This document shows, in pieces, positions 1 to 64,000 of a DNA stretch of 64,000 nt; the first letter of the stretch is position 1, and each line of letters starts with the position of its first letter. Source of the DNA: Cypionkella sp. (GTDB taxonomy: Bacteria > Pseudomonadota > Alphaproteobacteria > Rhodobacterales > Rhodobacteraceae). Below the pieces are notes generated by a model that saw nothing but the letters and a program-made list of their open reading frames with translations, was not told the DNA's origin and did no database searches. The stretch lies in contig NZ_JAUSBA010000070.1 in assembly GCF_030652235.1 (NCBI RefSeq), forward strand, positions 1 through 64,000, read 5' to 3'. The position numbers and the translations under genes were made by a program.

Positions 1-142
1 TGCCCAGGTTGCTGAGGGCATAACGCCGAAAATCGGCAACACACACGACGGCCGTTCGCGCCGAAGGGCCGGACAACAGGCTCACCAATCCAGCCGAAGG
101 AAAACCGTTCCAGTTCCCAGACTATTTCAGCGGCCGGCTAAA

Positions 143-206
143 GCCAGATCTGGTTAAAGCCAGACCGGGTTACAGCCAGACCGGGTTAAAGCCAGATCTG
201 GTTAAA
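143..206. repeat. four tandem 16-bp repeats at the kup 3' end
   Basis: Four head-to-tail 16-bp units occupy 143-158, 159-174, 175-190 and 191-206. The outer two read GCCAGATCTGGTTAAA and the inner two carry GACCGG in place of GATCTG, one of them with TTACA. The last unit contains the kup stop codon (TTA at 202-204 on the plus strand). The remaining 142 bases to the left edge show no supported gene. Confidence 0.9.
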
Positions 207-2154
207 GATTGACCTGCGTGCCGATTTCGACCACCCGACCTGCAGGAATGTGGAAATAGTCCGACGCCCCGGCGGCATTGCGCGCCATAAAGATGAACAC
301 CCGGCGTTGCCAGCCAGGCAATGTGCTTTTGCTCGACAGCTTCAAAGATCTGCGTGAGAGCAGGAACGAGGTCGACATGATGTCAAATTTCCAGCCCAGC
401 TTGCGGCACAGGATCAGGCCTTCGGGGACGTTGGGGTCTTCCATATAGCCATAGGTCAAAGTGATGCGGCGGAAGCGCGGGTTGATTTCCTCCATCTGCA
501 CGCGGTCTTCAATGGCGACACGCGGGATGGTGGCAGTCACAATCGTCAAGATCACATTTTGCGCGTGCAGGCTTTTGAAATGCTTCAGGCTGTGCATCAG
601 GGCGACCGGGGCAGTGTCGGGGCTTGAGGTCAGGTAGATCGCGGTGCCGGGGATCACCGGGATCGGCTTGGTTTCGATCTGCCGCAGAATGGTGGTCAAA
701 GCCACCTCGGCCTCATGTTCCTTGCGCACCAGAACGGCGGTGCCTTGCCGCCATGTCAGCATCACGCAGATCACCAAGGCGGCCAAAGCCAGCGGCACGT
801 AGCCGCCGTCAAACACTTTCAGCAGGTTCGCGCCGAGAAAGATCAAATCGATCAACAGGAAGGGGGCCATAAGCAGGGTTGCGGCCCAAAGCGGCCAGCC
901 CCAATGTTTATTGACCACAATCAGCGCCAGCAATGCTGTCACAACCATCGTGCCCGTCACGCTGATACCATAAGCATGAGCCAGCGCCGCCGAATTTCCA
1001 AAGCCCACCACCAATGCCAGCACCGCCACCAGCAACAGGGCGTTGACGCTGGGCAGATAGATCTGGCCTTCCTGCGTTTCCGAGGTATGACGGATTTTCA
1101 ACCGCGGCAGCAGACGCAGCTGGATCGCTTGCCGGGTGAGGGAAAACGCGCCGGTGATCACGGCTTGGCTGGCGATGATCGTCGCCATCGTGGCCAGAAG
1201 CACGACAGGCAGCAGTGCCCAATCGGGGTACATCAGATAGAACGGGTTCGCGAGCGCCTCGGGATGCTGCAACACCAGCACACCTTGGCCCAGATAGTTC
1301 AGCACCAGCGCCGGCAGCGCCACCGCCACCCAAGCCAAAGTGATCGGGCGGCGGCCAAAATGGCCTAGATCGGCGTAAAGCGCCTCTGCCCCTGTGACCG
1401 CCAGAAACACCGCGCCCAAAACGATCAGACCGACCGAGCCATGTTTGACCAGAAAGCGCGCGGCGTGGATCGGGTTGAGTGCATTCAAAATCGCCGGATC
1501 GGTCACGATTTGCGCAAGCCCGCCCCAAGCCAGCACGCCAAACCACACCAGTGTTATCGGGCCAAACAGGCTGGCCACCGCCGCCGTGCCTCGCGATTGC
1601 ACCGCAAACAGTGCGACGATGATCACCAGGGTGATCGGCAGCACATAGGCGTCAAGCTGGCTGGTCACCAGGCTTAAGCCTTCCACCGCAGACAGTACCG
1701 AAATCGCAGGCGTGATAGCAGCATCGCCGTAAAACAGCGCCGCCCCCACAAGTCCGGCCATCAGCACCAACGTGGTTTGCCGCCCCATCGCCCGTTGCGC
1801 CAAGGCCAACAGCGACAGCGTACCGCCCTCGCCTTGGTTATCGGCGCGTAGCAGGATCACCACATATTTCAGCGTCACCACGACGAACAGCGCCCACAGG
1901 ATCAGCGACAACACCCCCAACACGCTTTCGCGCCCGGTGTCACCCACCGCATCGCCCGCCGCCCGCACCGCCTCGCGGAAGGCATAAAGTGGCGAGGTGC
2001 CGATATCACCGTAAACCACCCCGATGGAGCCCAATGACAGCGCCAGAACGCCGGGATGTTTGCGAATGGGACGGCTAAGGTCTGTGGTGGTCACGGCATT
2101 GATCCTGAAAAAGCCATCTCTGGCGGATTGTGGGCAATCTGGGGATTGCTGCAT
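202..2154 (-). CDS. kup: Kup-family low-affinity potassium uptake permease
   Basis: Inner-membrane K+ uptake protein of the Kup/HAK/KT family, thought to work as a K+/H+ symporter. The family signature [20 protein letters not shown] lies at residues 42-61. About twelve hydrophobic segments follow up to residue 460, then a hydrophilic cytoplasmic C-terminal domain of about 190 residues. At 650 aa the length is normal or slightly long. A GTG start at 2094 (residue 21) with an AGGA upstream would also fit and would remove a non-conserved N-terminus. It is divergent from the KdpD-like kinase 50 bp away, so the pair may be part of one K+ response. The stop codon is inside a tandem repeat. Confidence 0.95.
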
Positions 2155-2204
2155 AAGGATGCGACAGGGGGTTTGCGCCCCGGCATAAGGATTGCGTAAA
2201 GATC

Positions 2205-3770
2205 ATGGACAGCGCAGCCTACGCGGCTAAGACTTCGGCGATGCTGACGTCTGTGCCATTGCTGCCACAACAGGAAGGCTGGGCCGCTCTGCCCAGACTG
2301 CCGCAAATGCTGGGGGCCGCGCTGTTTCTGGCGGCTGCGGCCTTGGGCACGCATCTGACAAAGGATAGTCTCCCCGAACCTTCAGGGCTGTTTTTGTTCT
2401 TTTTCGCCGTGCTGTTGGCCGCCGTGCGCTTTGGGTTTTGGATCGGCATTGCCACCGCCATTGCGGCCTTCACGCTGTTCAATTTCCTGTTCGTGGCCCC
2501 ACTTTATACACTGGCCATCGCCAAGCCCGGCGACCTGCTTGTGCTGGCGGAATTCCTGTGTGTCGCGGGGCTGACCGGCTTTCTGGCCGGGCGGTTGCGC
2601 GAAGAAGCCAATGCCGCCAAATCCCGTGCGGCGGTGCTAGAAGTGCTTTCGGCCTTTGCCAGCGATCTAGCCGAGGCGGATGAGCCCTTGGCTGTCGAGC
2701 AGGCGTTGGTGATCCATGCCACTGCGCTGGCGCATGGGCCTGCGCTGGTGCTGCACGCCCGCGATCCTAACGCCAGCTTGGAGGTCACCGATCTGCAACC
2801 GCCCGATCTGCAAGCCCCAGACCTGCAAGCGGCCGAGCGCGCTTTTCGCCGCCACATTCCGCAAGACGCTGCCGAGCCGGGGCAGCAGGGCGGCCGCTAT
2901 ACTTTCCTGCCGTTGATGCAGCAGGGGCAGGTTGTGTTGGTGTTGGGCTATCACCGCCTTGATGCCCAGTGGCCCGATCGCTTTGCCCGCGCCGCCGCCA
3001 TCGAGGTGATCTGTCACCAAGCCAATCTTGCGCTGGAACGCCTGCGCTTTGCCCAAGCCGCCGAAGATGCCCGCACCGCCGCCACGCGTGAGCAGTTGCG
3101 CGCGGCTTTGCTCACCTCGCTCTCCCACGATCTGCGCACGCCTTTGGCCACTATTCTGGGCGCGATCACCAGCCTGCGCCAGTTGGGCGCGACCCTGCCG
3201 CCCGCCGCGCGCGACGATCTTGCTTTGGCGATTGAAGAAGAAGCGCAGCGGCTGGCGAGTTATGTTGACAACCTGTTGCACATGACCCGGCTGCAAGCCG
3301 GATTGTCACTGCATCTGATCTGGGTCGATCCTGCGGATGTGATCGCAGCGGCAGTGGCACGCGCCCGCCGGGCCTTCCCGCTGGCCGAGATTACGGCTGA
3401 TCTGCCCGACCTGCCGATGATCCGCGCAGAATCTGCGCTGCTGGAGCAAAGCCTGTTCAACCTGATCGACAATGCGGTGAAATTCTCAACCCCACCCGCG
3501 CGGATCGCAATTACCGCCCGCGTGCTGCCCGCAAGCCTGACCCTGACCGTCACAGATCAAGGCCCCGGTATTGCGCCCGACGCGCTTGCGCAAATCTTCA
3601 CGCCGTTCTTTCGCGCCAATCCCAACCTGCCCGGCACTGGCCTTGGCCTGACGATCTGCCACGGCATCACCGCAGCGCTGGGTGGCAGCCTGACCGCCGA
3701 AAGCCCGGTTGCAGACGGCCACGGCACCGCGATGCACATCTCGCTGCCCTTGCCGAAAGTCTCAGCATGA
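2205..3770 (+). CDS. KdpD-like sensor histidine kinase lacking the N-terminal KdpD domain
   Basis: Membrane sensor kinase of 521 aa. Residues about 38-135 form closely spaced hydrophobic helices of the DUF4118 type found in the middle of KdpD. A GAF-like stretch follows at about 145-285, then HisKA with the phosphoacceptor His308 (SLSHDLRTPLA), then HATPase_c with an N-box (NLIDNAVKFS) and a GTGLGLTIC G-box. Classical KdpD is near 900 aa because it begins with a KdpD sensor and a UspA-like domain; both are absent here. A short proline/aspartate repeat (DLQPPDLQAPDLQA) lies in the GAF region. Its ATGA overlap with the regulator shows translational coupling. Input signal (K+ or turgor) is inferred from family and neighbour. 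Confidence 0.85.
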   Translation: MDSAAYAAKTSAMLTSVPLLPQQEGWAALPRLPQMLGAALFLAAAALGTHLTKDSLPEPSGLFLFFFAVLLAAVRFGFWIGIATAIAAFTLFNFLFVAPLYTLAIAKPGDLLVLAEFLCVAGLTGFLAGRLREEANAAKSRAAVLEVLSAFASDLAEADEPLAVEQALVIHATALAHGPALVLHARDPNASLEVTDLQPPDLQAPDLQAAERAFRRHIPQDAAEPGQQGGRYTFLPLMQQGQVVLVLGYHRLDAQWPDRFARAAAIEVICHQANLALERLRFAQAAEDARTAATREQLRAALLTSLSHDLRTPLATILGAITSLRQLGATLPPAARDDLALAIEEEAQRLASYVDNLLHMTRLQAGLSLHLIWVDPADVIAAAVARARRAFPLAEITADLPDLPMIRAESALLEQSLFNLIDNAVKFSTPPARIAITARVLPASLTLTVTDQGPGIAPDALAQIFTPFFRANPNLPGTGLGLTICHGITAALGGSLTAESPVADGHGTAMHISLPLPKVSA

Positions 3771-4480
3771 GTACCCTCCCAATCTTGTCTAAACCGCTGA
3801 CCCTGCCAAAGCCCTTGATCCTGATCGTCGACGACGAGCCGCAGATTCAACGCTTTCTCGGCCACGCTTTGGCTGCATCTGGCTATGACACCTGCTTTGC
3901 CGCCACCGGGCAGGGCGCTTTAGAGGCCGTGGCAGCGCAAAAGCCCGACGCGATGATCCTTGATCTCGGCCTGCCCGATCTGAACGGCAAGGCGGTGATC
4001 GAAACCCTGCGCGCCAAATCCAACCTGCCCATCATCGTGCTATCGGCGCATGATCAGGAGATGGAAAAAATCATGGCGCTAGACCTTGGGGCAAATGATT
4101 TCGTCGCCAAGCCCTTTGGCATCGGCGAACTTCTCGCCCGCTTGCGTGCTTGTCTACGCAAGGCCCCGCAGCCCGAGGATATTCTGCGTCAAGGCCCGCT
4201 GGTGATCGACCTTCCTGGCCATACCGTGACCCGCGACGGAGCGCCGGTGCATCTGACGCCGACAGAGTTCGATCTGCTGGTTATGCTGGCGCGCAATCCG
4301 GGCCGGGTGCTCAGCCACCGCCAGATATTGCTGCAAATCTGGGGCCCGGCGCATGGCGAGGATGTGCCTTATCTGCGCGTCTTCATCGGCCAGTTGCGCC
4401 AGAAGATTGAGTCCAACCCCAGCGCCCCCGACCTGATCCGCACCGAACCCGGCATCGGTTATCGCTGGATGGCGGATTAA
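3767..4480 (+). CDS. KdpE-like OmpR-family response regulator
   Basis: 237-aa response regulator. The receiver domain shows the acidic pair D22-D23 (IVDDEP), phosphoacceptor Asp66 in MILDLGLPDLNGK, a conserved Ser in IVLSAHDQ and the Lys of FVAKPF. The C-terminal winged helix (LTPTEFDLLVML to RTEPGIGYRW) is OmpR/PhoB type. It overlaps the kinase stop by ATGA, so the two are a cognate pair. The closest familiar family is KdpE, but no kdpFABC is present in the window; kup is the only K+ transporter in view. The gene converges on phnM with a 4-bp overlap of the stop codons. Confidence 0.88.
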   Translation: MSTLPILSKPLTLPKPLILIVDDEPQIQRFLGHALAASGYDTCFAATGQGALEAVAAQKPDAMILDLGLPDLNGKAVIETLRAKSNLPIIVLSAHDQEMEKIMALDLGANDFVAKPFGIGELLARLRACLRKAPQPEDILRQGPLVIDLPGHTVTRDGAPVHLTPTEFDLLVMLARNPGRVLSHRQILLQIWGPAHGEDVPYLRVFIGQLRQKIESNPSAPDLIRTEPGIGYRWMAD

Positions 4481-5622
4481 CCTACCCGCTGCCCCTGCAC
4501 CCAAGTCCCCCGCAAAGCTGCAGCGCCAGCAACCCGCGCCACCCTAATCACATCACCCCGTGCGCCAAGCGTTAGCGTTCCGCGATCCATAAGCCCCGCC
4601 GCCTGCGCCGGCGCTTGCGTCACACAGCGCACCCCGCGCGCCACATCGCCCCACAGATCGCCCAGCAGCAAAGCCGCCGACAGCAGCGCCGACGGCACAT
4701 AATCCGACGACACAATATCCAGCAAATCCGCCTCGGCCAGCTTGCTTGCCGCGACATTGCCGGAATGTGAGCCCCCTCGGATCAGGTTCGGCGCCCCCAT
4801 CATCACCTTGATGCCCTGCGCATGGCAGGCTCGTGCTGCCTCCACCGTGGTTGGAAACTCGGCAAAATGTGCGCCGTGCTGGGCCGAGGTTGCAACTTGC
4901 CCGGCGGTGGTGTCGTCATGGCTGGCAAGAACCGCTCCAAAACGACGGGCTTCCGCCACCGCCGCCGCCTCATGCGCTGCGCCCAACCGCGTGGAAATCG
5001 CCACCTGTTCGGCGACATGGCTCTCGAACTCGCTCTCCGAAAGCCCATGCTTGCCGCAAACATAGGCCCGCAACTGGGTGATGTCGCGGAATTGCCGCTG
5101 ACCGGGGGTGTGATCCATCAACGACACGATGCCGATGCGGTCGGCAGGACCGAATTTCGCCAGTTCGGCGATCAGGGTTTCGGAACACACTTCCGCCCGC
5201 AGGTGCAGAAAATGGCTGATTTTCAGCGCGCCCTTTTCCCGCAGCCCCAGAATTTCGTTGGCCAAATGCCGGGCGTATTCGCCGTAATTCATCTTCTTCG
5301 ACGAGGTGATCGACCCCACCCGTAGCGCGTCGAACACCGTGGTGATCCCTACACTCGCCAGTTCGGCATCATGTGCGATAATGGCGCTTGCATGCGGCCA
5401 GTTCACCTTCGGACGCGGCTCGATATGGCGTTCCAGATTGTCGGTGTGCAACTCGATCAACCCCGGCATCAGCAGATCGCCCCTGCAATCCACAGCGCCT
5501 TGTGGGATCGCAGTGCCTTGATCTATCGCAGTAATCACGCCGTCTTCAACGCGGATCGCCCCATGGATCACTTCAGTTGGCAGAACCAGCGTGGCATTGG
5601 CAAGGATCGTCTCGGTCATCAT
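4477..5622 (-). CDS. phnM: alpha-D-ribose 1-methylphosphonate 5-triphosphate diphosphatase PhnM (copy 1)
   Basis: Amidohydrolase-fold enzyme of 381 aa that removes pyrophosphate from the ribose methylphosphonate triphosphate made by PhnGHIL, giving the C-P lyase substrate. The metal-binding strand reads GLIELHTDNLERH, and later motifs LMDHTPGQRQF, LASHDDTT and GAPNLIRGGSHSGN are typical PhnM blocks. It lies beyond phnN and the oppositely oriented DUF1045 gene, so it is probably its own transcript from the 5623-5704 divergent spacer. A second, diverged PhnM is encoded at 13251-14432; this copy looks closer to the classical enzyme. Length is normal for the family. Confidence 0.93.
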   Translation of the reverse strand: MMTETILANATLVLPTEVIHGAIRVEDGVITAIDQGTAIPQGAVDCRGDLLMPGLIELHTDNLERHIEPRPKVNWPHASAIIAHDAELASVGITTVFDALRVGSITSSKKMNYGEYARHLANEILGLREKGALKISHFLHLRAEVCSETLIAELAKFGPADRIGIVSLMDHTPGQRQFRDITQLRAYVCGKHGLSESEFESHVAEQVAISTRLGAAHEAAAVAEARRFGAVLASHDDTTAGQVATSAQHGAHFAEFPTTVEAARACHAQGIKVMMGAPNLIRGGSHSGNVAASKLAEADLLDIVSSDYVPSALLSAALLLGDLWGDVARGVRCVTQAPAQAAGLMDRGTLTLGARGDVIRVARVAGAAALRGTWVQGQRVG

Positions 5623-5662
5623 CAGGCCTTCATTGTGCTTGTGTGAAACAGATGGCAGAAAA

Positions 5663-5680
5663 CTGTCACAACGGTGTGAC
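5663..5680 (+). promoter_or_regulatory. possible Pho box / dyad between phnM and the DUF1045 gene
   Basis: CTGTCAC (5663-5669) and GTGTGAC (5674-5680) are spaced with the 11-bp period of a Pho box. The same bases also form a dyad GTCAC/GTGAC. The element lies in the 82-bp spacer between the divergent phnM and DUF1045 starts. Only one half-site matches the Pho consensus well, so this is weaker than the other candidates. Confidence 0.4.
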
Positions 5681-5704
5681 GATGGGCGGGTAAAGGCGGC
5701 GGCT

Positions 5705-6388
5705 ATGGACCAGATGAAACGCTTTGCGATCTACTATGTGCCCGAACCGGGAGCCTTCGCCGATGCCGCAGCAAGCTGGCTCGGCTGGGATCTGGCACTG
5801 GGCGCGCCCGTGCCGCAACCCATGCCCGACCTGCCGCGCCCCTTGGCCGACATCACCGCCGAGCCGCGCAAATACGGCTTTCACGCTACCTTGAAGCCGC
5901 CGTTCCGTTTGGCTGACGGCGTCAGCCCCGCCGATCTGACGTGGGCTACGGCACGACTGGCCACCAGCCTTGCCCCGCTGGAGCTGCCGGGGCTTCAGAT
6001 GGTCAACCTCGAAGGTTTTCTCGCCCTGACGCCTGCGGGTGACACCTCTGCGCTGCAAAACCTCGCTGCCGAAGTGGTCCGTACGCTGGATCCCCACCGC
6101 GCTACTCTGACATCCGCCGAAACCGCTCGCCGCCGCCCGGAACGTCTGACGCCGCGCCAGCGCGATCTGCTTTCGATCTACGGCTATCCCTATGTGATGG
6201 ACCAGTTTCAGTTTCACCTGACTCTGTCCGGCCCGCTGGATGAGGGCGAAACCGCTGTCACCAAAGCCGCCGCCAATCACTTCGCGGGCCTGATCCCGCA
6301 ACCGTTTCACATCCGCGAAATCTGCCTGTGCGGCGAGGATGCCACGGGGCGCTTCCACCTGCTGCACCGCTACGCCCTCAGCGCATAA
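5705..6388 (+). CDS. DUF1045 phosphonate-locus protein, 2H phosphoesterase fold
   Basis: 227 aa from the ATG at 5705; longer in-frame versions would overlap phnM and are not supported. Two histidine motifs of the 2H phosphoesterase superfamily are clear: HAT at residues 60-62 (YGFHATLKPPF) and HLT at 171-173 (FQFHLTLSG). DUF1045 proteins are regularly found in alphaproteobacterial phn clusters, with no settled function known to me. 2H enzymes act on cyclic or 2',3'-type phosphodiesters, so a role on the cyclic ribose phosphate that C-P lyase releases is an inference. The gene converges on phnN with a 19-bp overlap. No phnP is visible nearby, which strengthens the substitution idea. Confidence 0.88.
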   Translation: MDQMKRFAIYYVPEPGAFADAAASWLGWDLALGAPVPQPMPDLPRPLADITAEPRKYGFHATLKPPFRLADGVSPADLTWATARLATSLAPLELPGLQMVNLEGFLALTPAGDTSALQNLAAEVVRTLDPHRATLTSAETARRRPERLTPRQRDLLSIYGYPYVMDQFQFHLTLSGPLDEGETAVTKAAANHFAGLIPQPFHIREICLCGEDATGRFHLLHRYALSA

Positions 6389-6903
6389 ATCAGCTTTGCC
6401 ACGCCCTTCTCGGGCGTCGCGTCATTGCGGATCTCGATTGCCGGAACCCCTTCAGGCAAAGCATAATTAGCCCGCTGCAACCGCGCGATGATGTCGGCGT
6501 GGCTCTCCCGCCCGCGTGCGGCCAACCGATCCGCTAACACCTCTAGCGGTGCTGAAATCTGGATCACCCGTAGCCCCGGAAACGCCGCGAGTGCCGCAGT
6601 CATCGCCGCGCGCGAGCCATTGATCAACACATCCCGCCCGTCTTCCAGCGGTTTCAACTCTGCAACAGGCACGCCATAGCAAAGCCCATGCGCCTGCCAG
6701 TGCAGCGCAAATTCTCCCGCCTGCAGGCGCTCCTGAAAAATGCTTTCAGTCACCCCTTCAAACGGCTCACCCCCCGCCACACTGTCCCGCGTGATCACCC
6801 GTCGCGCCCAGTGCAACCGAGGCTCCGCTGCCGCCGCCCCCGCCAGCAGGGTATCCTTGCCCGCCCCCGAAGGCCCAACAACCAGAAACACCCGGCCCGT
6901 CAT
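6370..6903 (-). CDS. phnN: ribose 1,5-bisphosphokinase PhnN
   Basis: 177-aa P-loop kinase of the guanylate-kinase-like group. It phosphorylates ribose 1,5-bisphosphate to PRPP, the last step that returns the phosphonate-derived ribose to metabolism. The Walker A sequence GPSGAGKDTLL is at residues 10-20, and the lid/arginine region GRESHADIIARLQRA is near the C-terminus. The start overlaps the phnL stop (ATGA), so it is the distal gene of the phnGHIJK-corA-phnL-phnN operon. Length matches the family. Confidence 0.93.
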   Translation of the reverse strand: MTGRVFLVVGPSGAGKDTLLAGAAAAEPRLHWARRVITRDSVAGGEPFEGVTESIFQERLQAGEFALHWQAHGLCYGVPVAELKPLEDGRDVLINGSRAAMTAALAAFPGLRVIQISAPLEVLADRLAARGRESHADIIARLQRANYALPEGVPAIEIRNDATPEKGVAKLIYALRA

Positions 6904-7583
6904 GCCGCAGCCTTGGGGGTAAAATCGCGCACATCCACCACGCGATCGCAGACCCGGTCCCGAGCGGCCTCATCATGGAAAATCCCTAAAATCGCAGCGC
7001 CCCTTGCTTTGGCCTCTTCGATCAACCCCAGCACAACCTCGCGGTTTACCGCATCCAGACTGGCGGTCGGCTCGTCCAGCAACAGCGCCGGATAGGGATG
7101 TGCAAAACCGCGCGCAATGTTGACCCGCTGCTGCTCACCGCCCGAGAACGTCGTCGGCGACAGCCCCCACAACCGCTGCGGAATGTTCAGCCGCGCCAGC
7201 AGTTCCGCCGCCCGCTCTCGCGCCGCATCCCCCGGCACGCCAAGGTTCAGCAGCGGCTCGGCCACCACATCCAGTGTTGGCACCCGAGGCACCACCCGCA
7301 GGAACTGGCTGACATAGCCCAGCACCTGCCGCCGCAGCGCTATGATCTGCCGAGGTTGCGCCTGCGCCACATCCAGGCCGCCCACCATAATGACACCCGA
7401 GGCCACCAGATAATTGCCCCAAACCATCCGAATTAGCGTCGATTTGCCCGCACCCGAGGCGCCGATCAGCCCGACACATTCACCCGGGCGCACATGCAAG
7501 TTCGCCCCCGCCATCACCGGGATCACCGCAGCCCCTTGATTGTGCAGGGTAAAACTTTTCGCCAAATCCCGAATTTCAATCAT
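6900..7583 (-). CDS. phnL: C-P lyase ABC-type protein PhnL
   Basis: 227 aa from the ATG at 7583, chosen because it overlaps the CorA-like stop as ATGA; the longer frame adds residues inside the neighbour. ABC ATPase motifs are complete: Walker A GASGAGKST, signature TFSGGEQQRVNIARG, Walker B ALLLDEPTAS and the switch His of IFHDEAARD. With PhnGHI, PhnL supports the attack of methylphosphonate on ATP that releases adenine and gives ribose methylphosphonate triphosphate. It is not a transporter subunit. Flanked by corA-like and phnN in one operon. Confidence 0.93.
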   Translation of the reverse strand: MIEIRDLAKSFTLHNQGAAVIPVMAGANLHVRPGECVGLIGASGAGKSTLIRMVWGNYLVASGVIMVGGLDVAQAQPRQIIALRRQVLGYVSQFLRVVPRVPTLDVVAEPLLNLGVPGDAARERAAELLARLNIPQRLWGLSPTTFSGGEQQRVNIARGFAHPYPALLLDEPTASLDAVNREVVLGLIEEAKARGAAILGIFHDEAARDRVCDRVVDVRDFTPKAAA

Positions 7584-8542
7584 AGCCAGCGCTTCCATTT
7601 GAAGAAAAGATAAGTTCCGCTGGCCGAGGCCAGCATCAAGATCAGTGCCAAAGGATAGCCGTATTGCCACGCAAGTTCCGGCATATAGGCAAAGTTCATC
7701 CCATACAGGCTGGCGATCAGTGTCGGCGGCATGAACAAAGCGGCGACCACCGACACGATCCGCACCGTGACGTTTTGCGACAGGTTGATCATGCCAAGTG
7801 TCGCATCCGAGGTCAGCGCCAGACGCGAGCCTAAGAAATCGGCATGCACCTCCAGCGCCTGCAAATCCCGCATCAGGCCCTTAACTAAGGGCCGCAAAAC
7901 ATCGCCCTCGCTCCGGTCGGAAAGGGTTTGGCCAAAGAAACTGACCGCGCGCTCCACCGTGAGCAGACCCAGTCGCACCCGGCCCAAAAGGTCGCCCTCA
8001 CGCCCGACCCTTTCCAACGCGTTTTGCAGGGTATCCGCCTGCAAGCCCTTCGCCCCGCCGCTGTAAATCCCCGAGGCGACATCATCCAAGCCGCGCCCGA
8101 TGCCCTCCAGAATATCGGCCATCCGGCCAATTATTTCCTCAATCAACCCCAGAAACAGCCGCTCTGGTCGGTCACAGCCGGGCCCAACTTTGTCGGCGCG
8201 GCCCGGGTAGGTCTCAAACGGGCGCGGCGCGTGGTGGCGCACGGTGATCAGGCGATCCGCTGAAAGGATAAAGCAAACCGGGCCAGAAATCGGCGCCTTG
8301 CTTTCGGACAGTCCGGGCAAAACCACCGTCATATGATCCGCCCCACCTTCCCGATACAGGCGGTTGGAGATTTCGATCTCCTCCATATCCGCCAGCGTCG
8401 GCACGGGCAGGCCCAGCCGCGCGACATCGGCGGCTTGGTTGGACAGTGGGCGATATAGGTCTATCCACAACGCTGCCGACAGGTCGACAGGCAGCGGCAT
8501 CTGGATCAACCCACCTGCTTCCGGGCGATAGGCAAACAGCAT
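7580..8542 (-). CDS. CorA/ZntB-family divalent cation transporter within the phn operon
   Basis: 320-aa membrane protein. A long cytoplasmic, largely helical N-terminal part ends in two C-terminal membrane segments. The pore signature GMNF follows the first (IASLYGMNFAYMPEL), and the chain ends in the basic FFKWKRWL. That is CorA topology; Mg2+ is the default substrate, with Zn2+ or Co2+ efflux possible. It is inserted between phnK (1-bp gap) and phnL (ATGA overlap), so it is cotranscribed with the C-P lyase genes. It is not a component of the classical C-P lyase pathway; Mg2+ supply for the nucleotide-dependent steps is only a guess. Confidence 0.88.
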   Translation of the reverse strand: MLFAYRPEAGGLIQMPLPVDLSAALWIDLYRPLSNQAADVARLGLPVPTLADMEEIEISNRLYREGGADHMTVVLPGLSESKAPISGPVCFILSADRLITVRHHAPRPFETYPGRADKVGPGCDRPERLFLGLIEEIIGRMADILEGIGRGLDDVASGIYSGGAKGLQADTLQNALERVGREGDLLGRVRLGLLTVERAVSFFGQTLSDRSEGDVLRPLVKGLMRDLQALEVHADFLGSRLALTSDATLGMINLSQNVTVRIVSVVAALFMPPTLIASLYGMNFAYMPELAWQYGYPLALILMLASASGTYLFFKWKRWL

Positions 8543-8543
8543 G

Positions 8544-9353
8544 TCAGACCTGCAACACGGACGAGACGAGAAGTTGCGTGTAGCTGTGCTGCGGATCGTC
8601 CAAAACCTGATCAGTCAGGCCCTGTTCCACCACATGCCCGCCCTTCATCACCATCAGTCGATCCGCAAGCAGCCGCACCACAGCCAGATCGTGCGTGACG
8701 ATGATCGCCGACAGCCCCATCTCCCGCACCAACCCGCGCAACAGGTCCAACAACCGCGCCTGCACCGAAACATCAAGCCCCCCGGTCGGCTCATCCATGA
8801 ATACCAGTCGCGGCCCAGTCACCAGATTGCGGGCGATTTGCAGGCGTTGCTGCATGCCGCCCGAGAAGGCACGTGGGCGGTCGTCAATGCGGTCGGCGGC
8901 GATCTCGACCCTGCCCAGCCAATCCACCGCCGTCGCACGAATATCGCCGTAGTGCCGCGCGCCGACGGCCATCAACCGCTCGCCCACATTGCCGCCCGCC
9001 GAAACCCCCATCCGCAAGCCATCGCGCGGGTTTTGATGCACAAACGCCCAATCGGTGCGCGCCATCTTGCGGCGTTCGGCCTCTGCCATCGTCACAGTAT
9101 CGCGCGGGCCTTGGGCGGTTTCAAAAATCACCCGGCCCGTGTCTGGGGCCAGATGCCCGGCCAGACACGACAAAAGCGTCGACTTGCCAGAGCCACTTTC
9201 CCCCACAATGCCAAGCACTTCACCGGGAAACAGATCAAACGATACGTCTGCACAACCAATCCGGTTGCCATAATTTTTGCTCAACCCCTGCACAGAAAGC
9301 AGTGGCTTATCTGCATTCACCTTGGCCCAAATACTCAAATCCACCGCGCCCAT
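8544..9353 (-). CDS. phnK: C-P lyase ABC-type protein PhnK
   Basis: 269 aa from the ATG at 9353, which overlaps the phnJ stop as TGATG; a GTG one codon upstream is the only alternative. Walker A GESGSGKST, signature FSGGMQQRLQIARN and Walker B LVFMDEPTGG are intact. PhnK binds the PhnGHIJ core at PhnJ and its ATPase activity is needed for phosphonate use in the E. coli system. It is the fifth gene of the G-H-I-J-K order seen here. It has no associated membrane domain, unlike a true ABC importer. Confidence 0.94.
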   Translation of the reverse strand: MGAVDLSIWAKVNADKPLLSVQGLSKNYGNRIGCADVSFDLFPGEVLGIVGESGSGKSTLLSCLAGHLAPDTGRVIFETAQGPRDTVTMAEAERRKMARTDWAFVHQNPRDGLRMGVSAGGNVGERLMAVGARHYGDIRATAVDWLGRVEIAADRIDDRPRAFSGGMQQRLQIARNLVTGPRLVFMDEPTGGLDVSVQARLLDLLRGLVREMGLSAIIVTHDLAVVRLLADRLMVMKGGHVVEQGLTDQVLDDPQHSYTQLLVSSVLQV

Positions 9354-10231
9354 CACGCACCGCCTTTCAGAACTGGCACACCCAAGGCCCCCAAATGCCC
9401 CGCCTCACACCGGGTGCGGCAAAAGTCGGTGTCCGAGCAGACAAACATCCGTCCGCCCAGATCATCGATGATTACCTCATCGAGATAACTCTCGCCCGCG
9501 CCACACAGATCGCAGTCATGTGGGGCTTTGCTGGGCTCAAACGGGTGGTCGTCAAAATCGAGGCTCACGACATGTGTAAACGGCGGCAGCGCATAAATCC
9601 GCTGCTCGCGCCCCGCGCCAAACAGTTGCAGTGCCGGGCTGTTCGACAGTTTTGGATTGTCAAATTTCGGGATCGGCGAGGGATCCATCACATAGCGGCC
9701 CTCGACCTTCACCGGATAGGCGTAAGAGGTGGCGATGGTTCCGTGCCGCGCGATATCCTCGTAAAGTTTGACGTGGATCAGGCCGTATTCTTCCAACTCG
9801 TGCATCTTGCGGGTTTCGGTTTCGCGAGGCTCCAGAAAGCGCAAAGGTTCGGGAATTGGCACCTGATAGACCAGAATTTGCCCCGTCGTCAGCGCCGCTT
9901 CAGGAATGCGGTGGCGGGTCTGGATCAGCGTGGCCTCTGCCGTCGCTTCTGTCACCGCCACCCCCGCCGTGCGCTGGAAGAACTTGCGGATCGACACTGC
10001 GTTGGTGGTATCATCGGCACCTTGGTCGATCACCTTCAGCGTGTCATCCGGAGTTAGGCACGCCGCCGTCACCTGCACGCCGCCAGTGCCCCAGCCATAA
10101 GGCATCGGCATCTCGCGGCTGGCAAACGGCACTTGATAGCCAGGAACCGCTACGCCTTTCAGGATCGCGCGCCGGATCATCCGCTTGGTCTGCTCATCGA
10201 GATAAGCGAAGTTATAAGCCTGATCGGTCAT
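9353..10231 (-). CDS. phnJ: C-P lyase catalytic subunit PhnJ
   Basis: 292-aa radical SAM enzyme that cleaves the carbon-phosphorus bond of ribose 1-methylphosphonate 5-phosphate to release the alkane and ribose cyclic phosphate. The unusual Cys set is complete: C240, C243, C265 and C271, i.e. CX2CX21CX5C. The first three match the 4Fe-4S ligands and the fourth the thiyl cysteine of the E. coli enzyme, whose numbering is almost identical. The segment before it (THVVSLDFDDHPFE) is also conserved. ATGA overlap with phnI upstream. All features expected of an active enzyme are present. Confidence 0.97.
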   Translation of the reverse strand: MTDQAYNFAYLDEQTKRMIRRAILKGVAVPGYQVPFASREMPMPYGWGTGGVQVTAACLTPDDTLKVIDQGADDTTNAVSIRKFFQRTAGVAVTEATAEATLIQTRHRIPEAALTTGQILVYQVPIPEPLRFLEPRETETRKMHELEEYGLIHVKLYEDIARHGTIATSYAYPVKVEGRYVMDPSPIPKFDNPKLSNSPALQLFGAGREQRIYALPPFTHVVSLDFDDHPFEPSKAPHDCDLCGAGESYLDEVIIDDLGGRMFVCSDTDFCRTRCEAGHLGALGVPVLKGGA

Positions 10232-11310
10232 TCTGCGGCCTCCTGCGTGGCGAACACTTCCGCGCGCAGACGGCGCACCAGTTCCAGTTCGGATTGGAAA
10301 TCAACATAGTGCGGTAGCTTGATATGTTCGAGAAACCCGGTCGCCTGCACGTTATCGGCATGCATCAGCACGAATTCTTCATCCTGCGCCGGAGCCCCGG
10401 TGTAATCCTCGCCCAGTTCGGCCCAGCGCAATGACCGATCCACCAAAGACATTGCAATCGCCTTGCGCTCGGTTTGGCCAAACACCAAACCATAGCCCCG
10501 GGTGAACTGCGGCGGCTCGGTTTTGCTGCCTTTGAACTGGTTCACCGTCTCGCATTCGGTCAACTCTATCTCGCCGATCTCCACGGCAAACCCCAACTCT
10601 GGGATCTCCATTTCCACCGCAACCGCGCCAATCCGCAACTCGCCGACAAAAGCATGAGTGCGCCCGTAGCCGCGCTGGGTCGAATAGGCCATCGACAGGA
10701 TAAAGCCCTCATCCCCCCGCGTGATGGCCTGCAAACGCAGCGCGCGTGATCCCGGCAATTCCATCGGCTCGCGCGTCAAATCCGCAGGCACATCGTTGCC
10801 CAAAGGTTCCGCCTCGATCATGCCATCACGGTCGAGCATCGCCATCACATGCGGCACCGCCTCCATCGCGGCCGGAGCGGTTGCGGCCTGCGATACCTCG
10901 CCCTCTGCCGCCAGTTTGAAATCCAGCAGACGGTGTGTGTAGTCAAAGGTCGGCCCCAAGACCTGTCCCCCCGGCAAATCCTTGAACGTCGCCGAAATCC
11001 GCCGAATGACAGCCATCTCAGCGGTATCCACCGGGCAAGACGCGCCCAGCCGGGGCAGGGTGGTGCGATAAGCCCGGATCAGGAAAATCGCCTCAATCAG
11101 ATCGCCACGCGCCTGTTTGATCGCCAAAGCGGCGAGGTCTGGATCATACAAAGACCCCTCTGCCATCACCCGGTTCACGGCCAGCGACAACTGCGCCCGT
11201 ATCTGCGCCACGGATAACTCCGCCACGCCCAGATCACCGCGCCGTTCTTCGGCCAACCACGCATGGGCATTGTCTATCGCGCGCTCGCCGCCCTTTACCG
11301 CCACATACAT
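10228..11310 (-). CDS. phnI: C-P lyase core subunit PhnI
   Basis: 360 aa from the ATG at 11310 (MYVAVKGGERAIDNAH), chosen over a start 22 codons upstream because it overlaps the phnH stop as TAATG and matches the conserved PhnI N-terminus. PhnI is the nucleosidase of the PhnGHIL step and forms the symmetric core of the PhnGHIJ complex with PhnJ. The sequence continues with family blocks such as FKDLPGGQVLGPTFDYTHRL. Normal length. Confidence 0.95.
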   Translation of the reverse strand: MYVAVKGGERAIDNAHAWLAEERRGDLGVAELSVAQIRAQLSLAVNRVMAEGSLYDPDLAALAIKQARGDLIEAIFLIRAYRTTLPRLGASCPVDTAEMAVIRRISATFKDLPGGQVLGPTFDYTHRLLDFKLAAEGEVSQAATAPAAMEAVPHVMAMLDRDGMIEAEPLGNDVPADLTREPMELPGSRALRLQAITRGDEGFILSMAYSTQRGYGRTHAFVGELRIGAVAVEMEIPELGFAVEIGEIELTECETVNQFKGSKTEPPQFTRGYGLVFGQTERKAIAMSLVDRSLRWAELGEDYTGAPAQDEEFVLMHADNVQATGFLEHIKLPHYVDFQSELELVRRLRAEVFATQEAAE

Positions 11311-11876
11311 TAGACAGCCTCCACATAGGTTGATCGGGGCAGGGCGGCGACTTTCGTGCCGCAGGTGAAGAAGCAATCAAACCCCAACGGGAACAGCGCC
11401 CGGTTCGCCTGAAAAGCCGCCACTTCGGGCAGCGACAGATAAGCCACATCGGCAATCCCCGGCCCGCGCAGCACAGCCCCTTTCGCCTCCAACGCAGGCA
11501 TTTCGACGATCAGTGTCGCAGCGCGGTCCGGGTAATCCGGCAAACCGATGGCAAACTGCCCCAAGGGCTGCAAAGCCTGCCAATCGCCCAGAGCGAACAC
11601 CGCAGCCTCAGCCGAAACCAAAGGCGCGCCGCAATGAAAGGTGATCCAATCGCGCACCGGCGCGCAGTCAAACGCCCCCGCCAAATGCAGCGGCGTCGTG
11701 CCATCGCACAATGTCAACAACAACACCCCCGCCGCCACCGACAGCGGCGCAGGCGGCACAGCCCCGCTTAGATCCCGGATGTTCCCCGGCTGCGACAGCA
11801 CGCTCAGCGCCGCGCGGAACGCATGCGACGACTGCACAGCAGCGTCCACAAACCCACCCAACAACGCGTCATTCAT
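11310..11876 (-). CDS. phnH: C-P lyase core subunit PhnH
   Basis: 188-aa protein of the PhnH family, which has a PLP-transferase-like fold without the catalytic lysine and occupies the outer positions of the C-P lyase core. The N-terminal AFRAALSVLSQPGNIRDLSG is typical. It overlaps phnG upstream (ATGA) and phnI downstream. Size is slightly below 200 residues, as usual. Confidence 0.93.
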   Translation of the reverse strand: MNDALLGGFVDAAVQSSHAFRAALSVLSQPGNIRDLSGAVPPAPLSVAAGVLLLTLCDGTTPLHLAGAFDCAPVRDWITFHCGAPLVSAEAAVFALGDWQALQPLGQFAIGLPDYPDRAATLIVEMPALEAKGAVLRGPGIADVAYLSLPEVAAFQANRALFPLGFDCFFTCGTKVAALPRSTYVEAV

Positions 11877-12346
11877 TGGTCTTCCCCCCGCACCAAAGTG
11901 AAAAACTCCACCTTCGTCGCAGCCGCCTTCGCCGCTCGACTGGTCCGCCGGGCGATTTCTTCGGCCTGCAACGGAGCCAGCACAGCCGCCCGCAAAGCCT
12001 CGGCCTGATCGGTCTGCATCAACGCATCCACCACAGCCGCCCGCACAGCATGGCCCTTGTCTCGGCCCTGCACATGGGCATGGCCCACCGCACCCGACCC
12101 CAACCGCAAAGCGCAGCGCGTCACCGTCATTTCGCCCAAATTGAACGGCAGCCCGTTGCCGCCAATCCGGCCCCGCACCATCACCGCGCCAATCTCCGGC
12201 GCTCGCAGCAAGTCATGTGTCGGGATTTCGGGGCACAAATCGGCTAGCCGCGCGGGTTTGGCGCGGGCCAACAGGCCCATCCAAGCTTTGCGGGCGGCCA
12301 AAGTCTCAGAACATGGGGTTGCAGCTTCAAGCGGTGTTTGCGTCAT
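11873..12346 (-). CDS. phnG: C-P lyase core subunit PhnG
   Basis: 157-aa PhnG-family protein and the first gene of the C-P lyase operon. Conserved blocks include ARKAWMGLLARA near the N-terminus, RAPEIGAVMVRGRIGG, FNLGEMTVTRCALRL and the Cys/Gly-rich centre. PhnG pairs with PhnI in the core complex. The operon reads leftward from here through phnH, I, J, K, corA-like, L and N with overlaps or 1-bp gaps throughout. The promoter must lie in the 92-bp spacer shared with phnF, which contains a dyad operator candidate. Confidence 0.92.
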   Translation of the reverse strand: MTQTPLEAATPCSETLAARKAWMGLLARAKPARLADLCPEIPTHDLLRAPEIGAVMVRGRIGGNGLPFNLGEMTVTRCALRLGSGAVGHAHVQGRDKGHAVRAAVVDALMQTDQAEALRAAVLAPLQAEEIARRTSRAAKAAATKVEFFTLVRGEDQ

Positions 12347-12369
12347 CTTGATCCCGACATCTTGCGAAG

Positions 12370-12397
12370 TTGTCCATTAATCTATACAACTAGACAA
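12370..12397. promoter_or_regulatory. candidate PhnF operator between phnF and phnG
   Basis: The spacer has an inverted repeat TTGTC (12370-12374) / GACAA (12393-12397). Inside it are TCTA/TAGA arms and two direct octamers, CTATACAA (12382-12389) and CTAGACAA (12390-12397). These resemble the GT-TA-AC half-sites bound by HutC-subfamily GntR regulators, to which PhnF belongs. The position between divergent phnF and phnG fits autoregulation and operon control. Confidence 0.55.
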
Positions 12398-12438
12398 ATC
12401 ATTATCCGAGGAGCCTGCGAAATGCATGTGAAGTTTTG

Positions 12439-13185
12439 GTGACAAAGCCAACAATCTGGCGATCCATCGCCGAAACCCTCAGCGCAGAGATTTCCTCGGG
12501 CCATTACCGCCCCGGCGACAAACTCCCAACCGAGGCCGCTCTCTCTGCCCGCTTCGGCGTCAACCGCCACACCGTCCGTCAGGCTTTGGCAAGCTTGGCC
12601 GAGGCAGGCGCTGTGCATGCCCGCCGTGGCGCAGGCGTTTTTGTCACCGCCACCCCCACCGATTACGCCCTCAGCCGCCGGGTGCGGTTCCATCAAAACG
12701 TGCTGGCCTCAGGTCGCACCCCTTCGCGGCAGATCCTGCGGCAAGAAACCCGCGCGGCTGACCCCGGCGAAGCCGCCGCCCTGCACCTGCCCGCAGGCGC
12801 TTTGGTGCAGGTGGTCGAGGGCCTTTCTCTCGCCGATGGCACCACGTTGGCGATGTTCCGCTCGATCTTCCCCGCCGCGCGCTTCCCCAATCTACTGGCG
12901 GCGATGACCCGCCACGGATCGGTCACTGCCGCCTTGGCCGAGGCGGGCCTCACCGACTACACCCGCGCGGAAACCCGCATCACCGCGATTGCTGCCGATG
13001 CCTTGCTGGCGCTGCATCTGCGGCAGAGCCAAGGTGCTCCGCTGCTGCGCTCTGTCGCGGTGAATGTCGATGCCGCAGGGCAACCCATCGAATTCGGCAC
13101 CACATGGTTCGCAGGTGACCGCGTGACTTTGACAGTCTCACCAGAGGCCATCGATGCAGGTGAAACTGTGGATAAACTGTCATAA
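12439..13185 (+). CDS. phnF: GntR/HutC-family transcriptional regulator PhnF
   Basis: 248 aa from the GTG at 12439; the adjacent in-frame TTG at 12436 is the other option, and the nearby ATG triplets (12422, 12426) run into stops. The N-terminal winged helix (PTEAALSARFGVNRHTVRQA, about residues 30-50) is GntR type and is followed by a UTRA effector domain (about 90-230) with EFGTTWFAGDRVTL. Position, divergent to phnG and followed by a phnM gene, identifies it as PhnF. Its effector is not evident from sequence. The last codons overlap a Pho-box-like element for the next gene. Confidence 0.9.
   Translation: MTKPTIWRSIAETLSAEISSGHYRPGDKLPTEAALSARFGVNRHTVRQALASLAEAGAVHARRGAGVFVTATPTDYALSRRVRFHQNVLASGRTPSRQILRQETRAADPGEAAALHLPAGALVQVVEGLSLADGTTLAMFRSIFPAARFPNLLAAMTRHGSVTAALAEAGLTDYTRAETRITAIAADALLALHLRQSQGAPLLRSVAVNVDAAGQPIEFGTTWFAGDRVTLTVSPEAIDAGETVDKLS
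13166..13183 (+). promoter_or_regulatory. Pho-box candidate upstream of the second phnM
   Basis: Two seven-base half-sites CTGTGGA (13166-13172) and CTGTCAT (13177-13183) are separated by exactly four bases, giving the 11-bp period of PhoB-binding Pho boxes. The second half-site equals the consensus. The element lies at the very end of phnF, 67 bp before the phnM start, a suitable distance for activation. Confidence 0.6.
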
Positions 13186-13250
13186 GCCCGTTGCGTGGCA
13201 CTGGTACTCCAGCCGATAATCCCCAGTTGCCCCCGTTCCCGGAGCCCGCA

Positions 13251-14432
13251 ATGCCACTGCCCTTGCCCCCCCTGCGACTGACCGGCGCGCATATTCTGCG
13301 CGATGGCGCCATGCAGCAACGCTCCATCGGGCTAGCGGATGGCAAGATCACCCGCGGCCCACTGCCCGAGGTAGATCTGTCAGGATTTCTGATCCTTCCC
13401 GGCATCATCGACCTACATGGCGACGGGTTCGAGCGTCACATGGCCCCTCGCCCCTCGGCCCCGTTTCCGCTTGCCGCTGGCCTCGCCTCGTTTGACCGCG
13501 AAGCTGCAGCGCATGGTGTGACAACTGCCTATCTGGCGCAGGGGTGGAGCTGGGAAGGCGGCCACCGTGGCCCCGATCATGCCGAAGCCTTGATGATCGC
13601 CCTCGACAGCTACCGTGCCCAATCCCTGACCGACCTGCGGCTGCAAATCCGCGCTGAGACGCATTTGGTCAGTGAAACCGCTCGCCTGATCGCCGCTGTC
13701 AAACGCCATCGGATCGGCTATGTGGTGTTCAATGATCATCTGTCCGAAGGCCTGCACATGGCCCGCATCGCGCCCACCGATTTCGCCGCTTGGGCGCGCA
13801 AAGTTGGCAAAACCGCCGAGGAGCTCGCCGAGGCCATCGAATCTGCCGCCGCCCGCGCCAAAGAGGTGCCGCGCAGCCTGTGCACCTTGGCCGAGAATTT
13901 CGATGCCTTGGGCGTGCTTTACGGCAGCCATGATGACCCCGATGGCGAAACTCGCGAGTTCTATTCGATGATCGGCGCGAAGATCGCCGAATTTCCGCTG
14001 ACCCGCCGTGCGGCGTCGGCGGCGCATGCGATGATGAGCCCGGTGATCATGGGCGCGCCAAACGTGGTGCGGGGGCGCTCGCAGGCGGGGAATGTCTCGG
14101 CGCTCGCGTTGGTGTCGGATGGGCTGTGCGATGTGCTGGTGTCGGATTACCACATCCCGGCGCTGCCTTTGGCGGTCTGGGGGCTGGTGGATCGTGGCGT
14201 GATGGGGTTGGCGCAGGCTTGGGCTTTGGTTTCAAGCCGCCCGGCGGAGATTATGCGGCTGGTCGATCGGGGTCGGCTGGAGCCGGGATTGCGCGCCGAT
14301 ATGGTGATTGTAAACGCCGAGACTCGCGGCATTGAGGCGACGATTTCGGCAGGCCGTTTAAGCTATCTGGCAGGCGAGGCCGCGCGGCGGTTTGTCAGCC
14401 AGCCTGAGGCATTGCGGTTGGCGGCGGAGTGA
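13251..14432 (+). CDS. phnM: PhnM-like alpha-D-ribose 1-methylphosphonate 5-triphosphate diphosphatase (copy 2)
   Basis: 393 aa from the ATG at 13251, preceded by a GGAGC ribosome site; a longer frame to 13191 lacks family similarity. Amidohydrolase motifs are GIIDLHGDGFERHMAPRP, AETHLVSE, VVFNDHLSEG, LYGSHDDPDGETREF, GAPNVVRGRSQAGN and VLVSDYHIP. It is clearly diverged from copy 1 (4477-5622), with a longer middle part. It is expected to perform the same pyrophosphate release or act on another alkyl group. Base usage changes within the gene: the first two thirds prefer C on this strand and the last third prefers G. Confidence 0.9.
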   Translation: MPLPLPPLRLTGAHILRDGAMQQRSIGLADGKITRGPLPEVDLSGFLILPGIIDLHGDGFERHMAPRPSAPFPLAAGLASFDREAAAHGVTTAYLAQGWSWEGGHRGPDHAEALMIALDSYRAQSLTDLRLQIRAETHLVSETARLIAAVKRHRIGYVVFNDHLSEGLHMARIAPTDFAAWARKVGKTAEELAEAIESAAARAKEVPRSLCTLAENFDALGVLYGSHDDPDGETREFYSMIGAKIAEFPLTRRAASAAHAMMSPVIMGAPNVVRGRSQAGNVSALALVSDGLCDVLVSDYHIPALPLAVWGLVDRGVMGLAQAWALVSSRPAEIMRLVDRGRLEPGLRADMVIVNAETRGIEATISAGRLSYLAGEAARRFVSQPEALRLAAE

Positions 14433-14433
14433 A

Positions 14434-14505
14434 GTCCCAACTCGGGACCTTTTTTATTCGTTTTATTTCAGATACTTAATGATATGAATTTAAAGGATTT
14501 TTAAC
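14434..14505 (+). repeat. dispersed repeat with terminator-like head, copy 1
   Basis: It starts two bases after the phnM stop with the hairpin GTCCC-AACTC-GGGAC followed by CTTTTTTATT, which can serve as an intrinsic terminator. A 72-bp unit running from this hairpin to TTTAAAGGATTTTTAAC recurs in opposite orientation at 56826-56897, with conserved ends and an equally long (40-bp) but diverged middle. Confidence 0.6.
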
Positions 14506-14542
14506 GTTTCCGCGCTTCTCGGCCTATAGTCTGACCAATATG

Positions 14543-14670
14543 CAAGTGCCGTCCAAAGGGGCATTGAGCCGCTTTGGACGGCGCTGCCGAAGCAAAACTG
14601 CGCGGGCCCGATCATTCTTCCCGTGGTAACGCCGCAGAAGGGGGCGCGATGCCCCCGAGGGCGGCACTTG
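14543..14670. repeat. MITE-like palindromic element, copy A
   Basis: 128 bp bounded by the perfect inverted pair CAAGTGCCG (14543-14551) / CGGCACTTG (14662-14670). The inner core (14548-14665) matches copy B at 15401-15519 over its whole length in the same orientation. The left end also folds on itself: GCCGTCCAAA pairs with TTTGGACGGC. No coding capacity of its own is supported. It begins 9 bp beyond the end of the acetyltransferase gene. Confidence 0.8.
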
Positions 14671-14678
14671 GTGAGCGG

Positions 14679-15296
14679 TCAGCCGTGATACTTTTCCAAG
14701 AAAGCCTCGACGGTCAAGCTGCGGAAATCGGGCAGGGCGGTGCGGAGCAGATCGTGGCTCCAATCCCACCAAGCGAGGGCTTGCAGGCGCTCGGCTATCG
14801 CTGCGGGGAAGCGGGGACGCAGCGGGGTGGCGGGGAGGCCGGCCATGATCATGTAGGGGGCAACGTCTTTAGTGACCACGGCACCGCTGGCGATCACCGC
14901 CCCTGCGCCGATGGTGACATCTGGTTTGATAATGGCGCCGTGGCCGATCCAGGTGTCGGGGCCGATGATGGTGCGGCGGGCGTGGCGCGCTTCAAAAAAG
15001 GCATCGTCATCGGTCGCATCATCCCAGTAGGCGCTGCTGCGATACAGGAAATGGTGCAGGCTGGCGTTTTGCATCGGGTGGTCGGTGGGGCCGATCCTTG
15101 TCATCGCGGCGATGTTGGCGAATTTGCCCACCGTGGTGTTGGTGATGTCGGAGAATTGGTCGCAGTAGCTGTAATCCTCAAAGCTTGAGTTGAGGATGCG
15201 GCTGAAGCGGCCGATCTCGCAATAGGCTCCGAAACTGGTATTTTTGATCTGGCCGTCGGGGTGGATCAGCGGGGTGTTGGCGGAGAGTTTGGTCAT
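14679..15296 (-). CDS. phosphonate-locus hexapeptide-repeat acetyltransferase
   Basis: 205 aa from the ATG at 15296. Left-handed beta-helix repeats are visible through the middle, for example IGPDTWIGHGAIIKPDVTIG and AGAVIASGAVVTKDVAPY, as in chloramphenicol/xenobiotic acetyltransferases. This type recurs in phn operons of proteobacteria and is distinct from the GNAT PhnO; N-acetylation of aminoalkylphosphonates is the likely role but is inferred. It follows phnE2 by 313 bp and is transcribed in the same direction. Two copies of one palindromic repeat lie on either side of it, so it could be a mobilised or separately acquired piece. Confidence 0.82.
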   Translation of the reverse strand: MTKLSANTPLIHPDGQIKNTSFGAYCEIGRFSRILNSSFEDYSYCDQFSDITNTTVGKFANIAAMTRIGPTDHPMQNASLHHFLYRSSAYWDDATDDDAFFEARHARRTIIGPDTWIGHGAIIKPDVTIGAGAVIASGAVVTKDVAPYMIMAGLPATPLRPRFPAAIAERLQALAWWDWSHDLLRTALPDFRSLTVEAFLEKYHG

Positions 15297-15307
15297 TTTG
15301 GCTTTCT

Positions 15308-15323
15308 TGTCCGCACGTGGACA
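15308..15323. promoter_or_regulatory. imperfect palindrome upstream of the acetyltransferase
   Basis: TGTCCGCACGTGGACA starts 12 bp upstream of the acetyltransferase start. It differs in only three central positions from the perfect palindrome at 45627-45642. Function unknown; it could be an operator or an RNA hairpin in the leader. Confidence 0.35.
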
Positions 15324-15400
15324 GGGAGGAGGTCTATGTGATTTCAATGGGTTAGGGGAACCTGTTCACCGCTTGTTAACGATTTGACCTGAACGTAGGG

Positions 15401-15519
15401 GCCGTCCGCAGGGGCATCGAGCCCCTTTGAACGGCGCTGCCGGGGAAAGATTGCGCGGGCGGTTTGAACTTTCCAGCGGCAGCTGCCGCAGGAGGGGGCT
15501 CGATGCCCCTGAGGGCGGC
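15401..15519. repeat. MITE-like palindromic element, copy B
   Basis: 119 bp. The first about 25 bases (beginning GCCGTCCGCAGGGGCATC) and the last about 25 bases (ending CCCCTGAGGGCGGC) are inverted complements of each other with few mismatches. The element aligns to copy A (14548-14665) end to end in direct orientation. An additional internal hairpin AGGGGC-ATCGA-GCCCCT is present in the left arm. Together with 15520-15609 it fills the 313-bp space between the acetyltransferase and phnE2. Confidence 0.8.
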
Positions 15520-15552
15520 ATCTGGTTATCGGATGGTTGGGCTGAAAGGCGG

Positions 15553-15585
15553 GAGCCTCCGGCGGGAGTATTTTGAAAAGAGCAA
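15553..15585 (+). repeat. dispersed GC-head/GGAGTATTT repeat
   Basis: AGCCTCCGGCGGGAGTATTT is followed by an A-rich tail. The same module occurs as an inverted pair at 46454-46541, and a related form with a different GC head occurs at 32646-32694 and 41058-41108. Lies just downstream of phnE2. Confidence 0.6.
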
Positions 15586-15609
15586 TTCGACCGGGGCGCG
15601 GCTTTTGCT

Positions 15610-16929
15610 TTACCGCCCGATCAGTTTGCGGCGCAGCCAGCCCGAGAAGCTGTCCATCGCCATCACCATCAGCACGATCAGGATCATGTAATAGGCGACA
15701 TCCTCCCAATCCTTTTGGGTGATGATGGCTTGGGTCAGCAACAGGCCGATGCCGCCGCCGACGATGGCACCGATCACCGTGGCCGAGCGGGTGTTGGATT
15801 CGAGGTAATACAGCACTTGGCTGAGCAGGATGGGTGCTATTTGCGGCAGCACGCCGAAGCGGGCGCGTTGCAGCGGGCCTGCGCCGGTGGAGCGGATGCC
15901 TTCGACTTGTTTTTCGTCGATGTTTTCCAGCGCTTCGGAGAAGGTTTTGCCAAAGGTGCCGCTGTCGGTGAGCAGGATCGCCAAAGCGCCGGTCATCGGG
16001 CCGGGGCCGAAGGCGCGGGATAGGATGATGGTCCAGATCAGGCCATCGACGCCGCGCACGAAATCGAACAGGCGGCGGAAGGCGAAGCGCACGCTGCGGA
16101 AGGGGGTGAAGTTACTCGCGGCGAGAAAAGCGAGGGGCAAAGCGATCAGTGCCGCGCCCATGGTGCCAAGGAAGGCCATCAGCACGGTTTCAAACAGCGC
16201 CCAAGCGACATCGCCGTGGTGCCATTGTTTGTTGTGCCAGAACTCCGACGCCATATAGCTGAGGTTGCTGCGGGCGGGGTCGAGGCGTTCGCCGCCCAGT
16301 ATCGCGGTCAACTGGCCGTAGGATTTGTCGTAGAATGGGCTGTCGAGGGTGAAGAAGAACAAAGCCCAGCCGGGTTGGTATTTGAAGGTTTCCACCTTGG
16401 AGCGCGAATAGGCGAAGCGGCCTTGCGGGGTGGTGACGGAAATGCGGGTGTCGGTGACGTTGATCCAGTCGGGGATGGGTTGCGGGGCGGTCAGTTTCAG
16501 CTTGCCGCTTTCGGGCTGGATGTCGATCACGCCATAGCCGGGGACGTTGTAGCGCGCGCCGCGTGTGTCATAGGTGACGATGTTATCTTTGCCGAGGTCG
16601 ATGGTGGTGGTGTCGCCATCGGTCTTGACCCAAGCCGGATATTGGTTGGGGGCGAAGGTGGCTTTTGCTTCGCCTTCAATCGAGACGGAGAGTTTGTCGG
16701 TGCGGTTGTCGCGGGTGACATGGGTTTTATAGGCAACAAAATCGGACAGCAGGATCTTGGCGTTGTCCATCCGGGCGCGGGCGGCAAGGCCGGGGATGTC
16801 AAAGCTGATGAACAGATACGACAGGTAGATCAGCAGCAGCACCGGGATGGAAAAGGCGGTAAGGCGGCGGGTTTTGAATTGGTGCTGCACGGTGGCATAG
16901 GCGGTGCCGAACTGGCTTGCATCAGTCAT
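15610..16929 (-). CDS. phnE: phosphonate ABC transporter permease PhnE (second subunit)
   Basis: 439-aa inner-membrane permease. One N-terminal helix (about residues 25-45) is followed by a soluble insert of about 170 residues rich in beta strands, then about five or six helices with the permease EAA-like loop (FGKTFSEALENIDEKQVEGIRSTGA, shown in part). This long form is the usual partner of a shorter PhnE in Rhodobacterales. It follows phnE1 by 1 bp. The role is uptake of phosphonates together with PhnC and PhnD. Confidence 0.92.
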   Translation of the reverse strand: MTDASQFGTAYATVQHQFKTRRLTAFSIPVLLLIYLSYLFISFDIPGLAARARMDNAKILLSDFVAYKTHVTRDNRTDKLSVSIEGEAKATFAPNQYPAWVKTDGDTTTIDLGKDNIVTYDTRGARYNVPGYGVIDIQPESGKLKLTAPQPIPDWINVTDTRISVTTPQGRFAYSRSKVETFKYQPGWALFFFTLDSPFYDKSYGQLTAILGGERLDPARSNLSYMASEFWHNKQWHHGDVAWALFETVLMAFLGTMGAALIALPLAFLAASNFTPFRSVRFAFRRLFDFVRGVDGLIWTIILSRAFGPGPMTGALAILLTDSGTFGKTFSEALENIDEKQVEGIRSTGAGPLQRARFGVLPQIAPILLSQVLYYLESNTRSATVIGAIVGGGIGLLLTQAIITQKDWEDVAYYMILIVLMVMAMDSFSGWLRRKLIGR

Positions 16930-16930
16930 C

Positions 16931-17809
16931 TTACTGTCCCTTTACCAGACGGTTGCGGGCGTAGCCCGACAGTTGGTCGAAGACCACGATGGCGCAGAAC
17001 AGAAGGGCGAAGATGGCGATGACCTGATCGTATTTACCGCCACCCCATTGCATTGCCAGTTTCAGATCATAACCGATGCCGCCCGAGCCTACGAAGCCGA
17101 GGATGGCAGAGGCGCGGATGTTGATCTCGAACCGTAGCAGGGCGTAGGACAGCCAGTTCGGGGCGACTTGTGGCAGGATGCCGAGCCAGATTTGCTGGCT
17201 CCACGAAGCGCCGGTCGAGGCGAGGCCTTCGACGGGTTTCAAATCAGCATTTTCGGCAGATTCCGAGAACAGTTTGCCCAAAGCGCCAGCGGTGTGGAAG
17301 GCGATGGCGAGCACAGCGGGGACGGGGCCACCGCCCAAGATAAAGATCAGGATCAGCGCGATAACGATCTCGGGGATGGCGCGCATGATATCGGCAGAGC
17401 GGCGGAACAGCGGGGTGAGGATGGGGAAGCGCGCAAGGTGGCGGGTGGAGCCGAGCGCGAGGAAGGCTCCGAAGGCGCCGCCCAGCAGGGTGGCGGCAGC
17501 GGCGATGTTGATGGTTTCGATCAGAGAGGGCAGATATTGCCACAGCAGCGCCGGTATGTTGGCGCGGTTTGTCCATGCTTCGGACAGGACTTCGGCGGGG
17601 AAGGCGTGCAGTTGGTGCAGGCCGGACAGGAAATCTCCGGCGTTGCGGTCTTGGGCGGTTTTGAAGCCGGAGGCCATCAGGGCCACGAACAGGATCAGCA
17701 GGATGAACCCGTAAAGCCGCTTGCGGCGGGTCTGGTGGATATAGGCCTCGGTGGGGTTGTTCAGATCGGGGCGTTTGCCCGGCTCTGGCCCGAAGGTGAT
17801 GTCAACCAT
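16931..17809 (-). CDS. phnE: phosphonate ABC transporter permease PhnE (first subunit)
   Basis: 292 aa from the ATG at 17809, which has a TGGAGG ribosome site; the longer frame runs back into phnD. About six membrane helices and the EAA motif region (LGKLFSESAENADLKPVEGL) are present, with GSGGIGYDLKLAMQW near the C-terminus. It pairs with the 439-aa PhnE. It is preceded by an intrinsic terminator/attenuator, expected to set a lower dose for the permeases than for the binding protein. Confidence 0.93.
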   Translation of the reverse strand: MVDITFGPEPGKRPDLNNPTEAYIHQTRRKRLYGFILLILFVALMASGFKTAQDRNAGDFLSGLHQLHAFPAEVLSEAWTNRANIPALLWQYLPSLIETINIAAAATLLGGAFGAFLALGSTRHLARFPILTPLFRRSADIMRAIPEIVIALILIFILGGGPVPAVLAIAFHTAGALGKLFSESAENADLKPVEGLASTGASWSQQIWLGILPQVAPNWLSYALLRFEINIRASAILGFVGSGGIGYDLKLAMQWGGGKYDQVIAIFALLFCAIVVFDQLSGYARNRLVKGQ

Positions 17810-17823
17810 GTGGCCTCCAAATG

Positions 17824-17852
17824 AAAAACCGGACCCGCTTGCGCGGGCCCGG
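17824..17852 (-). terminator. attenuating terminator between phnD and phnE1
   Basis: On the minus strand CCGGGCCCGC-GCAA-GCGGGTCCGG is followed by five T residues. The stem has one mismatch. It lies after the phnD stop and before the phnE1 ribosome site. Confidence 0.75.
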
Positions 17853-17867
17853 CGATCGGTGCTGAAA

Positions 17868-18758
17868 TTACTCGCCGGAAAGTTTGCGGGCTTCGACAAT
17901 GCCGAGATACATGTCGTGGCTGGCGGGGACGAAGTCTTTCGCGTCACCCGCGGCGACTCCGTAGGCGCATTTCGCGTCGGTTTCCCAAAGGTCAGCGGTC
18001 AGTTTGGTGACTTTGGCTTTCACATCCGCCGGAAGGGCGGCGCGCACCACCATCGGGCCTTCGGGAATCATCTTCGAGCGCCAGATTTCCACCAGATTGT
18101 TCATGTCAACAAGGCCTGCATCGGCGGCTTTGCGGAAGGCGCCCGAAGCATAGCCGTCTTCCCAGTTGCCGATGCCATCGGCCCAAGACACGCCCGCATC
18201 GAAATCGCCATTGTTGACGCCGACGATGGTTTGCTCATGCCCGCCCGAGAATTTCACTTCCGAGAAGAATTTGTCCAGCGGACCGTAGGCTGCGATCATT
18301 TCAGCCGCAGGCACGAGGTAGCCCGAGGTCGAGTTCGGCTCGCCAAAGGCGAATTTCTTGCCCTTGGCGTCTTCGACCGTCTTGATGCCCGAATCAGCGC
18401 GGGCGAAGGCGATGGAGTAATAGCCGGTCGAGTCGTCAAGGTTTTGCTTGGTCAGTTCAACCGTGACGGCGTTCGGGTCGGTCAGGTAGATCTTGGCATA
18501 GGCCGAAGCGCCGAGCCACGCCATATCAAGCGTGCCGCCGAGCAGGCCTTGGATCACGCCGTCATAGTCAGCAGGGGTAAAGACCTTGACCGGAACACCC
18601 AGCTCTTTTTCAATCGCAGCGCGGTAGCATTCGTTCGAGGTCATGCGGTCTTGGGCGTTCTCGCCGCCCAGAATGCCGATGTTGAATTCTTTCAACTCTT
18701 GCGCATGCGCAGAGGTGATGCAGGTGGTGGCAGCCAGAACGGCAAGCAGCTTTTTCAT
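17868..18758 (-). CDS. phnD: phosphonate-binding periplasmic protein PhnD
   Basis: 296-aa solute-binding protein with a Sec signal peptide ending AHAQ at about residue 20. Family features include FNIGILGGENAQDRM, the TPADYDGVIQGLLGG segment, and FGEPNSTSGYLVPA, which forms the phosphonate pocket. It delivers phosphonates, possibly 2-aminoethylphosphonate or methylphosphonate, to PhnE1E2. It lies 50 bp after phnC in one transcript. Confidence 0.95.
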   Translation of the reverse strand: MKKLLAVLAATTCITSAHAQELKEFNIGILGGENAQDRMTSNECYRAAIEKELGVPVKVFTPADYDGVIQGLLGGTLDMAWLGASAYAKIYLTDPNAVTVELTKQNLDDSTGYYSIAFARADSGIKTVEDAKGKKFAFGEPNSTSGYLVPAAEMIAAYGPLDKFFSEVKFSGGHEQTIVGVNNGDFDAGVSWADGIGNWEDGYASGAFRKAADAGLVDMNNLVEIWRSKMIPEGPMVVRAALPADVKAKVTKLTADLWETDAKCAYGVAAGDAKDFVPASHDMYLGIVEARKLSGE

Positions 18759-18808
18759 GGTCGTCTCCGGTTATGGGCCATTGGGGGCCTTGGTAAACTT
18801 GGTGGGGG

Positions 18809-19621
18809 TCAGGCCAGCATCGACTCGGCGTACGCGTCGTCTTTTGGGCCGGTGATTGCGGTGGATGTGGCGGATTCGTTGAAGCTGGCGTCGGCACCGT
18901 AGATATCGCGGGCGACGCCAGTGGTCAGTTGGTCCGGGGTGCCGTCAAACACCACACGGCCATCGCGCATGCCGATGACGCGGTCGCAGTAGCGGCGCGC
19001 AGTATCCAGCGTGTGCAGGTTGGCGATCACCATGCGACCGTCTTCCTCGTGGATGCGGCGCAGGGCATCCATCACCACTTGCGCGTTCATCGGATCGAGA
19101 CTGGCGATGGGTTCGTCCGCCAGAATAACCTTGGGGTCTTGCATCAGCGCGCGGGCGATGGCGACGCGCTGTTGCTGGCCGCCCGACAAAGCTTCGGCGC
19201 GTTTGGGGGCTTGGTCGGCGATGCCCAAGCGGTCAAGGATCTGCATCGCGCGGCCGATGTCGGCATCCGACCACAGGTTGAACATGGTGGCAAAAGTGGA
19301 GCGGTGGTTGAGCAGCCCGTGCAGCACGTTCGAGGCCACATCCATCCGGGGCACAAGGTTAAACTGTTGGAAAATCATCGCGCATTGGCCCTGCCAGCCG
19401 CGCTTTTCCGCCCCGTTCAGGGTTAACACGTTGCGACCTTCAAAGGTGATCTCGCCAGAGCTTGCATCGGTCAGACGGTTCATCATCCGGAGCAAAGTCG
19501 ACTTGCCCGCCCCCGAACGCCCGATCACGCCGACGAAAGCCGAGCGATCGATTTGAAAGCTGACATGATCCACGGCGGCTTTGTGACCGAACAAGCGTGT
19601 GACATTTTCGACCTTCAGCAT
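18809..19621 (-). CDS. phnC: phosphonate ABC transporter ATP-binding protein PhnC
   Basis: 270 aa from the ATG at 19621 with an AAAAGGAGACC ribosome site; upstream in-frame residues are not family-like. Walker [10 protein letters not shown], signature [14 protein letters not shown], Walker [13 protein letters not shown] and the switch His of IANLHTLD are complete. First gene of phnCDE1E2, transcribed away from the adjacent importer operon. The 219-bp divergent spacer contains Pho-box-like arrays for both directions. Confidence 0.94.
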
Positions 19622-19662
19622 CGCGGTCTCCTTTTGGTTAGGGCGGCTGATACGCCGGATTC

Positions 19663-19691
19663 GTGACGGTTGGTTGTCGCGGGTGTGACGG
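19663..19691 (-). promoter_or_regulatory. Pho-box array for phnC
   Basis: Read on the minus strand, half-sites CCGTCAC, GCGACAA and CCGTCAC recur every 11 bp (plus-strand 19685-19691, 19674-19680, 19663-19669). The outer two are identical and match the CTGTCAT-type consensus well; the middle one is weaker. The array ends about 40 bp before the phnC start. Confidence 0.6.
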
Positions 19692-19738
19692 TTGGGTAAC
19701 AAAGCGCCGTCGGTGCAACCAACTGATGCGACACAGAA

Positions 19739-19767
19739 ACTTCATCAGTTTGTTACCTCCCCGTCAT
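19739..19767 (+). promoter_or_regulatory. Pho-box array for the second importer
   Basis: Half-sites ACTTCAT (19739), TTGTTAC (19750) and CCGTCAT (19761) are spaced by exactly 11 bp and lie 74 bp before the binding-protein gene. A CCTAGATC hexamer-like -10 follows 10 bp downstream, where a PhoB-activated promoter would place it. Confidence 0.55.
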
Positions 19768-19840
19768 GCGAGGCCCCTAGATCACCGCTTTAGCAACCGT
19801 GCGGGCAAACCTCGGCGGGTCGGCTTAACAGGAGACTTCC

Positions 19841-20944
19841 ATGACCGTTTTCAAAACCTTGACCTCGGGCGTCAGCCTGATGGCGATGCTGGTGGCTGGT
19901 GCTGCCTCGGCGCAGAGCCTTGAGGAAATCACCGCAGCGGCGAAAGCTGAAGGCAATCTGACCACCATCGCGCTGCCGCATGACTGGTGTGGCTATGGTG
20001 CCGTGATCGAGGGCTTCAAGAAGAAGTACCCCGAGATCGCCGTGAACGAATTGAACCCGGATGGCTCGTCGGCAGATGAGCTGGAGGCCGTGCGTGCCAA
20101 CAAAGGCAACACCGGCCCGCAAGCGCCGGACGTTTTGGACGTTGGCCTGTCGTTTGGCCCCGCTGCCAAAGAAGAAGGCCTGATCCAGCCGTACAAAGTC
20201 AGCACCTGGGACAGCATCCCGGACAGCGCCAAGGATGCCGATGGCTTCTGGTATGGCGACTATTATGGCGTGATGGCGTTCATCGTGAACACCGATATGG
20301 TCAAGAACGTCCCCGCCGATTGGTCGGACCTGATGAAGCCGGAATATGCCGGCGCTTTCGCTCTTACCGGTGATCCGCGCTCGGGCAACCAAGGCCTGAT
20401 GTCGGTGATGTCGGCTGGCATGGCGATGGGCGGGGCTCCGGGGGCTGACTCGGCCGCCAAAGGGCTGGAATTCATGGGCGCGCTGAACAAGGCTGGCAAC
20501 TTCGTGCCCGTCGCTGGCAAAACCGGCACCATCGCTCAAGGCGCTACCCCGATTGTTGCAGCTTGGGATTACAACGCTTTGGCTTGGCGCGACACGCTGG
20601 CAGGCAACCCGAAAGCCGAAGTGATCATCCCGGCTTCGGGCACTTTGGCGGGGGTTTATGTGCAGGCGATCAGCGCTTATGCACCGCATCCGAATGCCGC
20701 GAAGCTGTGGATGGAATACATCTACTCTGACGAAGGCCAACTTGGCTGGTTGAACGGCTATTGCCACCCGATCCGCTTCAACGATCTGGCCGCGCGCGGC
20801 GTGATCCCGGCGGATATGCTGGCGAAACTGCCGCCCGCCGCTGCTTATGAGAAAGCCGTTTTCCCAACCTTGGAAGAACAGGCTGCGCATAAAGAGGCCG
20901 TGACCGCTGGTTGGGATGCAACCGTCGGCGTCAAGGTCGAGTAA
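19841..20944 (+). CDS. ABC transporter substrate-binding protein (PotD/AfuA type), candidate phosphonate/organophosphate binder
   Basis: 367-aa periplasmic protein with a clear signal peptide (cleavage after AASA at about residue 24). The mature part begins QSLEEITAAAKAEGNL, the usual start of the extracellular solute-binding family that includes Fe3+, polyamine and 2-aminoethylphosphonate (PhnS/AepX-like) binders. Residues such as DVLDVGLSFGP, DYYGVMAFIVNTD and WDYNALAW line the expected cleft. The Pho-box candidate and location beside phnC favour a phosphorus-containing ligand, but the sequence alone does not prove it. An intrinsic terminator separates it from the permease genes. Confidence 0.82.
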   Translation: MTVFKTLTSGVSLMAMLVAGAASAQSLEEITAAAKAEGNLTTIALPHDWCGYGAVIEGFKKKYPEIAVNELNPDGSSADELEAVRANKGNTGPQAPDVLDVGLSFGPAAKEEGLIQPYKVSTWDSIPDSAKDADGFWYGDYYGVMAFIVNTDMVKNVPADWSDLMKPEYAGAFALTGDPRSGNQGLMSVMSAGMAMGGAPGADSAAKGLEFMGALNKAGNFVPVAGKTGTIAQGATPIVAAWDYNALAWRDTLAGNPKAEVIIPASGTLAGVYVQAISAYAPHPNAAKLWMEYIYSDEGQLGWLNGYCHPIRFNDLAARGVIPADMLAKLPPAAAYEKAVFPTLEEQAAHKEAVTAGWDATVGVKVE

Positions 20945-20950
20945 TCTTTT

Positions 20951-20991
20951 AAACCGCCCCCTGGCTTACGCTTGGGGGCGGTTTTCTTTTT
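20951..20991 (+). terminator. attenuating terminator after the binding-protein gene
   Basis: AAACCGCCCCC (20951-20961) pairs perfectly with GGGGGCGGTTT (20974-20984) and is followed by TCTTTTT. Located between binding protein and permeases, as in many importers that need excess binding protein. Confidence 0.85.
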
Positions 20992-21003
20992 AGGATCATA
21001 GAC

Positions 21004-21870
21004 ATGAGATCTTCCCGCCTTTGGCGCGCCCTGCCGTGGAACGGCTTGGGGATATTGCCATTTCTGCTGTTCGCGCTGCTGTTTTTGCTGCTGCCCACCG
21101 CGAATATCGTGGCGGGGGCGTTTGTGGATGACGCGGGCGGCTTTACGCTGCAAAATATTTTCAATCTGGCGACACCTGAGATTATAAATGCGTTTTGGCT
21201 GTCGATCCGCTTGAGTTTTACCTCGGCTTTGATCGGCTGCGCTTTGGGGTTTGCGATTGCCTTGGCGGTGGTTTTGGGTGGCTTGCCCAGATGGCTGCGT
21301 GGCATTGTGATGACGTTTTCGGGCGTCACCTCGAACTTCGCCGGGGTGCCGCTGGCCTTTGCCTATGTGGCGACGTTGGGCCGGGTGGGCTTTGTGACGC
21401 TGCTGTTGCGCGATTGGTTTGGGGTGAATATCTACGCTTTGGGCTTCAATATGATCAGCTTTTGGGGGCTGGTCGCGGCCTATGTGTTTTTCCAGATCCC
21501 CTTGATGGTGCTGATTATCACCCCCGCGATTGATGGGCTGAAGCGCGAATGGCGCGAGGCGGCAGAGGTTTTGGGCGCAACGGGCGGCCAATATTGGCGG
21601 ATGGTGGCTTTGCCCGTGTTGGGGCCGTCGCTGCTGGGCACGCTGGCGTTGCTGTTTGCCAATGCGTTTGGTGCGGTGGCAACGGCGATTGCGTTGACGG
21701 GGTCGCTTTTGTCGATCGCGCCGATCCTGCTGTTCAACCAAATCCGTGGCGATGTGCTGCAAGACCCGCATTTGGGCTATGCCTTGGCCTTTGGCATGAT
21801 CGTGATCACGGGGATTTCCAACGGCGTCTACGTCGTGATGCGGACCCGCGCCGAAAGGTGGATCAAATGA
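21004..21870 (+). CDS. ABC transporter permease, subunit 1 of the PhoB-linked importer
   Basis: 288-aa inner-membrane protein with about six helices. The N-terminus is short and basic, and an EAA-type loop is seen at EWREAAEVLGATGGQYWRMV (about residues 181-200). It belongs to the binding-protein-dependent permease family used by spermidine/iron/2-AEP importers. The stop overlaps the next start (ATGA). In the better known PhnSTUV-like 2-AEP systems the permeases may be fused; here they are separate. Confidence 0.87.
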   Translation: MRSSRLWRALPWNGLGILPFLLFALLFLLLPTANIVAGAFVDDAGGFTLQNIFNLATPEIINAFWLSIRLSFTSALIGCALGFAIALAVVLGGLPRWLRGIVMTFSGVTSNFAGVPLAFAYVATLGRVGFVTLLLRDWFGVNIYALGFNMISFWGLVAAYVFFQIPLMVLIITPAIDGLKREWREAAEVLGATGGQYWRMVALPVLGPSLLGTLALLFANAFGAVATAIALTGSLLSIAPILLFNQIRGDVLQDPHLGYALAFGMIVITGISNGVYVVMRTRAERWIK

Positions 21871-22649
21871 AGCGTATCCTGTCTTGGGCCGCGATTGCGG
21901 TTGGTGTGGTGTATTTCTTCCTGCCGCTGGTGGGGATGCTGGAATTTTCGTTGAAAATGCGGCGGGGCGAGTATTCGCTTGACGCGTACCGTTCGGTGAT
22001 GGGCGATCCGCAGTTTCAGGCGACCTTTGGTTATTCGGTGCTGATGGCGTGTCTTACGATTGTGTTTGGCGTGCTGGTGGTGGTGCCGACGGTGTTCTGG
22101 GTGCGGTTGAAACTGCCGCGGCTGCGCCCGTTCATGGAGTTTATCACCCTGCTGCCCTTGGTGATCCCACCGATTGTGATCGTGTTTGGTTATATCCGTT
22201 TGTTCAATACTTCCAGTTGGTTGCCGCTGACGGGTTCCGCCCTTGGCACCGATTTTCTGCTGATGTGCGGCTACGCTGTGCTGGCGCTGCCCTATATGTA
22301 TCGCGCGGTTGACACGGGTTTGGCGGCGATAGATTTGCGCACGCTGACCGAAGCCGCGCAGAGCCTAGGGGCAGGGTGGATCACTGTGCTGGCACGCGTG
22401 ATCTTGCCGAATGTGCTGGTGGCGGTGCTGTCGGGGGCGTTTTTGACCTTTGCCATCGTGATCGGCGAATATGTCTTTGCGGCTTTGCTGGATCGGCCTG
22501 CGTTTGGGCCTTATCTGGTCTGGGCGGGCGGCAACAAGGCCTATGAACCGGCGGCGTTGGCCGTGATGACCTTTGCGCTGACCTGGGCCTGCATGATGCT
22601 GATCCAACTGGCCACCAAATTCTCCAAACACACAAGGATGCCGCACTGA
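21867..22649 (+). CDS. ABC transporter permease, subunit 2 of the PhoB-linked importer
   Basis: 260 aa from the ATG at 21867 that overlaps the preceding stop; the longer frame only shadows the first permease. Six helices and an EAA loop (LRTLTEAAQSLGAGWITVLA) are visible. It forms the heterodimeric channel with the 288-aa permease and is coupled to the ATPase by a one-base TGATG overlap. Confidence 0.87.
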   Translation: MKRILSWAAIAVGVVYFFLPLVGMLEFSLKMRRGEYSLDAYRSVMGDPQFQATFGYSVLMACLTIVFGVLVVVPTVFWVRLKLPRLRPFMEFITLLPLVIPPIVIVFGYIRLFNTSSWLPLTGSALGTDFLLMCGYAVLALPYMYRAVDTGLAAIDLRTLTEAAQSLGAGWITVLARVILPNVLVAVLSGAFLTFAIVIGEYVFAALLDRPAFGPYLVWAGGNKAYEPAALAVMTFALTWACMMLIQLATKFSKHTRMPH

Positions 22650-23716
22650 TGGCGTATCTGGACCTTACCGCGCTGCAAAAATCCTTTGGCGCGAACCAAG
22701 TGGTGAAATCGTTTGATCTTGGCGTGGCCAAGGGCGAGTTTGTCTCGCTTTTGGGCCCTTCGGGCTGCGGGAAAACCACGGTTTTGCGGATGGTGGCGGG
22801 GTTTGAGACGCCGACTGTTGGGGCGATTAAAATTGACGGGCAGGATGTGACGCATCTGCGGCCCAATCAGCGCAATATCGGCATGGTGTTTCAGGCTTAC
22901 GCGCTGTTTCCGAACCTGACAGTGGCGCAGAATGTTGGGTTTGGGCTGAAGATTGCCGGGGTGTCGGCGGCTGAAACGGCGGCGCGGGTGGCGGACATGC
23001 TGGCGCTGATCGGCCTGCCGGACATGGGTGCGCGCTATCCGTTCCAGCTTTCGGGCGGGCAGCAGCAGCGGGTGGCTTTGGCGCGGGCTTTGGCGCCGCG
23101 TCCTCGGGTGTTGTTGTTGGATGAGCCGCTCTCTGCGCTGGATGCCAAGATCCGGGTCAGTTTGCGGGCGGAAATCCGCGATATTCAGCGCAAGTTGGGC
23201 ATCACCACGATTTTTGTGACGCATGATCAGGAAGAAGCCCTGTCGATGTCAGACCGGGTTGTGGTGATGAACGGCGGGCGGGCGGAACAGGTCGGCGCGC
23301 CGTTTGAGATTTATAACCATCCAAAAACCCGGTTTGTGGCGCAGTTTGTCGGCACTTTGAACACCTTGGACGCCATTGTCATCGATCCGGCGGGCGGTGA
23401 GGTGACGGTGCAGGGCCAGCCGCTGCGCCTGCCACAGCCGATTGCGGCGCTGCGAGGGGCGACGGTGGGATTGGCTTTGCGGCCCGAGGTGGTGCATTTG
23501 GAGGCCGACACCGCCCAAATCAGCCGGGGCGATTTCGCGCTGCCCGCGCGGATTGCGGCGGTGCAGTTCTTGGGTGCTGTGATCCGGGTCAAGGCAGAGA
23601 CGGCGGCGGGGGAAATTTCGCTGGATCTGTTCAACCGGCCTGATGCGCCGCCACCACCACTGGGGGCAGAGGTGGCTTTGCGGTTTCGCGGCCAAGATGT
23701 GATCGTGCTGGCTTAG
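22649..23716 (+). CDS. ABC transporter ATP-binding protein of the PhoB-linked importer
   Basis: 355-aa ATPase. Walker A GPSGCGKTT, Q-loop VFQAYALFPNLTV, signature [13 protein letters not shown], Walker B LLLDEPLSALD and switch His VTHDQEEA are all present. The C-terminal about 115 residues form a TOBE-type regulatory domain (GLALRPEVVHLE). It is of the PotA/FbpC class and energises the two preceding permeases. Last gene of the four-gene importer. Confidence 0.9.
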   Translation: MAYLDLTALQKSFGANQVVKSFDLGVAKGEFVSLLGPSGCGKTTVLRMVAGFETPTVGAIKIDGQDVTHLRPNQRNIGMVFQAYALFPNLTVAQNVGFGLKIAGVSAAETAARVADMLALIGLPDMGARYPFQLSGGQQQRVALARALAPRPRVLLLDEPLSALDAKIRVSLRAEIRDIQRKLGITTIFVTHDQEEALSMSDRVVVMNGGRAEQVGAPFEIYNHPKTRFVAQFVGTLNTLDAIVIDPAGGEVTVQGQPLRLPQPIAALRGATVGLALRPEVVHLEADTAQISRGDFALPARIAAVQFLGAVIRVKAETAAGEISLDLFNRPDAPPPPLGAEVALRFRGQDVIVLA

Positions 23717-24078
23717 AACGGGGGGCTAGAATCCGTTCTGCTACGCCAACGGTCGCGCCTTTATGGTGCCGGCCATGCTCCCGCGCGCGCCAAAAGCCAG
23801 CCCAGCAGCAGGGCGGCGGGCAGGTGCAGCCGCTCAAGCCCGGTGGTGATCAGCACCGACAGCAACGCGAGGGCGGCCCATTGCCGTGTCTGGCGTCGGG
23901 TTCAGGCTGGCGGGGTCTGCGACAACCGAGCGCCTTTCAGCAGGAAGTCGAAGGCAGGGCTGCGCCTCCGTAACCCGGGCGCCGGGGGAGGGCAATCAGC
24001 CCCGGTGGTCGATTGCCCCCACTGGACAGCTTGGCCTTGGCCTGCCAGTTTGGCGCGAACCCCAAGCCCGAGGCCGCG
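23717..24078. other. 362-bp stretch without an intact gene
   Basis: Between the ABC ATPase and the acylphosphatase-like gene. It holds a membrane-protein remnant on the minus strand (separate entry) and an inverted repeat GGGCAATC (23990-23997) / GATTGCCC (24011-24018) inside a GC-rich segment. Overlapping reading frames here have no recognisable protein character. No promoter could be assigned with confidence. Confidence 0.6.
23761..23901 (-). pseudogene. possible AbrB-family membrane protein remnant
   Basis: An open stretch of 46 codons without an ATG reads WAALALLSVLITTGLERLH then LPAALLLGWLLARAG before a TAA at 23761-23763. One or two amphipathic/hydrophobic helices ending LPAALLLG resemble the beginning of an AbrB-type (putative ammonia monooxygenase) repeat. 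All further helices are missing, so if the match is right it is a truncated relic beside the ABC ATPase. Confidence 0.3.
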
Positions 24079-24396
24079 ATGGATCACCACGTCCCCCCCT
24101 CTCCAGCCGCAGACCCTGCGCGGGAGCAGAGCCAAAGTTTTGCCGTTCTGGGCGATGTCGGCGCGCCGATTTTTGCCGCTTGGATCGCCCGCCATGCCCG
24201 CCGTCTGGGCCTGCGTGGGGCGATATTGCGGCATGACGCTGGGCGGGTCGAGATGGTGGTGACCGGCTTGCCCGACCTGCTGGATGCGATGGCTTTGGGC
24301 TGTAGCCTTGGTCCACAAGAGGTTTGGGTGGAGCGGATTGATCGCACTGAAACCGCTCTGCAAAATTTGAACGAATTCGCTTCGATAGCTGATTAA
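24079..24396 (+). CDS. small acylphosphatase-like protein, catalytic residues apparently lost
   Basis: 105 aa from the ATG at 24079. The segment from GDVGAPIFAAWIARHARRLG to WVERID has the length and spacing of an acylphosphatase fold (first loop, helix, beta strand, second helix). In active acylphosphatases the loop is GxVQGVxFR and an Asn follows about 18 residues later. Here the Arg position is Ala (GAPIFAAW) and no Asn is seen in GAILRHDAGRVE. Activity is therefore doubtful. It is 128 bp before the Rieske gene and in the same direction. Family assignment is moderate. Confidence 0.5.
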   Translation: MDHHVPPSPAADPAREQSQSFAVLGDVGAPIFAAWIARHARRLGLRGAILRHDAGRVEMVVTGLPDLLDAMALGCSLGPQEVWVERIDRTETALQNLNEFASIAD

Positions 24397-24524
24397 CTTA
24401 TGATCATATGCGGGAAACGTGCTGAAATTTGCGGCATCTGCTGCGGCGGCTTTGTGCGCGAAGGGCTTTCGCCCTTTCGGTTTGCGCGCAGCGCAGCAAT
24501 GTTCGGTCGGGGATTGTGGGGGCT

Positions 24525-25139
24525 ATGATGTCGGGGATGTGGGTGGCCAATGGCTTGTCGCAGGATTTGCCGCTGGGCGTCGTGATGGCGGGGGCATGGC
24601 AGGGGGCAGAGCTTGCGATCTGGCGCTCGGCTTCTGGGCGGCTGTCGGCTTGGAATGATCGCTGCCCGCATCGCGGCATGCGGCTGTCGCATGGCTTTGT
24701 GCGCGGGGAGACGTTGTCCTGCATCTATCACGGTTGGGCCTATGGCACCGATGGCGCCTGCAGCAAGATCCCGGCGCATCCGGCGATGGTGCCGCCTGCC
24801 GCGATCAAGGCCGAGGTTTATCAATGTGTTGAGGCGGAGGGCGTGATCTGGGTGGCCCCTGCGGGGAGCGATGTGGATTTGCCGGATTTGAGCGGGCTGG
24901 CCGCGGTGCGCTCGGTTACGGTGCAGGCTGGGCTGGCCGAGGTCGCCCATGCTTTGCCGGGGTTTGTCTGTGAGGGCGCGGTTTGGCGCGGGCAGTTGGA
25001 CGGTGCGGCGGTGGCGTTGGTGGTGCAAGATCGCGGTGCCTTGGTGCGCATACACGCATTGGGTACGGGCGACCGGGTTAAGGTGTCGCGCTGGCTGGAT
25101 GGTATGATGCGCTTGGCAGAACAGGGGGTTTTGGCATGA
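24525..25139 (+). CDS. stand-alone Rieske [2Fe-2S] protein, partner of the adjacent oxygenase
   Basis: 204 aa from the ATG at 24525. The Rieske motif is complete: C47-P-H49 and C66-I-Y-H69 (CPHRGMRLSHGF through LSCIYHGW), giving CXH-X16-CXXH. The layout around it, including the tail after the cluster (CSKIPAHPAM), matches the N-terminal domain of Rieske non-haem iron oxygenases rather than a soluble ferredoxin. The rest (residues 90-204) has no mononuclear iron site. It overlaps the next gene by ATGA. The next polypeptide carries the iron site but no Rieske motif, so the two probably form one split oxygenase. Confidence 0.85.
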   Translation: MMSGMWVANGLSQDLPLGVVMAGAWQGAELAIWRSASGRLSAWNDRCPHRGMRLSHGFVRGETLSCIYHGWAYGTDGACSKIPAHPAMVPPAAIKAEVYQCVEAEGVIWVAPAGSDVDLPDLSGLAAVRSVTVQAGLAEVAHALPGFVCEGAVWRGQLDGAAVALVVQDRGALVRIHALGTGDRVKVSRWLDGMMRLAEQGVLA

Positions 25140-25981
25140 TCCCGCAGGCGGTGTTGAACGAATGGTATCCGGTGGCGATGATCGCGTTGGTCGGGCCGCG
25201 GCCGGGGCGGCAGACCCAGCTTTTGGGCAGCGATATTGCGGTGTTTCTGGAGGACGGTCAAATCGTGGTGCAGGGCGCGAAAGGTCAGCGCCTAGCCGTT
25301 ACGCTGCGCTATGGCCATGTCTGGGCCTGCCCCGGCACGCCTGCGCATGATCTGTTCCCAATCCCCGAGGCCGATCAGCCGGGGCGTCGGCTGGTGGATT
25401 GCGGCGTGGTGCGGGTGAAATGCTCACCGTTGCGGGCGGTGGAAAACTTCCTTGATATCGCCCACTTCCCCTTTGTGCATACCGATGTGCTGGGGGCCGA
25501 GCCACATACCGAAGTCGGCCGCTATGAGGTGCAAATCCGCGAGGACAGCGACGAGGTTTGGGCGACCAAGGTGCATTTCTACCAACCGCAAGCCGCGAAA
25601 TCGGCGGCGGGCGGGATTGTGACGGAATATATGTATCGGGTGGCGGCACCTACGGCGGCGGTGCTGTACAAGACCTGCCCGAACCAGCCCGACGCATGGG
25701 ATGTGATCGGGATTTTCGTGCAGCCCTTGACCGAGGAATTTTGCGAGGTTTGGCCGTGGATGGCGTTGTTTGATGACACCACGCCACAGGCCGATCTGAT
25801 TCAGTTTCAGCAGATGATCTTCCTGCAAGATCGCTCGATTTTAGAGAACCAGATCCCGCGTTTGCTGCCACTTGATCCGGGGAAGGAGATCCCGACACAG
25901 GCCGATCTCACCTCGATCGCCTATCGCCGCTGGTTGAAACGCAAGGGGCTGACTTACGGTGCGCAGATGGTGGCGGCATGA
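25136..25981 (+). CDS. Rieske-type oxygenase catalytic polypeptide lacking the [2Fe-2S] cluster
   Basis: 281 aa. The opening NEWYPVAMIALVGPRP and LLGSDIAVFLEDGQIVV is the beta framework that normally precedes a Rieske cluster. Both cluster loops are missing, and the chain runs straight to RYGHVWACPG. The catalytic domain has the mononuclear iron motif NFLDIAHFPFVH, with Asp107, His110 and His115. The C-terminal DRSILENQIPRLLP is typical of vanillate-demethylase-like oxygenases. Electrons would have to come from the Rieske protein just upstream. The neighbourhood (8-oxoguanine deaminase, purine importer) suggests a purine or related N-heterocycle as substrate; this is an inference. Confidence 0.85.
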   Translation: MIPQAVLNEWYPVAMIALVGPRPGRQTQLLGSDIAVFLEDGQIVVQGAKGQRLAVTLRYGHVWACPGTPAHDLFPIPEADQPGRRLVDCGVVRVKCSPLRAVENFLDIAHFPFVHTDVLGAEPHTEVGRYEVQIREDSDEVWATKVHFYQPQAAKSAAGGIVTEYMYRVAAPTAAVLYKTCPNQPDAWDVIGIFVQPLTEEFCEVWPWMALFDDTTPQADLIQFQQMIFLQDRSILENQIPRLLPLDPGKEIPTQADLTSIAYRRWLKRKGLTYGAQMVAA

Positions 25982-26643
25982 AGCTTTATGATTATGTCCT
26001 CAGCGCCAGTTGCTACAAGGTGCGGCTGCTGGCGGCGCTGATGGGGGTCAAGCTGGAGCTTGAGGCGGTGGATTTTCATCCGGGGCAGGCGCATAAATCC
26101 GCAGCGTTCCGGGCGATAAATCCCGCCGGAACGCTGCCTGTGCTGGTCGATGGCGATCTGGTGTTGAGCGAAAGCACCGCGATGCTGGTCTATCTGGCGC
26201 AAGCCTCGGGCAAGATTTGGCTGGGCGATGCCACCCCAGCCTCAGCCGCCAAAGTGCAGAACTGGCTGGCGTTCTCGGCACGGCTGGGGGCCAGTCTGGG
26301 CATGGCGCGGCTGCATGATATGCTGCTGTATCCCGGCGATATTGAGGCGTTTCGCAGGACAGGCGTTGAGTGCTTGCGTGAGTTGGAATCCCATTTGACC
26401 GAGGCGCGCTTTGCGGGCCGGATTTTCCTTGTGGGCGACAGCCCCACCATCGCCGACATCGCTTGTTTTCCAAATGTCGCCCTCGCCCCGGATGGCGGGG
26501 TTAGCCTTGACGACTACCCCTCAATCCGCCTCTGGTCGCGGGCCGTCCGCGCGCTGCCAAGATTTATCGAGATGCCGGGAATTCACCGCCTGCACGAGTT
26601 GAAACCCACGCCCGAAGCCGTGCCGCCGCTGGAGTCGCTATGA
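25978..26643 (+). CDS. glutathione S-transferase family protein
   Basis: 221 aa. N-terminal thioredoxin-like domain (MKLYDYVLSASCYKVRLLAA, INPAGTLPVLVDGDLVLSES with the cis-Pro and glutathione-contacting Glu-Ser) and an all-helical C-terminal domain (VGDSPTIADIACFP with the conserved N-capping Asp). It overlaps both neighbours by ATGA, so it is fixed within the operon. Its role there is unknown; a glutathione-dependent step or a structural role with the oxygenase are both possible. Confidence 0.88.
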   Translation: MKLYDYVLSASCYKVRLLAALMGVKLELEAVDFHPGQAHKSAAFRAINPAGTLPVLVDGDLVLSESTAMLVYLAQASGKIWLGDATPASAAKVQNWLAFSARLGASLGMARLHDMLLYPGDIEAFRRTGVECLRELESHLTEARFAGRIFLVGDSPTIADIACFPNVALAPDGGVSLDDYPSIRLWSRAVRALPRFIEMPGIHRLHELKPTPEAVPPLESL

Positions 26644-27998
26644 GTTATCTGCTGAAAAACTGCGCCGCGATTGTGCCCTCGGCCAGCGATCTGGTGCTGA
26701 CCGGGCAGGATATGCTGATTGAGGGCAAACAGATTGCGGCGATCGGCCCGAACCTGCACGCCCCCGGCGCGGAAGTGATCGATGCGTCGGGCTGGTTTCT
26801 CTACCCCGGCTTGATCAATACGCATCACCATTTCTTTCAATGCTTTGTGCGCAACCGCGCCGATCTGGATTGGACCAAGCTTTCGGTGATCGAATGGTTG
26901 GATCTGATCTATCCGATCTTCTCACGGCTAACAGAAGATCAGTTTTACCATTCGTCGGTGGTGGCGTTGGCGGAACTGATCAAACATGGCTGCACCACGG
27001 CGTTTGACCATCAATACAACTTCCCCAAGCATGCCGGGACGCGCATCGTCGACCGGCAGTTTGAGGCCGCAGACCTGCTTGGCATCCGCTTTCATGCCGG
27101 ACGCGGCGGCAATACCCTGCCGAAATCCGAAGGTAGCACCATTCCCGATGAGATGCTGGAAACCACCGCGCAATTCATCGGCGATTGCGAGCGGCTGATT
27201 GACACCTATCACGACGCCAACCCGTTCAGCATGCGTCAGGTCGCGGTTGCCCCCTGCCAGCCCGTCAACTGCTACAAAGACACCTTCGAGGAATCTGTCC
27301 GCCTCGCCCGCGACAAAGGCGTGTTGCTGCACACCCATGTCGGCGAAGGCGAAAGCCCGGTGATCGAGGCGCGCACGGGGCGGCGGACGGTGCAATACCT
27401 TGACGAGATAGGGTTTTCTGGCCCTGACACGTGGTATGCGCATTGCTGGGAGTTGACTCATGGCGAGTTGGCGCAGATGGCCGCTGCCCGAACCGGCGTG
27501 TCGCATTGCCCAGAGCCGGTCTATCTGGTCGGGGCCGAAGTCACCGATATTCCGGCGATGCAGGCCATGGGTTTGCGGATCGGTTTGGGCTGCGATGGCG
27601 CTGCGTCGAATGATAATTCCAACCTGATGCATGCCATCCATTCCGCTTATATGCTGCAATGTCTGGTCGCCTCGACTCGGCAATACCCGGTGCCGGAACC
27701 CAGCGCGTTCCTGCACTACGCGACCACCGGCGGGGCTGATTTGCTCGCCCGCAAAGATATAGGCCGCCTTGCACCCGGCATGGCCGCTGATCTGTTCGCC
27801 ATCGACACCCGCCGTCTGGAATATGTCGGCACCCGCCATGACCCGGCCAGCCTGATCCCCAAGGTGGGGGTCGGTCGCCCCGTCGATATGACCATGATCA
27901 ACGGCCGCATCGTCTGGCGCGACGGTCAATTCCCCGGCCTGAATGAGCACGACCTGTTCGCACGCGCCGAAGCATCCCTCCACCGCATCCTGTCTTGA
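26640..27998 (+). CDS. 8-oxoguanine deaminase / ATZ-TRZ amidohydrolase
   Basis: 452-aa metal-dependent amidohydrolase. The metal ligands are seen in NTHHHFFQ (residues 60-67), LLHTHVGEG, the HC of WYAHCWEL and the Asp of LGCDGAASND. This combination and the HHHFFQ block are characteristic of 8-oxoguanine deaminases, which convert 8-oxoguanine to urate; guanine or other aminated heterocycles are possible. The gene follows the GST by ATGA overlap and is followed by a nucleoside-type importer. Its urate product would feed the 38-41 kb allantoin-pathway genes. Confidence 0.85.
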   Translation: MSYLLKNCAAIVPSASDLVLTGQDMLIEGKQIAAIGPNLHAPGAEVIDASGWFLYPGLINTHHHFFQCFVRNRADLDWTKLSVIEWLDLIYPIFSRLTEDQFYHSSVVALAELIKHGCTTAFDHQYNFPKHAGTRIVDRQFEAADLLGIRFHAGRGGNTLPKSEGSTIPDEMLETTAQFIGDCERLIDTYHDANPFSMRQVAVAPCQPVNCYKDTFEESVRLARDKGVLLHTHVGEGESPVIEARTGRRTVQYLDEIGFSGPDTWYAHCWELTHGELAQMAAARTGVSHCPEPVYLVGAEVTDIPAMQAMGLRIGLGCDGAASNDNSNLMHAIHSAYMLQCLVASTRQYPVPEPSAFLHYATTGGADLLARKDIGRLAPGMAADLFAIDTRRLEYVGTRHDPASLIPKVGVGRPVDMTMINGRIVWRDGQFPGLNEHDLFARAEASLHRILS

Positions 27999-28029
27999 TC
28001 CAAAATCCCAAAGTCCCAAAGGAAACCCG

Positions 28030-29121
28030 ATGACCCAGACCCGCCGCTCTTTTCTCAAATCCACCCTCGCCGCCAGCACCGCCTTGGCTTTGCCGATCCC
28101 GGCCTTTGCGCAAGACGCTGTGCTGAATGTCGCGCTGATCGTGCCGTCTCCCGCCGCCGATGTCGGCTGGTCGCACACGCTGGAGCTTGGCACCAAGGCG
28201 TTGGAGGCCGAATATGGAGACAAGATCAAAGTCACTTTGCTGGAGAATATCGCCGAAGGCCCCGATGGCGACCGCATCATGAACAAGACCGTAGCCGACG
28301 GTAATACCTTCCTGATCCTCGGCTCGTTTGGCTATATGAACGGCGGGTTGAAGCTGGCCAAAGCGCACCCGGAAGTGTCGATCCTGCACGCCTCGGGCTA
28401 TCAAACCGCGCCCAACTTCTCGCCGTTTGGCGCGCGCTATTATCAGGGCACTTACCTCATGGGGATGGCGGCTGCATCCTTGTCGAAGTCGAAGAAACTT
28501 GGCTGTGTCGGCGCGTTTGCGATCCCCGAACTGATCACCTCGATCAACGCCTTCACTTTGGGCGCGCAATCGGTGGACCCTGCGATTGAAGTGTCGGTGG
28601 TCTGGGTGAACTCGTGGTTTGACCCTGCATCCGAGCAAGAAGCCGCCAAGGCGCTGCTGTCGCAGGGCTGCGATGTGGTGTTCTCGAACGCGCAGGACAC
28701 GCCTTCGGTGGTCGCCGCGTGTGAAGAGGCCGGGGCTTTTGTGTTCAACCTGAACTCGTCGATGAAGACCTATGCGCCGAAGAAATATCTGGGCGTGGTG
28801 GGCACCGACTGGGCACCGTATTTCAAGGCGAGCGTGGCGGCACACTTGGCGGGGACGTTTGCGGGGGCGAGCGCCTGGCTCGGGATGGCCGATAACTGCG
28901 TGTTCGTGGCCGACTGGAACCCCGATATTGCGCCGGATATGGTGGCGAAGATTGAGGCGGTCCATGCCACCCTGCTGGATGGCAGCTTCAGCCCTTTCAC
29001 CGGGCCTTTGACCAACCAAGACGGGGCTGAGGCTGTGGCGGCGGGCGTGACTTTGGGTGACGATGCGATCTTGTCGATGGATTGGCATGTGAAGGGCGTC
29101 ACGACGCCTTTGCCGAAATAA
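28030..29121 (+). CDS. BMP-family substrate-binding lipoprotein-like protein of a purine/nucleoside importer
   Basis: 363 aa from the ATG at 28030. The N-terminus MTQTRRSFLKSTLAAS is a twin-arginine signal ending at AFAQ (about residue 28). The fold is that of basic-membrane-protein (BMP/PnrA-like) binders: VPSPAADVGWSHTLELG, LILGSFGYMNG and VVGTDWAPYF. BMP proteins bind nucleosides or nucleobases. Its partners are the three following genes; the 31-bp spacing from the deaminase keeps it in the operon. Confidence 0.9.
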   Translation: MTQTRRSFLKSTLAASTALALPIPAFAQDAVLNVALIVPSPAADVGWSHTLELGTKALEAEYGDKIKVTLLENIAEGPDGDRIMNKTVADGNTFLILGSFGYMNGGLKLAKAHPEVSILHASGYQTAPNFSPFGARYYQGTYLMGMAAASLSKSKKLGCVGAFAIPELITSINAFTLGAQSVDPAIEVSVVWVNSWFDPASEQEAAKALLSQGCDVVFSNAQDTPSVVAACEEAGAFVFNLNSSMKTYAPKKYLGVVGTDWAPYFKASVAAHLAGTFAGASAWLGMADNCVFVADWNPDIAPDMVAKIEAVHATLLDGSFSPFTGPLTNQDGAEAVAAGVTLGDDAILSMDWHVKGVTTPLPK

Positions 29122-29125
29122 CCCG

Positions 29126-30634
29126 ATGACCGCGCTGTTATCTTTGCAATCCGTATCAAAGCGTTATGGCGCGGTGCAAGCCAATGCCGGGATTAATCTG
29201 GTGGTCGATCCCGGTTCTATCCATGCCATATTGGGCGAAAATGGCGCGGGGAAATCCACGCTGATGAAGCTGATTTACGGTGTAGAGTCGCCCGATGCGG
29301 GCGTGATCCTGTGGAAGGGTCAGCCCGTTAACCTCTCCAGCCCTGCCGAGGCGCGGGCCTTGGGGATTGGCATGGTGTTTCAGCATTTTTCGTTGTTTGA
29401 AACCCTGACGGTGGTGCAAAATATCGCGCTGATCGTGCCGGGGCGGAAGACGGATTTGGCCCGCCGCATCCGGACTTTGGGCGATGAATTTGGCCTAAAC
29501 GTCGACCCCGAGGCGATGGTGCATGCCCTGTCGGTGGGTGAGCGGCAGCGGGTGGAGATTATCCGCTGTCTGCTGTTGAACCCTGAGTTGTTGATATTGG
29601 ATGAGCCGACCTCGGTGCTGCCGCCGCAAAGCGTTGCGCGGTTGTTTGAGACGTTGCGGGCCTTGCAGGCGCGCGGCGTGGCGATCTTGTTCATCAGCCA
29701 TAAACTGGAAGAAATCAAAGAGTTGTGTGACACGGCGACGATCCTGCGGGGGGGCCAAGTGACGGGCCGCGTCGATCCGCGCGGCCATTCTGCCAAGGAT
29801 CTCGCCACTCTGATGATTGGCCGCGCGATGCCGCCGCCGTTGCCTGCAACCGTGCAGGCGGTGGGTGAGGTGCGGCTGGAGCTGAGCGGGTTGGATTTCG
29901 TCAATGACGATCCGTTCGGCGTCTCGCTGTCGGATATTTCCTTGCGGGTGCACAGTGGCGAGATCGTCGGCATCGCCGGGATTTCCGGCAATGGTCAGCA
30001 GGAGTTGGCGGCGCTGATCTCGGGTGAGGTGGTGCAACCGGGCGATATGATCCGCATGTTGGGGCATGCCGTGGGGGCGGTGGGCGTAGCGCAGCGCCGC
30101 AAGATGGGTTTTGCCTTTGTGCCAGAGGAGCGCTTGGGGCGCGGTGCGGTGCCGGAAATGTCGCTTGCCGACAATGCTTTGCTGACCGCGCATGGTGCGG
30201 GTCTTGTGCAGAACGGTTTCATCCGCCGCACACCCGAGCGCGCCTATACCGCCGCCTGCATCGCCCGCTATGACGTACGCACGCCGGGGCCAGAGGCCGA
30301 AGCGGGCGCGCTTTCCGGCGGCAATTTGCAAAAATTCATCATGGGCCGCGAGATGATGCTGGAGCCCAAACTGCTGCTGGTGTCGCAGCCGACTTGGGGC
30401 GTCGATATTGGCGCGGCCACTGACATTCGGCAGCGCTTGGTGGCGATGCGCAATGCGGGGGCGGCGATACTGGTGATCTCGGAAGAATTGGAGGAGTTGT
30501 TCCAGATCTGTGACCGCCTGCATGTGTTGCACAAGGGGCATCTGTCGCCGTGTTTGCCGACCCATGCAACGACGGTTGAGGAAGTCGGCACCTATATGAT
30601 CGGCGCGGGAAAATCGCCCGAGGTGGCGGCATGA
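29126..30634 (+). CDS. nucleoside/purine ABC importer ATPase (NupA/YufO type, two ABC domains)
   Basis: 502 aa with duplicated ATPase domains. The first has Walker A GENGAGKST (about residues 37-45), signature LSVGERQRVEIIR and Walker B LLILDEPTSVL. The second has a degenerate Walker A (GISGNGQQEL) and signature LSGGNLQKFIMGRE. This asymmetry is normal for the monosaccharide/nucleoside importer class. Starts 4 bp after the BMP protein and overlaps the next gene by ATGA. Confidence 0.92.
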   Translation: MTALLSLQSVSKRYGAVQANAGINLVVDPGSIHAILGENGAGKSTLMKLIYGVESPDAGVILWKGQPVNLSSPAEARALGIGMVFQHFSLFETLTVVQNIALIVPGRKTDLARRIRTLGDEFGLNVDPEAMVHALSVGERQRVEIIRCLLLNPELLILDEPTSVLPPQSVARLFETLRALQARGVAILFISHKLEEIKELCDTATILRGGQVTGRVDPRGHSAKDLATLMIGRAMPPPLPATVQAVGEVRLELSGLDFVNDDPFGVSLSDISLRVHSGEIVGIAGISGNGQQELAALISGEVVQPGDMIRMLGHAVGAVGVAQRRKMGFAFVPEERLGRGAVPEMSLADNALLTAHGAGLVQNGFIRRTPERAYTAACIARYDVRTPGPEAEAGALSGGNLQKFIMGREMMLEPKLLLVSQPTWGVDIGAATDIRQRLVAMRNAGAAILVISEELEELFQICDRLHVLHKGHLSPCLPTHATTVEEVGTYMIGAGKSPEVAA

Positions 30635-31701
30635 AGATCAGCTTTATCCGCCGCGAACGCGCCTCTCGCACCGCCATGCTGGTGGCCCCGGTGGCGGCCT
30701 TCGCTTGCGCGATTGTGGCAAGCGTGGTGCTGTTCACCCTGCTGGGAAAGGCCCCCGGTCAGGCTTTGTATTCGCTGCTGCTGGAGCCGTTCCTGACATG
30801 GTATAACTTCTCGGAAGTGCTGCTGAAGATGGCCCCCTTGCTGCTGATCGCCCAAGGTCTGGCCATCGGGTTCCGCGCCAATGTGTTCAATATTGGGGCC
30901 GAGGGCCAACTGATCATCGGCGCGATTGCGGCCTCGGCACTGCCGGTGTGGTATCCGCAGGGCGATAGTGCTTTCATGTTGCCCGCGATGCTGCTGATGG
31001 GGGCAGGGGCGGGGATGGCTTGGGCTGGGATCGCGGCGCTGTTTCGCACAAGGTTCAATGCCAATGAGATTCTGGTGACGCTGATGCTGTCGCTGATTGC
31101 AGCACAGGTGTTGAACTATCTGCTGCTGGGGCCTTGGAAAGACCCGCATGGCTTTAACTTTCCGCAAAGCGTGATGTTCCCCGATGCCGCCTTGCTGCCG
31201 ATCCTTTTGCCCGGCACACGGGTGAATATCTCACTGCTGTTCGCGCTGATCGCCAGCGTTCTGGCCTCTATCCTAATGCGCCACCGCTTTGCCGGGTTTC
31301 AACTGTTGGTCGGCGGGCTAGCGCCCCGCGCTGCCCGCTATGCCGGGTTCAGCGAAGCCCGTGCGATCTGGGTCAGTCTGCTGCTGGGAGGGCTGGCGGC
31401 GGGGCTGGCGGGGGCCGCCGAGGTCGCGGGGCCGCTGGGGCAGCTGCAACGCTCGGTCTCGACTGGATACGGCTATTCGGCGATCATCGTGGCGTATTTG
31501 GGCGGGCTGAACCCTTGGGGTATCGTGATATCGGCCTTTGTGATGTCAGTGATCTATATTGGCGGCGATAATGCAATGGTGTCGGCGGATCTTCCGATCG
31601 CCGCTGTCTGGGTGTTCCAAGGCTTGCTTTTGTGCTTCTACCTCGCGGGCCTCACCTTCATCCGCCACCGCGTCAGCTTCATCCGTAAGGCCAAGCCATG
31701 A
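30631..31701 (+). CDS. nucleoside/purine ABC importer permease 1 (NupB/YufP type)
   Basis: 356-aa permease with about ten hydrophobic segments. FRANVFNIGAEGQLIIGAIA (about residues 82-101) is the hallmark of this branched-chain/nucleoside permease family. FNANEILVTLMLSLIA is a second conserved block. ATGA overlaps on both sides. Confidence 0.92.
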   Translation: MKISFIRRERASRTAMLVAPVAAFACAIVASVVLFTLLGKAPGQALYSLLLEPFLTWYNFSEVLLKMAPLLLIAQGLAIGFRANVFNIGAEGQLIIGAIAASALPVWYPQGDSAFMLPAMLLMGAGAGMAWAGIAALFRTRFNANEILVTLMLSLIAAQVLNYLLLGPWKDPHGFNFPQSVMFPDAALLPILLPGTRVNISLLFALIASVLASILMRHRFAGFQLLVGGLAPRAARYAGFSEARAIWVSLLLGGLAAGLAGAAEVAGPLGQLQRSVSTGYGYSAIIVAYLGGLNPWGIVISAFVMSVIYIGGDNAMVSADLPIAAVWVFQGLLLCFYLAGLTFIRHRVSFIRKAKP

Positions 31702-32609
31702 ACGCTGTTGATTTCATTCTGGCGGGAATGCTCGCCGCCGCCACGCCGATGCTGTTGGCGGCTTTGGGCGAGATGGTGGTGGAGCGGTCCGGAGTGCTGA
31801 ACCTTGGGCTGGAGGGCATGATGGCGCTGGGCGCGGCTTTGGGGTTTATCACCACTTACACCTATCAAAGCCATGCTTTGGGCTTTCTGGCGGCAGGCTT
31901 GGGTGGGGCGGCGCTGTCGCTGGTGTTCGCGCTGATCGTTCTGGGGTTTGTTGCCAATCAGGTGGCGGCGGGGTTGGCGATTGGGATTTTGGGCACTGGG
32001 CTGTCGGCGCTGTTTGGCAAAAGCTTTGAAAGCCTGACGATCAGCGGATTGCCGAAAATGGCACTGCCTTTGCTGTCGGATCTGCCCGTGGTGGCGGCGC
32101 TGTTCGTGCAGGATGTGGTGGTTTGGTTGACAATCGCCCTCGCGCTGTCGATCTGGGCTGTGATGAACCACTCCAAACTCGGCCTCATCATCCGGGCGGT
32201 GGGCGAGAACCCGCATGCCGCCCGCGCGATTGGCTTTCGGGTCTTGCCGATACGCTGCGCGGCGATTGCCTTTGGTGGCGCACTGGCGGGGATCGCTGGG
32301 GCCTATGCCTCCACCGTCTACACCCCCTTATGGGCTGATGGCATGATCGCCGGGCGTGGCTGGATCGCTTTGGCGCTGGTGGTGTTTGGCACGTGGCAAA
32401 CCGGGCGGGTGGTGTTTGGCGCGTTTTTGTTTGGAGCTTTGTCGTTGGGCGAGTTGACGACGCAAGCGGCAGGCGTCAACATCCCGTCGCAGCTTTTGGC
32501 CTGCGTGCCCTATATCGTGACGATCCTGATGCTGGCGGTGATTTCCTCCAACCGTCGGCGGATGCGGCTGAACACGATTGCCTCTTTGGGGCAGCCGTTT
32601 GAGAAGTAG
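31698..32609 (+). CDS. nucleoside/purine ABC importer permease 2 (NupC/YufQ type)
   Basis: 303-aa permease. ERSGVLNLGLEGMMALGAAL (about residues 29-48) and GENPHAARAIGF are the usual family blocks, with eight to nine helices. It completes the BMP importer and is the last gene of the operon. Within 40 bp downstream a dispersed GC-rich/GGAGTATTT repeat begins. Confidence 0.92.
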   Translation: MNAVDFILAGMLAAATPMLLAALGEMVVERSGVLNLGLEGMMALGAALGFITTYTYQSHALGFLAAGLGGAALSLVFALIVLGFVANQVAAGLAIGILGTGLSALFGKSFESLTISGLPKMALPLLSDLPVVAALFVQDVVVWLTIALALSIWAVMNHSKLGLIIRAVGENPHAARAIGFRVLPIRCAAIAFGGALAGIAGAYASTVYTPLWADGMIAGRGWIALALVVFGTWQTGRVVFGAFLFGALSLGELTTQAAGVNIPSQLLACVPYIVTILMLAVISSNRRRMRLNTIASLGQPFEK

Positions 32610-32645
32610 CGCGGCTTGAGGCGGTGGTTTGGTTGACCAAGCTGG

Positions 32646-32694
32646 GGGTTTCACACCCCCAGACCCCCGTGGAGTATTTCCGCCAAGATGAAAC
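32646..32694 (+). repeat. dispersed GC-rich head + GGAGTATTT + CCAAGATGAAA repeat
   Basis: Starts with GGGTTTCACACCCCCAGA, continues through CCCGTGGAGTATTT and ends GCCAAGATGAAAC. An inverted-orientation copy is at 41058-41108 with the same three parts. Sits between the importer and the convergent exonuclease, and may act as a terminator. Confidence 0.7.
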
Positions 32695-32699
32695 AAATT

Positions 32700-33314
32700 T
32701 TATTCAAATGGTTCGTAATAAGCGGCGGTGGGACGCCAGCTTTGTGGACTTTTAGCGCCTTGCTTGGCGAGGATTTCGACAAAGCTGCGTCCGGTTTTTG
32801 CCTCGGCGCATAACACCACCTGCGCCGCTGCACGGGCGTCCTCGCCCGCATCATGGTGCTGAAACTGCAACGATAGCGCCTTTTTCAGATGGCCAAGTCC
32901 ATGGCCGCCGTTGCCCTTGAACTCGGGCCAAGCGCGGCGCGCGATGGTAACGCTGTCGACCCAATGCAGCGGCGGCACATCAAGGCCATGCCACCCGCAC
33001 GCCGCTTCTACCGCGCGTTGATCAAAGCGGGAGTGTTGCACAATCGGCTGCTGCGCCATCAGCGGGGCGAGGGCGGCGATCAGCTGCGGGAATTGCGGGG
33101 CGTGGCGGACCGTAGCGGCATCTATACCATGCAGTTGGGTATTGAAGTCGGAAAACGGCTCGGCAGGGTCGACCAGCAGGCTGAAATTGTCGATCTGGCC
33201 CCAATCATCGACGCAAGCGAGGCCAACCTGACAAATGCTATGCGCATTGCGGTTGGCGGTTTCGACATCAAAGGCGATGAAGCGATAGGGCGGGGTCAGA
33301 TGGCCGGGGATCAT
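32700..33314 (-). CDS. DnaQ-like 3'-5' exonuclease
   Basis: 204 aa from the ATG at 33314; an upstream extension of 72 codons runs through the dgkA relic and is not part of the protein. DEDDh exonuclease motifs: FIAFDVETANRNAHSI (Exo I, Asp and Glu), QHSRFDQRAVEAA (Exo II) and HHDAGEDARAAA (Exo III with His and Asp). No BRCT, polymerase or GIY-YIG domain is attached. Likely acts in DNA repair or as a proofreading-like nuclease; substrate unknown. Confidence 0.87.
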   Translation of the reverse strand: MIPGHLTPPYRFIAFDVETANRNAHSICQVGLACVDDWGQIDNFSLLVDPAEPFSDFNTQLHGIDAATVRHAPQFPQLIAALAPLMAQQPIVQHSRFDQRAVEAACGWHGLDVPPLHWVDSVTIARRAWPEFKGNGGHGLGHLKKALSLQFQHHDAGEDARAAAQVVLCAEAKTGRSFVEILAKQGAKSPQSWRPTAAYYEPFE

Positions 33315-33420
33315 CGCGCGGCCTTTGAATAGATCACAACACGCCCCATGGTTCCGAAATCTGGTCAGGGCTGCAGTTTGGCGCATCTGGCGACAGAAGG
33401 GCAAGCTATGAACTGCGCTG

Positions 33421-33660
33421 TTAGGCCTCAGCCACCGCAGAGTGTGTTGGCGGCGGGCAACAGCCGTGGCAGCAGGATCGTCGCCAGCACCGCACAGCAC
33501 CGCACAGGCAGTCAGGGCGGCGATCAACACGGCAGCCGTTGCTGCGTCTTTGGTCTTGCCGATTGGGGGGGGGCTGCGGCGAGATCACAACGCAGAAATG
33601 CTCAAGGGCGGTGTTCAACAGCTCGGCTATAAACACCAAGGCCACCGCAAAAAGGGTCGG
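33421..33660 (-). pseudogene. decayed diacylglycerol kinase (dgkA) relic
   Basis: On the minus strand one frame reads LFAVALVFIAELLNTALEHF, the DgkA active-site helix (compare MIVEILNSAIE in E. coli). The frame then shifts at a run of nine identical bases (G9 on the plus strand, about 33565-33573). It resumes as IGKTKDAATAAVLIAALTAC, matching the RAKDMGSAAVLIA segment. A second shift follows before an ending VLATILLPRLL. The N-terminal third is not recognisable. The 106 bp down to the exonuclease hold nothing else. Confidence 0.65.
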
Positions 33661-33831
33661 CGCGCAATGCTCAGTGCCGCGGCGGTTCGAATGGGCGCGG
33701 ATCACGAAGCTTAAAGCCGTTGAACGCAGCCGCGGACTGCAAGGCGCGCTCCAACAGCAAGGGCAGGCGGGCAACAGCAAGGCTTCGGCGCCTCGCAAGT
33801 TACTTTGCAAAGTTACCTCACAGATAAAAGC

Positions 33832-34202
33832 TCAGGCCAAATTCGGTTCGGTATCGCGAAATATGGCGGGAAAACTTGCGGCCAAGGGGGGCCGCAGCGC
33901 GCAGCACCTGCGCGAGCACGCCGAGGTCGTCGATAAAGTGCCGCTGCCCCACTGCGGTGATCGTCACTGCAGTATGGGGTTACGTGTCTTCATAGCCCCT
34001 CACCCCTCGATCAGCCCGCTGTCCTGCAACTCTTTCATATGGAAGCTAAAATTGCCATCGGTCAGGCCGCAATGTGGCTTCAACTCGGTGAACGACAGCC
34101 CCTTCGGATCGGCGATCCGCGCGGTCAGCAAACTTGGCCGTGCCTTCTCATGCATCACCCGGTCCAGCCCATCATAGGCTTATCGAGTGGCGGTTTAACC
34201 AT
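33832..34202 (-). pseudogene. decayed winged-helix transcriptional regulator
   Basis: A start MVKPPLDK at 34202 overlaps the preceding gene. A frame change leads to DRVMHEKARPSLLTARIADP and GLSFTELKPHCGLTDGNFSF, a winged-helix domain of the small ArsR/PadR-like type (LTDGNLSRHL in intact relatives). After IEG there is a stop. A further frame gives VTITAVGQRHFIDDLGVLAQ, the expected dimerisation helix, ending at 33832. At least two disruptions. The segment 33661-33831 between this and the dgkA relic has no other recognisable content. Confidence 0.65.
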
Positions 34203-34509
34203 GATGGCGCCCCGCGAGATACAAGCACAGCATCACCAACAGTTACCCCAGACCAAACGGCAGCCCCATCCGCCACGGCGACAGCCCGCCAGTGCTGGCC
34301 AAAATCAGCGACCCGATCCCGACCAGAAAATACCAAACCCCGGCCATCCGCAGGCTGGTGGGCAGCCACGCACCCGCGCTGAACAGGTCAAGCGCGATCA
34401 GAATCTGCATCAAACCCGGGAGCAATCCCATCGCCTCGGGCGCGAACCGATAGTGCGCGGCGGCAATGCTGGCCCCGGCAAGAGCGGCGGGCAGCAAGGC
34501 CTGTGCCAT
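34195..34509 (-). pseudogene. small membrane protein interrupted by a nonsense codon
   Basis: Reads MAQALLPAALAGASIAAAHY and continues with three or four hydrophobic helices to SPWRMGLPFGLG. It then meets TAA (34243-34245) and carries on in the same frame as LLVMLCLYLAGRHHG to a natural stop at 34195. A single C-to-T change (CAA to TAA) explains the break. The intact family would be a helical membrane protein cotranscribed with the winged-helix regulator that overlaps its end. Function unknown. Confidence 0.6.
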
Positions 34510-34512
34510 ACC

Positions 34513-35037
34513 CTAGACGAATGCACCCGCCAGCCCACTATTGTTAGGCTTGGACAAAGCCCCCAGCGCCTGTAGCACCAAGCGGTTCAGATCCATCGCA
34601 TAGATCACGGCATTCTGCTTTGCCAGGATCTGCGCCACCGACATCGTCATCACGCCCGACAGATCAAGATCAATCTGCGCCGGGTCATGCCCAAACCCGG
34701 CGCTTGGGTCAAGCACCGCCCATTCCGCCGCATTGGTCGCGATATTGTCCAGCTTGAAGGCAAACTGTCACGGCGCGGCCACATCCCCCACCGGCAGCCT
34801 AGTCGTCATGCGCCATGGGCCAAGGCTTAGCGCCACATCCTTCTGTCCCAGCTTTGGCAGATCAAACGTTGCGGAAATCCCATCCATGCCGATCTCAAAG
34901 CTCACGCCATCCACAGCGAAATCGAAGCGGAATAGCTGGGCTTGGTTGCATAGGTTGTGCATAGCCCAGACTAACACCCGCACGGCGGCCTTTCTTGTTG
35001 CCACAAGTCCATCCAGTTTGACTGCGCGCAGCAAGCC
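34513..35037 (-). pseudogene. truncated DUF2125-like protein with in-frame stop
   Basis: Same-frame pieces 34768-35034 and 34513-34716 are joined by readable sequence (QFAFKLDNIATNAAEWAVLD) across one TGA at 34768-34770. The pattern of periplasmic beta-strand repeats, with PWRMTTRLPVGDVAAP before the stop and HDPAQIDLDLSGVM after it, resembles the C-terminal half of DUF2125 proteins of Rhodobacterales. The N-terminal half is missing at the MacB-like gene and the C-terminus is cut at 34513. Family call is moderate; the decay is clear. Confidence 0.55.
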
Positions 35038-36246
35038 CTACTGATAGCGCAACGCCTCAATCGGATCGAGACGTGCCGCCCTACGCGCCGGGAAATAGCC
35101 AAACACCACCCCGATCAGCGCCGAAAACCCAAAGGCCAGCGCCACCACCGCACCCGAGGGCGCAAACGGGATCGCCATCAACACCGACCCACCATAGGCA
35201 ATCGCCAGCCCCAAGCCGATGCCAATCGCCCCGCCCAAAAGCGACAGAACCACCGCTTCGACCAGAAATTGCAGCAAAACTTGGCCCGCACTCGCCCCCA
35301 CCGCCAGCCTGATGCCAATCTCGCGCGTGCGCTCTGTCACCGACACCAGCATGATATTCATGATGCCAATGCCGCCCACCAGCAGGCTGACCGCCGCCAC
35401 AGATGACAGCAGCCCGGTCAGCACGGTATTGATGCCGCCCAGCATATTCGACAGCTCTTTGCTGTCCGATACGCTGAAATTATCCGGCTGCGTCAAGCCG
35501 ATCCGCCGACGCTCGCGTAGCACTGATTGCACCGCCGCGATGCCAGTTTCCGCGCTGACTGATTTGCGCAAAGCCACTGCGATGCTATCGACATTGGCAT
35601 TGCCTTCCAGCCGCCGCTGCACCGCCTTGGCGGGCATCAACACCAGATCATCCTGATCCTGCCCGAAACTGCCCGAACCGCGCGTGCTCAGCACCCCCAG
35701 CACCTGACAGGCGACGTTTTTCACCCTTATGCTTTGGCCGATTGGATCAGAATTTCCGAACAGCTTTGTCGCAACCGTTTGGCCCAGCACACAAACCGCC
35801 GATCCGGCACTTTCTTCATGCGGCTCAAAGCTGCGGCCGGTGCGCAAAGCCCAATTCTGTACGCGGGTGTAATCGCCACTGGTGCCATAGACCTGCGTCG
35901 CCGTATTGGCGTTGCCGAACACCACGGTTTGCCCCGAACTGACCACTGGTGCTGCAAAGCCCACCACGGGCAAATCCGCCAAAGCCTGGGCATCCTTCAG
36001 GCTAAATCGGGGCGCGGCAGCTCCTCCGGTCGGTGGGCCAAAACCACGGGTGCCGGGGCGCACCGTCAGCACATTGGTGCCCAATGCGGCCACGCTGGCG
36101 CTGACTTGGGCGGAGGAACCCTGCCCAATCGTCACCATCGCGATCACCGCAGCAACCCCAATCACCACGCCCAGCACGGTCAAAAACGTGCGCAGCTTGT
36201 TGCGGATGATCGTGGTGAAGGCAAGGGTTATGGTCTCCCACAGCAT
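35038..36246 (-). CDS. MacB-type ABC transporter permease (FtsX domain)
   Basis: 402 aa. The N-terminal helix lies in LRTFLTVLGVVIGVAAVIAM, a periplasmic MacB-core domain of about 230 residues follows, then three C-terminal helices with the FtsX block MLVSVTERTREIGIRLAVGA, ending LDPIEALRYQ. Such permeases work in mechanotransmission with an adaptor and an outer-membrane channel to export peptides, siderophores or macrolides. ATPase and permease are separate chains here, unlike E. coli MacB. Cotranscribed with the ATPase and adaptor upstream. Confidence 0.9.
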   Translation of the reverse strand: MLWETITLAFTTIIRNKLRTFLTVLGVVIGVAAVIAMVTIGQGSSAQVSASVAALGTNVLTVRPGTRGFGPPTGGAAAPRFSLKDAQALADLPVVGFAAPVVSSGQTVVFGNANTATQVYGTSGDYTRVQNWALRTGRSFEPHEESAGSAVCVLGQTVATKLFGNSDPIGQSIRVKNVACQVLGVLSTRGSGSFGQDQDDLVLMPAKAVQRRLEGNANVDSIAVALRKSVSAETGIAAVQSVLRERRRIGLTQPDNFSVSDSKELSNMLGGINTVLTGLLSSVAAVSLLVGGIGIMNIMLVSVTERTREIGIRLAVGASAGQVLLQFLVEAVVLSLLGGAIGIGLGLAIAYGGSVLMAIPFAPSGAVVALAFGFSALIGVVFGYFPARRAARLDPIEALRYQ

Positions 36247-36248
36247 GC

Positions 36249-36959
36249 TCAGGCGCTCCGCACAACGGGGGCAGGGGTGGCCGCGTCATGGCTCAGCTTG
36301 CCATCGGTGAACACCAGCAAGCGCTGGGCATAGGCCGCGATGTCTTGCTCATGCGTCACCATCACAATGGTGATGCCGTCGCGGTTCAACCCCTGTAACA
36401 GTTGCATGATCTCATGGCTGCGCTGGCTGTCGAGGTTCCCCGTCGGCTCATCCGCCAAGATCACCATCGGATCGCTCGCCAGCGCGCGGGCAATCGCCAC
36501 GCGCTGCTGTTGGCCGCCTGACAACTGCGACGGATCATGGCCCTCACGCCCCTGCAACCCAACCTTCTGCAAAGCCAACCGCGCCCGCGCCACCCTTTGC
36601 GCTTTCGGCAACCCCTTATAGATCAAGGGCAATTCGACATTCTCCAACGCCGATTGCCGCGCCAGCAGGTTAAAGCCCTGAAACACAAAGCCCAGACAAT
36701 GCCTGCGCAGTAGCGCCCGGCGGTCTTGGTCAAGATCTTGCACCTCAACCCCCTGAAACAGATATGTCCCCGCCGTTGGCCGATCAAGACAGCCGATGAT
36801 ATTCATCGCGGTGGATTTGCCCGATCCCGACGGCCCCATGATCGCGACGAACTCGCCGCGTGCGATGCTCAAATCCACCCCATCCAGCGCCCGCACCTCT
36901 GCCTCACCGCGCCCATAGCTGCGGGACACGCCACACAACTGGATCAGCGGCACCATCAA
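36249..36959 (-). CDS. MacB-type ABC transporter ATP-binding protein
   Basis: 236-aa ATPase of the LolD/MacB class. Walker [10 protein letters not shown], signature [13 protein letters not shown], Walker [13 protein letters not shown] and switch His MVTHEQD are all intact. Lies 2 bp upstream of the permease gene and overlaps the adaptor stop by ATGA. Confidence 0.92.
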
Positions 36960-38197
36960 CGCGATCCTGCGGTCTGATCGGTGATCACCGCATCGCCTTC
37001 CGCCAATTCCCCTGTCACCACAGTCGCGCGCCCATCCGTCGCCCCCAAGCTCACCGCCACCTCAAGCGGAGTCCCCGCCCGCAACAGCCAGACCGACTTG
37101 CCGCTGCCAAGGCCAGACGAGCCACGACCGCCCCGCGTCGGCAGGATCAACCCAACCAGACCACCAGAAGGCCCGCGCTCAGCCTCTTGCAGCGGCGGCG
37201 CATAGCGCAACGCCGCATTCGGAACCAGCAGCGCGCCTGTCACCCTGTCCACCGTGATCGCCGCCGTCGCCGTCATCCCGGGGCGCAGCAGACCATCCGG
37301 GTTGGCGACCGACAGCTCCGCCTTGTAGGTCACCACCTCATTGGTGGTTTCCGGCGCGAAGCGCACTTGCGTGATCACGGCGGGAAAGCTGCGCGCTGGA
37401 TAGGCCTCGACGGTGAAATCCGCCAGATTGCCGACCTTGATCTTGCCTATATCGGCCTCATCAATATCGACCAGCAACTGCATCCGCTCCAGATCTTCCG
37501 CCAGCTTGAACAGCACAGGTGCTTCAAAGCTTGCCGCGACGATCTGCCCGGCTTCAGCCGTGCGATCCAGCACCACGCCATTGATTGGGCTGCGAATTTC
37601 GGCCTTGCCCAGATCGGCGCTGACCAGATCAAGATTGGCCTCTGCCAAAGTCAAATCCGCCCGCGCGATCTCCACCGCCGCCTGCGCGCGCTGATCGCTG
37701 GCCTCAAACCCCACCATATCCTTGCGCGTCGCCACGCCGCGCGCCGCCAATTCCTGCTGGGTTTTCAACACCGCCGCCGCTTCCCGTGCCGAAGCCTCGG
37801 CTTGCGTCACCCGCGCCTTGGCCGAGGCCAGCTGTGCCCGCGCATTATCAACCTGCGCCACCAGCTTGGTGGGGTCCAACTGCGCCAGCACTTGCCCGAC
37901 CGTAACCGTATCGTTGTAATCCACCAAAACGCTGGCCAAAGTCCCCGACAGTTCCGAAGACACTTCAACCTCTGTCGTCGGCTGCACCGTCCCGGTGGCT
38001 GTCACCACCACCACCAGATCGCCTTTGGCAACGGCTTCGGTGGTATAGAGCACCTCCGCCGCCCCGGCCTTGCTGCCGATGTAATACCAACCCGCGCCTG
38101 CGACCAAAACCGCCAGCAGCAACACCACCCAAGGCCAGCGCCGCCGTTTGGCCCCAGCCCCCGCCAATAGTCTGGCAATGTCATCGCTGCTTTGCAT
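36956..38197 (-). CDS. MacA-like periplasmic adaptor (HlyD/RND adaptor family)
   Basis: 413 aa from the ATG at 38197. One membrane helix at about residues 19-38 (WPWVVLLLAVLVAGAGW) anchors a periplasmic chain with split lipoyl halves (VTATGTVQPTTEVEVSSELSG and IRSPINGVVLDRTAEAGQIV). An Ala/Glu-rich coiled-coil hairpin of about 100 residues lies between them, followed by beta-barrel and membrane-proximal domains. It would bridge the MacB-like pair to an outer-membrane TolC-type channel that is not encoded nearby. First gene of the three-gene operon. Confidence 0.9.
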   Translation of the reverse strand: MQSSDDIARLLAGAGAKRRRWPWVVLLLAVLVAGAGWYYIGSKAGAAEVLYTTEAVAKGDLVVVVTATGTVQPTTEVEVSSELSGTLASVLVDYNDTVTVGQVLAQLDPTKLVAQVDNARAQLASAKARVTQAEASAREAAAVLKTQQELAARGVATRKDMVGFEASDQRAQAAVEIARADLTLAEANLDLVSADLGKAEIRSPINGVVLDRTAEAGQIVAASFEAPVLFKLAEDLERMQLLVDIDEADIGKIKVGNLADFTVEAYPARSFPAVITQVRFAPETTNEVVTYKAELSVANPDGLLRPGMTATAAITVDRVTGALLVPNAALRYAPPLQEAERGPSGGLVGLILPTRGGRGSSGLGSGKSVWLLRAGTPLEVAVSLGATDGRATVVTGELAEGDAVITDQTAGSR

Positions 38198-38287
38198 CTG
38201 CACCCTTTGCCGCTTTGGGCATTGTACGCGCGCCAAAGCCTATTCCGTCGTTCTCAGATGTGCCGCGCGATAGCTTTGGCAAGCCCC

Positions 38288-38641
38288 TCAACTGCCGCGA
38301 TAGGTCGAATACGCAAAGGGTGAGATCAACAGCGGCACATGATAATGCCCCTCTGGGTCCGCCACGCCAAACCGGATCGGGATTTCGTCGAGGAACAACA
38401 CCTCAGCCGAGGCTTGCCCCGAGGCTATCAGATATTCCCCCGCGCAAAACACCAGCTCATAAACGCCTGCCGTCAGCGCCGTGCCCTCCAGCATCGGCGC
38501 ATCGGTGCGGCCATCGGCATTGGTCACGGTTTCTGCGATCTTGTTGTGGCTTATGCCACTGATCCGATACAGCATGATCTTCACCCCGGCCGCTGGTTTG
38601 CCCTTGGCCGTATCCAGCACATGCGTTGTCAAACGACCCAT
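38288..38641 (-). CDS. 5-hydroxyisourate hydrolase (transthyretin-like)
   Basis: 117 aa from the ATG at 38641. Signature residues are [16 protein letters not shown] (catalytic His), the Arg in DGRTDAP, the HYHVPLL strand and the C-terminal YRGS tetrapeptide, all diagnostic for HIU hydrolase rather than hormone-binding transthyretin. It hydrolyses the urate oxidase product to OHCU. It is divergent from the allantoinase-OHCU decarboxylase gene over a 136-bp spacer. No signal peptide, so cytoplasmic. Confidence 0.94.
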
Positions 38642-38724
38642 CAGTATTCCCCTTTGCGCCAGCCTACGCCAGCTTGCCCGCCCCCGCACCCCCTGCCAAG
38701 CCGCAAAACTCTTTTCGGGATTAT

Positions 38725-38763
38725 TTGATAAACCCTCGTCAATATTCGATATAGTCTAGACTA
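38725..38763 (+). promoter_or_regulatory. promoter and perfect palindromic operator before the allantoin genes
   Basis: TTGATA (38725-38730) and GATATA (38748-38753), 17 bp apart, look like a -35/-10 pair. The perfect palindrome TAGTCTAGACTA (38752-38763) overlaps the -10 and ends 14 bp before the start codon. Its core GTCTAGAC fits the GTMTAKAC consensus of HutC-subfamily GntR repressors, so a purine-responsive GntR repressor is likely. Confidence 0.6.
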
Positions 38764-38777
38764 AACAGGAGTCTCCC

Positions 38778-40193
38778 ATGCCCCGCTACCCCCGTGATTT
38801 CCGAGGCCATGGCCCAGACGCCCCCGATGCCGCTTGGCCAAATGGCGCAAAGATCGCGGTCTCCTTGGTGCTGAACTACGAGGAGGGCGGCGAGAACAAC
38901 ATCCTGCACGGCGATGCAGGCTCCGAGGCGTTTTTGTCCGACATCGCAGGGGCCGCCGCTTGGCCCGGTCAGCGCCATTGGAACATGGAATCGATCTACG
39001 ATTACGGCGCCCGCGCGGGCTTCTGGCGGCTGCACCGCTTGTTCACGGGCATGGATATTCCGGTCACCATTTACGGCGTCTCCACAGCCCTCGCCCGCAA
39101 CCCCGAACAGGTTGCCGCAATGAAATCCGCAGGCTGGGAGATCGCCAGCCACGGCCTGAAATGGGTCGATCACCGCGACATGCCGATCGAGGAAGAACGC
39201 CGCCAGATCGCCGAGAGCATCCGCCTGCACACCGAAGTCGTTGGGGATCCCCCGCGCGGCTGGTACACCGGGCGCTGCTCGCTCAACACCGTGGATCTGA
39301 CGGCAGAAACCGGTCAATTCGACTGGATATCTGACACCTATGACGACGATCTGCCCTATTGGCGCGAGGTCGGGCCCCGCGATCAACTGGTGATTCCCTA
39401 CACGCTGGAAGCCAACGATATGCGCTTTGCGACAGCCCCCGGCTACATCGAAGGCCAGCAGTTTTTCCAGTACCTGAAAGACAGCTTCGACACGCTTTAT
39501 GCCGAGGGCCAAGAGGGCAGGGCGAAGATGTTATCCATCGGTCTGCACTGCCGCCTGATTGGCCGTCCGGGTAAAATCGCTGGGCTGAAGCGCTTCCTCG
39601 ACTATGCAAAATCCCACAATCACGTGTGGTTTCCCCGCCGCATCGAAATAGCCGAGCATTGGGCAAAGGTCCATCCGCACAAGCGGTTCAAGCGGCCAAC
39701 GCAGATGAGCCGCGACCGCTTCATCGAAGCTTATGGTTCAATTTTCGAACATTCGCCCTGGATCGCTGACCGTGCCTTCGATCTCGAACTCGGACCCGCG
39801 CATGATAGCGCCACAGGCCTGCACAACGCATTGGCCCGCGTCTTCCGCACGGCCTCCGCTGACGAACGCCTGCAAGTCTTGCAAGCCCACCCCGACCTCG
39901 CCGGGAAACTCGCCGCCGCGAAACAACTCACCGCCGACTCGACCTCCGAGCAAGCCGCTGCCGCCTTGGACGCCCTCACCGACATTGAGCGCGCCCAATT
40001 CCAAACCTTGAACACCCAATACACCCAAAAGCACGGCTTCCCCTTCATCATCGCCGTGCGCGACCACTCCAAAGCCAGCATCCTCGCGGCTTTTGAAACC
40101 CGCATCGCCAACACTACCGAAATCGAATTCAAAACCGCCTGCGCCCAAGTCGAACGCATCGCCGCCCTGCGCCTGAAGGATCAACTGCCATGA
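38778..40193 (+). CDS. allantoinase PuuE fused to OHCU decarboxylase
   Basis: 471-aa bifunctional protein. Residues about 1-305 form a polysaccharide-deacetylase-like (NodB) domain of the cofactor-independent allantoinase PuuE (RYPRDFRGHGPDAPDAAWP, LNYEEGGENN, ASHGLKWVDH). Residues about 315-471 are OHCU decarboxylase: GSIFEHSPWIADRAF, the catalytic His in QAHPDLAGKLA, then EQAAAALDALTDIERAQFQ and HGFPFIIAVR. The second domain makes S-allantoin from OHCU and the first opens it to allantoate, so the two consecutive steps are on one chain. Overlaps the next gene by ATGA. Confidence 0.93.
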   Translation: MPRYPRDFRGHGPDAPDAAWPNGAKIAVSLVLNYEEGGENNILHGDAGSEAFLSDIAGAAAWPGQRHWNMESIYDYGARAGFWRLHRLFTGMDIPVTIYGVSTALARNPEQVAAMKSAGWEIASHGLKWVDHRDMPIEEERRQIAESIRLHTEVVGDPPRGWYTGRCSLNTVDLTAETGQFDWISDTYDDDLPYWREVGPRDQLVIPYTLEANDMRFATAPGYIEGQQFFQYLKDSFDTLYAEGQEGRAKMLSIGLHCRLIGRPGKIAGLKRFLDYAKSHNHVWFPRRIEIAEHWAKVHPHKRFKRPTQMSRDRFIEAYGSIFEHSPWIADRAFDLELGPAHDSATGLHNALARVFRTASADERLQVLQAHPDLAGKLAAAKQLTADSTSEQAAAALDALTDIERAQFQTLNTQYTQKHGFPFIIAVRDHSKASILAAFETRIANTTEIEFKTACAQVERIAALRLKDQLP

Positions 40194-41032
40194 GCCAATA
40201 TTACACACCCCCCGGCGGCCTGCCCGCGCAAACCACGCTGATGACAGGCCGTGCTACGTTCACCAACGCCTATGCCTTCATCCCCAAAGGCTGCTTTTCC
40301 GACATCCTCACCAGTTGCCTGCCCGGCTGGCGGCACACCAAACTCTGGCTGATCGCCCGGCCGATGTCGGGGTTTTCCGAAACCTTCAGTCAATATGTGA
40401 TGGAGGTGCAGCCAGGTGGCGGCTCTGACGCCCCCGACGCTGAGGTCGGGGCCGAACATTTCCTGTTCGTCACGGGCGGCCTGATCACCCTGACCATCGA
40501 CGGCACAGGCTACGAATTAGACGCAGGCGGCTACGCCTTTATCCCTCCGGGGGCAAAATGGCGATTGCTGGCTGAGGGCAGTGGGCCTGCCCGTTTCCAC
40601 TGGATTCGCAAACTTTACGAGCCCGCCCCCGGCGTCGACATCCCCCCCGCCTTCGTGATCAACGAAAAAGACGTGCGCCTTAGCATGATGCCCGACACCA
40701 ACGGCGTCTGGGGCACCACCCGCTTCGTTGACCCGACCGATGTGCGCTACGACGCCCATGTCAACATCGTCACGTTTCAGCCTGGCGGCGTGATCCCGTT
40801 TGAAGAAACCCATGTGATGGAACACGGGCTTTATGTGCTGGAAGGCAAAGCGGTTTACAAACTGAACCAAGACTGGGTCGAGGTCGAGGCGGGCGATTTC
40901 ATGTGGCTGCGCGCCTATTGCCCGCAAGCCTGCTACGCCGCAGGCCCCGGCCCGTTCCGCTACCTGCTTTACAAAGATGTAAACCGCCACGCCAATCTGC
41001 GCGGCCCCGGAGGCTATCGCCCCAGCCGCTAA
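40190..41032 (+). CDS. (S)-ureidoglycine aminohydrolase, bicupin (AllE/YlbA type)
   Basis: 280-aa bicupin. The N-terminal MTGRATFTNAYAFIPKGCFS and the second cupin VNIVTFQPGGVIPFEETHVMEHGLYVLEGKAVY (metal ligands Glu, His, His, Gln order) match ureidoglycine aminohydrolases. These convert ureidoglycine to ureidoglycolate with release of ammonia. They act after allantoate amidohydrolase, for which no gene is seen in the window. Coupled to the upstream allantoinase fusion. Confidence 0.88.
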   Translation: MSQYYTPPGGLPAQTTLMTGRATFTNAYAFIPKGCFSDILTSCLPGWRHTKLWLIARPMSGFSETFSQYVMEVQPGGGSDAPDAEVGAEHFLFVTGGLITLTIDGTGYELDAGGYAFIPPGAKWRLLAEGSGPARFHWIRKLYEPAPGVDIPPAFVINEKDVRLSMMPDTNGVWGTTRFVDPTDVRYDAHVNIVTFQPGGVIPFEETHVMEHGLYVLEGKAVYKLNQDWVEVEAGDFMWLRAYCPQACYAAGPGPFRYLLYKDVNRHANLRGPGGYRPSR

Positions 41033-41057
41033 ATCTGTTTAAAACTTATCTAAAGTT

Positions 41058-41108
41058 TTCATCTTGGCAAAAATACTCCACAGGGGTCTGGGGGTGTGAA
41101 ACCCCCAG
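41058..41108 (-). repeat. dispersed GC-rich/GGAGTATTT repeat, inverted copy
   Basis: Plus strand TTTTCATCTTGGCAAAAATA continues CTCCACAGGGGTCTGGGGGTG and ends in GAAACCCCCAGC. It is the reverse-orientation partner of 32646-32694. Lies within the 106-bp gap between the ureidoglycine and ureidoglycolate genes. Confidence 0.7.
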
Positions 41109-41138
41109 CCCACCATCAGCCGCAAAGCATATCATGTC

Positions 41139-41627
41139 ATGTCCGATATCCGCACCGAACCCCTGACGCCCTCAGCCTTCGCCCCCTTCGGCGATGTGCT
41201 CGCAGCAACGGGCGATTTCCGCCTGATCAACAACGGCCTCTGCCAGCGCCATCACGACCGCGCCCGCCTCGATTTCGCGCCTGAAGTCAGTCCGGAAAAC
41301 CGCCCCGGCCTCTCAATCTTTAACGCGACCCCGCGCGCTTTGCCCTACATGTTCGATCTGATCGAGCGTCATCCCGAAGGCTGCCAAGCCTTCATCCCAA
41401 TGACGCAACACCCGTTTCTGGTGATCGTGGCCTCCAACCCCACCGACAAACCCCGCGCCTTCCTCACCAACGGCGCGCAAGCCATCAACCTGCACCGCGG
41501 CACCTGGCACGGCGTCCTCACCCCCCTACATGCGCCCGGCCTGTTCGTGGTCGTGGACCGCATCGGCCCCAGCGCGAACCTGGAAGAATACCGCTACCCA
41601 CAGCCGTGGGTGGTGCAACAAGGTTGA
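41139..41627 (+). CDS. ureidoglycolate lyase (AllA family)
   Basis: 162-aa cupin-fold enzyme that splits ureidoglycolate to glyoxylate and urea. Motifs: LTPSAFAPFGDVL, INNGLCQRHHDRARLDF, LIERHPEGCQAFIPM and HRGTWHGVLTPLHAPGLFVV. It ends the allantoin pathway and would supply urea for a urease elsewhere. A dispersed repeat separates it from the upstream gene, so it may have weaker or separate expression. Confidence 0.92.
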   Translation: MSDIRTEPLTPSAFAPFGDVLAATGDFRLINNGLCQRHHDRARLDFAPEVSPENRPGLSIFNATPRALPYMFDLIERHPEGCQAFIPMTQHPFLVIVASNPTDKPRAFLTNGAQAINLHRGTWHGVLTPLHAPGLFVVVDRIGPSANLEEYRYPQPWVVQQG

Positions 41628-41718
41628 TGTGTTGTCACAATCCGCCCAAATCAGAGTTAACCCACTGTCGCGGTGGTCATCAAAGCGTCACAGCCTGTAA
41701 CCGAAGGCAAAGGACACC

Positions 41719-42174
41719 CTAAACTTTTATATCATAGGTCACCCATTTCGTCTTCTCGGCCACCCGGTCATACAACCCCCGCGCGCGGTAATTATCCTCT
41801 GCCGTGATCCAGCGGATCAGCGACCAGCCGCGCTTACGCCCCACATCCGCCACCCCTTGCACCAAAGCCTCTGCCGCCCCGGATCCGCGTGCCTCAGGCC
41901 CAACAAACAGATCGTCGAGAAAACCCCCGATCGTCGCCGACAATGGCCGCGCGAAGGCACGGTAATGCGCCAGCCCCACCACCACGCCATCGACCTCAGC
42001 CACAAGCCCCTCGGTGCCATGGCCTGCATCCATCAACCAGCCCCAGACCGTGGCCCGCATCGCATCCGTCTGCGCCACGCCATAAAACGCTGCATAGCCG
42101 GTATAAAGCTGCGCCCATGCCGCAAAATCCGCCGCCGCCACTGGCCGAATAATCATCACGTTTCCCCATCCCAT
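41719..42174 (-). CDS. GNAT-family N-acetyltransferase
   Basis: 151 aa, or 145 aa if it starts at the second Met (42156), where MIIRPVAAADF begins the domain. The fold shows VDGVVVGLAHYR, then DLFVGPEARGSGAAEALVQG (acetyl-CoA pyrophosphate loop R-x-x-G-x-G/A) and RWITAEDNYRARGLYDRVA. Substrate unknown. It stands alone, facing the endonuclease/phosphatase gene divergently over 49 bp. Confidence 0.88.
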   Translation of the reverse strand: MGWGNVMIIRPVAAADFAAWAQLYTGYAAFYGVAQTDAMRATVWGWLMDAGHGTEGLVAEVDGVVVGLAHYRAFARPLSATIGGFLDDLFVGPEARGSGAAEALVQGVADVGRKRGWSLIRWITAEDNYRARGLYDRVAEKTKWVTYDIKV

Positions 42175-42223
42175 GTCGCCCCCAGCCTAGCCAAGCCAAG
42201 GCATCTCCGCTAGCCTGCACCTC

Positions 42224-43090
42224 ATGAAATTGCTCAGCTATAACATCCAATACGGCTTTGGCGCCGACGGCCAGTATGACCTTGCCCGCGCCGCGAAAGT
42301 CGTGGGCGGTGCCGATATCATCGCCCTGCAAGAGGTCGAGCGCCACTGGTCGCGCACGGGCCACGACGATCAACCCGCCATCCTCGAACGCCTCTTGCCG
42401 AACCACTACACTGCCTACGGCCCGGCATTCGACATGGACGCCTCCACCACCGATGGCACCCGCGTGATCAACCGCCGCCGCCAGTTCGGCACCATGATCC
42501 TGTCGCGCTGGCCGATCATCTGGACCCGCCTGCACCTCTTGCCAATGCGCCGGATGATCACCCCGCTCAACACCCAAAACCCGGCGCTGGAAGCCCTTAT
42601 CCAAACCCCGCTCGGCCCGATCCGCGTATTGTCGATCCACCTCGCGCATGTCGGCACCGAAGAACGTCTGACCCAAATCGACCACCTGCTGAACCTGCAT
42701 GCCCAAACCCCGCGCACAGGCGGCCCGTGGAGCGGCACAGATGACGAACCCTCCCGCAACTGGACCGAATCCCAGCCCGAACCGCCCTGCCCACAAACCG
42801 CGATCTGGATGGGCGATTTCAACTGCGAACCCGAAAGCCGCGAACACGCCCGGATCACGGGGGCTACGCCCTACCACCCCGGCGCGCTTTATGCCGATGG
42901 CCTGACCAACGCCGTCGCGCATCTGGGCCAAACCCTGCACACACATGAGAAAATCATCGCCGGGCAAACCCGACTGCGCCAGTTGGACCATTGCTTTGTG
43001 ACCGCCGATCTGATCCCATATCTGCGCCACGCTTGGACAGATAACAGTCAAATCGCCTCAGATCATCACCCGCTCTGGGTCGAGATGTAG
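42224..43090 (+). CDS. endonuclease/exonuclease/phosphatase (EEP) family protein
   Basis: 288 aa. EEP motifs: MKLLSYNIQYG (Asn), IIALQEVERHW (catalytic Glu with QE), WMGDFNCEPES (GDFN) and the C-terminal SDHHPLWVEM (SDHxP). The fold covers nucleases, sphingomyelinases and phosphoinositide phosphatases; the insert of about 60 residues before GDFN is unusual but does not disclose the substrate. No signal peptide. The stop codon is inside a long terminator-like inverted repeat. Confidence 0.87.
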   Translation: MKLLSYNIQYGFGADGQYDLARAAKVVGGADIIALQEVERHWSRTGHDDQPAILERLLPNHYTAYGPAFDMDASTTDGTRVINRRRQFGTMILSRWPIIWTRLHLLPMRRMITPLNTQNPALEALIQTPLGPIRVLSIHLAHVGTEERLTQIDHLLNLHAQTPRTGGPWSGTDDEPSRNWTESQPEPPCPQTAIWMGDFNCEPESREHARITGATPYHPGALYADGLTNAVAHLGQTLHTHEKIIAGQTRLRQLDHCFVTADLIPYLRHAWTDNSQIASDHHPLWVEM

Positions 43091-43143
43091 GATGGGGTTT
43101 CACCCCATCATGACATGCGCGGTGGGGTGAAACCCCACCCTAC
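43087..43143. terminator. long inverted repeat between convergent genes
   Basis: Arms 43087-43107 and 43123-43143 are complementary at 20 of 21 positions, beginning GTAGGATGGGGTTTCACCCC. It covers the stop codons of both the EEP gene and the convergent aminotransferase and should act as a bidirectional terminator. A close relative is at 60763-60820. Confidence 0.8.
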
Positions 43144-44459
43144 ACCCTAGCCAAAACGCCCTCAAACGCCGCCATGAACGTATCAACATTGGCCTTTGAA
43201 AACACCAGCGGCGGCCTGATCTTCAAAACATTCGACCTTGGCCCGGTGGCCGAGATCAACACCCGCGCCGCGCGCAAGCCGTTGACGATCCGCCCGGTTT
43301 TCGCTGCATCCGCAGCAAGCGGCCCGCCCGAGACAATCTCTTGCCCCAAAAACAGCCCCGCCGCCCGCAACGGCCCAAGGCAATCAAACCGCCCAGCCAG
43401 CCCGCGCAGACCATCGGCAAAATAGCCGCCCACCAGCCGCGCATTTTCCTGCAAGCCTTCGGACTCGATCACCTCCAGCACCGCCATCGCCGTCGCCGCA
43501 GCCACCGCATTGCCGCCGAAGGTGTTGAAATACCGCGCTTTTGCGCCAAACGCCGCGATGACGTCTGGCCGCATCACCAGCCCCGCCACCGGATAGCCAT
43601 TGCCCATCGGCTTGCCCAAACTGACCAGATCGGGCACCAGACCATGGCGCTGAAACCCCCACATCGTCTCGCCACAGCGGCCAAATCCCGGTTGCACCTC
43701 GTCGGCGATAAACACCCCACCCGCCGCCCGAATGGCCGCCACAGCTGGGGCCAAAAACCCCGCGGGCGCCTCAAACACGCCATCGGACGAGAAAATCGTA
43801 TCGACAATCAGCCCGGCTGGCTTGATGCCATGCCGCAGCATATCGTCAATCGCCGCCTGCACTTCTGCCGCAAAGTCCGCGCCCAAATCCCCCGTCATCC
43901 GCAACGGATCAGGCGCGCGGACGGTGCGCACATGCTCGCCCAAAGCCACGCCTTCGCCAAGGCTGGGAGACATCCCTGCCATCGCATACGTCACACCGTG
44001 ATAAGCGTTTTCCGTGACGATAAACCCGGTGCCGCCGGTATGGGCGCGGGCAATCCGAAACGCCAGATCATTGGCCTCGGAACCCGTGCAGGTGAACATC
44101 ACATGACTTAATGCGGCAGGGAACGTCGCCAACAACCGCTCGGCATAATCCAGCACTGTATCGTGCAAATAGCGCGTATGGCTTGATAAAATGGCCGCCT
44201 GCCGCGCTGTTGCAGCCACCACAGCCGGATGACAATGCCCGACGCTCGCCACATTGTTATATGTATCTAAATAGGCGTTGCCCGCGCCATCGTACAGCCA
44301 CACCCCCTCACCGCGCACCAGATGCACCGGGGTCTCATAGAACAACCGATAGGCGGGCCCCAAAGCCTTTGCCCGTCGCGCCACCAACGCCTGATCGGCA
44401 GCCGATAAATCGCCTTTGCCCGGCACATAGGCATTCACCATGGTTCCGTCGTTTTTCAT
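43140..44459 (-). CDS. class III PLP aminotransferase / phospho-lyase-like
   Basis: 439 aa, fold type I class III. The PLP lysine is in LVSLGKPMGNGYPVAG, preceded by the Asp of VFIADEVQPGFGR. YLDTYNNVASVGHCHP and ENAYHGVTYAMAG are characteristic of the AGXT2-like subgroup that includes ethanolamine-phosphate and phosphohydroxylysine phospho-lyases. It overlaps a small-molecule kinase upstream (ATGA); kinase plus this aminotransferase subgroup is the arrangement seen in hydroxylysine breakdown. An omega-aminotransferase cannot be excluded. Confidence 0.85.
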   Translation of the reverse strand: MKNDGTMVNAYVPGKGDLSAADQALVARRAKALGPAYRLFYETPVHLVRGEGVWLYDGAGNAYLDTYNNVASVGHCHPAVVAATARQAAILSSHTRYLHDTVLDYAERLLATFPAALSHVMFTCTGSEANDLAFRIARAHTGGTGFIVTENAYHGVTYAMAGMSPSLGEGVALGEHVRTVRAPDPLRMTGDLGADFAAEVQAAIDDMLRHGIKPAGLIVDTIFSSDGVFEAPAGFLAPAVAAIRAAGGVFIADEVQPGFGRCGETMWGFQRHGLVPDLVSLGKPMGNGYPVAGLVMRPDVIAAFGAKARYFNTFGGNAVAAATAMAVLEVIESEGLQENARLVGGYFADGLRGLAGRFDCLGPLRAAGLFLGQEIVSGGPLAADAAKTGRIVNGLRAARVLISATGPRSNVLKIRPPLVFSKANVDTFMAAFEGVLARV

Positions 44460-45472
44460 AGGGCCTCCAAGGCGTTAAGCAAATCGGCGGCGGGCACGGC
44501 GGCAAGCGAGGTTAACCCCTCCCGCGCGGTGGCGACATTGCGCAGAATATAGGGTGCATTATCAGGATAGCGCTGCGCCCGCGCCGAGGTGACGGTGATC
44601 GTCGTCAACATCCGCGTCGCCACCAGATCGGGAAACAACCGCGCCTCAGCGGCAGTCAACGGCAAGACCGCGTGATAGGCACGCGCGAAGTTCAGTAGGC
44701 TTTGCAACGGCTTACCCGGATCAACGCAATAAGACGCTGCAATCGCTGCATCGCAGATCAGCGGCGTGCGCACCATATCGCCGAAATCCAAAACCCCGGC
44801 GATCTCGTCAGGATTATCCGGGGATACCAGCACATTATGCGGGTTCAGATCGTTGTGCACCACCTGCCAGCGCAGCCCCGCCAATGCGGGCGCTATCGCG
44901 TCAAACCGATCCAGCGCCGCCACCGCAAGCGCCTGCAAATCATCAGGCACCGCAGGCAGCATCGGGCGCAAGGCGCTGGCCTGCTTGATATCCCATTGCA
45001 ACACATAGCCTGCCGCAGGATGCGCAAACCCGGCCAGCCCAAGCGTCAACCGCGCCGCCATCGCCGCCATCGCGCGGGCCTGCGCCGGGCTGCGCGGCGT
45101 CACATGCTGCGGCACCCCTTCCAGATAGGTCAGCAGCCGCAAGGTGCCCTGCGGTATGATCACCTCGGTCGCCCCGCTGGTGGTGCGGATCACCTTTGGC
45201 ACCGGCAACCCCGACCCCTCCAGATGCAGCAACGCCTTGGTCTGCAAATCGGTGACCGCAAACGGCTCGGCGGGGTTGGCGAGTTTCAAGACATATGCCT
45301 GCGTCGGCGCCTGATCTGTGGCCGTGATGCGGATGTTCAGATCGCGTTCCGAGGTCAGCCGTTTCAGCGCGCCCGTCACGCCAAAATGCGCGCGCGCAAG
45401 CTTTGCGGCCTCGGCATCGCAAAGCGTTGGAGGGGCGGAGGACAACAACTCGCCCAAGCGCGTATCGGTCAT
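44456..45472 (-). CDS. APH-fold small-molecule kinase (hydroxylysine/homoserine-kinase-like)
   Basis: 338 aa from the ATG at 45472; the longer frame has no family character. Kinase motifs: the catalytic loop VVHNDLNPHNVLVS (HxDxxxxN) and the metal site GVLDFGDM (DFGD). An N-terminal lobe with the ATP-lysine strand AYVLKLANP is also present. Choline/hydroxylysine-type phosphotransferases share this pattern. Translational coupling to the class III aminotransferase implies that its phosphorylated product is used by that enzyme. Confidence 0.85.
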   Translation of the reverse strand: MTDTRLGELLSSAPPTLCDAEAAKLARAHFGVTGALKRLTSERDLNIRITATDQAPTQAYVLKLANPAEPFAVTDLQTKALLHLEGSGLPVPKVIRTTSGATEVIIPQGTLRLLTYLEGVPQHVTPRSPAQARAMAAMAARLTLGLAGFAHPAAGYVLQWDIKQASALRPMLPAVPDDLQALAVAALDRFDAIAPALAGLRWQVVHNDLNPHNVLVSPDNPDEIAGVLDFGDMVRTPLICDAAIAASYCVDPGKPLQSLLNFARAYHAVLPLTAAEARLFPDLVATRMLTTITVTSARAQRYPDNAPYILRNVATAREGLTSLAAVPAADLLNALEAL

Positions 45473-45626
45473 GGCAATCCCGGTTCTGATCGGGCGCATC
45501 AGGCCTTCAAGGTGGCGAAGTGTCAAGCGCTGCGGCACTGTTTTGATCGCGCAGGGCAGAGCGCAGAGCTTAACAAGCCGTGAACGCCATAGATCTAACT
45601 CTTTGAAATCATATAAACCATCGCCT

Positions 45627-45642
45627 TGTCCACGCGTGGACA
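45627..45642. promoter_or_regulatory. perfect 16-bp palindrome upstream of the CbiX-like gene
   Basis: TGTCCACGCGTGGACA is perfectly self-complementary, and the flanks CT and AAG partly extend it. It lies in the 243-bp divergent spacer between the kinase and the chelatase-like gene, 74 bp before the latter. A near copy is at 15308-15323. Confidence 0.5.
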
Positions 45643-45715
45643 CAAGGCCCGCCACAGCAAAACCCTTGCCGCGCGCCCGCCTTGCTCTAGATTGCGAAAT
45701 AACAAAGGAACCCCG

Positions 45716-46429
45716 ATGCCCCCCGTCCTGATCACAGCCCACGGCCAACCTTCCAACCCCGCCCTCGCTGCGGCAGAACTGGCCGATCTGGCAGCCAAAG
45801 TGGCGCAATTCCTACCCGGCCAAATCGTCGCCTCGGCCACCCTCGCCGAACCCGAAGCCCTCAGCGAAGCCATTGCCAAACTCGGGCCCGGCGGCCTGCT
45901 GTTCCCCCTGTTCATGGCTGGCGGCTGGTTCACCCGCACCCACCTTCCCGCCCGCCTGACCGCCGCAGGGGCACAAGACTGGCAGGTGCTAGAGCCGCTG
46001 GGCTGCCTCACCGCCCTGCACGACCTCGTCGTAAAGGTGGCACGCGAAGCCCAGCAAACCCGCCAAGGCCCGATCCTGCTGGCGGCGCACGGCTCGTCCA
46101 AAACCTCGGTCCCGTCTGACATCGCCACCCATGTCGCGGCCAAGATCCACGCAGAACTTGGCTGCAAGGTTCATGTCGCCTTCATCGACCAGCCCCCCCA
46201 ACTGAAAGACCTCCCCCCGCTCGGAGATCAATCCATCTGTCTGCCGTTCTTCGCAGCCTCGGGCGGCCATGTCACCACCGATATCCCCGCCTCCCTGACG
46301 CAATCAGGTTTCAGCGGAACCCTGCTGCCCGCTCTCGGCCTGCGCCCGGAAATCCCAGCCCTGATCGCCGAAGCCATCCGGGTGGCAAGTCCGGTTTGTG
46401 TGCAGGAGTGTCGGTATAAGCGCGGCTAA
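45716..46429 (+). CDS. CbiX/SirB-like sirohydrochlorin chelatase family protein
   Basis: 237 aa from the ATG at 45716 with an AAAGGA ribosome site. Two CbiX-type half-domains are seen: VLITAHGQPSNP (residues about 3-14) and ILLAAHGSSKTSVP (about 120-133), with the metal-binding His of AHG in each, and a C-terminal LPFFAASGGHVTTDIP. The family inserts Co2+ or Fe2+ into sirohydrochlorin for cobalamin or sirohaem. No other tetrapyrrole genes are nearby, so the exact metal is open. Confidence 0.82.
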   Translation: MPPVLITAHGQPSNPALAAAELADLAAKVAQFLPGQIVASATLAEPEALSEAIAKLGPGGLLFPLFMAGGWFTRTHLPARLTAAGAQDWQVLEPLGCLTALHDLVVKVAREAQQTRQGPILLAAHGSSKTSVPSDIATHVAAKIHAELGCKVHVAFIDQPPQLKDLPPLGDQSICLPFFAASGGHVTTDIPASLTQSGFSGTLLPALGLRPEIPALIAEAIRVASPVCVQECRYKRG

Positions 46430-46453
46430 CGCCACTCTCTTTGCAGAACAAAG

Positions 46454-46541
46454 CAGCCTCCGGCGGGGATATTTGAGCACAGAGGATGACCCTGCCGCCA
46501 ATGATTTCATCTTGGCCTAAATACTCCCGCCGGAGGCAGCC
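46454..46541. repeat. inverted pair of the GGAGTATTT repeat
   Basis: GCAGCCTCCGGCGGGGATAT (46454 on) and its inverse partner ending ACTCCCGCCGGAGGCAGC (to 46541) face each other between the converging chelatase and glutamine-synthetase-like genes. They may form a bidirectional terminator. The right copy also carries the TCATCTTGGCC tail of the family. Confidence 0.7.
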
Positions 46542-46554
46542 GACCTCTCAGCCC

Positions 46555-47949
46555 TCAAACCGTATGCAGATAAAGATCGAAATCCACCTCTGACACCGTC
46601 CGCATCACCCGCGCGTATTCTGCCGATTTGATCGCGGTGAAGGTGCGGTGCATATCCTCGCCCAAGGCATCTTTCAGGAACGATGAAGCCTTAGCCGCCT
46701 CAATCGCTGATCGCCAATCGACCGGAATTGGTGGGGCGTCTGACGCATCGGTATAGCCGTTGCCGGTGGTTTCCGGCCCCGGATTTATCCGGTTGGTCAT
46801 GCCATGCCGCACGCCAGCCAGCACGGTGGCCGCCACCAGATAGGCGTTGGCATCCACACCTGCCGGGCGATGTTCAATGCGGCGGGCGCGGATATCGCCT
46901 GCGGGGATGCGCAGCGCGACCGAGCGGTTGTTCACGCCCCAAGTCGGCGACACCGGAGCGTAAGAGTTGGAGGCAAAGCGGCGCCAAGAATTGGCGTGCG
47001 GCGCGAACACCAGCATCGACTCGGCCATTGTGGCGCGCAGGCCACCAATCGCGTGTAGGACCGCGTCGTTATACTTGCCCTCGACTGCCTCGATGAAGAT
47101 GTTCTTGCCCTGATCATTCAGCATCGAGACGTGGAAATGCATGCCCGATCCGGCGTAATTCTCATTCGGTTTCGCCATGAAACAGGCGGTCACACCATGC
47201 TGACGGGCATGGTAGCGCACCATCCGTTTTAACCGCAAAAGATCATCCGCCGCCTGCATTACGTCTTCGCGGTAGTGCAACGTCAGCTCGTACTGCCCCG
47301 GCGCAAATTCGGAAATCAGCGTTTCCGCCTTGATCCCGGCCTTCGCAGCATCGGCGTATACATCGTTGAACAAAGGCAACATACCGTGCAGCTGATCCAC
47401 CGAATACACGTCAGTCTTAGAGTTGCGCCGCCCGTCCAAAACATCGCGGGCGGGCACCATTTTACCATCAGGGCCGCGTTCATTGGCCAGCAGGAAGAAT
47501 TCCAACTCGAACGCGCCTGCGGGGTGCAGACCTTCGGTGGCCAACGCATCGACTTGGCGTTGCATGGCATGGCGCGGGTCCGATGACATCGGCGTGCCGT
47601 CAAGGTTATAGACGCACATCAACACTTCGCCGCGCGGTGGTTTGGTGGCGTGGATCGGGCGCAACGTACCCGGAATCGGCCAAGCCCGCCGATCCCCGTC
47701 GCCCTGATCCCAGATCAACCCGGTTTCATGCACATCCTCGCCACAGATATCGAGGCCAAGGATCGAAATTGGCAAATGCCGCCCAGATTTGAACATGCCC
47801 AAAAGTTCATGCCGCCGGATGATCTTGCCGCGACCAATGCCATTGGCATCGTGCAGCACGATGTCAAACGCCTCAATTTCGGGGTGGGCATCAAGGAAGG
47901 CTTCGGCTTCGGCGAGGGTGGAGCCGGAGGGGCTGTGCGTATCGGTCAT
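46555..47949 (-). CDS. glutamine-synthetase-like gamma-glutamyl ligase (PuuA type)
   Basis: 464 aa from the ATG at 47949. GS core motifs: FELEFFLL (metal Glu), EFAPGQYELTLHYRED, NYAGSGMHFHVSM (ATP/metal His), and NRSVALRIPAGDIRARRIEHRPAGVDANAYL in place of the canonical NRSA/RIEYR blocks. The length and these motifs fit the PuuA/GlnA-III ligases that join glutamate to polyamines or other amines rather than ammonia. The start is 7 bp after the class III aminotransferase stop. It probably gamma-glutamylates an amine arising from the arginine pathway; substrate inferred. Confidence 0.82.
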   Translation of the reverse strand: MTDTHSPSGSTLAEAEAFLDAHPEIEAFDIVLHDANGIGRGKIIRRHELLGMFKSGRHLPISILGLDICGEDVHETGLIWDQGDGDRRAWPIPGTLRPIHATKPPRGEVLMCVYNLDGTPMSSDPRHAMQRQVDALATEGLHPAGAFELEFFLLANERGPDGKMVPARDVLDGRRNSKTDVYSVDQLHGMLPLFNDVYADAAKAGIKAETLISEFAPGQYELTLHYREDVMQAADDLLRLKRMVRYHARQHGVTACFMAKPNENYAGSGMHFHVSMLNDQGKNIFIEAVEGKYNDAVLHAIGGLRATMAESMLVFAPHANSWRRFASNSYAPVSPTWGVNNRSVALRIPAGDIRARRIEHRPAGVDANAYLVAATVLAGVRHGMTNRINPGPETTGNGYTDASDAPPIPVDWRSAIEAAKASSFLKDALGEDMHRTFTAIKSAEYARVMRTVSEVDFDLYLHTV

Positions 47950-47956
47950 GGCTATC

Positions 47957-49321
47957 TCAAAATAGGTCGGAAAGGGTTTCGTCAAAGGCGGCGATCAGGC
48001 GATCGACCTGACGTTTCTTGGTGGCGGGGCTGATCAGCATCATATTGTGGAACGGCGCGATCAGGCAGCCGCGATTGAGCAATGCCACATGCAGCGCGGA
48101 TTCGACGCTCGGCTGATGCGCCAACGCAGCCTCGGTGCCATTGTGCAACGGACCGGGGGCGCAGATGAACTCCACCCGCGCGCCAACCCGCACCACATGC
48201 CACGGCGCTTTGTGCTGGGCGATGGACTTGCCAAGACCCTGCGCCAGGCGATGCGCGAGGCTTTCCATATGGGCATAGTTTTTCGCCGTCATCACGTCCG
48301 AAAGCGTGGCTTTCAGACAGGCGAACTGCATCGGATTGGCCGAAAGCGTGGTGCCCATACCGGAATGTCCCGGCGGGCGGGCGGCGTTGACGGCCTCATA
48401 ACGGGCAGCGGTTTCCGGGGTAAGGCCCCAGACGGCGGTGGGCATACCGCCCGCCACGCATTTGCCGACGACAAACATATCGGGCGTCAGGCCGTGCACG
48501 CCCGTAAATCCGCCCAAACCGCTGGAAATCGTATGAGTCTCGTCGATCATCAGTAACGCGCCGTATTTCAGGGACAGCGCGCGCAGGCCAGCATGAAAAC
48601 CGGGATCGGGTAACACCATGCACGAATTGGTCATCACCGGCTCGGTCAGGATGGCGGCGACATCGCCCTTGGCGAGCGCCGCCTCAACCGCGCTTAGGTC
48701 GTTGAATTCGCAAGCAACCGCACCAAGGGTGAGGTCGGCCACTTGCCCCATCAGCCCTTCGCGGTTCTGCGTGATACCGTTGGAAAGCTCGACCATCGTG
48801 TCATCGACAGTGCCGTGATAGCAGCCGTTGAACACCAGAATTTTCGCGCGGCCCGTGATGGCGCGGGCGACGCGAATTGCGAAACGGTTGGCATCTGTGG
48901 CGGTGGTGGCGATCTGCCAGCGGAAATCGCCGAAACGTTCGGTCAATAGGCGGCCGGCGTCCAAAGCGTCCTCGGAGGGCAGCATATAGGTCAGCCCGCG
49001 CGCGGCTTGGCGGCGGATGGCTTTGGCGACGGGGGCAGGCGAATGGCCGAACATGCTGCCGGTGTCGCCCAGACAGAAATCGTCGATCTCATAGCCGTCA
49101 ATATCGGTGATCCGTGCAGCCTTGGCCTTGGTGATCAGTGGCAGATGCGGCATCGGCCAGTCTTTCATCCAATGCAGCGGCACGCCGTCAAGGAACACAT
49201 CCGCGCCGTGATCCAGTGCTGCCCGCGCTTTTGGGCGGCCCTGCGCAAAGCGTTTGGCTTCGCGGGCGCGCAGCTTTTCCAGACGGTCTGGGTGAATTCC
49301 GGCGATCAGAGACTGGGACAT
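47957..49321 (-). CDS. class III aminotransferase, GSA-like
   Basis: 454 aa. The PLP site is MFVVGKCVAGGMPTAVWGL with Lys, and the cofactor Asp lies in LLMIDETHTIS. VFNGCYHGTVDDTMVEL and FGHSPAPVAKAI resemble glutamate-1-semialdehyde aminomutase-like aminotransferases. It may transfer the amino group of a diamine or gamma-amino acid. It is the fourth gene in the leftward TetR-headed operon, separated from aruI by a 125-bp spacer with palindromes and a terminator. Confidence 0.83.
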   Translation of the reverse strand: MSQSLIAGIHPDRLEKLRAREAKRFAQGRPKARAALDHGADVFLDGVPLHWMKDWPMPHLPLITKAKAARITDIDGYEIDDFCLGDTGSMFGHSPAPVAKAIRRQAARGLTYMLPSEDALDAGRLLTERFGDFRWQIATTATDANRFAIRVARAITGRAKILVFNGCYHGTVDDTMVELSNGITQNREGLMGQVADLTLGAVACEFNDLSAVEAALAKGDVAAILTEPVMTNSCMVLPDPGFHAGLRALSLKYGALLMIDETHTISSGLGGFTGVHGLTPDMFVVGKCVAGGMPTAVWGLTPETAARYEAVNAARPPGHSGMGTTLSANPMQFACLKATLSDVMTAKNYAHMESLAHRLAQGLGKSIAQHKAPWHVVRVGARVEFICAPGPLHNGTEAALAHQPSVESALHVALLNRGCLIAPFHNMMLISPATKKRQVDRLIAAFDETLSDLF

Positions 49322-49366
49322 CAGGGAACCTTTCAGGACTTATCGCTTTATGCCAAATAATTTGAT

Positions 49367-49445
49367 CAAAAGAAAGGGGCGCAACAGCTGCGCCCCGAAA
49401 TCGGAATTTGCGCGAATTCCGTCTACGATTTTCGCGCGAAAATCG
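49367..49445 (-). terminator. terminator plus stacked palindromes after aruI
   Basis: On the minus strand GGGGCGCA-GCTGT-TGCGCCCC is followed by TTTCTTTT, an intrinsic terminator (plus 49367-49397). Upstream of it are the dyad GGAATT/AATTCC (49403-49420) and the perfect 20-bp palindrome CGATTTTCGCGCGAAAATCG (49426-49445), one base after the aruI stop. Together they should lower expression of the downstream aminotransferase and ligase. Confidence 0.7.
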
Positions 49446-49446
49446 G

Positions 49447-51015
49447 CTACCTTGCCACCCGCACCTCGATCATGCGTGGGCCGTCGTGCGGCTGGATCAG
49501 CGCCGCGTGCAGCGCCTCGGGGTCCAGCGCCACGCTCGCAAACGGCAGATCGCAGGCCGCCGCAAACGGTTCCATGTTGAGGGGTGAGGGCGAACACCCG
49601 ATCACCTCGGTATTTGCTCCGCGCATCGCATCGGCGATCTCGCCGAAGGCCGCGTTGTTCCACACGACATAGGTGATCGGCAGCTGTTCATCCACCGCCG
49701 TGCGCAACTCGCCGGGGCTGAACTGCAAACCGCCATCGCCGATCAGGCAGATCACTTCCGCCCCCGGTGCCGCCAAAGCCGCTCCTACGGCAGCGCCCGG
49801 CCCATAACCCAAAGCGCCGAATCCCGTGGCCGCGTTGAAGAAGCCCCCCGCGCGATCGTGATCATAATACAGGTTCGCGGCATAGATGGCTTGGGTGCTG
49901 TCGCCGACGATCAGTGCGCCCGGCATGGCGCTGCGGATGGTTTCCACCATTTCCAGCCGCCCCGGCATCAGTACATCTAGCTCGCCAAGCTCAGCGCGCG
50001 CCGCCACCCGAGTCCTCTGCGCCCGCGCCGCGCCATCCGTCTTCTTCTGCGACACCAGAGGCGACAGCGCCGCCATCACCGCCCCGGCATCGCCATGCAG
50101 TGCAACGCCCGCCTTGTGCCGCTCCAACTGCTTGGCACAAATATCCACCCGGATCATCCCCGACAGATCGGGAAAGCCGCCGCGCACATACATGTCGTAA
50201 TCGGTCGGGCCAAATTCAGTGCCAATCGCCAACACCTGATCCGCCTGCGCAATCAACGCGCGCGGCGCATCCAAGCTGGGCGAGGCCGGCACCACCAACC
50301 GATGGCCATACATCATGCCGCGCGCATTCACCGTCTGCACAACCGGAGCGTCCAGCTTCTCAGCTAAGGCCTGCAACGCGGCTTCTTGCCCGCGCGCCCC
50401 ACCGCCTGCCAAGATCACCACTGACTGCGCCGCGTTCAACTTCGCCACCGCCACCGAAACATCCGGCACCGCTGCCACGGGTAACGCGGCAGGCGCGGGC
50501 AATTCCGCACAGTCCAATGGCATCACGTCGGTCGGCACTTCGATATGCACAGGCCCCGGTCGCCCGGTTGCCATCGTGGCAAAGGCCCAGTCCAAAACCT
50601 CACCGACCTCAGACGCATCCCTGATCTGCCGCGTCGGGCACAAGGGCCGCACCATCGCCGCCTGATCCGGCAGCTCATGCAGCAAGCCCAAGCCCAAGCC
50701 CAACGAATCGCGGCGGTTCACGCCCGAGATCACCAACATCGGCACCGAATCCGCCGCCGCTTGCCCCATCGCGGTCAAAGCGTTCAAAATCCCCGGCCCG
50801 GTGATCACCAAGGCCACCCCCGGCTTGCCGGACACCCGCGCATAGCCATCGGCCATAAAGGCGCAGCCCTGCTCGTGCCGCGCCGTAACATGCCGAACTG
50901 GCGACCCCGACAGCCCGCGATACATCTCGACGGTATGCACGCCGGGGATGCCAAAAATCACCTCAACCCCGCGCGCAGCCAGACCTTCAACCAAACGCTC
51001 ACCAACCGTTTTCAT
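49447..51015 (-). CDS. aruI: ThDP-dependent 2-oxoacid decarboxylase, AruI-like (5-guanidino-2-oxopentanoate decarboxylase)
   Basis: 522 aa from the ATG at 51015, which overlaps the aruH-like gene. The acetolactate-synthase fold shows FGIPGVHTVEMYRGL and the catalytic Glu in RHEQGCAFMADGYARV. The ThDP/Mg motif is GDGGLQFSPGELRTAVDEQL followed by VVWNN. The PGVHTVEMYRG opening and the coupled aminotransferase are what I associate with AruI, which decarboxylates the arginine 2-oxoacid to 4-guanidinobutyraldehyde. A general acetolactate-synthase-like function cannot be excluded without a search. Confidence 0.82.
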   Translation of the reverse strand: MKTVGERLVEGLAARGVEVIFGIPGVHTVEMYRGLSGSPVRHVTARHEQGCAFMADGYARVSGKPGVALVITGPGILNALTAMGQAAADSVPMLVISGVNRRDSLGLGLGLLHELPDQAAMVRPLCPTRQIRDASEVGEVLDWAFATMATGRPGPVHIEVPTDVMPLDCAELPAPAALPVAAVPDVSVAVAKLNAAQSVVILAGGGARGQEAALQALAEKLDAPVVQTVNARGMMYGHRLVVPASPSLDAPRALIAQADQVLAIGTEFGPTDYDMYVRGGFPDLSGMIRVDICAKQLERHKAGVALHGDAGAVMAALSPLVSQKKTDGAARAQRTRVAARAELGELDVLMPGRLEMVETIRSAMPGALIVGDSTQAIYAANLYYDHDRAGGFFNAATGFGALGYGPGAAVGAALAAPGAEVICLIGDGGLQFSPGELRTAVDEQLPITYVVWNNAAFGEIADAMRGANTEVIGCSPSPLNMEPFAAACDLPFASVALDPEALHAALIQPHDGPRMIEVRVAR

Positions 51016-52199
51016 GCCGCCAGTCCTTGCTTCAGCGCCGCATAGCGTGCGATCCGCTTGCACGCCTCGATCACCAAAGCATCGTCTTGCGTCAGACTGA
51101 TCCTGATCCAGCCCGTCAGCGCCGCGCCAAAGCTTTCACCGGGCATCACGGCGACACCTTCATCGGCGAGCAGCCCCAAAGCAAAACACTCACCACTTAG
51201 GCCCGTGGCATTGACATCCACCACGGTGAACATTCCGGCATCGGGCTTATGCACCTGCAAGCCATTCACTCCGTTCAGTTTTTCATAAATCAACGCGGCA
51301 CGGCGCGCGAAGCGCTCTGCCATCCCGCGCGCGACCTCTGAGGGCCCCGAGACTGCCATAGCGGTCATATCGGCGATGAACGGTTGGTTGCCGAACAGCA
51401 TGGTTTCCGCCAGCGGCAACAACCGCGCCGAAAACTCTTCTGGCCCGACGCACCACCCCGAGCGGAACCCCGGTGCTGCATGGGATTTCGAGATCGAGGC
51501 CGCCACCACCACCCGATCTGCCAGATCTGCATTGTCCAACGGCGAGGCAAACACCCCACCCGCAAACACCAATTCCTCATAAACCTCGTCGCTCAACATC
51601 CACAGATCATGTTGTTTCGCCAAAGCGCCCAAGGCTACAATATCATCCGCCGTCAGAATAGCCCCGGTCGGATTATGCGGCGTGTTCAGGAAAATCATCC
51701 GAGTGCGCGGCGTGATCCGGGCGGCCACATCCGCCGCCTGCATCCGAAACCCGTGCTCGGCGCGCAATGGCACTGGCACCGCGACCGCGCCCGTGGAGGC
51801 AATCAAACCCTCGTAAGTCGCATACAAAGGATCACCAACCAGAACCTCGTCGCCCGGCCCAGTTAAGGTCAACAGCACGGCATAAAGCGAGGTTTGTGTG
51901 CCGGGCAGGCAGGCGATCTGCTCAGTGGAGATGGCGCGGCCGGTGCGCTTGGAATAGCGCGCGGCCAATGCCGCAAGCAAAGCAGGCTCGCCCCGGCCGT
52001 CGGAATAGCCCAGACGCCCGGCATCCATCGACCGCTGTGCCTCGGCAATCAACGCAGGTGGAGTGGCCACATCCGGCTCGCCAATCGTCAACTGAATAAC
52101 GGGTTTGCCGGCAGCTTGCATGGCTTTGGCGCGGGCGTGAACTTCCCATTTCGCTCCGCCCAGATGGGCAAGACGTTCGGTAATGGCGGCATATTTCAT
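51012..52199 (-). CDS. aruH: class I aminotransferase, AruH-like (arginine:pyruvate transaminase)
   Basis: 395 aa, aspartate-aminotransferase fold. The PLP-binding Lys is in AASISKSHAAPGFRSGW, with TPHNPTGAI, LSDEVYEELVF and the Arg of GWIRISL. Its opening ITERLAHLGGAKWEVHARA and coupling (ATGA) to the AruI-like decarboxylase support arginine:pyruvate transaminase, first step of the arginine transaminase route. It also overlaps the tetR stop, so all three are one translational unit. Confidence 0.82.
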   Translation of the reverse strand: MKYAAITERLAHLGGAKWEVHARAKAMQAAGKPVIQLTIGEPDVATPPALIAEAQRSMDAGRLGYSDGRGEPALLAALAARYSKRTGRAISTEQIACLPGTQTSLYAVLLTLTGPGDEVLVGDPLYATYEGLIASTGAVAVPVPLRAEHGFRMQAADVAARITPRTRMIFLNTPHNPTGAILTADDIVALGALAKQHDLWMLSDEVYEELVFAGGVFASPLDNADLADRVVVAASISKSHAAPGFRSGWCVGPEEFSARLLPLAETMLFGNQPFIADMTAMAVSGPSEVARGMAERFARRAALIYEKLNGVNGLQVHKPDAGMFTVVDVNATGLSGECFALGLLADEGVAVMPGESFGAALTGWIRISLTQDDALVIEACKRIARYAALKQGLAA

Positions 52200-52840
52200 G
52201 GCAAGGTCCGATCTGGCTGATAAGCCGCAACAAGGTCAATGTTCAGAATGGCACCGACCGAGGTCAGGGCGATGGCGGGGATTTCGCCAAGGCTGAAAGC
52301 TTCGGGCAGGATCGAGCCTTCCAGCCACAGCCCGTCAATCACCCCATTGCAGGCGATAGCATCGCTGCGCAGTTGTGCGTCGCTGACAGAGCGGGGCAGG
52401 GCGGCAATCAGCCCCTGCAACATGTTGCGAAACGCCAGATAGTTCGCGGTGTGAATGTCGCGCATCGCAGCATCGCAGCGCACATCATGCACAAACGCCG
52501 CCCAAAGCCCTACCGCCACTGGGTCCGCCACCGGAGAGCTGACCGAGGCCACCACGAAATTCGCCAGCCGCGCCATGGCGTCATCTGGCCCGCCCAGCAG
52601 CACCGCCGCCGAATCCGAGGTCATCCGTTCCATCAGCCGATGATAGGCGGCGCGGGTGAGGTCTTCTTTCGAGGTGAAATAATGCCGGATCAACCCCGGC
52701 GTCACGCCCGCACGATCCGCAATCGCCCGCACGGTTGCCGCATGAAGCCCGCCTTGCGCAACCAGATCAAGCGCCGCCGCGATCAAATCCTCGCGGCGAC
52801 GTTCTTCACTTTCCCGGCGGTAGGGGCGGCGGTCTGCCAT
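52196..52840 (-). CDS. TetR-family regulator, BetI-like
   Basis: 214 aa. The N-terminal helix-turn-helix AATVRAIADRAGVTPGLIRH (about residues 34-53) ends in the TetR-typical YFTSKEDL. The C-terminal ligand domain contains VGLWAAFVHDVRCD and NGVIDGLWLEGSI, as in BetI-type repressors. It heads the aruH-aruI operon and a palindromic operator candidate lies 15 bp before its start, so autoregulated repression of the operon is likely. Inducer unknown; arginine or a derivative is plausible. Confidence 0.9.
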   Translation of the reverse strand: MADRRPYRRESEERRREDLIAAALDLVAQGGLHAATVRAIADRAGVTPGLIRHYFTSKEDLTRAAYHRLMERMTSDSAAVLLGGPDDAMARLANFVVASVSSPVADPVAVGLWAAFVHDVRCDAAMRDIHTANYLAFRNMLQGLIAALPRSVSDAQLRSDAIACNGVIDGLWLEGSILPEAFSLGEIPAIALTSVGAILNIDLVAAYQPDRTLP

Positions 52841-52855
52841 CGTGAGCCATTCTTG

Positions 52856-52871
52856 TTATACGAGCGTGTAA
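52856..52871. promoter_or_regulatory. candidate TetR operator
   Basis: TTATACGAGCGTGTAA is an inverted repeat with arms TTATACG / CGTGTAA (one mismatch) around AG. It lies 15-31 bp upstream of the tetR start, where it would overlap the promoter. Nothing else in the 52872-52970 stretch was recognised. Confidence 0.5.
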
Positions 52872-52970
52872 TTCGAGGTTAATATGAGGCGGAGTTGCAG
52901 GTGTTGCAAGTCTTACGGAAAATTTTGCTGGTTTATGCGCAAAACGCCAATGCTGCGTACAGTCACTTGT

Positions 52971-53032
52971 TTAGCGCAAATTACCTTGACCACAAAGCGG
53001 TGAAATCTAAGGTGGCTGAGGCTTTGCGCTAA
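52971..53032. other. nested long hairpin at the CDF gene end
   Basis: TTAGCGCAAA (52971-52980) is perfectly complementary to TTTGCGCTAA (53023-53032). Within the loop ACCTT/AAGGT and CAC/GTG pair as well, so the 62 bp can fold as one extended interrupted stem. It overlaps the stop codon of the CDF transporter (CTA at 53029-53031). No T-run follows, so it is not a standard terminator. Confidence 0.45.
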
Positions 53033-53937
53033 TGGTTCTGGCGCTTGGAGGCTGCGGTGACATCTGCCACATCCTTGTGGATGATCACATCCGTCTGCGG
53101 ATAGGCCTGCAAAATCGCGCGCCGTAGGGCTGCGCCAATCGCATGGGCGTCGCGCAAAGACTGTTCGCCATCCAACTCGATATGCAGGTTGACGAAGACT
53201 TTGCTGCCCGCCATCCGGGTTTTCAGATCGTGAAAGCCGCGCACCCCCGGCCATGCCGCGGCCATCGCCGCAATTCCCGTGACAAGGGCCTCGTCTGCGG
53301 TGCGGTCCATCAGCGCATCGAACGCGCCCTTGCCGATCCGCAGTGCCCCCACCGCCATAATTGCCGCCGCCGTCAGCGCCACCACCGAATCGATACTGCC
53401 CAGCCCAAAGCTTTTCGACGCCCACAGCGAGATGATCGCCCCCATGTTCGGCAGCAGATCGCCCATGTAATGCAAACGATCTGCCGCCACCACGCGGCTG
53501 CCTGTGCGCTTGGCCACCCGGCCCTGCCACCACACCAAGACCACCGTCAGCGCCACCGAGACGCCCATCACCAGCATGCCCTCGCTTTCGCCAACCAGAT
53601 GCGGCTGGGTTGGCCCCAAAAGTCGCGCCACCGCCGCCCAAGTGATCACCCCCGCCGAGATCAGCACGAAAAACGCCTGCCCCAAAGCCGCCAGATCCTC
53701 GGCTGAACTATGGCCAAACGCATGGTCCTCGTCCGCAGGCTTTGCGGCATAGATCAGCGCCGCCATCGCGCCCAAAGACACCATCAGATCCATCGCGCTG
53801 TCCGCCAGCGAAGCCGCCACCGACAACGACCCCGTCGTGCCATAGGCCCAAAGCTTCAGCCCTACCATCACCCCGGCAATCGCCACCGAAGCAAGGCCCG
53901 CCGACAGATTCAACTTCATGCTGGCGGATGTGTTCAT
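53029..53937 (-). CDS. cation diffusion facilitator (CDF/FieF-type) metal efflux protein
   Basis: 302 aa from the ATG at 53937. Six hydrophobic segments. The TM2 and TM5 metal residues are seen in ADSAMDLM and YMGDLLPN, with HAFGHSSAEDLAALGQA between them. A C-terminal ferredoxin-like cytoplasmic domain (HDLKTRMAGSKVFVNLHIEL) follows, where His residues bind metal in FieF. Exports Zn2+, Fe2+ or similar. Ends in a nested hairpin; upstream is the SH3 gene on the same strand, 89 bp away. Confidence 0.91.
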   Translation of the reverse strand: MNTSASMKLNLSAGLASVAIAGVMVGLKLWAYGTTGSLSVAASLADSAMDLMVSLGAMAALIYAAKPADEDHAFGHSSAEDLAALGQAFFVLISAGVITWAAVARLLGPTQPHLVGESEGMLVMGVSVALTVVLVWWQGRVAKRTGSRVVAADRLHYMGDLLPNMGAIISLWASKSFGLGSIDSVVALTAAAIMAVGALRIGKGAFDALMDRTADEALVTGIAAMAAAWPGVRGFHDLKTRMAGSKVFVNLHIELDGEQSLRDAHAIGAALRRAILQAYPQTDVIIHKDVADVTAASKRQNH

Positions 53938-54026
53938 CTTACGCTCCTCAAACCCGGACCCGCGCCATACCCAAGCCGCCGCCGCTGTGCAAGCGTGCTG
54001 CGCCAGCAAGGCCGACCCGCAGGGCG

Positions 54027-54587
54027 CTAGTTTAAAGTCTCAGCAGGATCGACACCCCAAAGGGCGGTTTTCAAGATCCAGCCCTTCTCGCCGCCCGCAT
54101 TCACCCGGCACCAATCTGTATTACATTCCAAAAGCTTGCCGATCACACCCAGTTCGGCCTGAAACAACACCCGCGCCTGAGCATCCGGGCTGTCGCGAAA
54201 CTCGGCCATATCTTGCGTCACCAGAACCGAGCGCGACCCCGACAACAGGTTGAACATCATCCAGCCGCCCATGCCCTGATAATCCTCGACCCGCCGCCAG
54301 CGGTCATATTCCGCTGTGATCCGCAAAGGCATGCCCGATGTGGTGAACACCCAGTCGATGCGGTTCGTCATCCCCGGCCCGCGCCGCACATTGCCCTCGC
54401 GCCCCTTCAGGCTGACATAGCGCGGCAGCGGCAGGTTGGTCACCGGGCCTTTATTGGGATCGCGCGGGATTTTATCATCTGGTGCAGGCGCCACGGGCAG
54501 TTCTTCCTGTGCCTGCGCCCGACCAACCCCCAGACTTTCGCCCAGCAAAGCCGCCGCCATCCCTGCCAAAAACTGTTTCCTGTTCAT
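54027..54587 (-). CDS. exported SH3-domain protein
   Basis: 186 aa from MNRKQFLAGMAAALLGESLG at 54587; a start five codons earlier is possible. A signal peptide ends near AQAQ. Two bacterial SH3 (SH3b) segments follow: YVSLKGREGNVRRGPGMTNR at the front and VGKLLEC-type VIGKLLECNTDWCRVNAGGE at the end. Such proteins bind or sit near peptidoglycan and may influence cell-wall enzymes. Divergent from the 2-hydroxyacid dehydrogenase with 98 bp between. Confidence 0.87.
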   Translation of the reverse strand: MNRKQFLAGMAAALLGESLGVGRAQAQEELPVAPAPDDKIPRDPNKGPVTNLPLPRYVSLKGREGNVRRGPGMTNRIDWVFTTSGMPLRITAEYDRWRRVEDYQGMGGWMMFNLLSGSRSVLVTQDMAEFRDSPDAQARVLFQAELGVIGKLLECNTDWCRVNAGGEKGWILKTALWGVDPAETLN

Positions 54588-54685
54588 CCCGCCGCGCCCC
54601 AATTACAGACGGGGGCTTGTGCCTTGCCCCGCTTCCCGCCACTTTGCCAAACAATACGCTGATTTGGAAGTGCAGGGAGGCCTTC

Positions 54686-55672
54686 ATGCCCGCAACACGC
54701 TTAAACGTTGTCGTGACGCGACGTTTGCCGCAAGCCGTCGAGACCAGGATGAAGGAATTGTTCGATGTCGAACTGCGCGACCCCGACATCAGTATGAGCC
54801 GCGAAGACCTCGCAGCCGCGATGCGGCGCTGCGATGTGCTGGTGCCAACGATCACCGATCAGATTGACGCGGGCCTGATCGCGCAAGCGGGCGACAAGCT
54901 GAAACTGATCGCCAATTATGGCTCGGGTGTCGATCATATTGACGTCGCCACCGCCCGCCAACGCGGGATTTTGGTCAGCAACACCCCCGGCACCGTCACC
55001 GATGACACCGCCGATATGACGCTGGCGCTGATGCTGTCGGTCACCCGCCGTATCCCCGAAGGTCTGGCCGAAATGCAGGCCGGAAAATGGCAAGGCTGGT
55101 CGCCGATGGCGCATCTGGGCGGTCGGATGGGCGGTCGCCGCCTTGGCATCCTTGGCATGGGCCGCATTGGCCAAGCCGTGGCACGCCGCGCCCGCGCGTT
55201 CGGGATGCAGGTGCATTACCACAACCGCAAACGCGTGCGCCCCGAAGTAGAGGCCGATCTGGAAGCCACCTATTGGGAAAGCCTTGATCAGATGATCGCT
55301 CGGATGGACATCATTTCTGTCAACTGCCCGCACACCCCCTCGACCTTCCACCTACTGAACGCCCGCCGCCTGAAGCTGCTGAAGCCGACGGCGGTGATCA
55401 TCAACACCTCACGCGGCGAAGTGATCGACGAGAACGCCCTCGCCCGCGGCTTGAAAGCCGGCGAGATTGGCGGCGCGGGCCTTGATGTCTACGAACACGG
55501 CACCGAGATCAACCCGACCCTGCGCAGCCTGCCCAATGTCGTCCTATTGCCGCATATGGGGTCGGCGACGGTCGAGGGCCGGATCGAGATGGGCGAAAAG
55601 GTCATCATCAACATTAAAACCTTCGCCGACGGCCACCGCCCGCCGGATCAGGTTGTGCCGGGGATGTTATGA
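54686..55672 (+). CDS. D-isomer-specific 2-hydroxyacid dehydrogenase (glyoxylate/hydroxypyruvate reductase-like)
   Basis: 328 aa from the ATG at 54686 with a GGGAGG ribosome site. The NAD(P) fold has LGILGMGRIGQAVARRARAF. The active residues are the Arg of INTSRGEVIDENAL, the Glu of GLDVYEHGTEIN, and the His of LLPHMGSAT. Closest character is GhrB/GyaR-type, using NADPH or NADH to reduce glyoxylate or hydroxypyruvate. Glyoxylate is the end product of the allantoin genes at 38-41 kb, but there is no operon link. Overlaps the next gene by ATGA. Confidence 0.9.
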   Translation: MPATRLNVVVTRRLPQAVETRMKELFDVELRDPDISMSREDLAAAMRRCDVLVPTITDQIDAGLIAQAGDKLKLIANYGSGVDHIDVATARQRGILVSNTPGTVTDDTADMTLALMLSVTRRIPEGLAEMQAGKWQGWSPMAHLGGRMGGRRLGILGMGRIGQAVARRARAFGMQVHYHNRKRVRPEVEADLEATYWESLDQMIARMDIISVNCPHTPSTFHLLNARRLKLLKPTAVIINTSRGEVIDENALARGLKAGEIGGAGLDVYEHGTEINPTLRSLPNVVLLPHMGSATVEGRIEMGEKVIINIKTFADGHRPPDQVVPGML

Positions 55673-55971
55673 TCATGCTGCGCCTTGCAACTCTGCTGAC
55701 GCTTGCCGCCAGCCCCGCGCTTGCCATGCTGTCGCCGTTTTATGACAGCGCCGAAAAAATCACCACGATCCTGCAAGACGCGGCGGTTGCAGACGCGCTG
55801 CGTCAGGCACCCATCGGTGCGATCAGCAATACGGGCAGTTTCCCCGATGGGGCCGATGAATGGACGGTGCGCACGCAAGAGTGCGATCTTGTGCTCAAGT
55901 TGATCGCCAAGCCGCCCGGTATGGCGGGCAAAGCCACCTATAGCGTCGAAATCAGCACACCTTGCCCCTGA
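55669..55971 (+). CDS. small secreted protein of unknown function
   Basis: 100 aa with a strong signal peptide (MIMLRLATLLTLAASPALA, cleavage near residue 19). The mature about 80 residues include two cysteines (QECDLV and STPCP) that could form a disulfide, and the pattern IGAISNTGSFPDGADEWTVR then YSVEIS suggests small beta strands. I do not recognise the family. It is coupled to the hydroxyacid dehydrogenase by ATGA overlap. Confidence 0.7.
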   Translation: MIMLRLATLLTLAASPALAMLSPFYDSAEKITTILQDAAVADALRQAPIGAISNTGSFPDGADEWTVRTQECDLVLKLIAKPPGMAGKATYSVEISTPCP

Positions 55972-56095
55972 GGTGGTGGTTGCAAAGCGGCTTTTGGGCT
56001 GAACCAATGGCATTGGCTCTGAAAGTTGGGTTGAAATACACCCGCTCAGCCCTTACCTAACCCGCAAGTACAACAAAACGCAAACCGGGACGGAC

Positions 56096-56758
56096 ATGGA
56101 AATATTCACTTATCCGGGCTTTATCGCCCTGCTTCAGGTTATGGGGATTGACCTTGTCCTCGCGGGTGACAATGCCATAGTGATTGGTCTTGCCGCGGCG
56201 GGTCTGCCGAAAGATCAGCGCAACAAGGCCATTCTGGTTGGTATCATTGCCGCCACCGTGATGCGGATCGGCTTTGCGTTGATCACCACGCATCTGTTGG
56301 CCATCGTCGGTCTGTTGCTGGCGGGCGGTATCCTGCTGCTTTGGGTGTGCTGGAAGATGTGGCGCGAGCTGCAACAGGGTCATGGCAGTGACAACATTGC
56401 CGAGGAATCGCTGACTGATCGCGATCTGAATGCCGATGGCACCGTTGCAGGGGGCGCGCCGCGCAAGACCTTTGCGCAGGCCGCGTTGCAGATCGTTGTT
56501 GCCGATATCTCGATGAGCCTTGATAACGTGCTGGCCGTGGCGGGTGCCGCGCGCGATCATCCGACCGTGCTGGTGATTGGCCTTGTGATGTCGATTGCGC
56601 TGATGGGCCTTGCTGCCACCTTCATCGCCCGGCTGCTGAACAAGCACCGCTGGATCGCCTATGTTGGTCTTGCGATCATCGTTTATGTCGCCTTGAAGAT
56701 GATGTGGGAAGGCTGGCACGAGGTGCAGCCTTTCGTGATGGCCTATCTCGGCACATAA
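56096..56758 (+). CDS. TerC-family integral membrane protein
   Basis: 220 aa, seven hydrophobic segments. TerC hallmarks are the acidic membrane motif DLVLAGDNAIVIGLA (residues about 18-32) and its second copy VADISMSLDNVLAVAG (about 138-153), separated by a charged loop. Members such as YjbE and Alx move or sense Mn2+ and other metals. Followed by an intrinsic terminator at 56775-56805. Confidence 0.9.
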   Translation: MEIFTYPGFIALLQVMGIDLVLAGDNAIVIGLAAAGLPKDQRNKAILVGIIAATVMRIGFALITTHLLAIVGLLLAGGILLLWVCWKMWRELQQGHGSDNIAEESLTDRDLNADGTVAGGAPRKTFAQAALQIVVADISMSLDNVLAVAGAARDHPTVLVIGLVMSIALMGLAATFIARLLNKHRWIAYVGLAIIVYVALKMMWEGWHEVQPFVMAYLGT

Positions 56759-56774
56759 GCGCCCGTGTAGGATG

Positions 56775-56805
56775 CACAAAGCCGCCCGTTTCGGGCGGCT
56801 TTGTG
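56775..56805 (+). terminator. intrinsic terminator after the TerC gene
   Basis: CACAAAGCCGCCCG (56775-56788) pairs perfectly with CGGGCGGCTTTGTG (56792-56805) over a TTT loop; the A/T flanks make it usable in both directions. Confidence 0.85.
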
Positions 56806-56825
56806 TTGAGAAAATGCGGTGAAGT

Positions 56826-56897
56826 GTTAAGAATTCCTTAAATCGAGTTTGTAACTTATTGATATTTCAGATTCTGAAGTCGGTCCCGAGTTGGGAC
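56826..56897 (-). repeat. dispersed repeat with terminator-like head, copy 2
   Basis: On the minus strand it starts GTCCCAACTCGGGAC (56897-56883) and ends TTTAAGGAATTCTTAAC (to 56826), the same two end blocks and total length as 14434-14505. The stem-loop lies just downstream of the DadA-like stop and may terminate that transcript. Confidence 0.6.
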
Positions 56898-56902
56898 CAC
56901 CC

Positions 56903-58144
56903 TCAAAACCGCCCCGGCAGATATGGCGTCAAGTCCAATTCCGGCTCCCGCCCGCCTATCAAAGCCGCCACCAACCGCGCCGTGATCGGGGCCAAAGTCA
57001 GCCCGATATGCCCGTGCCCATACGCATGGATCACCTCCGCCCCCGCCCGAGAAGGCCCGATCACCGGCACCGAATCCGGCATCGAAGGCCGAAACCCCAT
57101 CCACTCCCGATCTGGCAGGCCCAGATCAGGAAAGATCGCCCGCGCCCCCTCGACCAGCTTTTTGATCCGGTGTGGTGACGCAGGCGCCGTCAGCCCCCCC
57201 AACTCCACCGTTCCCGCCACCCGCAGTCGACCCGTCATCGGACACAAATAAAACCCGCGTGCCGTTGGACAGACTGGCCGGCTCAGGCGGGGTGAGGCCA
57301 TATCCCACTCTACATGATAGCCCCGCTCAGTCTCCAGCGGCACCTTATCCCCCGCCTGCAGTGCTAACCCTTTCGAGTGTGCCCCCGCCGCAATGATCAC
57401 CTTTCGCGCCCGCAACCGTAGGTCTGGCCCCTCCACCACAATCCCATCAAACTGTCGCGATATTGTCCGGGCCTCAGCCTGCACAAACCCGGCATGTTTG
57501 AAAACATGCGAGGCAAGGGTCTGCACCATCAGTCCCGGATCGGACAGAAACACCGCCTTGGGAAAGAACGCAGCCCCGCCCTCCACCACAGGCAACCCCG
57601 GCTCCATCCCCGCTAAGACATCTGGCGAAATCAACTCTACCGTAATCCCGTGCGTGCGCCGAAATGCCATATCCGCCTTGGCGGCGCTAAAAGCGCCGGC
57701 TGTTTCGTAAAGATACAAACACCCCTTGTGCTGCATGATCGCAGCCCCGCCGATACGCTCGGCAAGTGCCAGCCAGCTCGGGCAAGCATCCGCCACCAAG
57801 GCCGCAATCGCCGCGGCATTGCGCCGGGTCGGGCCGGGCAATGATTGCCGCGCAAACCGTGCCAGCCACGGCATCAGAGAGGGCAGGGCGGCGCGACGGA
57901 TCGCGAGTGGGGAGTCTTTGTTCAGCAGCAAGGACGGCAGGTTCCGCAGCACATCTGGGCTTCCGACCGGCATAACCGCGTAATCGGCGATGGTGCCCGC
58001 ATTGCCATAGCTGGCCCCCATGCCGGGCTGGTCGGGATCGACCAGCACCACCTCGCGCCCTTCCGACGTCAAAGCTTCGGCAATCACAAGGCCAACGACC
58101 CCCGCCCCAAGGATCGCGATATCGGTGGTGACGTGTTGGGTCAT
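56903..58144 (-). CDS. FAD-dependent D-amino acid dehydrogenase-like oxidoreductase
   Basis: 413 aa, DAO/GlyOx fold. The N-terminal dinucleotide motif is DIAILGAGVVGLVIAEALTS (residues 8-27) with the acidic strand end VVLVDPD. A second FAD block is GMGASYGNAGTIADYAVMP and the C-terminal GHIGLTLAPITARLVA closes the flavin site. DadA-type enzymes oxidise D-amino acids; related members act on amines or hydroxyproline, so the substrate is open. Ends the leftward run of catabolic genes, 64 bp after the alcohol dehydrogenase. Confidence 0.86.
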   Translation of the reverse strand: MTQHVTTDIAILGAGVVGLVIAEALTSEGREVVLVDPDQPGMGASYGNAGTIADYAVMPVGSPDVLRNLPSLLLNKDSPLAIRRAALPSLMPWLARFARQSLPGPTRRNAAAIAALVADACPSWLALAERIGGAAIMQHKGCLYLYETAGAFSAAKADMAFRRTHGITVELISPDVLAGMEPGLPVVEGGAAFFPKAVFLSDPGLMVQTLASHVFKHAGFVQAEARTISRQFDGIVVEGPDLRLRARKVIIAAGAHSKGLALQAGDKVPLETERGYHVEWDMASPRLSRPVCPTARGFYLCPMTGRLRVAGTVELGGLTAPASPHRIKKLVEGARAIFPDLGLPDREWMGFRPSMPDSVPVIGPSRAGAEVIHAYGHGHIGLTLAPITARLVAALIGGREPELDLTPYLPGRF

Positions 58145-58208
58145 GCTGGATCCGTAGGTAAAGGCGGCGGTTCTTGCGGTTTACCGGCCGAAACCGCCGC
58201 TTTTCAAG

Positions 58209-59369
58209 TTACATGCAGGCCTCAAACAACGCGCGGGTGTTCTCGGCCGTCATCGCCACCGGATTGCCACCGCAAGACGGATCTTCCAGCGCCATTTCGG
58301 TCAGCATGTCGAGATCGGGGTTGGTGACACCCAGCGCCGTCAGGTTTTCCGGGATGTTCAGCGTTTTGCGCAGATCCATCACAGCGGCCCGGAAGCCATC
58401 AAAGCCGCCTTTGATGCCAAGGTAAGCTGCGGCGGCGTTGATCCGCTCCTCAATAGCATGGCGGTTCATATCCAGCACCATCGGCATCACCACGGCGTTG
58501 GTGGTGCCGTGATGGGTCCCGTAGACCGCGCCAATCGGGTGACTAAGCGAATGGATCGCCCCCAGCCCCTTCTGAAATGCCGTAGCCCCCATTGCCGCCG
58601 CCGACATCATATGCGCGCGGGCGTCCAGATCGTTCGGGTTGGCATAGACTTTGGGCAGGTTCTCAAACACCAACCGCATGCCCTCCAAGGCAATGCCTTG
58701 GCTCATCGGGTGGTAGAACGGGCTCGAATACGCCTCAAGGCAATGTGCCAGCGCGTCCATGCCAGTGCCTGCGGTGATGAATTTCGGCATCCCCACTGTC
58801 AGCGCGGGGTCACAGATCACCACCACGGGCAGCAGTTTCGGGTGGAAGATGATCTTTTTCTTATGCGTGACCGAGTTGGTCAGAACCCCGGCGCGACCGA
58901 CTTCCGACCCCGTGCCAGCGGTGGTTGGCACCGCGATGATCGGCGCGATTTTTGACGCATCGGCGCGGGTGAACCAGTCGTCGATGTCTTCCAAGTCCCA
59001 CACGCTGAGGTCTTTGCGCTGATGCGCCATCAGGGCGATCATCTTGCCAAGGTCAAGTGCCGAGCCGCCGCCAAAGCAGATCACGCCGTCATGGCCGCCC
59101 GCGAGGTAGGCCGCGATACCGTCGGCCATATTGGTCTCGTTGGGGTTCGGATCGACCTCGGAAAATACTGCTGTGCCAAGGCCATGTGCCTTCAGGATCG
59201 CCACCGCTTCGGCGGTGATCGGCAGGGAGGCCAAGGCCTTGTCGGTGACAAACAGCGGCTTTTTCACGCCCGCCGCCGCGCAATGCTCGGCCAGTTCGCT
59301 GATGCGACCGACGCCAAATTTGATCGCGGTGGGGTAGGACCAATTCCGGTTGGGAACGTTGTGGGTCAT
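58209..59369 (-). CDS. iron-containing alcohol dehydrogenase
   Basis: 386 aa, group III alcohol dehydrogenase. The NAD motif GVICFGGGSALDLGK (GGGSxxD) and ITAGTGMDALAHCLEAYSSP are intact. The metal-binding residues Asp, His, His and His fall in this segment and in SLSHPIGAVYGTHHG. Interconverts an alcohol with the aldehyde that the adjacent dehydrogenase would oxidise. Lies 3 bp after the aldehyde dehydrogenase gene in one operon. Confidence 0.91.
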   Translation of the reverse strand: MTHNVPNRNWSYPTAIKFGVGRISELAEHCAAAGVKKPLFVTDKALASLPITAEAVAILKAHGLGTAVFSEVDPNPNETNMADGIAAYLAGGHDGVICFGGGSALDLGKMIALMAHQRKDLSVWDLEDIDDWFTRADASKIAPIIAVPTTAGTGSEVGRAGVLTNSVTHKKKIIFHPKLLPVVVICDPALTVGMPKFITAGTGMDALAHCLEAYSSPFYHPMSQGIALEGMRLVFENLPKVYANPNDLDARAHMMSAAAMGATAFQKGLGAIHSLSHPIGAVYGTHHGTTNAVVMPMVLDMNRHAIEERINAAAAYLGIKGGFDGFRAAVMDLRKTLNIPENLTALGVTNPDLDMLTEMALEDPSCGGNPVAMTAENTRALFEACM

Positions 59370-59372
59370 GGC

Positions 59373-60752
59373 TTAGACTTTCTTCAGATGGTAGGATTTC
59401 GGGCGGGTGACGGAGAGGAAACCCAAGTAGGACAGGCTGCCGCCGCGTCCGGTATCTTTGCAACCGGTCCAGCATAGGGCGGGGTCAAGGTAGTCGGCGC
59501 GGTTCATGAAGATGGTGCCGGTTTCGATCTGCGCGCCGAGGGCGGCGGCGGTGTCGTAATCTGCCGTCCAGATGCTGGCGGTCAGACCATAGGGGCTGTC
59601 GTTCATCAGTTTCAGCGCTTCGGCATCGTCCTTCACCTTCATAATGCCGACGACCGGGCCGAAGCTTTCCTCCATCATCACCCGCATGGAATGATCTACG
59701 TTCACCAGCACTTGGGGTGCAAGATAGGCGCCGCCGTCATCTGCCGGAAACAGCGCGGGGTCGATCAGGGCTTTGGCACCAGCGGCGACAGCCTCGGCAA
59801 TCTGACTGCGCACCACGGCGGCGAAACGTTTGTTTGCCATCGGGCCGAGGGTGCTGTCGGCCTCAAACGGGTTGCCGAGTTTCAGCGTTTTCACCCAAGC
59901 GACGGCCTTTTCGACAAAGGCATCGTAGAGCGATTCATGCACATAAATCCGCTCGATGCCGCAGCAGCACTGGCCCGCGTTGAACATCGCGCCATCCATC
60001 AGCGTGTCGACGGCCGCTTCTAGATTGGCATCGGCGCGCACATAGCCGGGGTCTTTGCCGCCTAGTTCAAGACCCAAGGGTGTAAAGGTGCCTGCTGCGG
60101 CGCGCTCAATCGCCTGACCGCCGCCGACCGATCCGGTGAAGTTGACGAAATTGAAGGCGCGGTTGGCGATCAGGTGCTCGGTGGTGGCGTGGTCCAGCAC
60201 GACATTCTGGAACACGTCCGCAGGGATACCAGCGGCGTGGAAGGCTTCGGCCAGACGTTCGCCCACCAGCATGGTTTGGGAGGCGTGTTTCAGAACGACG
60301 GTGTTTCCGGCGATCAAAGCGGGGACGAGGGTGTTGATCGTGGTGAGGTAGGGATAGTTCCAAGGGGCGACGATAAACACCACTCCCAACGCTTCGCGCG
60401 CGATATAGCGGCGGAATTTGTCGCTGTCTTCAACTGTTTGCGGCGCGAGGGTGGAGACCGCAATCTCGGACATATACTCGGTGCGGGCGTTCACGCCGCC
60501 GAATTCTCCGCCAAAACGGGTGGGGCGGCCCATTTGCCACGCCAGTTCCGCGACAATTTTCGGGGCATTGGCGTTCAGATTGGCGACGGCAGCTTTGACC
60601 AAAGCGATACGCTCGGCCAAGGGGCGGGCAGCCCAGCCCTTTTGTGCGGCGCGGGCACGGGCTGCGGCGGCTGTCGCGGTGTCGAGCGTCAGCGGCGTGC
60701 GCTCGGCATAGACCGAGCCGTCCACCGGGGAGATCAGTTGGATGGGTTTCAT
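59373..60752 (-). CDS. NAD(P)-dependent aldehyde dehydrogenase
   Basis: 459 aa. Conserved sites: IVAPWNYP, the NAD loop FTGSVGGGQAI, the catalytic Glu in LELGGKDP and the nucleophile Cys in NAGQCCCGIER; several cysteines in a row are unusual. The general group is betaine/gamma-aminobutyraldehyde or succinate-semialdehyde dehydrogenase. With the Fe-alcohol dehydrogenase and the GS-like ligase it can be read as a step that oxidises the aldehyde of an amine. Starts 68 bp downstream of the GS-like stop, across an inverted repeat. Confidence 0.9.
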   Translation of the reverse strand: MKPIQLISPVDGSVYAERTPLTLDTATAAAARARAAQKGWAARPLAERIALVKAAVANLNANAPKIVAELAWQMGRPTRFGGEFGGVNARTEYMSEIAVSTLAPQTVEDSDKFRRYIAREALGVVFIVAPWNYPYLTTINTLVPALIAGNTVVLKHASQTMLVGERLAEAFHAAGIPADVFQNVVLDHATTEHLIANRAFNFVNFTGSVGGGQAIERAAAGTFTPLGLELGGKDPGYVRADANLEAAVDTLMDGAMFNAGQCCCGIERIYVHESLYDAFVEKAVAWVKTLKLGNPFEADSTLGPMANKRFAAVVRSQIAEAVAAGAKALIDPALFPADDGGAYLAPQVLVNVDHSMRVMMEESFGPVVGIMKVKDDAEALKLMNDSPYGLTASIWTADYDTAAALGAQIETGTIFMNRADYLDPALCWTGCKDTGRGGSLSYLGFLSVTRPKSYHLKKV

Positions 60753-60762
60753 AGCTTACCTC

Positions 60763-60820
60763 GTAGGGTGGGGTTATACCCCACCGTTCATGCGATGGGT
60801 GGGGTATACCCCAACCCTAC
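60763..60820. repeat. long inverted repeat between GS-like and aldehyde dehydrogenase genes
   Basis: Arms 60763-60783 (GTAGGGTGGGGTTATACCCC...) and 60800-60820 are near-perfect complements over 21 bp. The same 21-bp design, with TTTCA in place of TTATA, occurs at 43087-43143. Here it is inside an operon on the minus strand, so it may attenuate the downstream genes. Confidence 0.75.
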
Positions 60821-62236
60821 TTACGCCCGCTCTAGCAGGCGCTGGATTTCAAAATCGGTCACGACGCGGTCGGTCTCCGAAATCTCCCACTGGGCTGCGT
60901 GGTGGTAATGGTCCACCACGTCATCGCCAAACGCCTTGCGGTACATCGCTGAGCCGTGCAGCAAATCGGCGGCTTCGCGCAGGTTATGCGGGATTTCGCG
61001 CACATCGCCTGCGGCGTACATATCTCCCTGCATTTCGGGTTCCAACGCCAACTTCTGCTCGATGCCGTCAAGGCCAGCGGCCAAAAGAGCGGCGCAGGTG
61101 AGGTAGGGGTTCACGTCGCTGCCGGGGATGCGGCATTCCACCCGGATCGCTTTGGTATGCGCGCCACAAACCCGGAAACCTGCGGTGCGGTTGTCGGCAG
61201 ACCAGACGGCTTTGGTCGGGGCAAACATGCCAATGGTGAAGCGTTTGTAGCTGTTGACGTAGGGGGCGAGGAATACCGTCATTTCCCGCGCATAGGCCAA
61301 CTGCCCGGCAATGTAGTGCTTCATCAGCTGGCTCATGCCGTGCTTATCTTTTTTGTCATAGAAGGCAGGCTTGCCGTCCTGCGTCCACAAGGATTGGTGG
61401 CAATGCGACGACGATCCGGCCTTGCGGTGATCATACTTCGCCATGAAAGTCACAGACTTGCCCTTGGACCAAGCGATTTCCTTGATGCCATGCTTGACGA
61501 TGGTGTGGTTGTCGGCGGTGTCCAAGGCGTCGGAGTATTTGTAGTTCACCTCCTCTTGCCCCGCATCCGCTTCACCCTTGGAGTTCTCAATGGTGATGCC
61601 TGCGCCATAGAGGCCATTGCGCACGGCGCGCATCACGTCTTCTTCCTTGGTGGTCTGGAAGATATGGTAGTCTTCGTTATAGGCGCTGACGGGCTTCAAC
61701 CCGGTAAAGTTGCTGTCACGCAGGGATTCGTAGCTGTTTTCAAACAGGTAGAATTCCAACTCGGTCGCCATCATCGCATCAAAACCCATGGCGCGGGCGC
61801 GTTCGACCTGACGCTTCAGGATGTTGCGCGGCGCATGCGGCACGGGCTGGTGGTGGTGATCCAAAGTATCGCCCAGCACCATTGCGGTGCCTTCCAGCCA
61901 CGGCACCCGGCGCAGGGTGCTCATGTCGGTTTTCAGGATGTAATCGCCATAACCTGTTTGCCAGTTCGACGATTTATAGCCCTGAACCGTAGTCATCTCC
62001 ATATCGACGGCGAGGAGGTAGTTGCAGCAATGCGTTTCTTCCCAGCCGCCATCGACGAAGAATTGCGCATGAAAGCGCTTGCCCATCAGGCGGCCCTGCA
62101 TGTCGATGCCAGCCACCAGAACGGTGTCAATTTCGCCAGCCTTTACGGCGGCTTTCAGATCGGAAAGGGTCATATTACCGGGCATATCCGGGATCTCCAG
62201 TGATGTTTCCCCCATCTGCTGTGGGGTCATTTGCAT
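60821..62236 (-). CDS. glutamine-synthetase-like ligase (type III/GlnT-like)
   Basis: 471 aa. GS signatures: MATELEFYLFENSYESL, EADAGQEEVNYKYSDALDTA, KAGSSSHCHQSLW (modified ATP/metal motif) and NRTAGFRVCGAHTKAIRVECRIPGSDVNPYL in place of the standard glutamate site. These changes resemble ligases that make gamma-glutamyl amides of amines. It is followed by aldehyde and alcohol dehydrogenases and preceded by N-formylglutamate amidohydrolase, so an amine-assimilation pathway is a reasonable reading. Only weakly similar to the ligase at 46555-47949. Confidence 0.83.
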   Translation of the reverse strand: MQMTPQQMGETSLEIPDMPGNMTLSDLKAAVKAGEIDTVLVAGIDMQGRLMGKRFHAQFFVDGGWEETHCCNYLLAVDMEMTTVQGYKSSNWQTGYGDYILKTDMSTLRRVPWLEGTAMVLGDTLDHHHQPVPHAPRNILKRQVERARAMGFDAMMATELEFYLFENSYESLRDSNFTGLKPVSAYNEDYHIFQTTKEEDVMRAVRNGLYGAGITIENSKGEADAGQEEVNYKYSDALDTADNHTIVKHGIKEIAWSKGKSVTFMAKYDHRKAGSSSHCHQSLWTQDGKPAFYDKKDKHGMSQLMKHYIAGQLAYAREMTVFLAPYVNSYKRFTIGMFAPTKAVWSADNRTAGFRVCGAHTKAIRVECRIPGSDVNPYLTCAALLAAGLDGIEQKLALEPEMQGDMYAAGDVREIPHNLREAADLLHGSAMYRKAFGDDVVDHYHHAAQWEISETDRVVTDFEIQRLLERA

Positions 62237-62274
62237 TAAGGGCCAAAGACCCGCCGAGAAGCCTTAGCCGAGCG

Positions 62275-63093
62275 TCAACTGGCCTTCGCCTGCCGCTGGA
62301 TTTCCACTAGACCCAAGTTCAATACAGCCGCCAACTGATCCGCCATCACCTCGGCGGCCTCTGGCGTTGCAATCAGATCATTGCGAATTTCCAGCATCGC
62401 ATTGGGCAAGGCGTAAGGCGTCGCCTGCACGCGCAAAGTATGCGTCACATCATCAGCCGCTGAATAGGGCGCGTTCAACTCGGCCTGCAACCCGGTCAAC
62501 TTGTGCGCTGCATTGAGGATAGCCATTGCCAAATGCGGGTCTGCATCATGGATCACGCCAAATTCCACCCGGCGGGGCATGCCGTGAAAGACCGGGGTGA
62601 AGGAGTGGATTGTCACCACCACGGGCCGCAACCCCAAAGCAATCCGCTTGGCGATCAGCTCATGCAGACCCGTGGCCCATGGCAGATAGACGGCTTCGGT
62701 GCGCGCAAAGCGCTCACTGGCCGAGATCGTGGCGTTGCCGGGAATGTCGTGGATTTCCGAGCGGGCAGGCATCGCCCCCGGCATATCTGGCGCGCGGTTG
62801 CAGTCATAGACAAGGCGGCTGACCGGGGCGTGGATCAGCACCGCATCCAAGCGCTGCGCGAGTCCGCGCGAAACCGCCAATGCCCCGGAGTCCCAGGCGA
62901 TATGTGCCATGCGCTGCGCTGGCGTCAGCCCCAGATCGCCCCATGCAGGCGGAATATAGTTGCAGGCATGTTCGCAGACCAGAATGATCCGGCCTGCGGC
63001 TTCGACATTCTCGATCACTGGCAAAAACGCCTGTGCCAGCGGCGCGAGCGCTTTGGGGGTCGCGGGCGTTTTGAGCTTGGTTGCACCTCGCAT
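62275..63093 (-). CDS. N-formylglutamate amidohydrolase family protein
   Basis: 272 aa. Family blocks: IILVCEHACNYIPPAWGDLG (metal His/Glu), HIAWDSGALAVSRGLA, APVSRLVYDCNR and VVTIHSFTPVFHG. The enzyme releases formate from N-formyl-glutamate in histidine breakdown, but no other hut genes are present. Next to a gamma-glutamyl-ligase-like gene, it might instead hydrolyse a related N-acyl glutamate. Divergent from the RpiR regulator over 145 bp. Confidence 0.86.
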   Translation of the reverse strand: MRGATKLKTPATPKALAPLAQAFLPVIENVEAAGRIILVCEHACNYIPPAWGDLGLTPAQRMAHIAWDSGALAVSRGLAQRLDAVLIHAPVSRLVYDCNRAPDMPGAMPARSEIHDIPGNATISASERFARTEAVYLPWATGLHELIAKRIALGLRPVVVTIHSFTPVFHGMPRRVEFGVIHDADPHLAMAILNAAHKLTGLQAELNAPYSAADDVTHTLRVQATPYALPNAMLEIRNDLIATPEAAEVMADQLAAVLNLGLVEIQRQAKAS

Positions 63094-63238
63094 GGTGTCG
63101 AGTCATCCCCTAGATTTGCCCAAGGCTCACCTTTTGCCGCAGTTCTGTCAAGAATGTTTCTTTCGGGGCGGCGCTGATACAATCTTTTCCAAATGCTGCA
63201 ATCTGCGCTAGGCTGACGGCATTGCGGAGGGGGATGCG

Positions 63239-64000
63239 ATGGACGCCAGACTGCCACTTGACGAGCAACTGCGCGCGGCTTTGCCTGACCTGACGCGGGC
63301 CGAGCGGCAACTCGCCACCCATGTGCTGTCGCATTATCCGGTGGCGGCTTTGGGCTCGATCACCATTCTGGCAAAAGCCGCCTCGGTGTCGACCCCGACC
63401 GTGGTGCGGCTGGCGCAAAAACTGGGCTACAAGGGCTATCCCGATTTTCAGGCGGCGCTGAGAGGCGAGGTCGAAGCGATGCTGATCTCGCCCCTCGCCA
63501 AGCATGATCGCTGGGCGGGTGGCGTGCCCGACACGCACATTTTGAACCGCTTCGCCGATGCGGTGATGACCAATCTGCAAGCCACTTTGGGCCAGATCGA
63601 CCATGCCGAATTCGATGCCGCTGCGAAACTGCTGGCCGACCCCGCACGGCATGTATTCGCGATGGGCGGGCGGATCACCCATTCGATGGCGGATTATTTC
63701 ACCTCGCTGATGACGATTGTGCGGCCACAGGTGACGCTGTTGTCAGACAGTTCTTCGACTTGGCAGCCTGCGCTACTGGATATGCGGCCAAGCGATGTGC
63801 TGTTGGTGTTCGACATCCGCCGCTATGAAAACGCCGTGCTGCAAGTGACGGAGATGGCTAAGGAACGTGGTGCCGAGATCGTGCTGATTACCGATCGCTG
63901 GATTTCGCCAGCCTCGGCCCATGCGCGGCACACGCTTGCCTGTCATATCGAAGCGCCCTCGGCTTGGGACAGCAATGTGTCGCTGATGGTGCTGGTAGAA
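63239..64000 (+). CDS. RpiR/MurR-family transcriptional regulator (cut by window end)
   Basis: 254 codons are present and open to the right edge. The start ATG at 63239 follows GGAGGGGG. The N-terminal RpiR helix-turn-helix is seen in LTRAERQLATHVLSHYP and ITILAKAASVSTPTVVRLAQ, then KLGYKGYPDFQAAL. The SIS (sugar isomerase-like) domain follows: HVFAMGGRITHSMADYFTSL, LLSDSSSTWQPALLDMRPSD and GAEIVLITDRWISPAS. Such regulators sense phosphosugars or other acidic ligands. Probably controls the divergent amidohydrolase/GS-like operon. Confidence 0.9.
   Translation, partial: MDARLPLDEQLRAALPDLTRAERQLATHVLSHYPVAALGSITILAKAASVSTPTVVRLAQKLGYKGYPDFQAALRGEVEAMLISPLAKHDRWAGGVPDTHILNRFADAVMTNLQATLGQIDHAEFDAAAKLLADPARHVFAMGGRITHSMADYFTSLMTIVRPQVTLLSDSSSTWQPALLDMRPSDVLLVFDIRRYENAVLQVTEMAKERGAEIVLITDRWISPASAHARHTLACHIEAPSAWDSNVSLMVLVE

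Follow-up and report, generated by a model that had tools for sequence, protein, structure and literature searches.

Introduction

In ordinary Rieske oxygenase trimers, the cluster of each subunit supplies electrons to the iron of the adjacent one. A system in which the cluster and the iron lie on separate polypeptides is NdmCDE, which, together with its homologues, was reportedly first described by Summers et al. in 2013. According to PMC4408171, NdmCDE from Pseudomonas putida CBB5 is a methylxanthine N7-demethylase, whose catalytic chain, NdmC, is devoid of a Rieske cluster and depends on the Rieske-bearing NdmD. The structure of the NdmCDE complex is given as unsolved in PMC13237722.

Here, we analyse a stretch of 64,000 nucleotides of Cypionkella sp. 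DNA (the window), in which a Rieske chain (R), a predicted catalytic chain (C) and a GST-like protein (E) are encoded by successive, overlapping genes. The earlier note on this DNA had seen in the R/C pair a separate architecture, possibly undescribed. Sequence, conservation and predicted fold support the divided architecture. The claim to novelty falls: NdmCDE is published (PMC4408171) and its relatives share a clade with the window pair, so that the divided architecture is already described and the window pair is thus a variant of it. A characterised homologous pair in print was among the findings that the note itself had named as speaking against its reading. The earlier interpretation is right in substance and wrong in novelty.

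In both NdmCDE and the window system, the catalytic chain has iron ligands and no Rieske ligands, the Rieske domain is carried by another polypeptide, and a GST-like gene is the third member of the cluster. The NdmCDE-type loci retrieved were L015-L018 and L022; L015 (P. putida) and L016 (P. caffeinilytica), used as stand-ins for the CBB5 sequences, share a clade with the window pair. Identity between the C of these two loci and the window C is 42-43%, the window E is 42.4% identical to the E of L015 and 46.2% to that of L016, and the window R is 34% identical to the first 245 residues of the R-reductase of L015. In contrast with NdmD, which carries Rieske and reductase in one chain, the window R is free-standing. 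Moreover, unlike NdmCDE, the window operon is without a reductase match (positions 15001-42000 searched) and contains an amidohydrolase and a BMP-type importer. No account of a free-standing R without an operon reductase was found in the literature searched, a scope that leaves most subscription journals outside.

The other described oxygenases compared have a single-chain organization. In sequence and fold, the solved chains closest to both R and C are SxtT and SxtDIOX (GxtA), followed by NdmA; unlike R/C, these carry cluster and iron in one chain. HpxDE, the molybdenum-independent xanthine hydroxylase of Klebsiella, is a Rieske oxygenase annotated in purine breakdown, but HpxD consists of a single chain and lies far from the divided clade in the tree.

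Two overlapping genes with separate predicted metal sites

The features of the locus are as follows.

24013..24396, + strand: acylphosphatase ORF upstream of R, a conserved neighbour (PF00708, 1.8e-7)
24525..25139, + strand: R, free-standing Rieske [2Fe-2S] chain, 204 aa (PF00355, fold model)
24663..24671, + strand: first Rieske ligand pair of R, C47-P-H49 (invariant in 82/82 rows of alignment A2)
24720..24731, + strand: second Rieske ligand pair of R, C66-I-Y-H69 (invariant in 82/82 rows of A2)
24876..25136, + strand: R tail, about residues 118-204, lacking iron ligands and probably a vestigial catalytic domain (profile and superposition)
25136..25139, + strand: ATGA start/stop overlap of C and R, in different frames
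25136..25981, + strand: C, predicted catalytic chain with a mononuclear iron site and without a cluster, 281 aa (PF19112, fold model)
25136..25336, + strand: N-terminus of C, about residues 1-67, putative vestigial Rieske domain with both cluster loops missing (profile alignment with R)
25445..25480, + strand: NFLDIAHFPFVH, C residues 104-115, with D107, H110 and H115 (invariant in 46/46 rows of alignment A3)
25829..25831, + strand: D232 of C, predicted third iron ligand (invariant in 46/46 rows of A3)
25978..26643, + strand: E, GST-like protein, 221 aa, 4-base overlap with C (GST_N/GST_C Pfam matches)
26640..27998, + strand: amidohydrolase, closest to 8-oxoguanine deaminase but under the model cut-off (NF006055)
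28024..29121, + strand: BMP/PnrA-type substrate-binding protein of an ABC importer (PF02608, 1.4e-34)
29126..32609, + strand: ATPase and two permeases of the BMP-type importer

The earlier note had described a 204-aa protein with the full Rieske ligand set and no iron site, overlapped by a 281-aa protein with an iron site, in which both Rieske loops are deleted and the flanking strands still recognisable. This description holds, as do its coordinates, lengths and overlap of the two ORFs. At a threshold of 0.001, R matches only one Pfam family, Rieske PF00355 (1.4e-19, residues 6-87), and C only VanA_C PF19112 (2.8e-20, residues 94-269), with no Rieske match in C in Pfam. The four residues of R that we take, from knowledge of the family, to be the cluster ligands (C47, H49, C66, and H69) are invariant in all 82 rows of alignment A2. 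Besides the window R, this alignment contains 81 of 82 further R chains, the non-redundant set of the 114 that were found; it omits L020 5787-6320, which by eye has a Gly at the second cluster Cys. On the C side, H110, H115, and D232 are presumably the iron ligands and D107 the bridging Asp, again from family knowledge. All are invariant in the 46 rows of alignment A3, which contains the window C and 45 of 48 reference C chains. The partial chains L175 and L170 1-696 and the divergent L020 4969-5790 are omitted from A3, and L190, with unread bases, was dropped earlier. When the profiles of R and C are aligned with each other, they match end to end, strands flanking the deleted loops included; C is gapped at the two cluster loops and R over the active site.

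Neither R nor C is therefore a single-chain alpha subunit with both sites in one chain. A full-length chain produced by read-through, which the earlier note had named as a finding that would speak against its reading, is excluded: the two frames differ and the next stop lies 5 residues beyond that of R, so read-through adds only these residues and cannot make a fused chain. Sequence and predicted fold support a divided oxygenase, in which R would carry the cluster and C the iron site.

Conservation of the divided pair

A scan of named genomes confirmed at least 514 stretches, of which the best 80 were kept (C identity 68-90% in the best segment). These 80 stretches reach at most 6 kb on each side and some of them end at contig ends; C was picked by the motif ENF[LM]D and gene families by our own HMMs. 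Among the best 80 of at least 514, a chain with a Rieske motif adjoins C in 80/80 loci and no single ORF holds both motifs. The pair is therefore not due to chance, and the question raised earlier of whether the same pair occurs in other genomes has a positive answer. By the same HMMs, these best 80 stretches contain R (80), E (80), acylphosphatase (78), BMP protein (77) and amidohydrolase (76), and a reductase in none (0/80). Within the same selection, the C/R overlap is nominally 4 bases in 53/80 loci and 1 base in 2/80; it differs in the remaining 25/80, where the longest ORF starts further upstream.

The frequency of the pair was also followed at several taxonomic levels, with sets that share members (L090 and L187, for instance, are apparently one contig). 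With the window C as query (1e-20), matches are found in 10/385 genomes of the class, two of them via full-length oxygenases (L011 and L012). With alignment A1 (1e-40), the count is 23/398 genomes of the phylum, eight of them via full-length oxygenases (L138-L145), and, in the order, 18/244 genomes, wider stretches being taken for some. With A3 (1e-75), two other families give 9/299 and 9/249 genomes; one of the 9/299 matches, L253 (G1019), was rejected as a divided pair, as it seems to encode a full-length oxygenase in an interrupted frame, beside a BMP importer and with no GST match. E. coli genomes gave no DNA match ('distant' blastn). Five apparent cases of C without R in the stretch (L019, L167, L168, L178, and L179) were dismissed, R lying just beyond the first stretch.

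Two plasmids carry unusual copies. In a Lichenihabitans plasmid (L019 and L243, across the record start), R is annotated as a short chain of 137 aa and the GST match is split into three pieces; this copy may be decayed. In a Komagataeibacter nataicola plasmid (L020), a second, divergent C/R pair at 4969-6320, with Gly in place of the second cluster Cys of R (by eye), sits beside an R/C/E set that has the ligands and a free reductase.

The constant company of C bears on the idea that R is an ordinary ferredoxin of the Rieske type, which belongs to a three-component system and serves another oxygenase. R is indeed small, Rieske ferredoxins occur as separate genes, and ferredoxin and NirD/MocE-type models give weak matches to R. 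But compared with solved chains, R is nearest to the oxygenase alpha chains SxtT (2e-26), SxtDIOX, and NdmA, with 6.5e-6 for the best ferredoxin, CarAc; its AlphaFold2 model has an extra folded tail, and the gene beside it in every one of the 80 loci encodes a cluster-less C. With alpha chains as the nearest relatives of R, we have ruled the ferredoxin assignment out as a working model and hold it to be very improbable.

R and C as possible copies of one oxygenase

The profiles of R and C are co-linear (P 97.1%, E 7.1e-11), much of the score coming from the Rieske part. The R tail was also compared separately with the catalytic part of C. This comparison (hhalign) gave a score of 35.6 (P 73.4%, 24 columns), and a first trial with another alignment gave 33.8 (P 63.9%, 19 columns). 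Controls remained lower, at no more than 18.4 for 200 column shuffles, 11.8 for the reversed profile and no more than 16.0 for seven other families. On its own, this tail signal is moderate.

AlphaFold2 models of R (pLDDT 96.0, from 75 rows) and C (pLDDT 91.5, from 38 rows) extend the comparison. In the R model, the tail adds about 87 folded residues with the secondary structure E-H-E-E-E-E-H. Both predicted models adopt the two-domain alpha-chain fold and find SxtT/GxtA first. All of the first 24 hits are SxtT/GxtA for R (TMq 0.71-0.78, rmsd 4.0-5.5 angstrom), and C also finds SxtT/GxtA in its first 24 hits (TMq 0.80-0.88, rmsd 2.8-4.0 angstrom); these rmsd values are high, and AlphaFold2 was trained on solved Rieske oxygenases. 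Residues 1-117 represent 57% of R and residues 68-281 represent 76% of C, so that alone they would reach TMq values of at most 0.57 and 0.76, bounds that are arithmetic on the reported scores with domain borders (117/118 in R, 67/68 in C) chosen by us and no residue map. Because the observed values exceed both bounds, more than the intact domain superposes in R and in C.

From profiles and models together, the R tail is probably a vestigial catalytic domain without iron ligands, and we infer that the N-terminus of C is a vestigial Rieske domain without cluster loops. Both lines suggest that R and C are copies of one full-length oxygenase that underwent complementary loss. The earlier note had left out the likely catalytic-domain remnant in the R tail, as well as the GST-like gene at 25978-26643.

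A simpler course would be gene fission near the domain border, R being then a Rieske domain with an unrelated tail and C a catalytic domain. R and C do each hold one functional domain, in the natural order, and the sequence signal of the tail has only the strength given above. Yet a clean break would leave neither a Rieske remnant in C nor a catalytic-like tail in R, and is therefore disfavoured: C appears to keep a cluster-less Rieske fold, and both sequence and superposition liken the tail of R to the catalytic domain. We judge fission improbable, if less so than the ferredoxin assignment.

Phylogeny and the full-length sister group

The R chains form one clade in the Rieske-domain tree (96/95), and the C chains do so in the catalytic-domain tree (99/98), apart from the edge fragment L170 1-696. 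The nearest full-length group common to both trees comprises the seven sequences L138-L144. A joined tree was built from 26 pairs and 18 full-length rows, with one C per locus where there are two and without L170 1-696 and two divergent L020 rows. It recovers the divided clade (100/99), which includes the window pair and the NdmCDE-type L015 and L016. The sister fork has a support of 94/89, under the strong mark of the tree program, and HpxD lies far outside. For the outer full-length rows, the program also issued a warning about long branches that meet.

The sister oxygenases L138-L144 (wider stretches L264-L270) are single chains, yet their genes lie beside the same importer ATPase, permease, and BMP genes in 7/7 cases. 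No GST-like gene is found within 12 kb of them (0/7). Hence, we infer that E goes with the division of the oxygenase rather than with the importer operon.

Reductase arrangement and R as a possible shared chain

Across the divided loci, four arrangements of the reductase occur: fusion to R, fusion to C, a free gene, or none in the stretch. It is fused to C, with R separate, in L021 8989-10803 (Variovorax) and L248 4893-7229, and free in L020, L175, L180, and L247; L260 has a free and a fused one. At least 3 changes of arrangement are needed on the joined tree. The data remain compatible with all R-reductase fusions forming one clade (p-AU 0.144), a group that was defined after inspection of the tree. 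According to a review, no self-sufficient Rieske oxygenase has been identified so far (PMC12445004); the C-reductase fusions of L021 and L248 are a partial step to such an enzyme.

No dedicated reductase was found in the window genome: the best NdmD-type match, L121 9475-10440, was discarded, as it adjoins a DmmA-family gene. L121 8424-12329 of the same genome contains a DmmA-family dimethylamine monooxygenase gene with its own reductase. Among 15 genomes searched at 1e-10, 14 have a match (only about 1e-11 in G756 and G876) and G783 has none. Several of the best matches in the other genomes sit in open frames of more than 1000 aa and are therefore not simple reductases.

Seven stretches have two C genes and one R (L018, L166, L169, L183, L261, L262, and L263), not all of them independent, since L261 and L263 are from the same genus. 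In L261-L263, an amidohydrolase adjoins each C. The whole genome that contains L261 (G732) has one R match at 1e-8.

Proposed mechanism and origin

The explanation that accounts best for the whole, and that we regard as quite probable, is that R and C are subunits of one Rieske non-haem iron oxygenase, bound by E, derived from a duplicated ancestor and acting on a purine. R would be reduced by an outside reductase or ferredoxin and would pass single electrons, across a presumed R-C interface, to the iron of C via the conserved Asp. E may hold the R-C complex together, by analogy with what is proposed for NdmE. Since two kinds of subunit cannot alternate evenly in a trimer, R and C would be expected to form a larger ring or to be present in unequal numbers.

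As for the origin, homology and structure comparison point to a full-length oxygenase encoded in the importer operon, which would have been duplicated. The cluster loops would then have disappeared from one copy and the active site from the other, with the GST-like gene joining the pair. With more reserve, we lean towards a longer course of events, in which complementary decay of the duplicates led to an obligate R/C hetero-oligomer bound by the recruited GST-like protein. R would then have come to serve as a shared power unit that drives interchangeable C chains, and later the reductase would have been attached to R (NdmD), to C (L021 and L248), or to neither.

The features that are possibly new are the free-standing R, the complementary loss, the full-length sisters found at the importer without E, and the combination of one R with two C. 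The most notable are the evidence for complementary loss after duplication, which, if true, would be a clear molecular case of subfunctionalisation, and that for R as a shared unit. With cluster and iron on separate genes, either side can be altered, titrated or labelled independently of the other, and an R serving two C chains would offer a ready-made test of partner recognition.

Gene context and possible substrate

The genes downstream of E point to purine metabolism. The window amidohydrolase, which overlaps E by 4 bases, reaches 376 bits with NF006055, against a cut-off of 532; its nearest solved chain is 7ww2. It is followed by the BMP-type ABC importer (28024-32609), and urate breakdown genes are found 6 kb further on.

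38778..41032, + strand: urate breakdown genes outside the operon, PuuE/OHCU decarboxylase and (S)-ureidoglycine aminohydrolase (NCBIfam, above cut-off)

A ureidoglycolate lyase-like gene at 41139-41627 (by eye) continues this set.

Eight amidohydrolases near divided pairs were scanned. The guanine deaminase model TIGR02967 is above its cut-off in L177, L183, and L189 and just below it in L168, L178, and L192. The 8-oxoguanine deaminase model exceeds its cut-off in 2/8 (L166 and the second amidohydrolase of L178). The first amidohydrolases of L261-L263 are above no model cut-off. Near the full-length sisters, guanine deaminase is above cut-off in L266, L269, and L270, and adenosine deaminase in L265. 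Because of these deaminase matches near pairs and sisters, together with the urate breakdown genes, a purine substrate is likely from gene context. The exact substrate is a guess, since the amidohydrolases of the window and of L261-L263 are below the cut-offs.

Two reactions can be considered. We prefer N-demethylation because this is what NdmC does (PMC4408171). From the gene context and from NdmC, the substrate would be a purine base, with guanine or xanthine in N-methylated form as the most likely candidates, and the demethylated purine would enter the guanine-xanthine-urate route. We suggest 7-methylguanine, derived from RNA and caps; the literature searched (titles and abstract starts) yielded no relevant account of this compound.

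The main rival on the reaction keeps the same architecture and assumes, as for HpxDE, that a purine is hydroxylated at C8. For the window, this would mean conversion of guanine to 8-oxoguanine and then to urate via the amidohydrolase. The 8-oxoguanine-deaminase-like gene in the operon, the matches to the same deaminase near the C genes of L166 and L178 and the urate breakdown genes all agree with this route. However, HpxD is placed well outside the divided clade, the window amidohydrolase stays under the model cut-off, and NdmC, the only characterised relative found in the literature searched, is an N7-demethylase (PMC4408171). C8-hydroxylation is therefore rather unlikely, though it carries more weight than either rival view of R. 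On the purine reading, many rhizobial and rhodobacterial genes annotated as 'aromatic ring-hydroxylating dioxygenase subunit alpha' and 'Rieske protein' would likely belong to purine breakdown.

Elsewhere in the window, positions 4477-19702 hold what by eye resembles a phosphonate C-P lyase cluster, which also includes two PhnM-like genes and one CorA-like gene.
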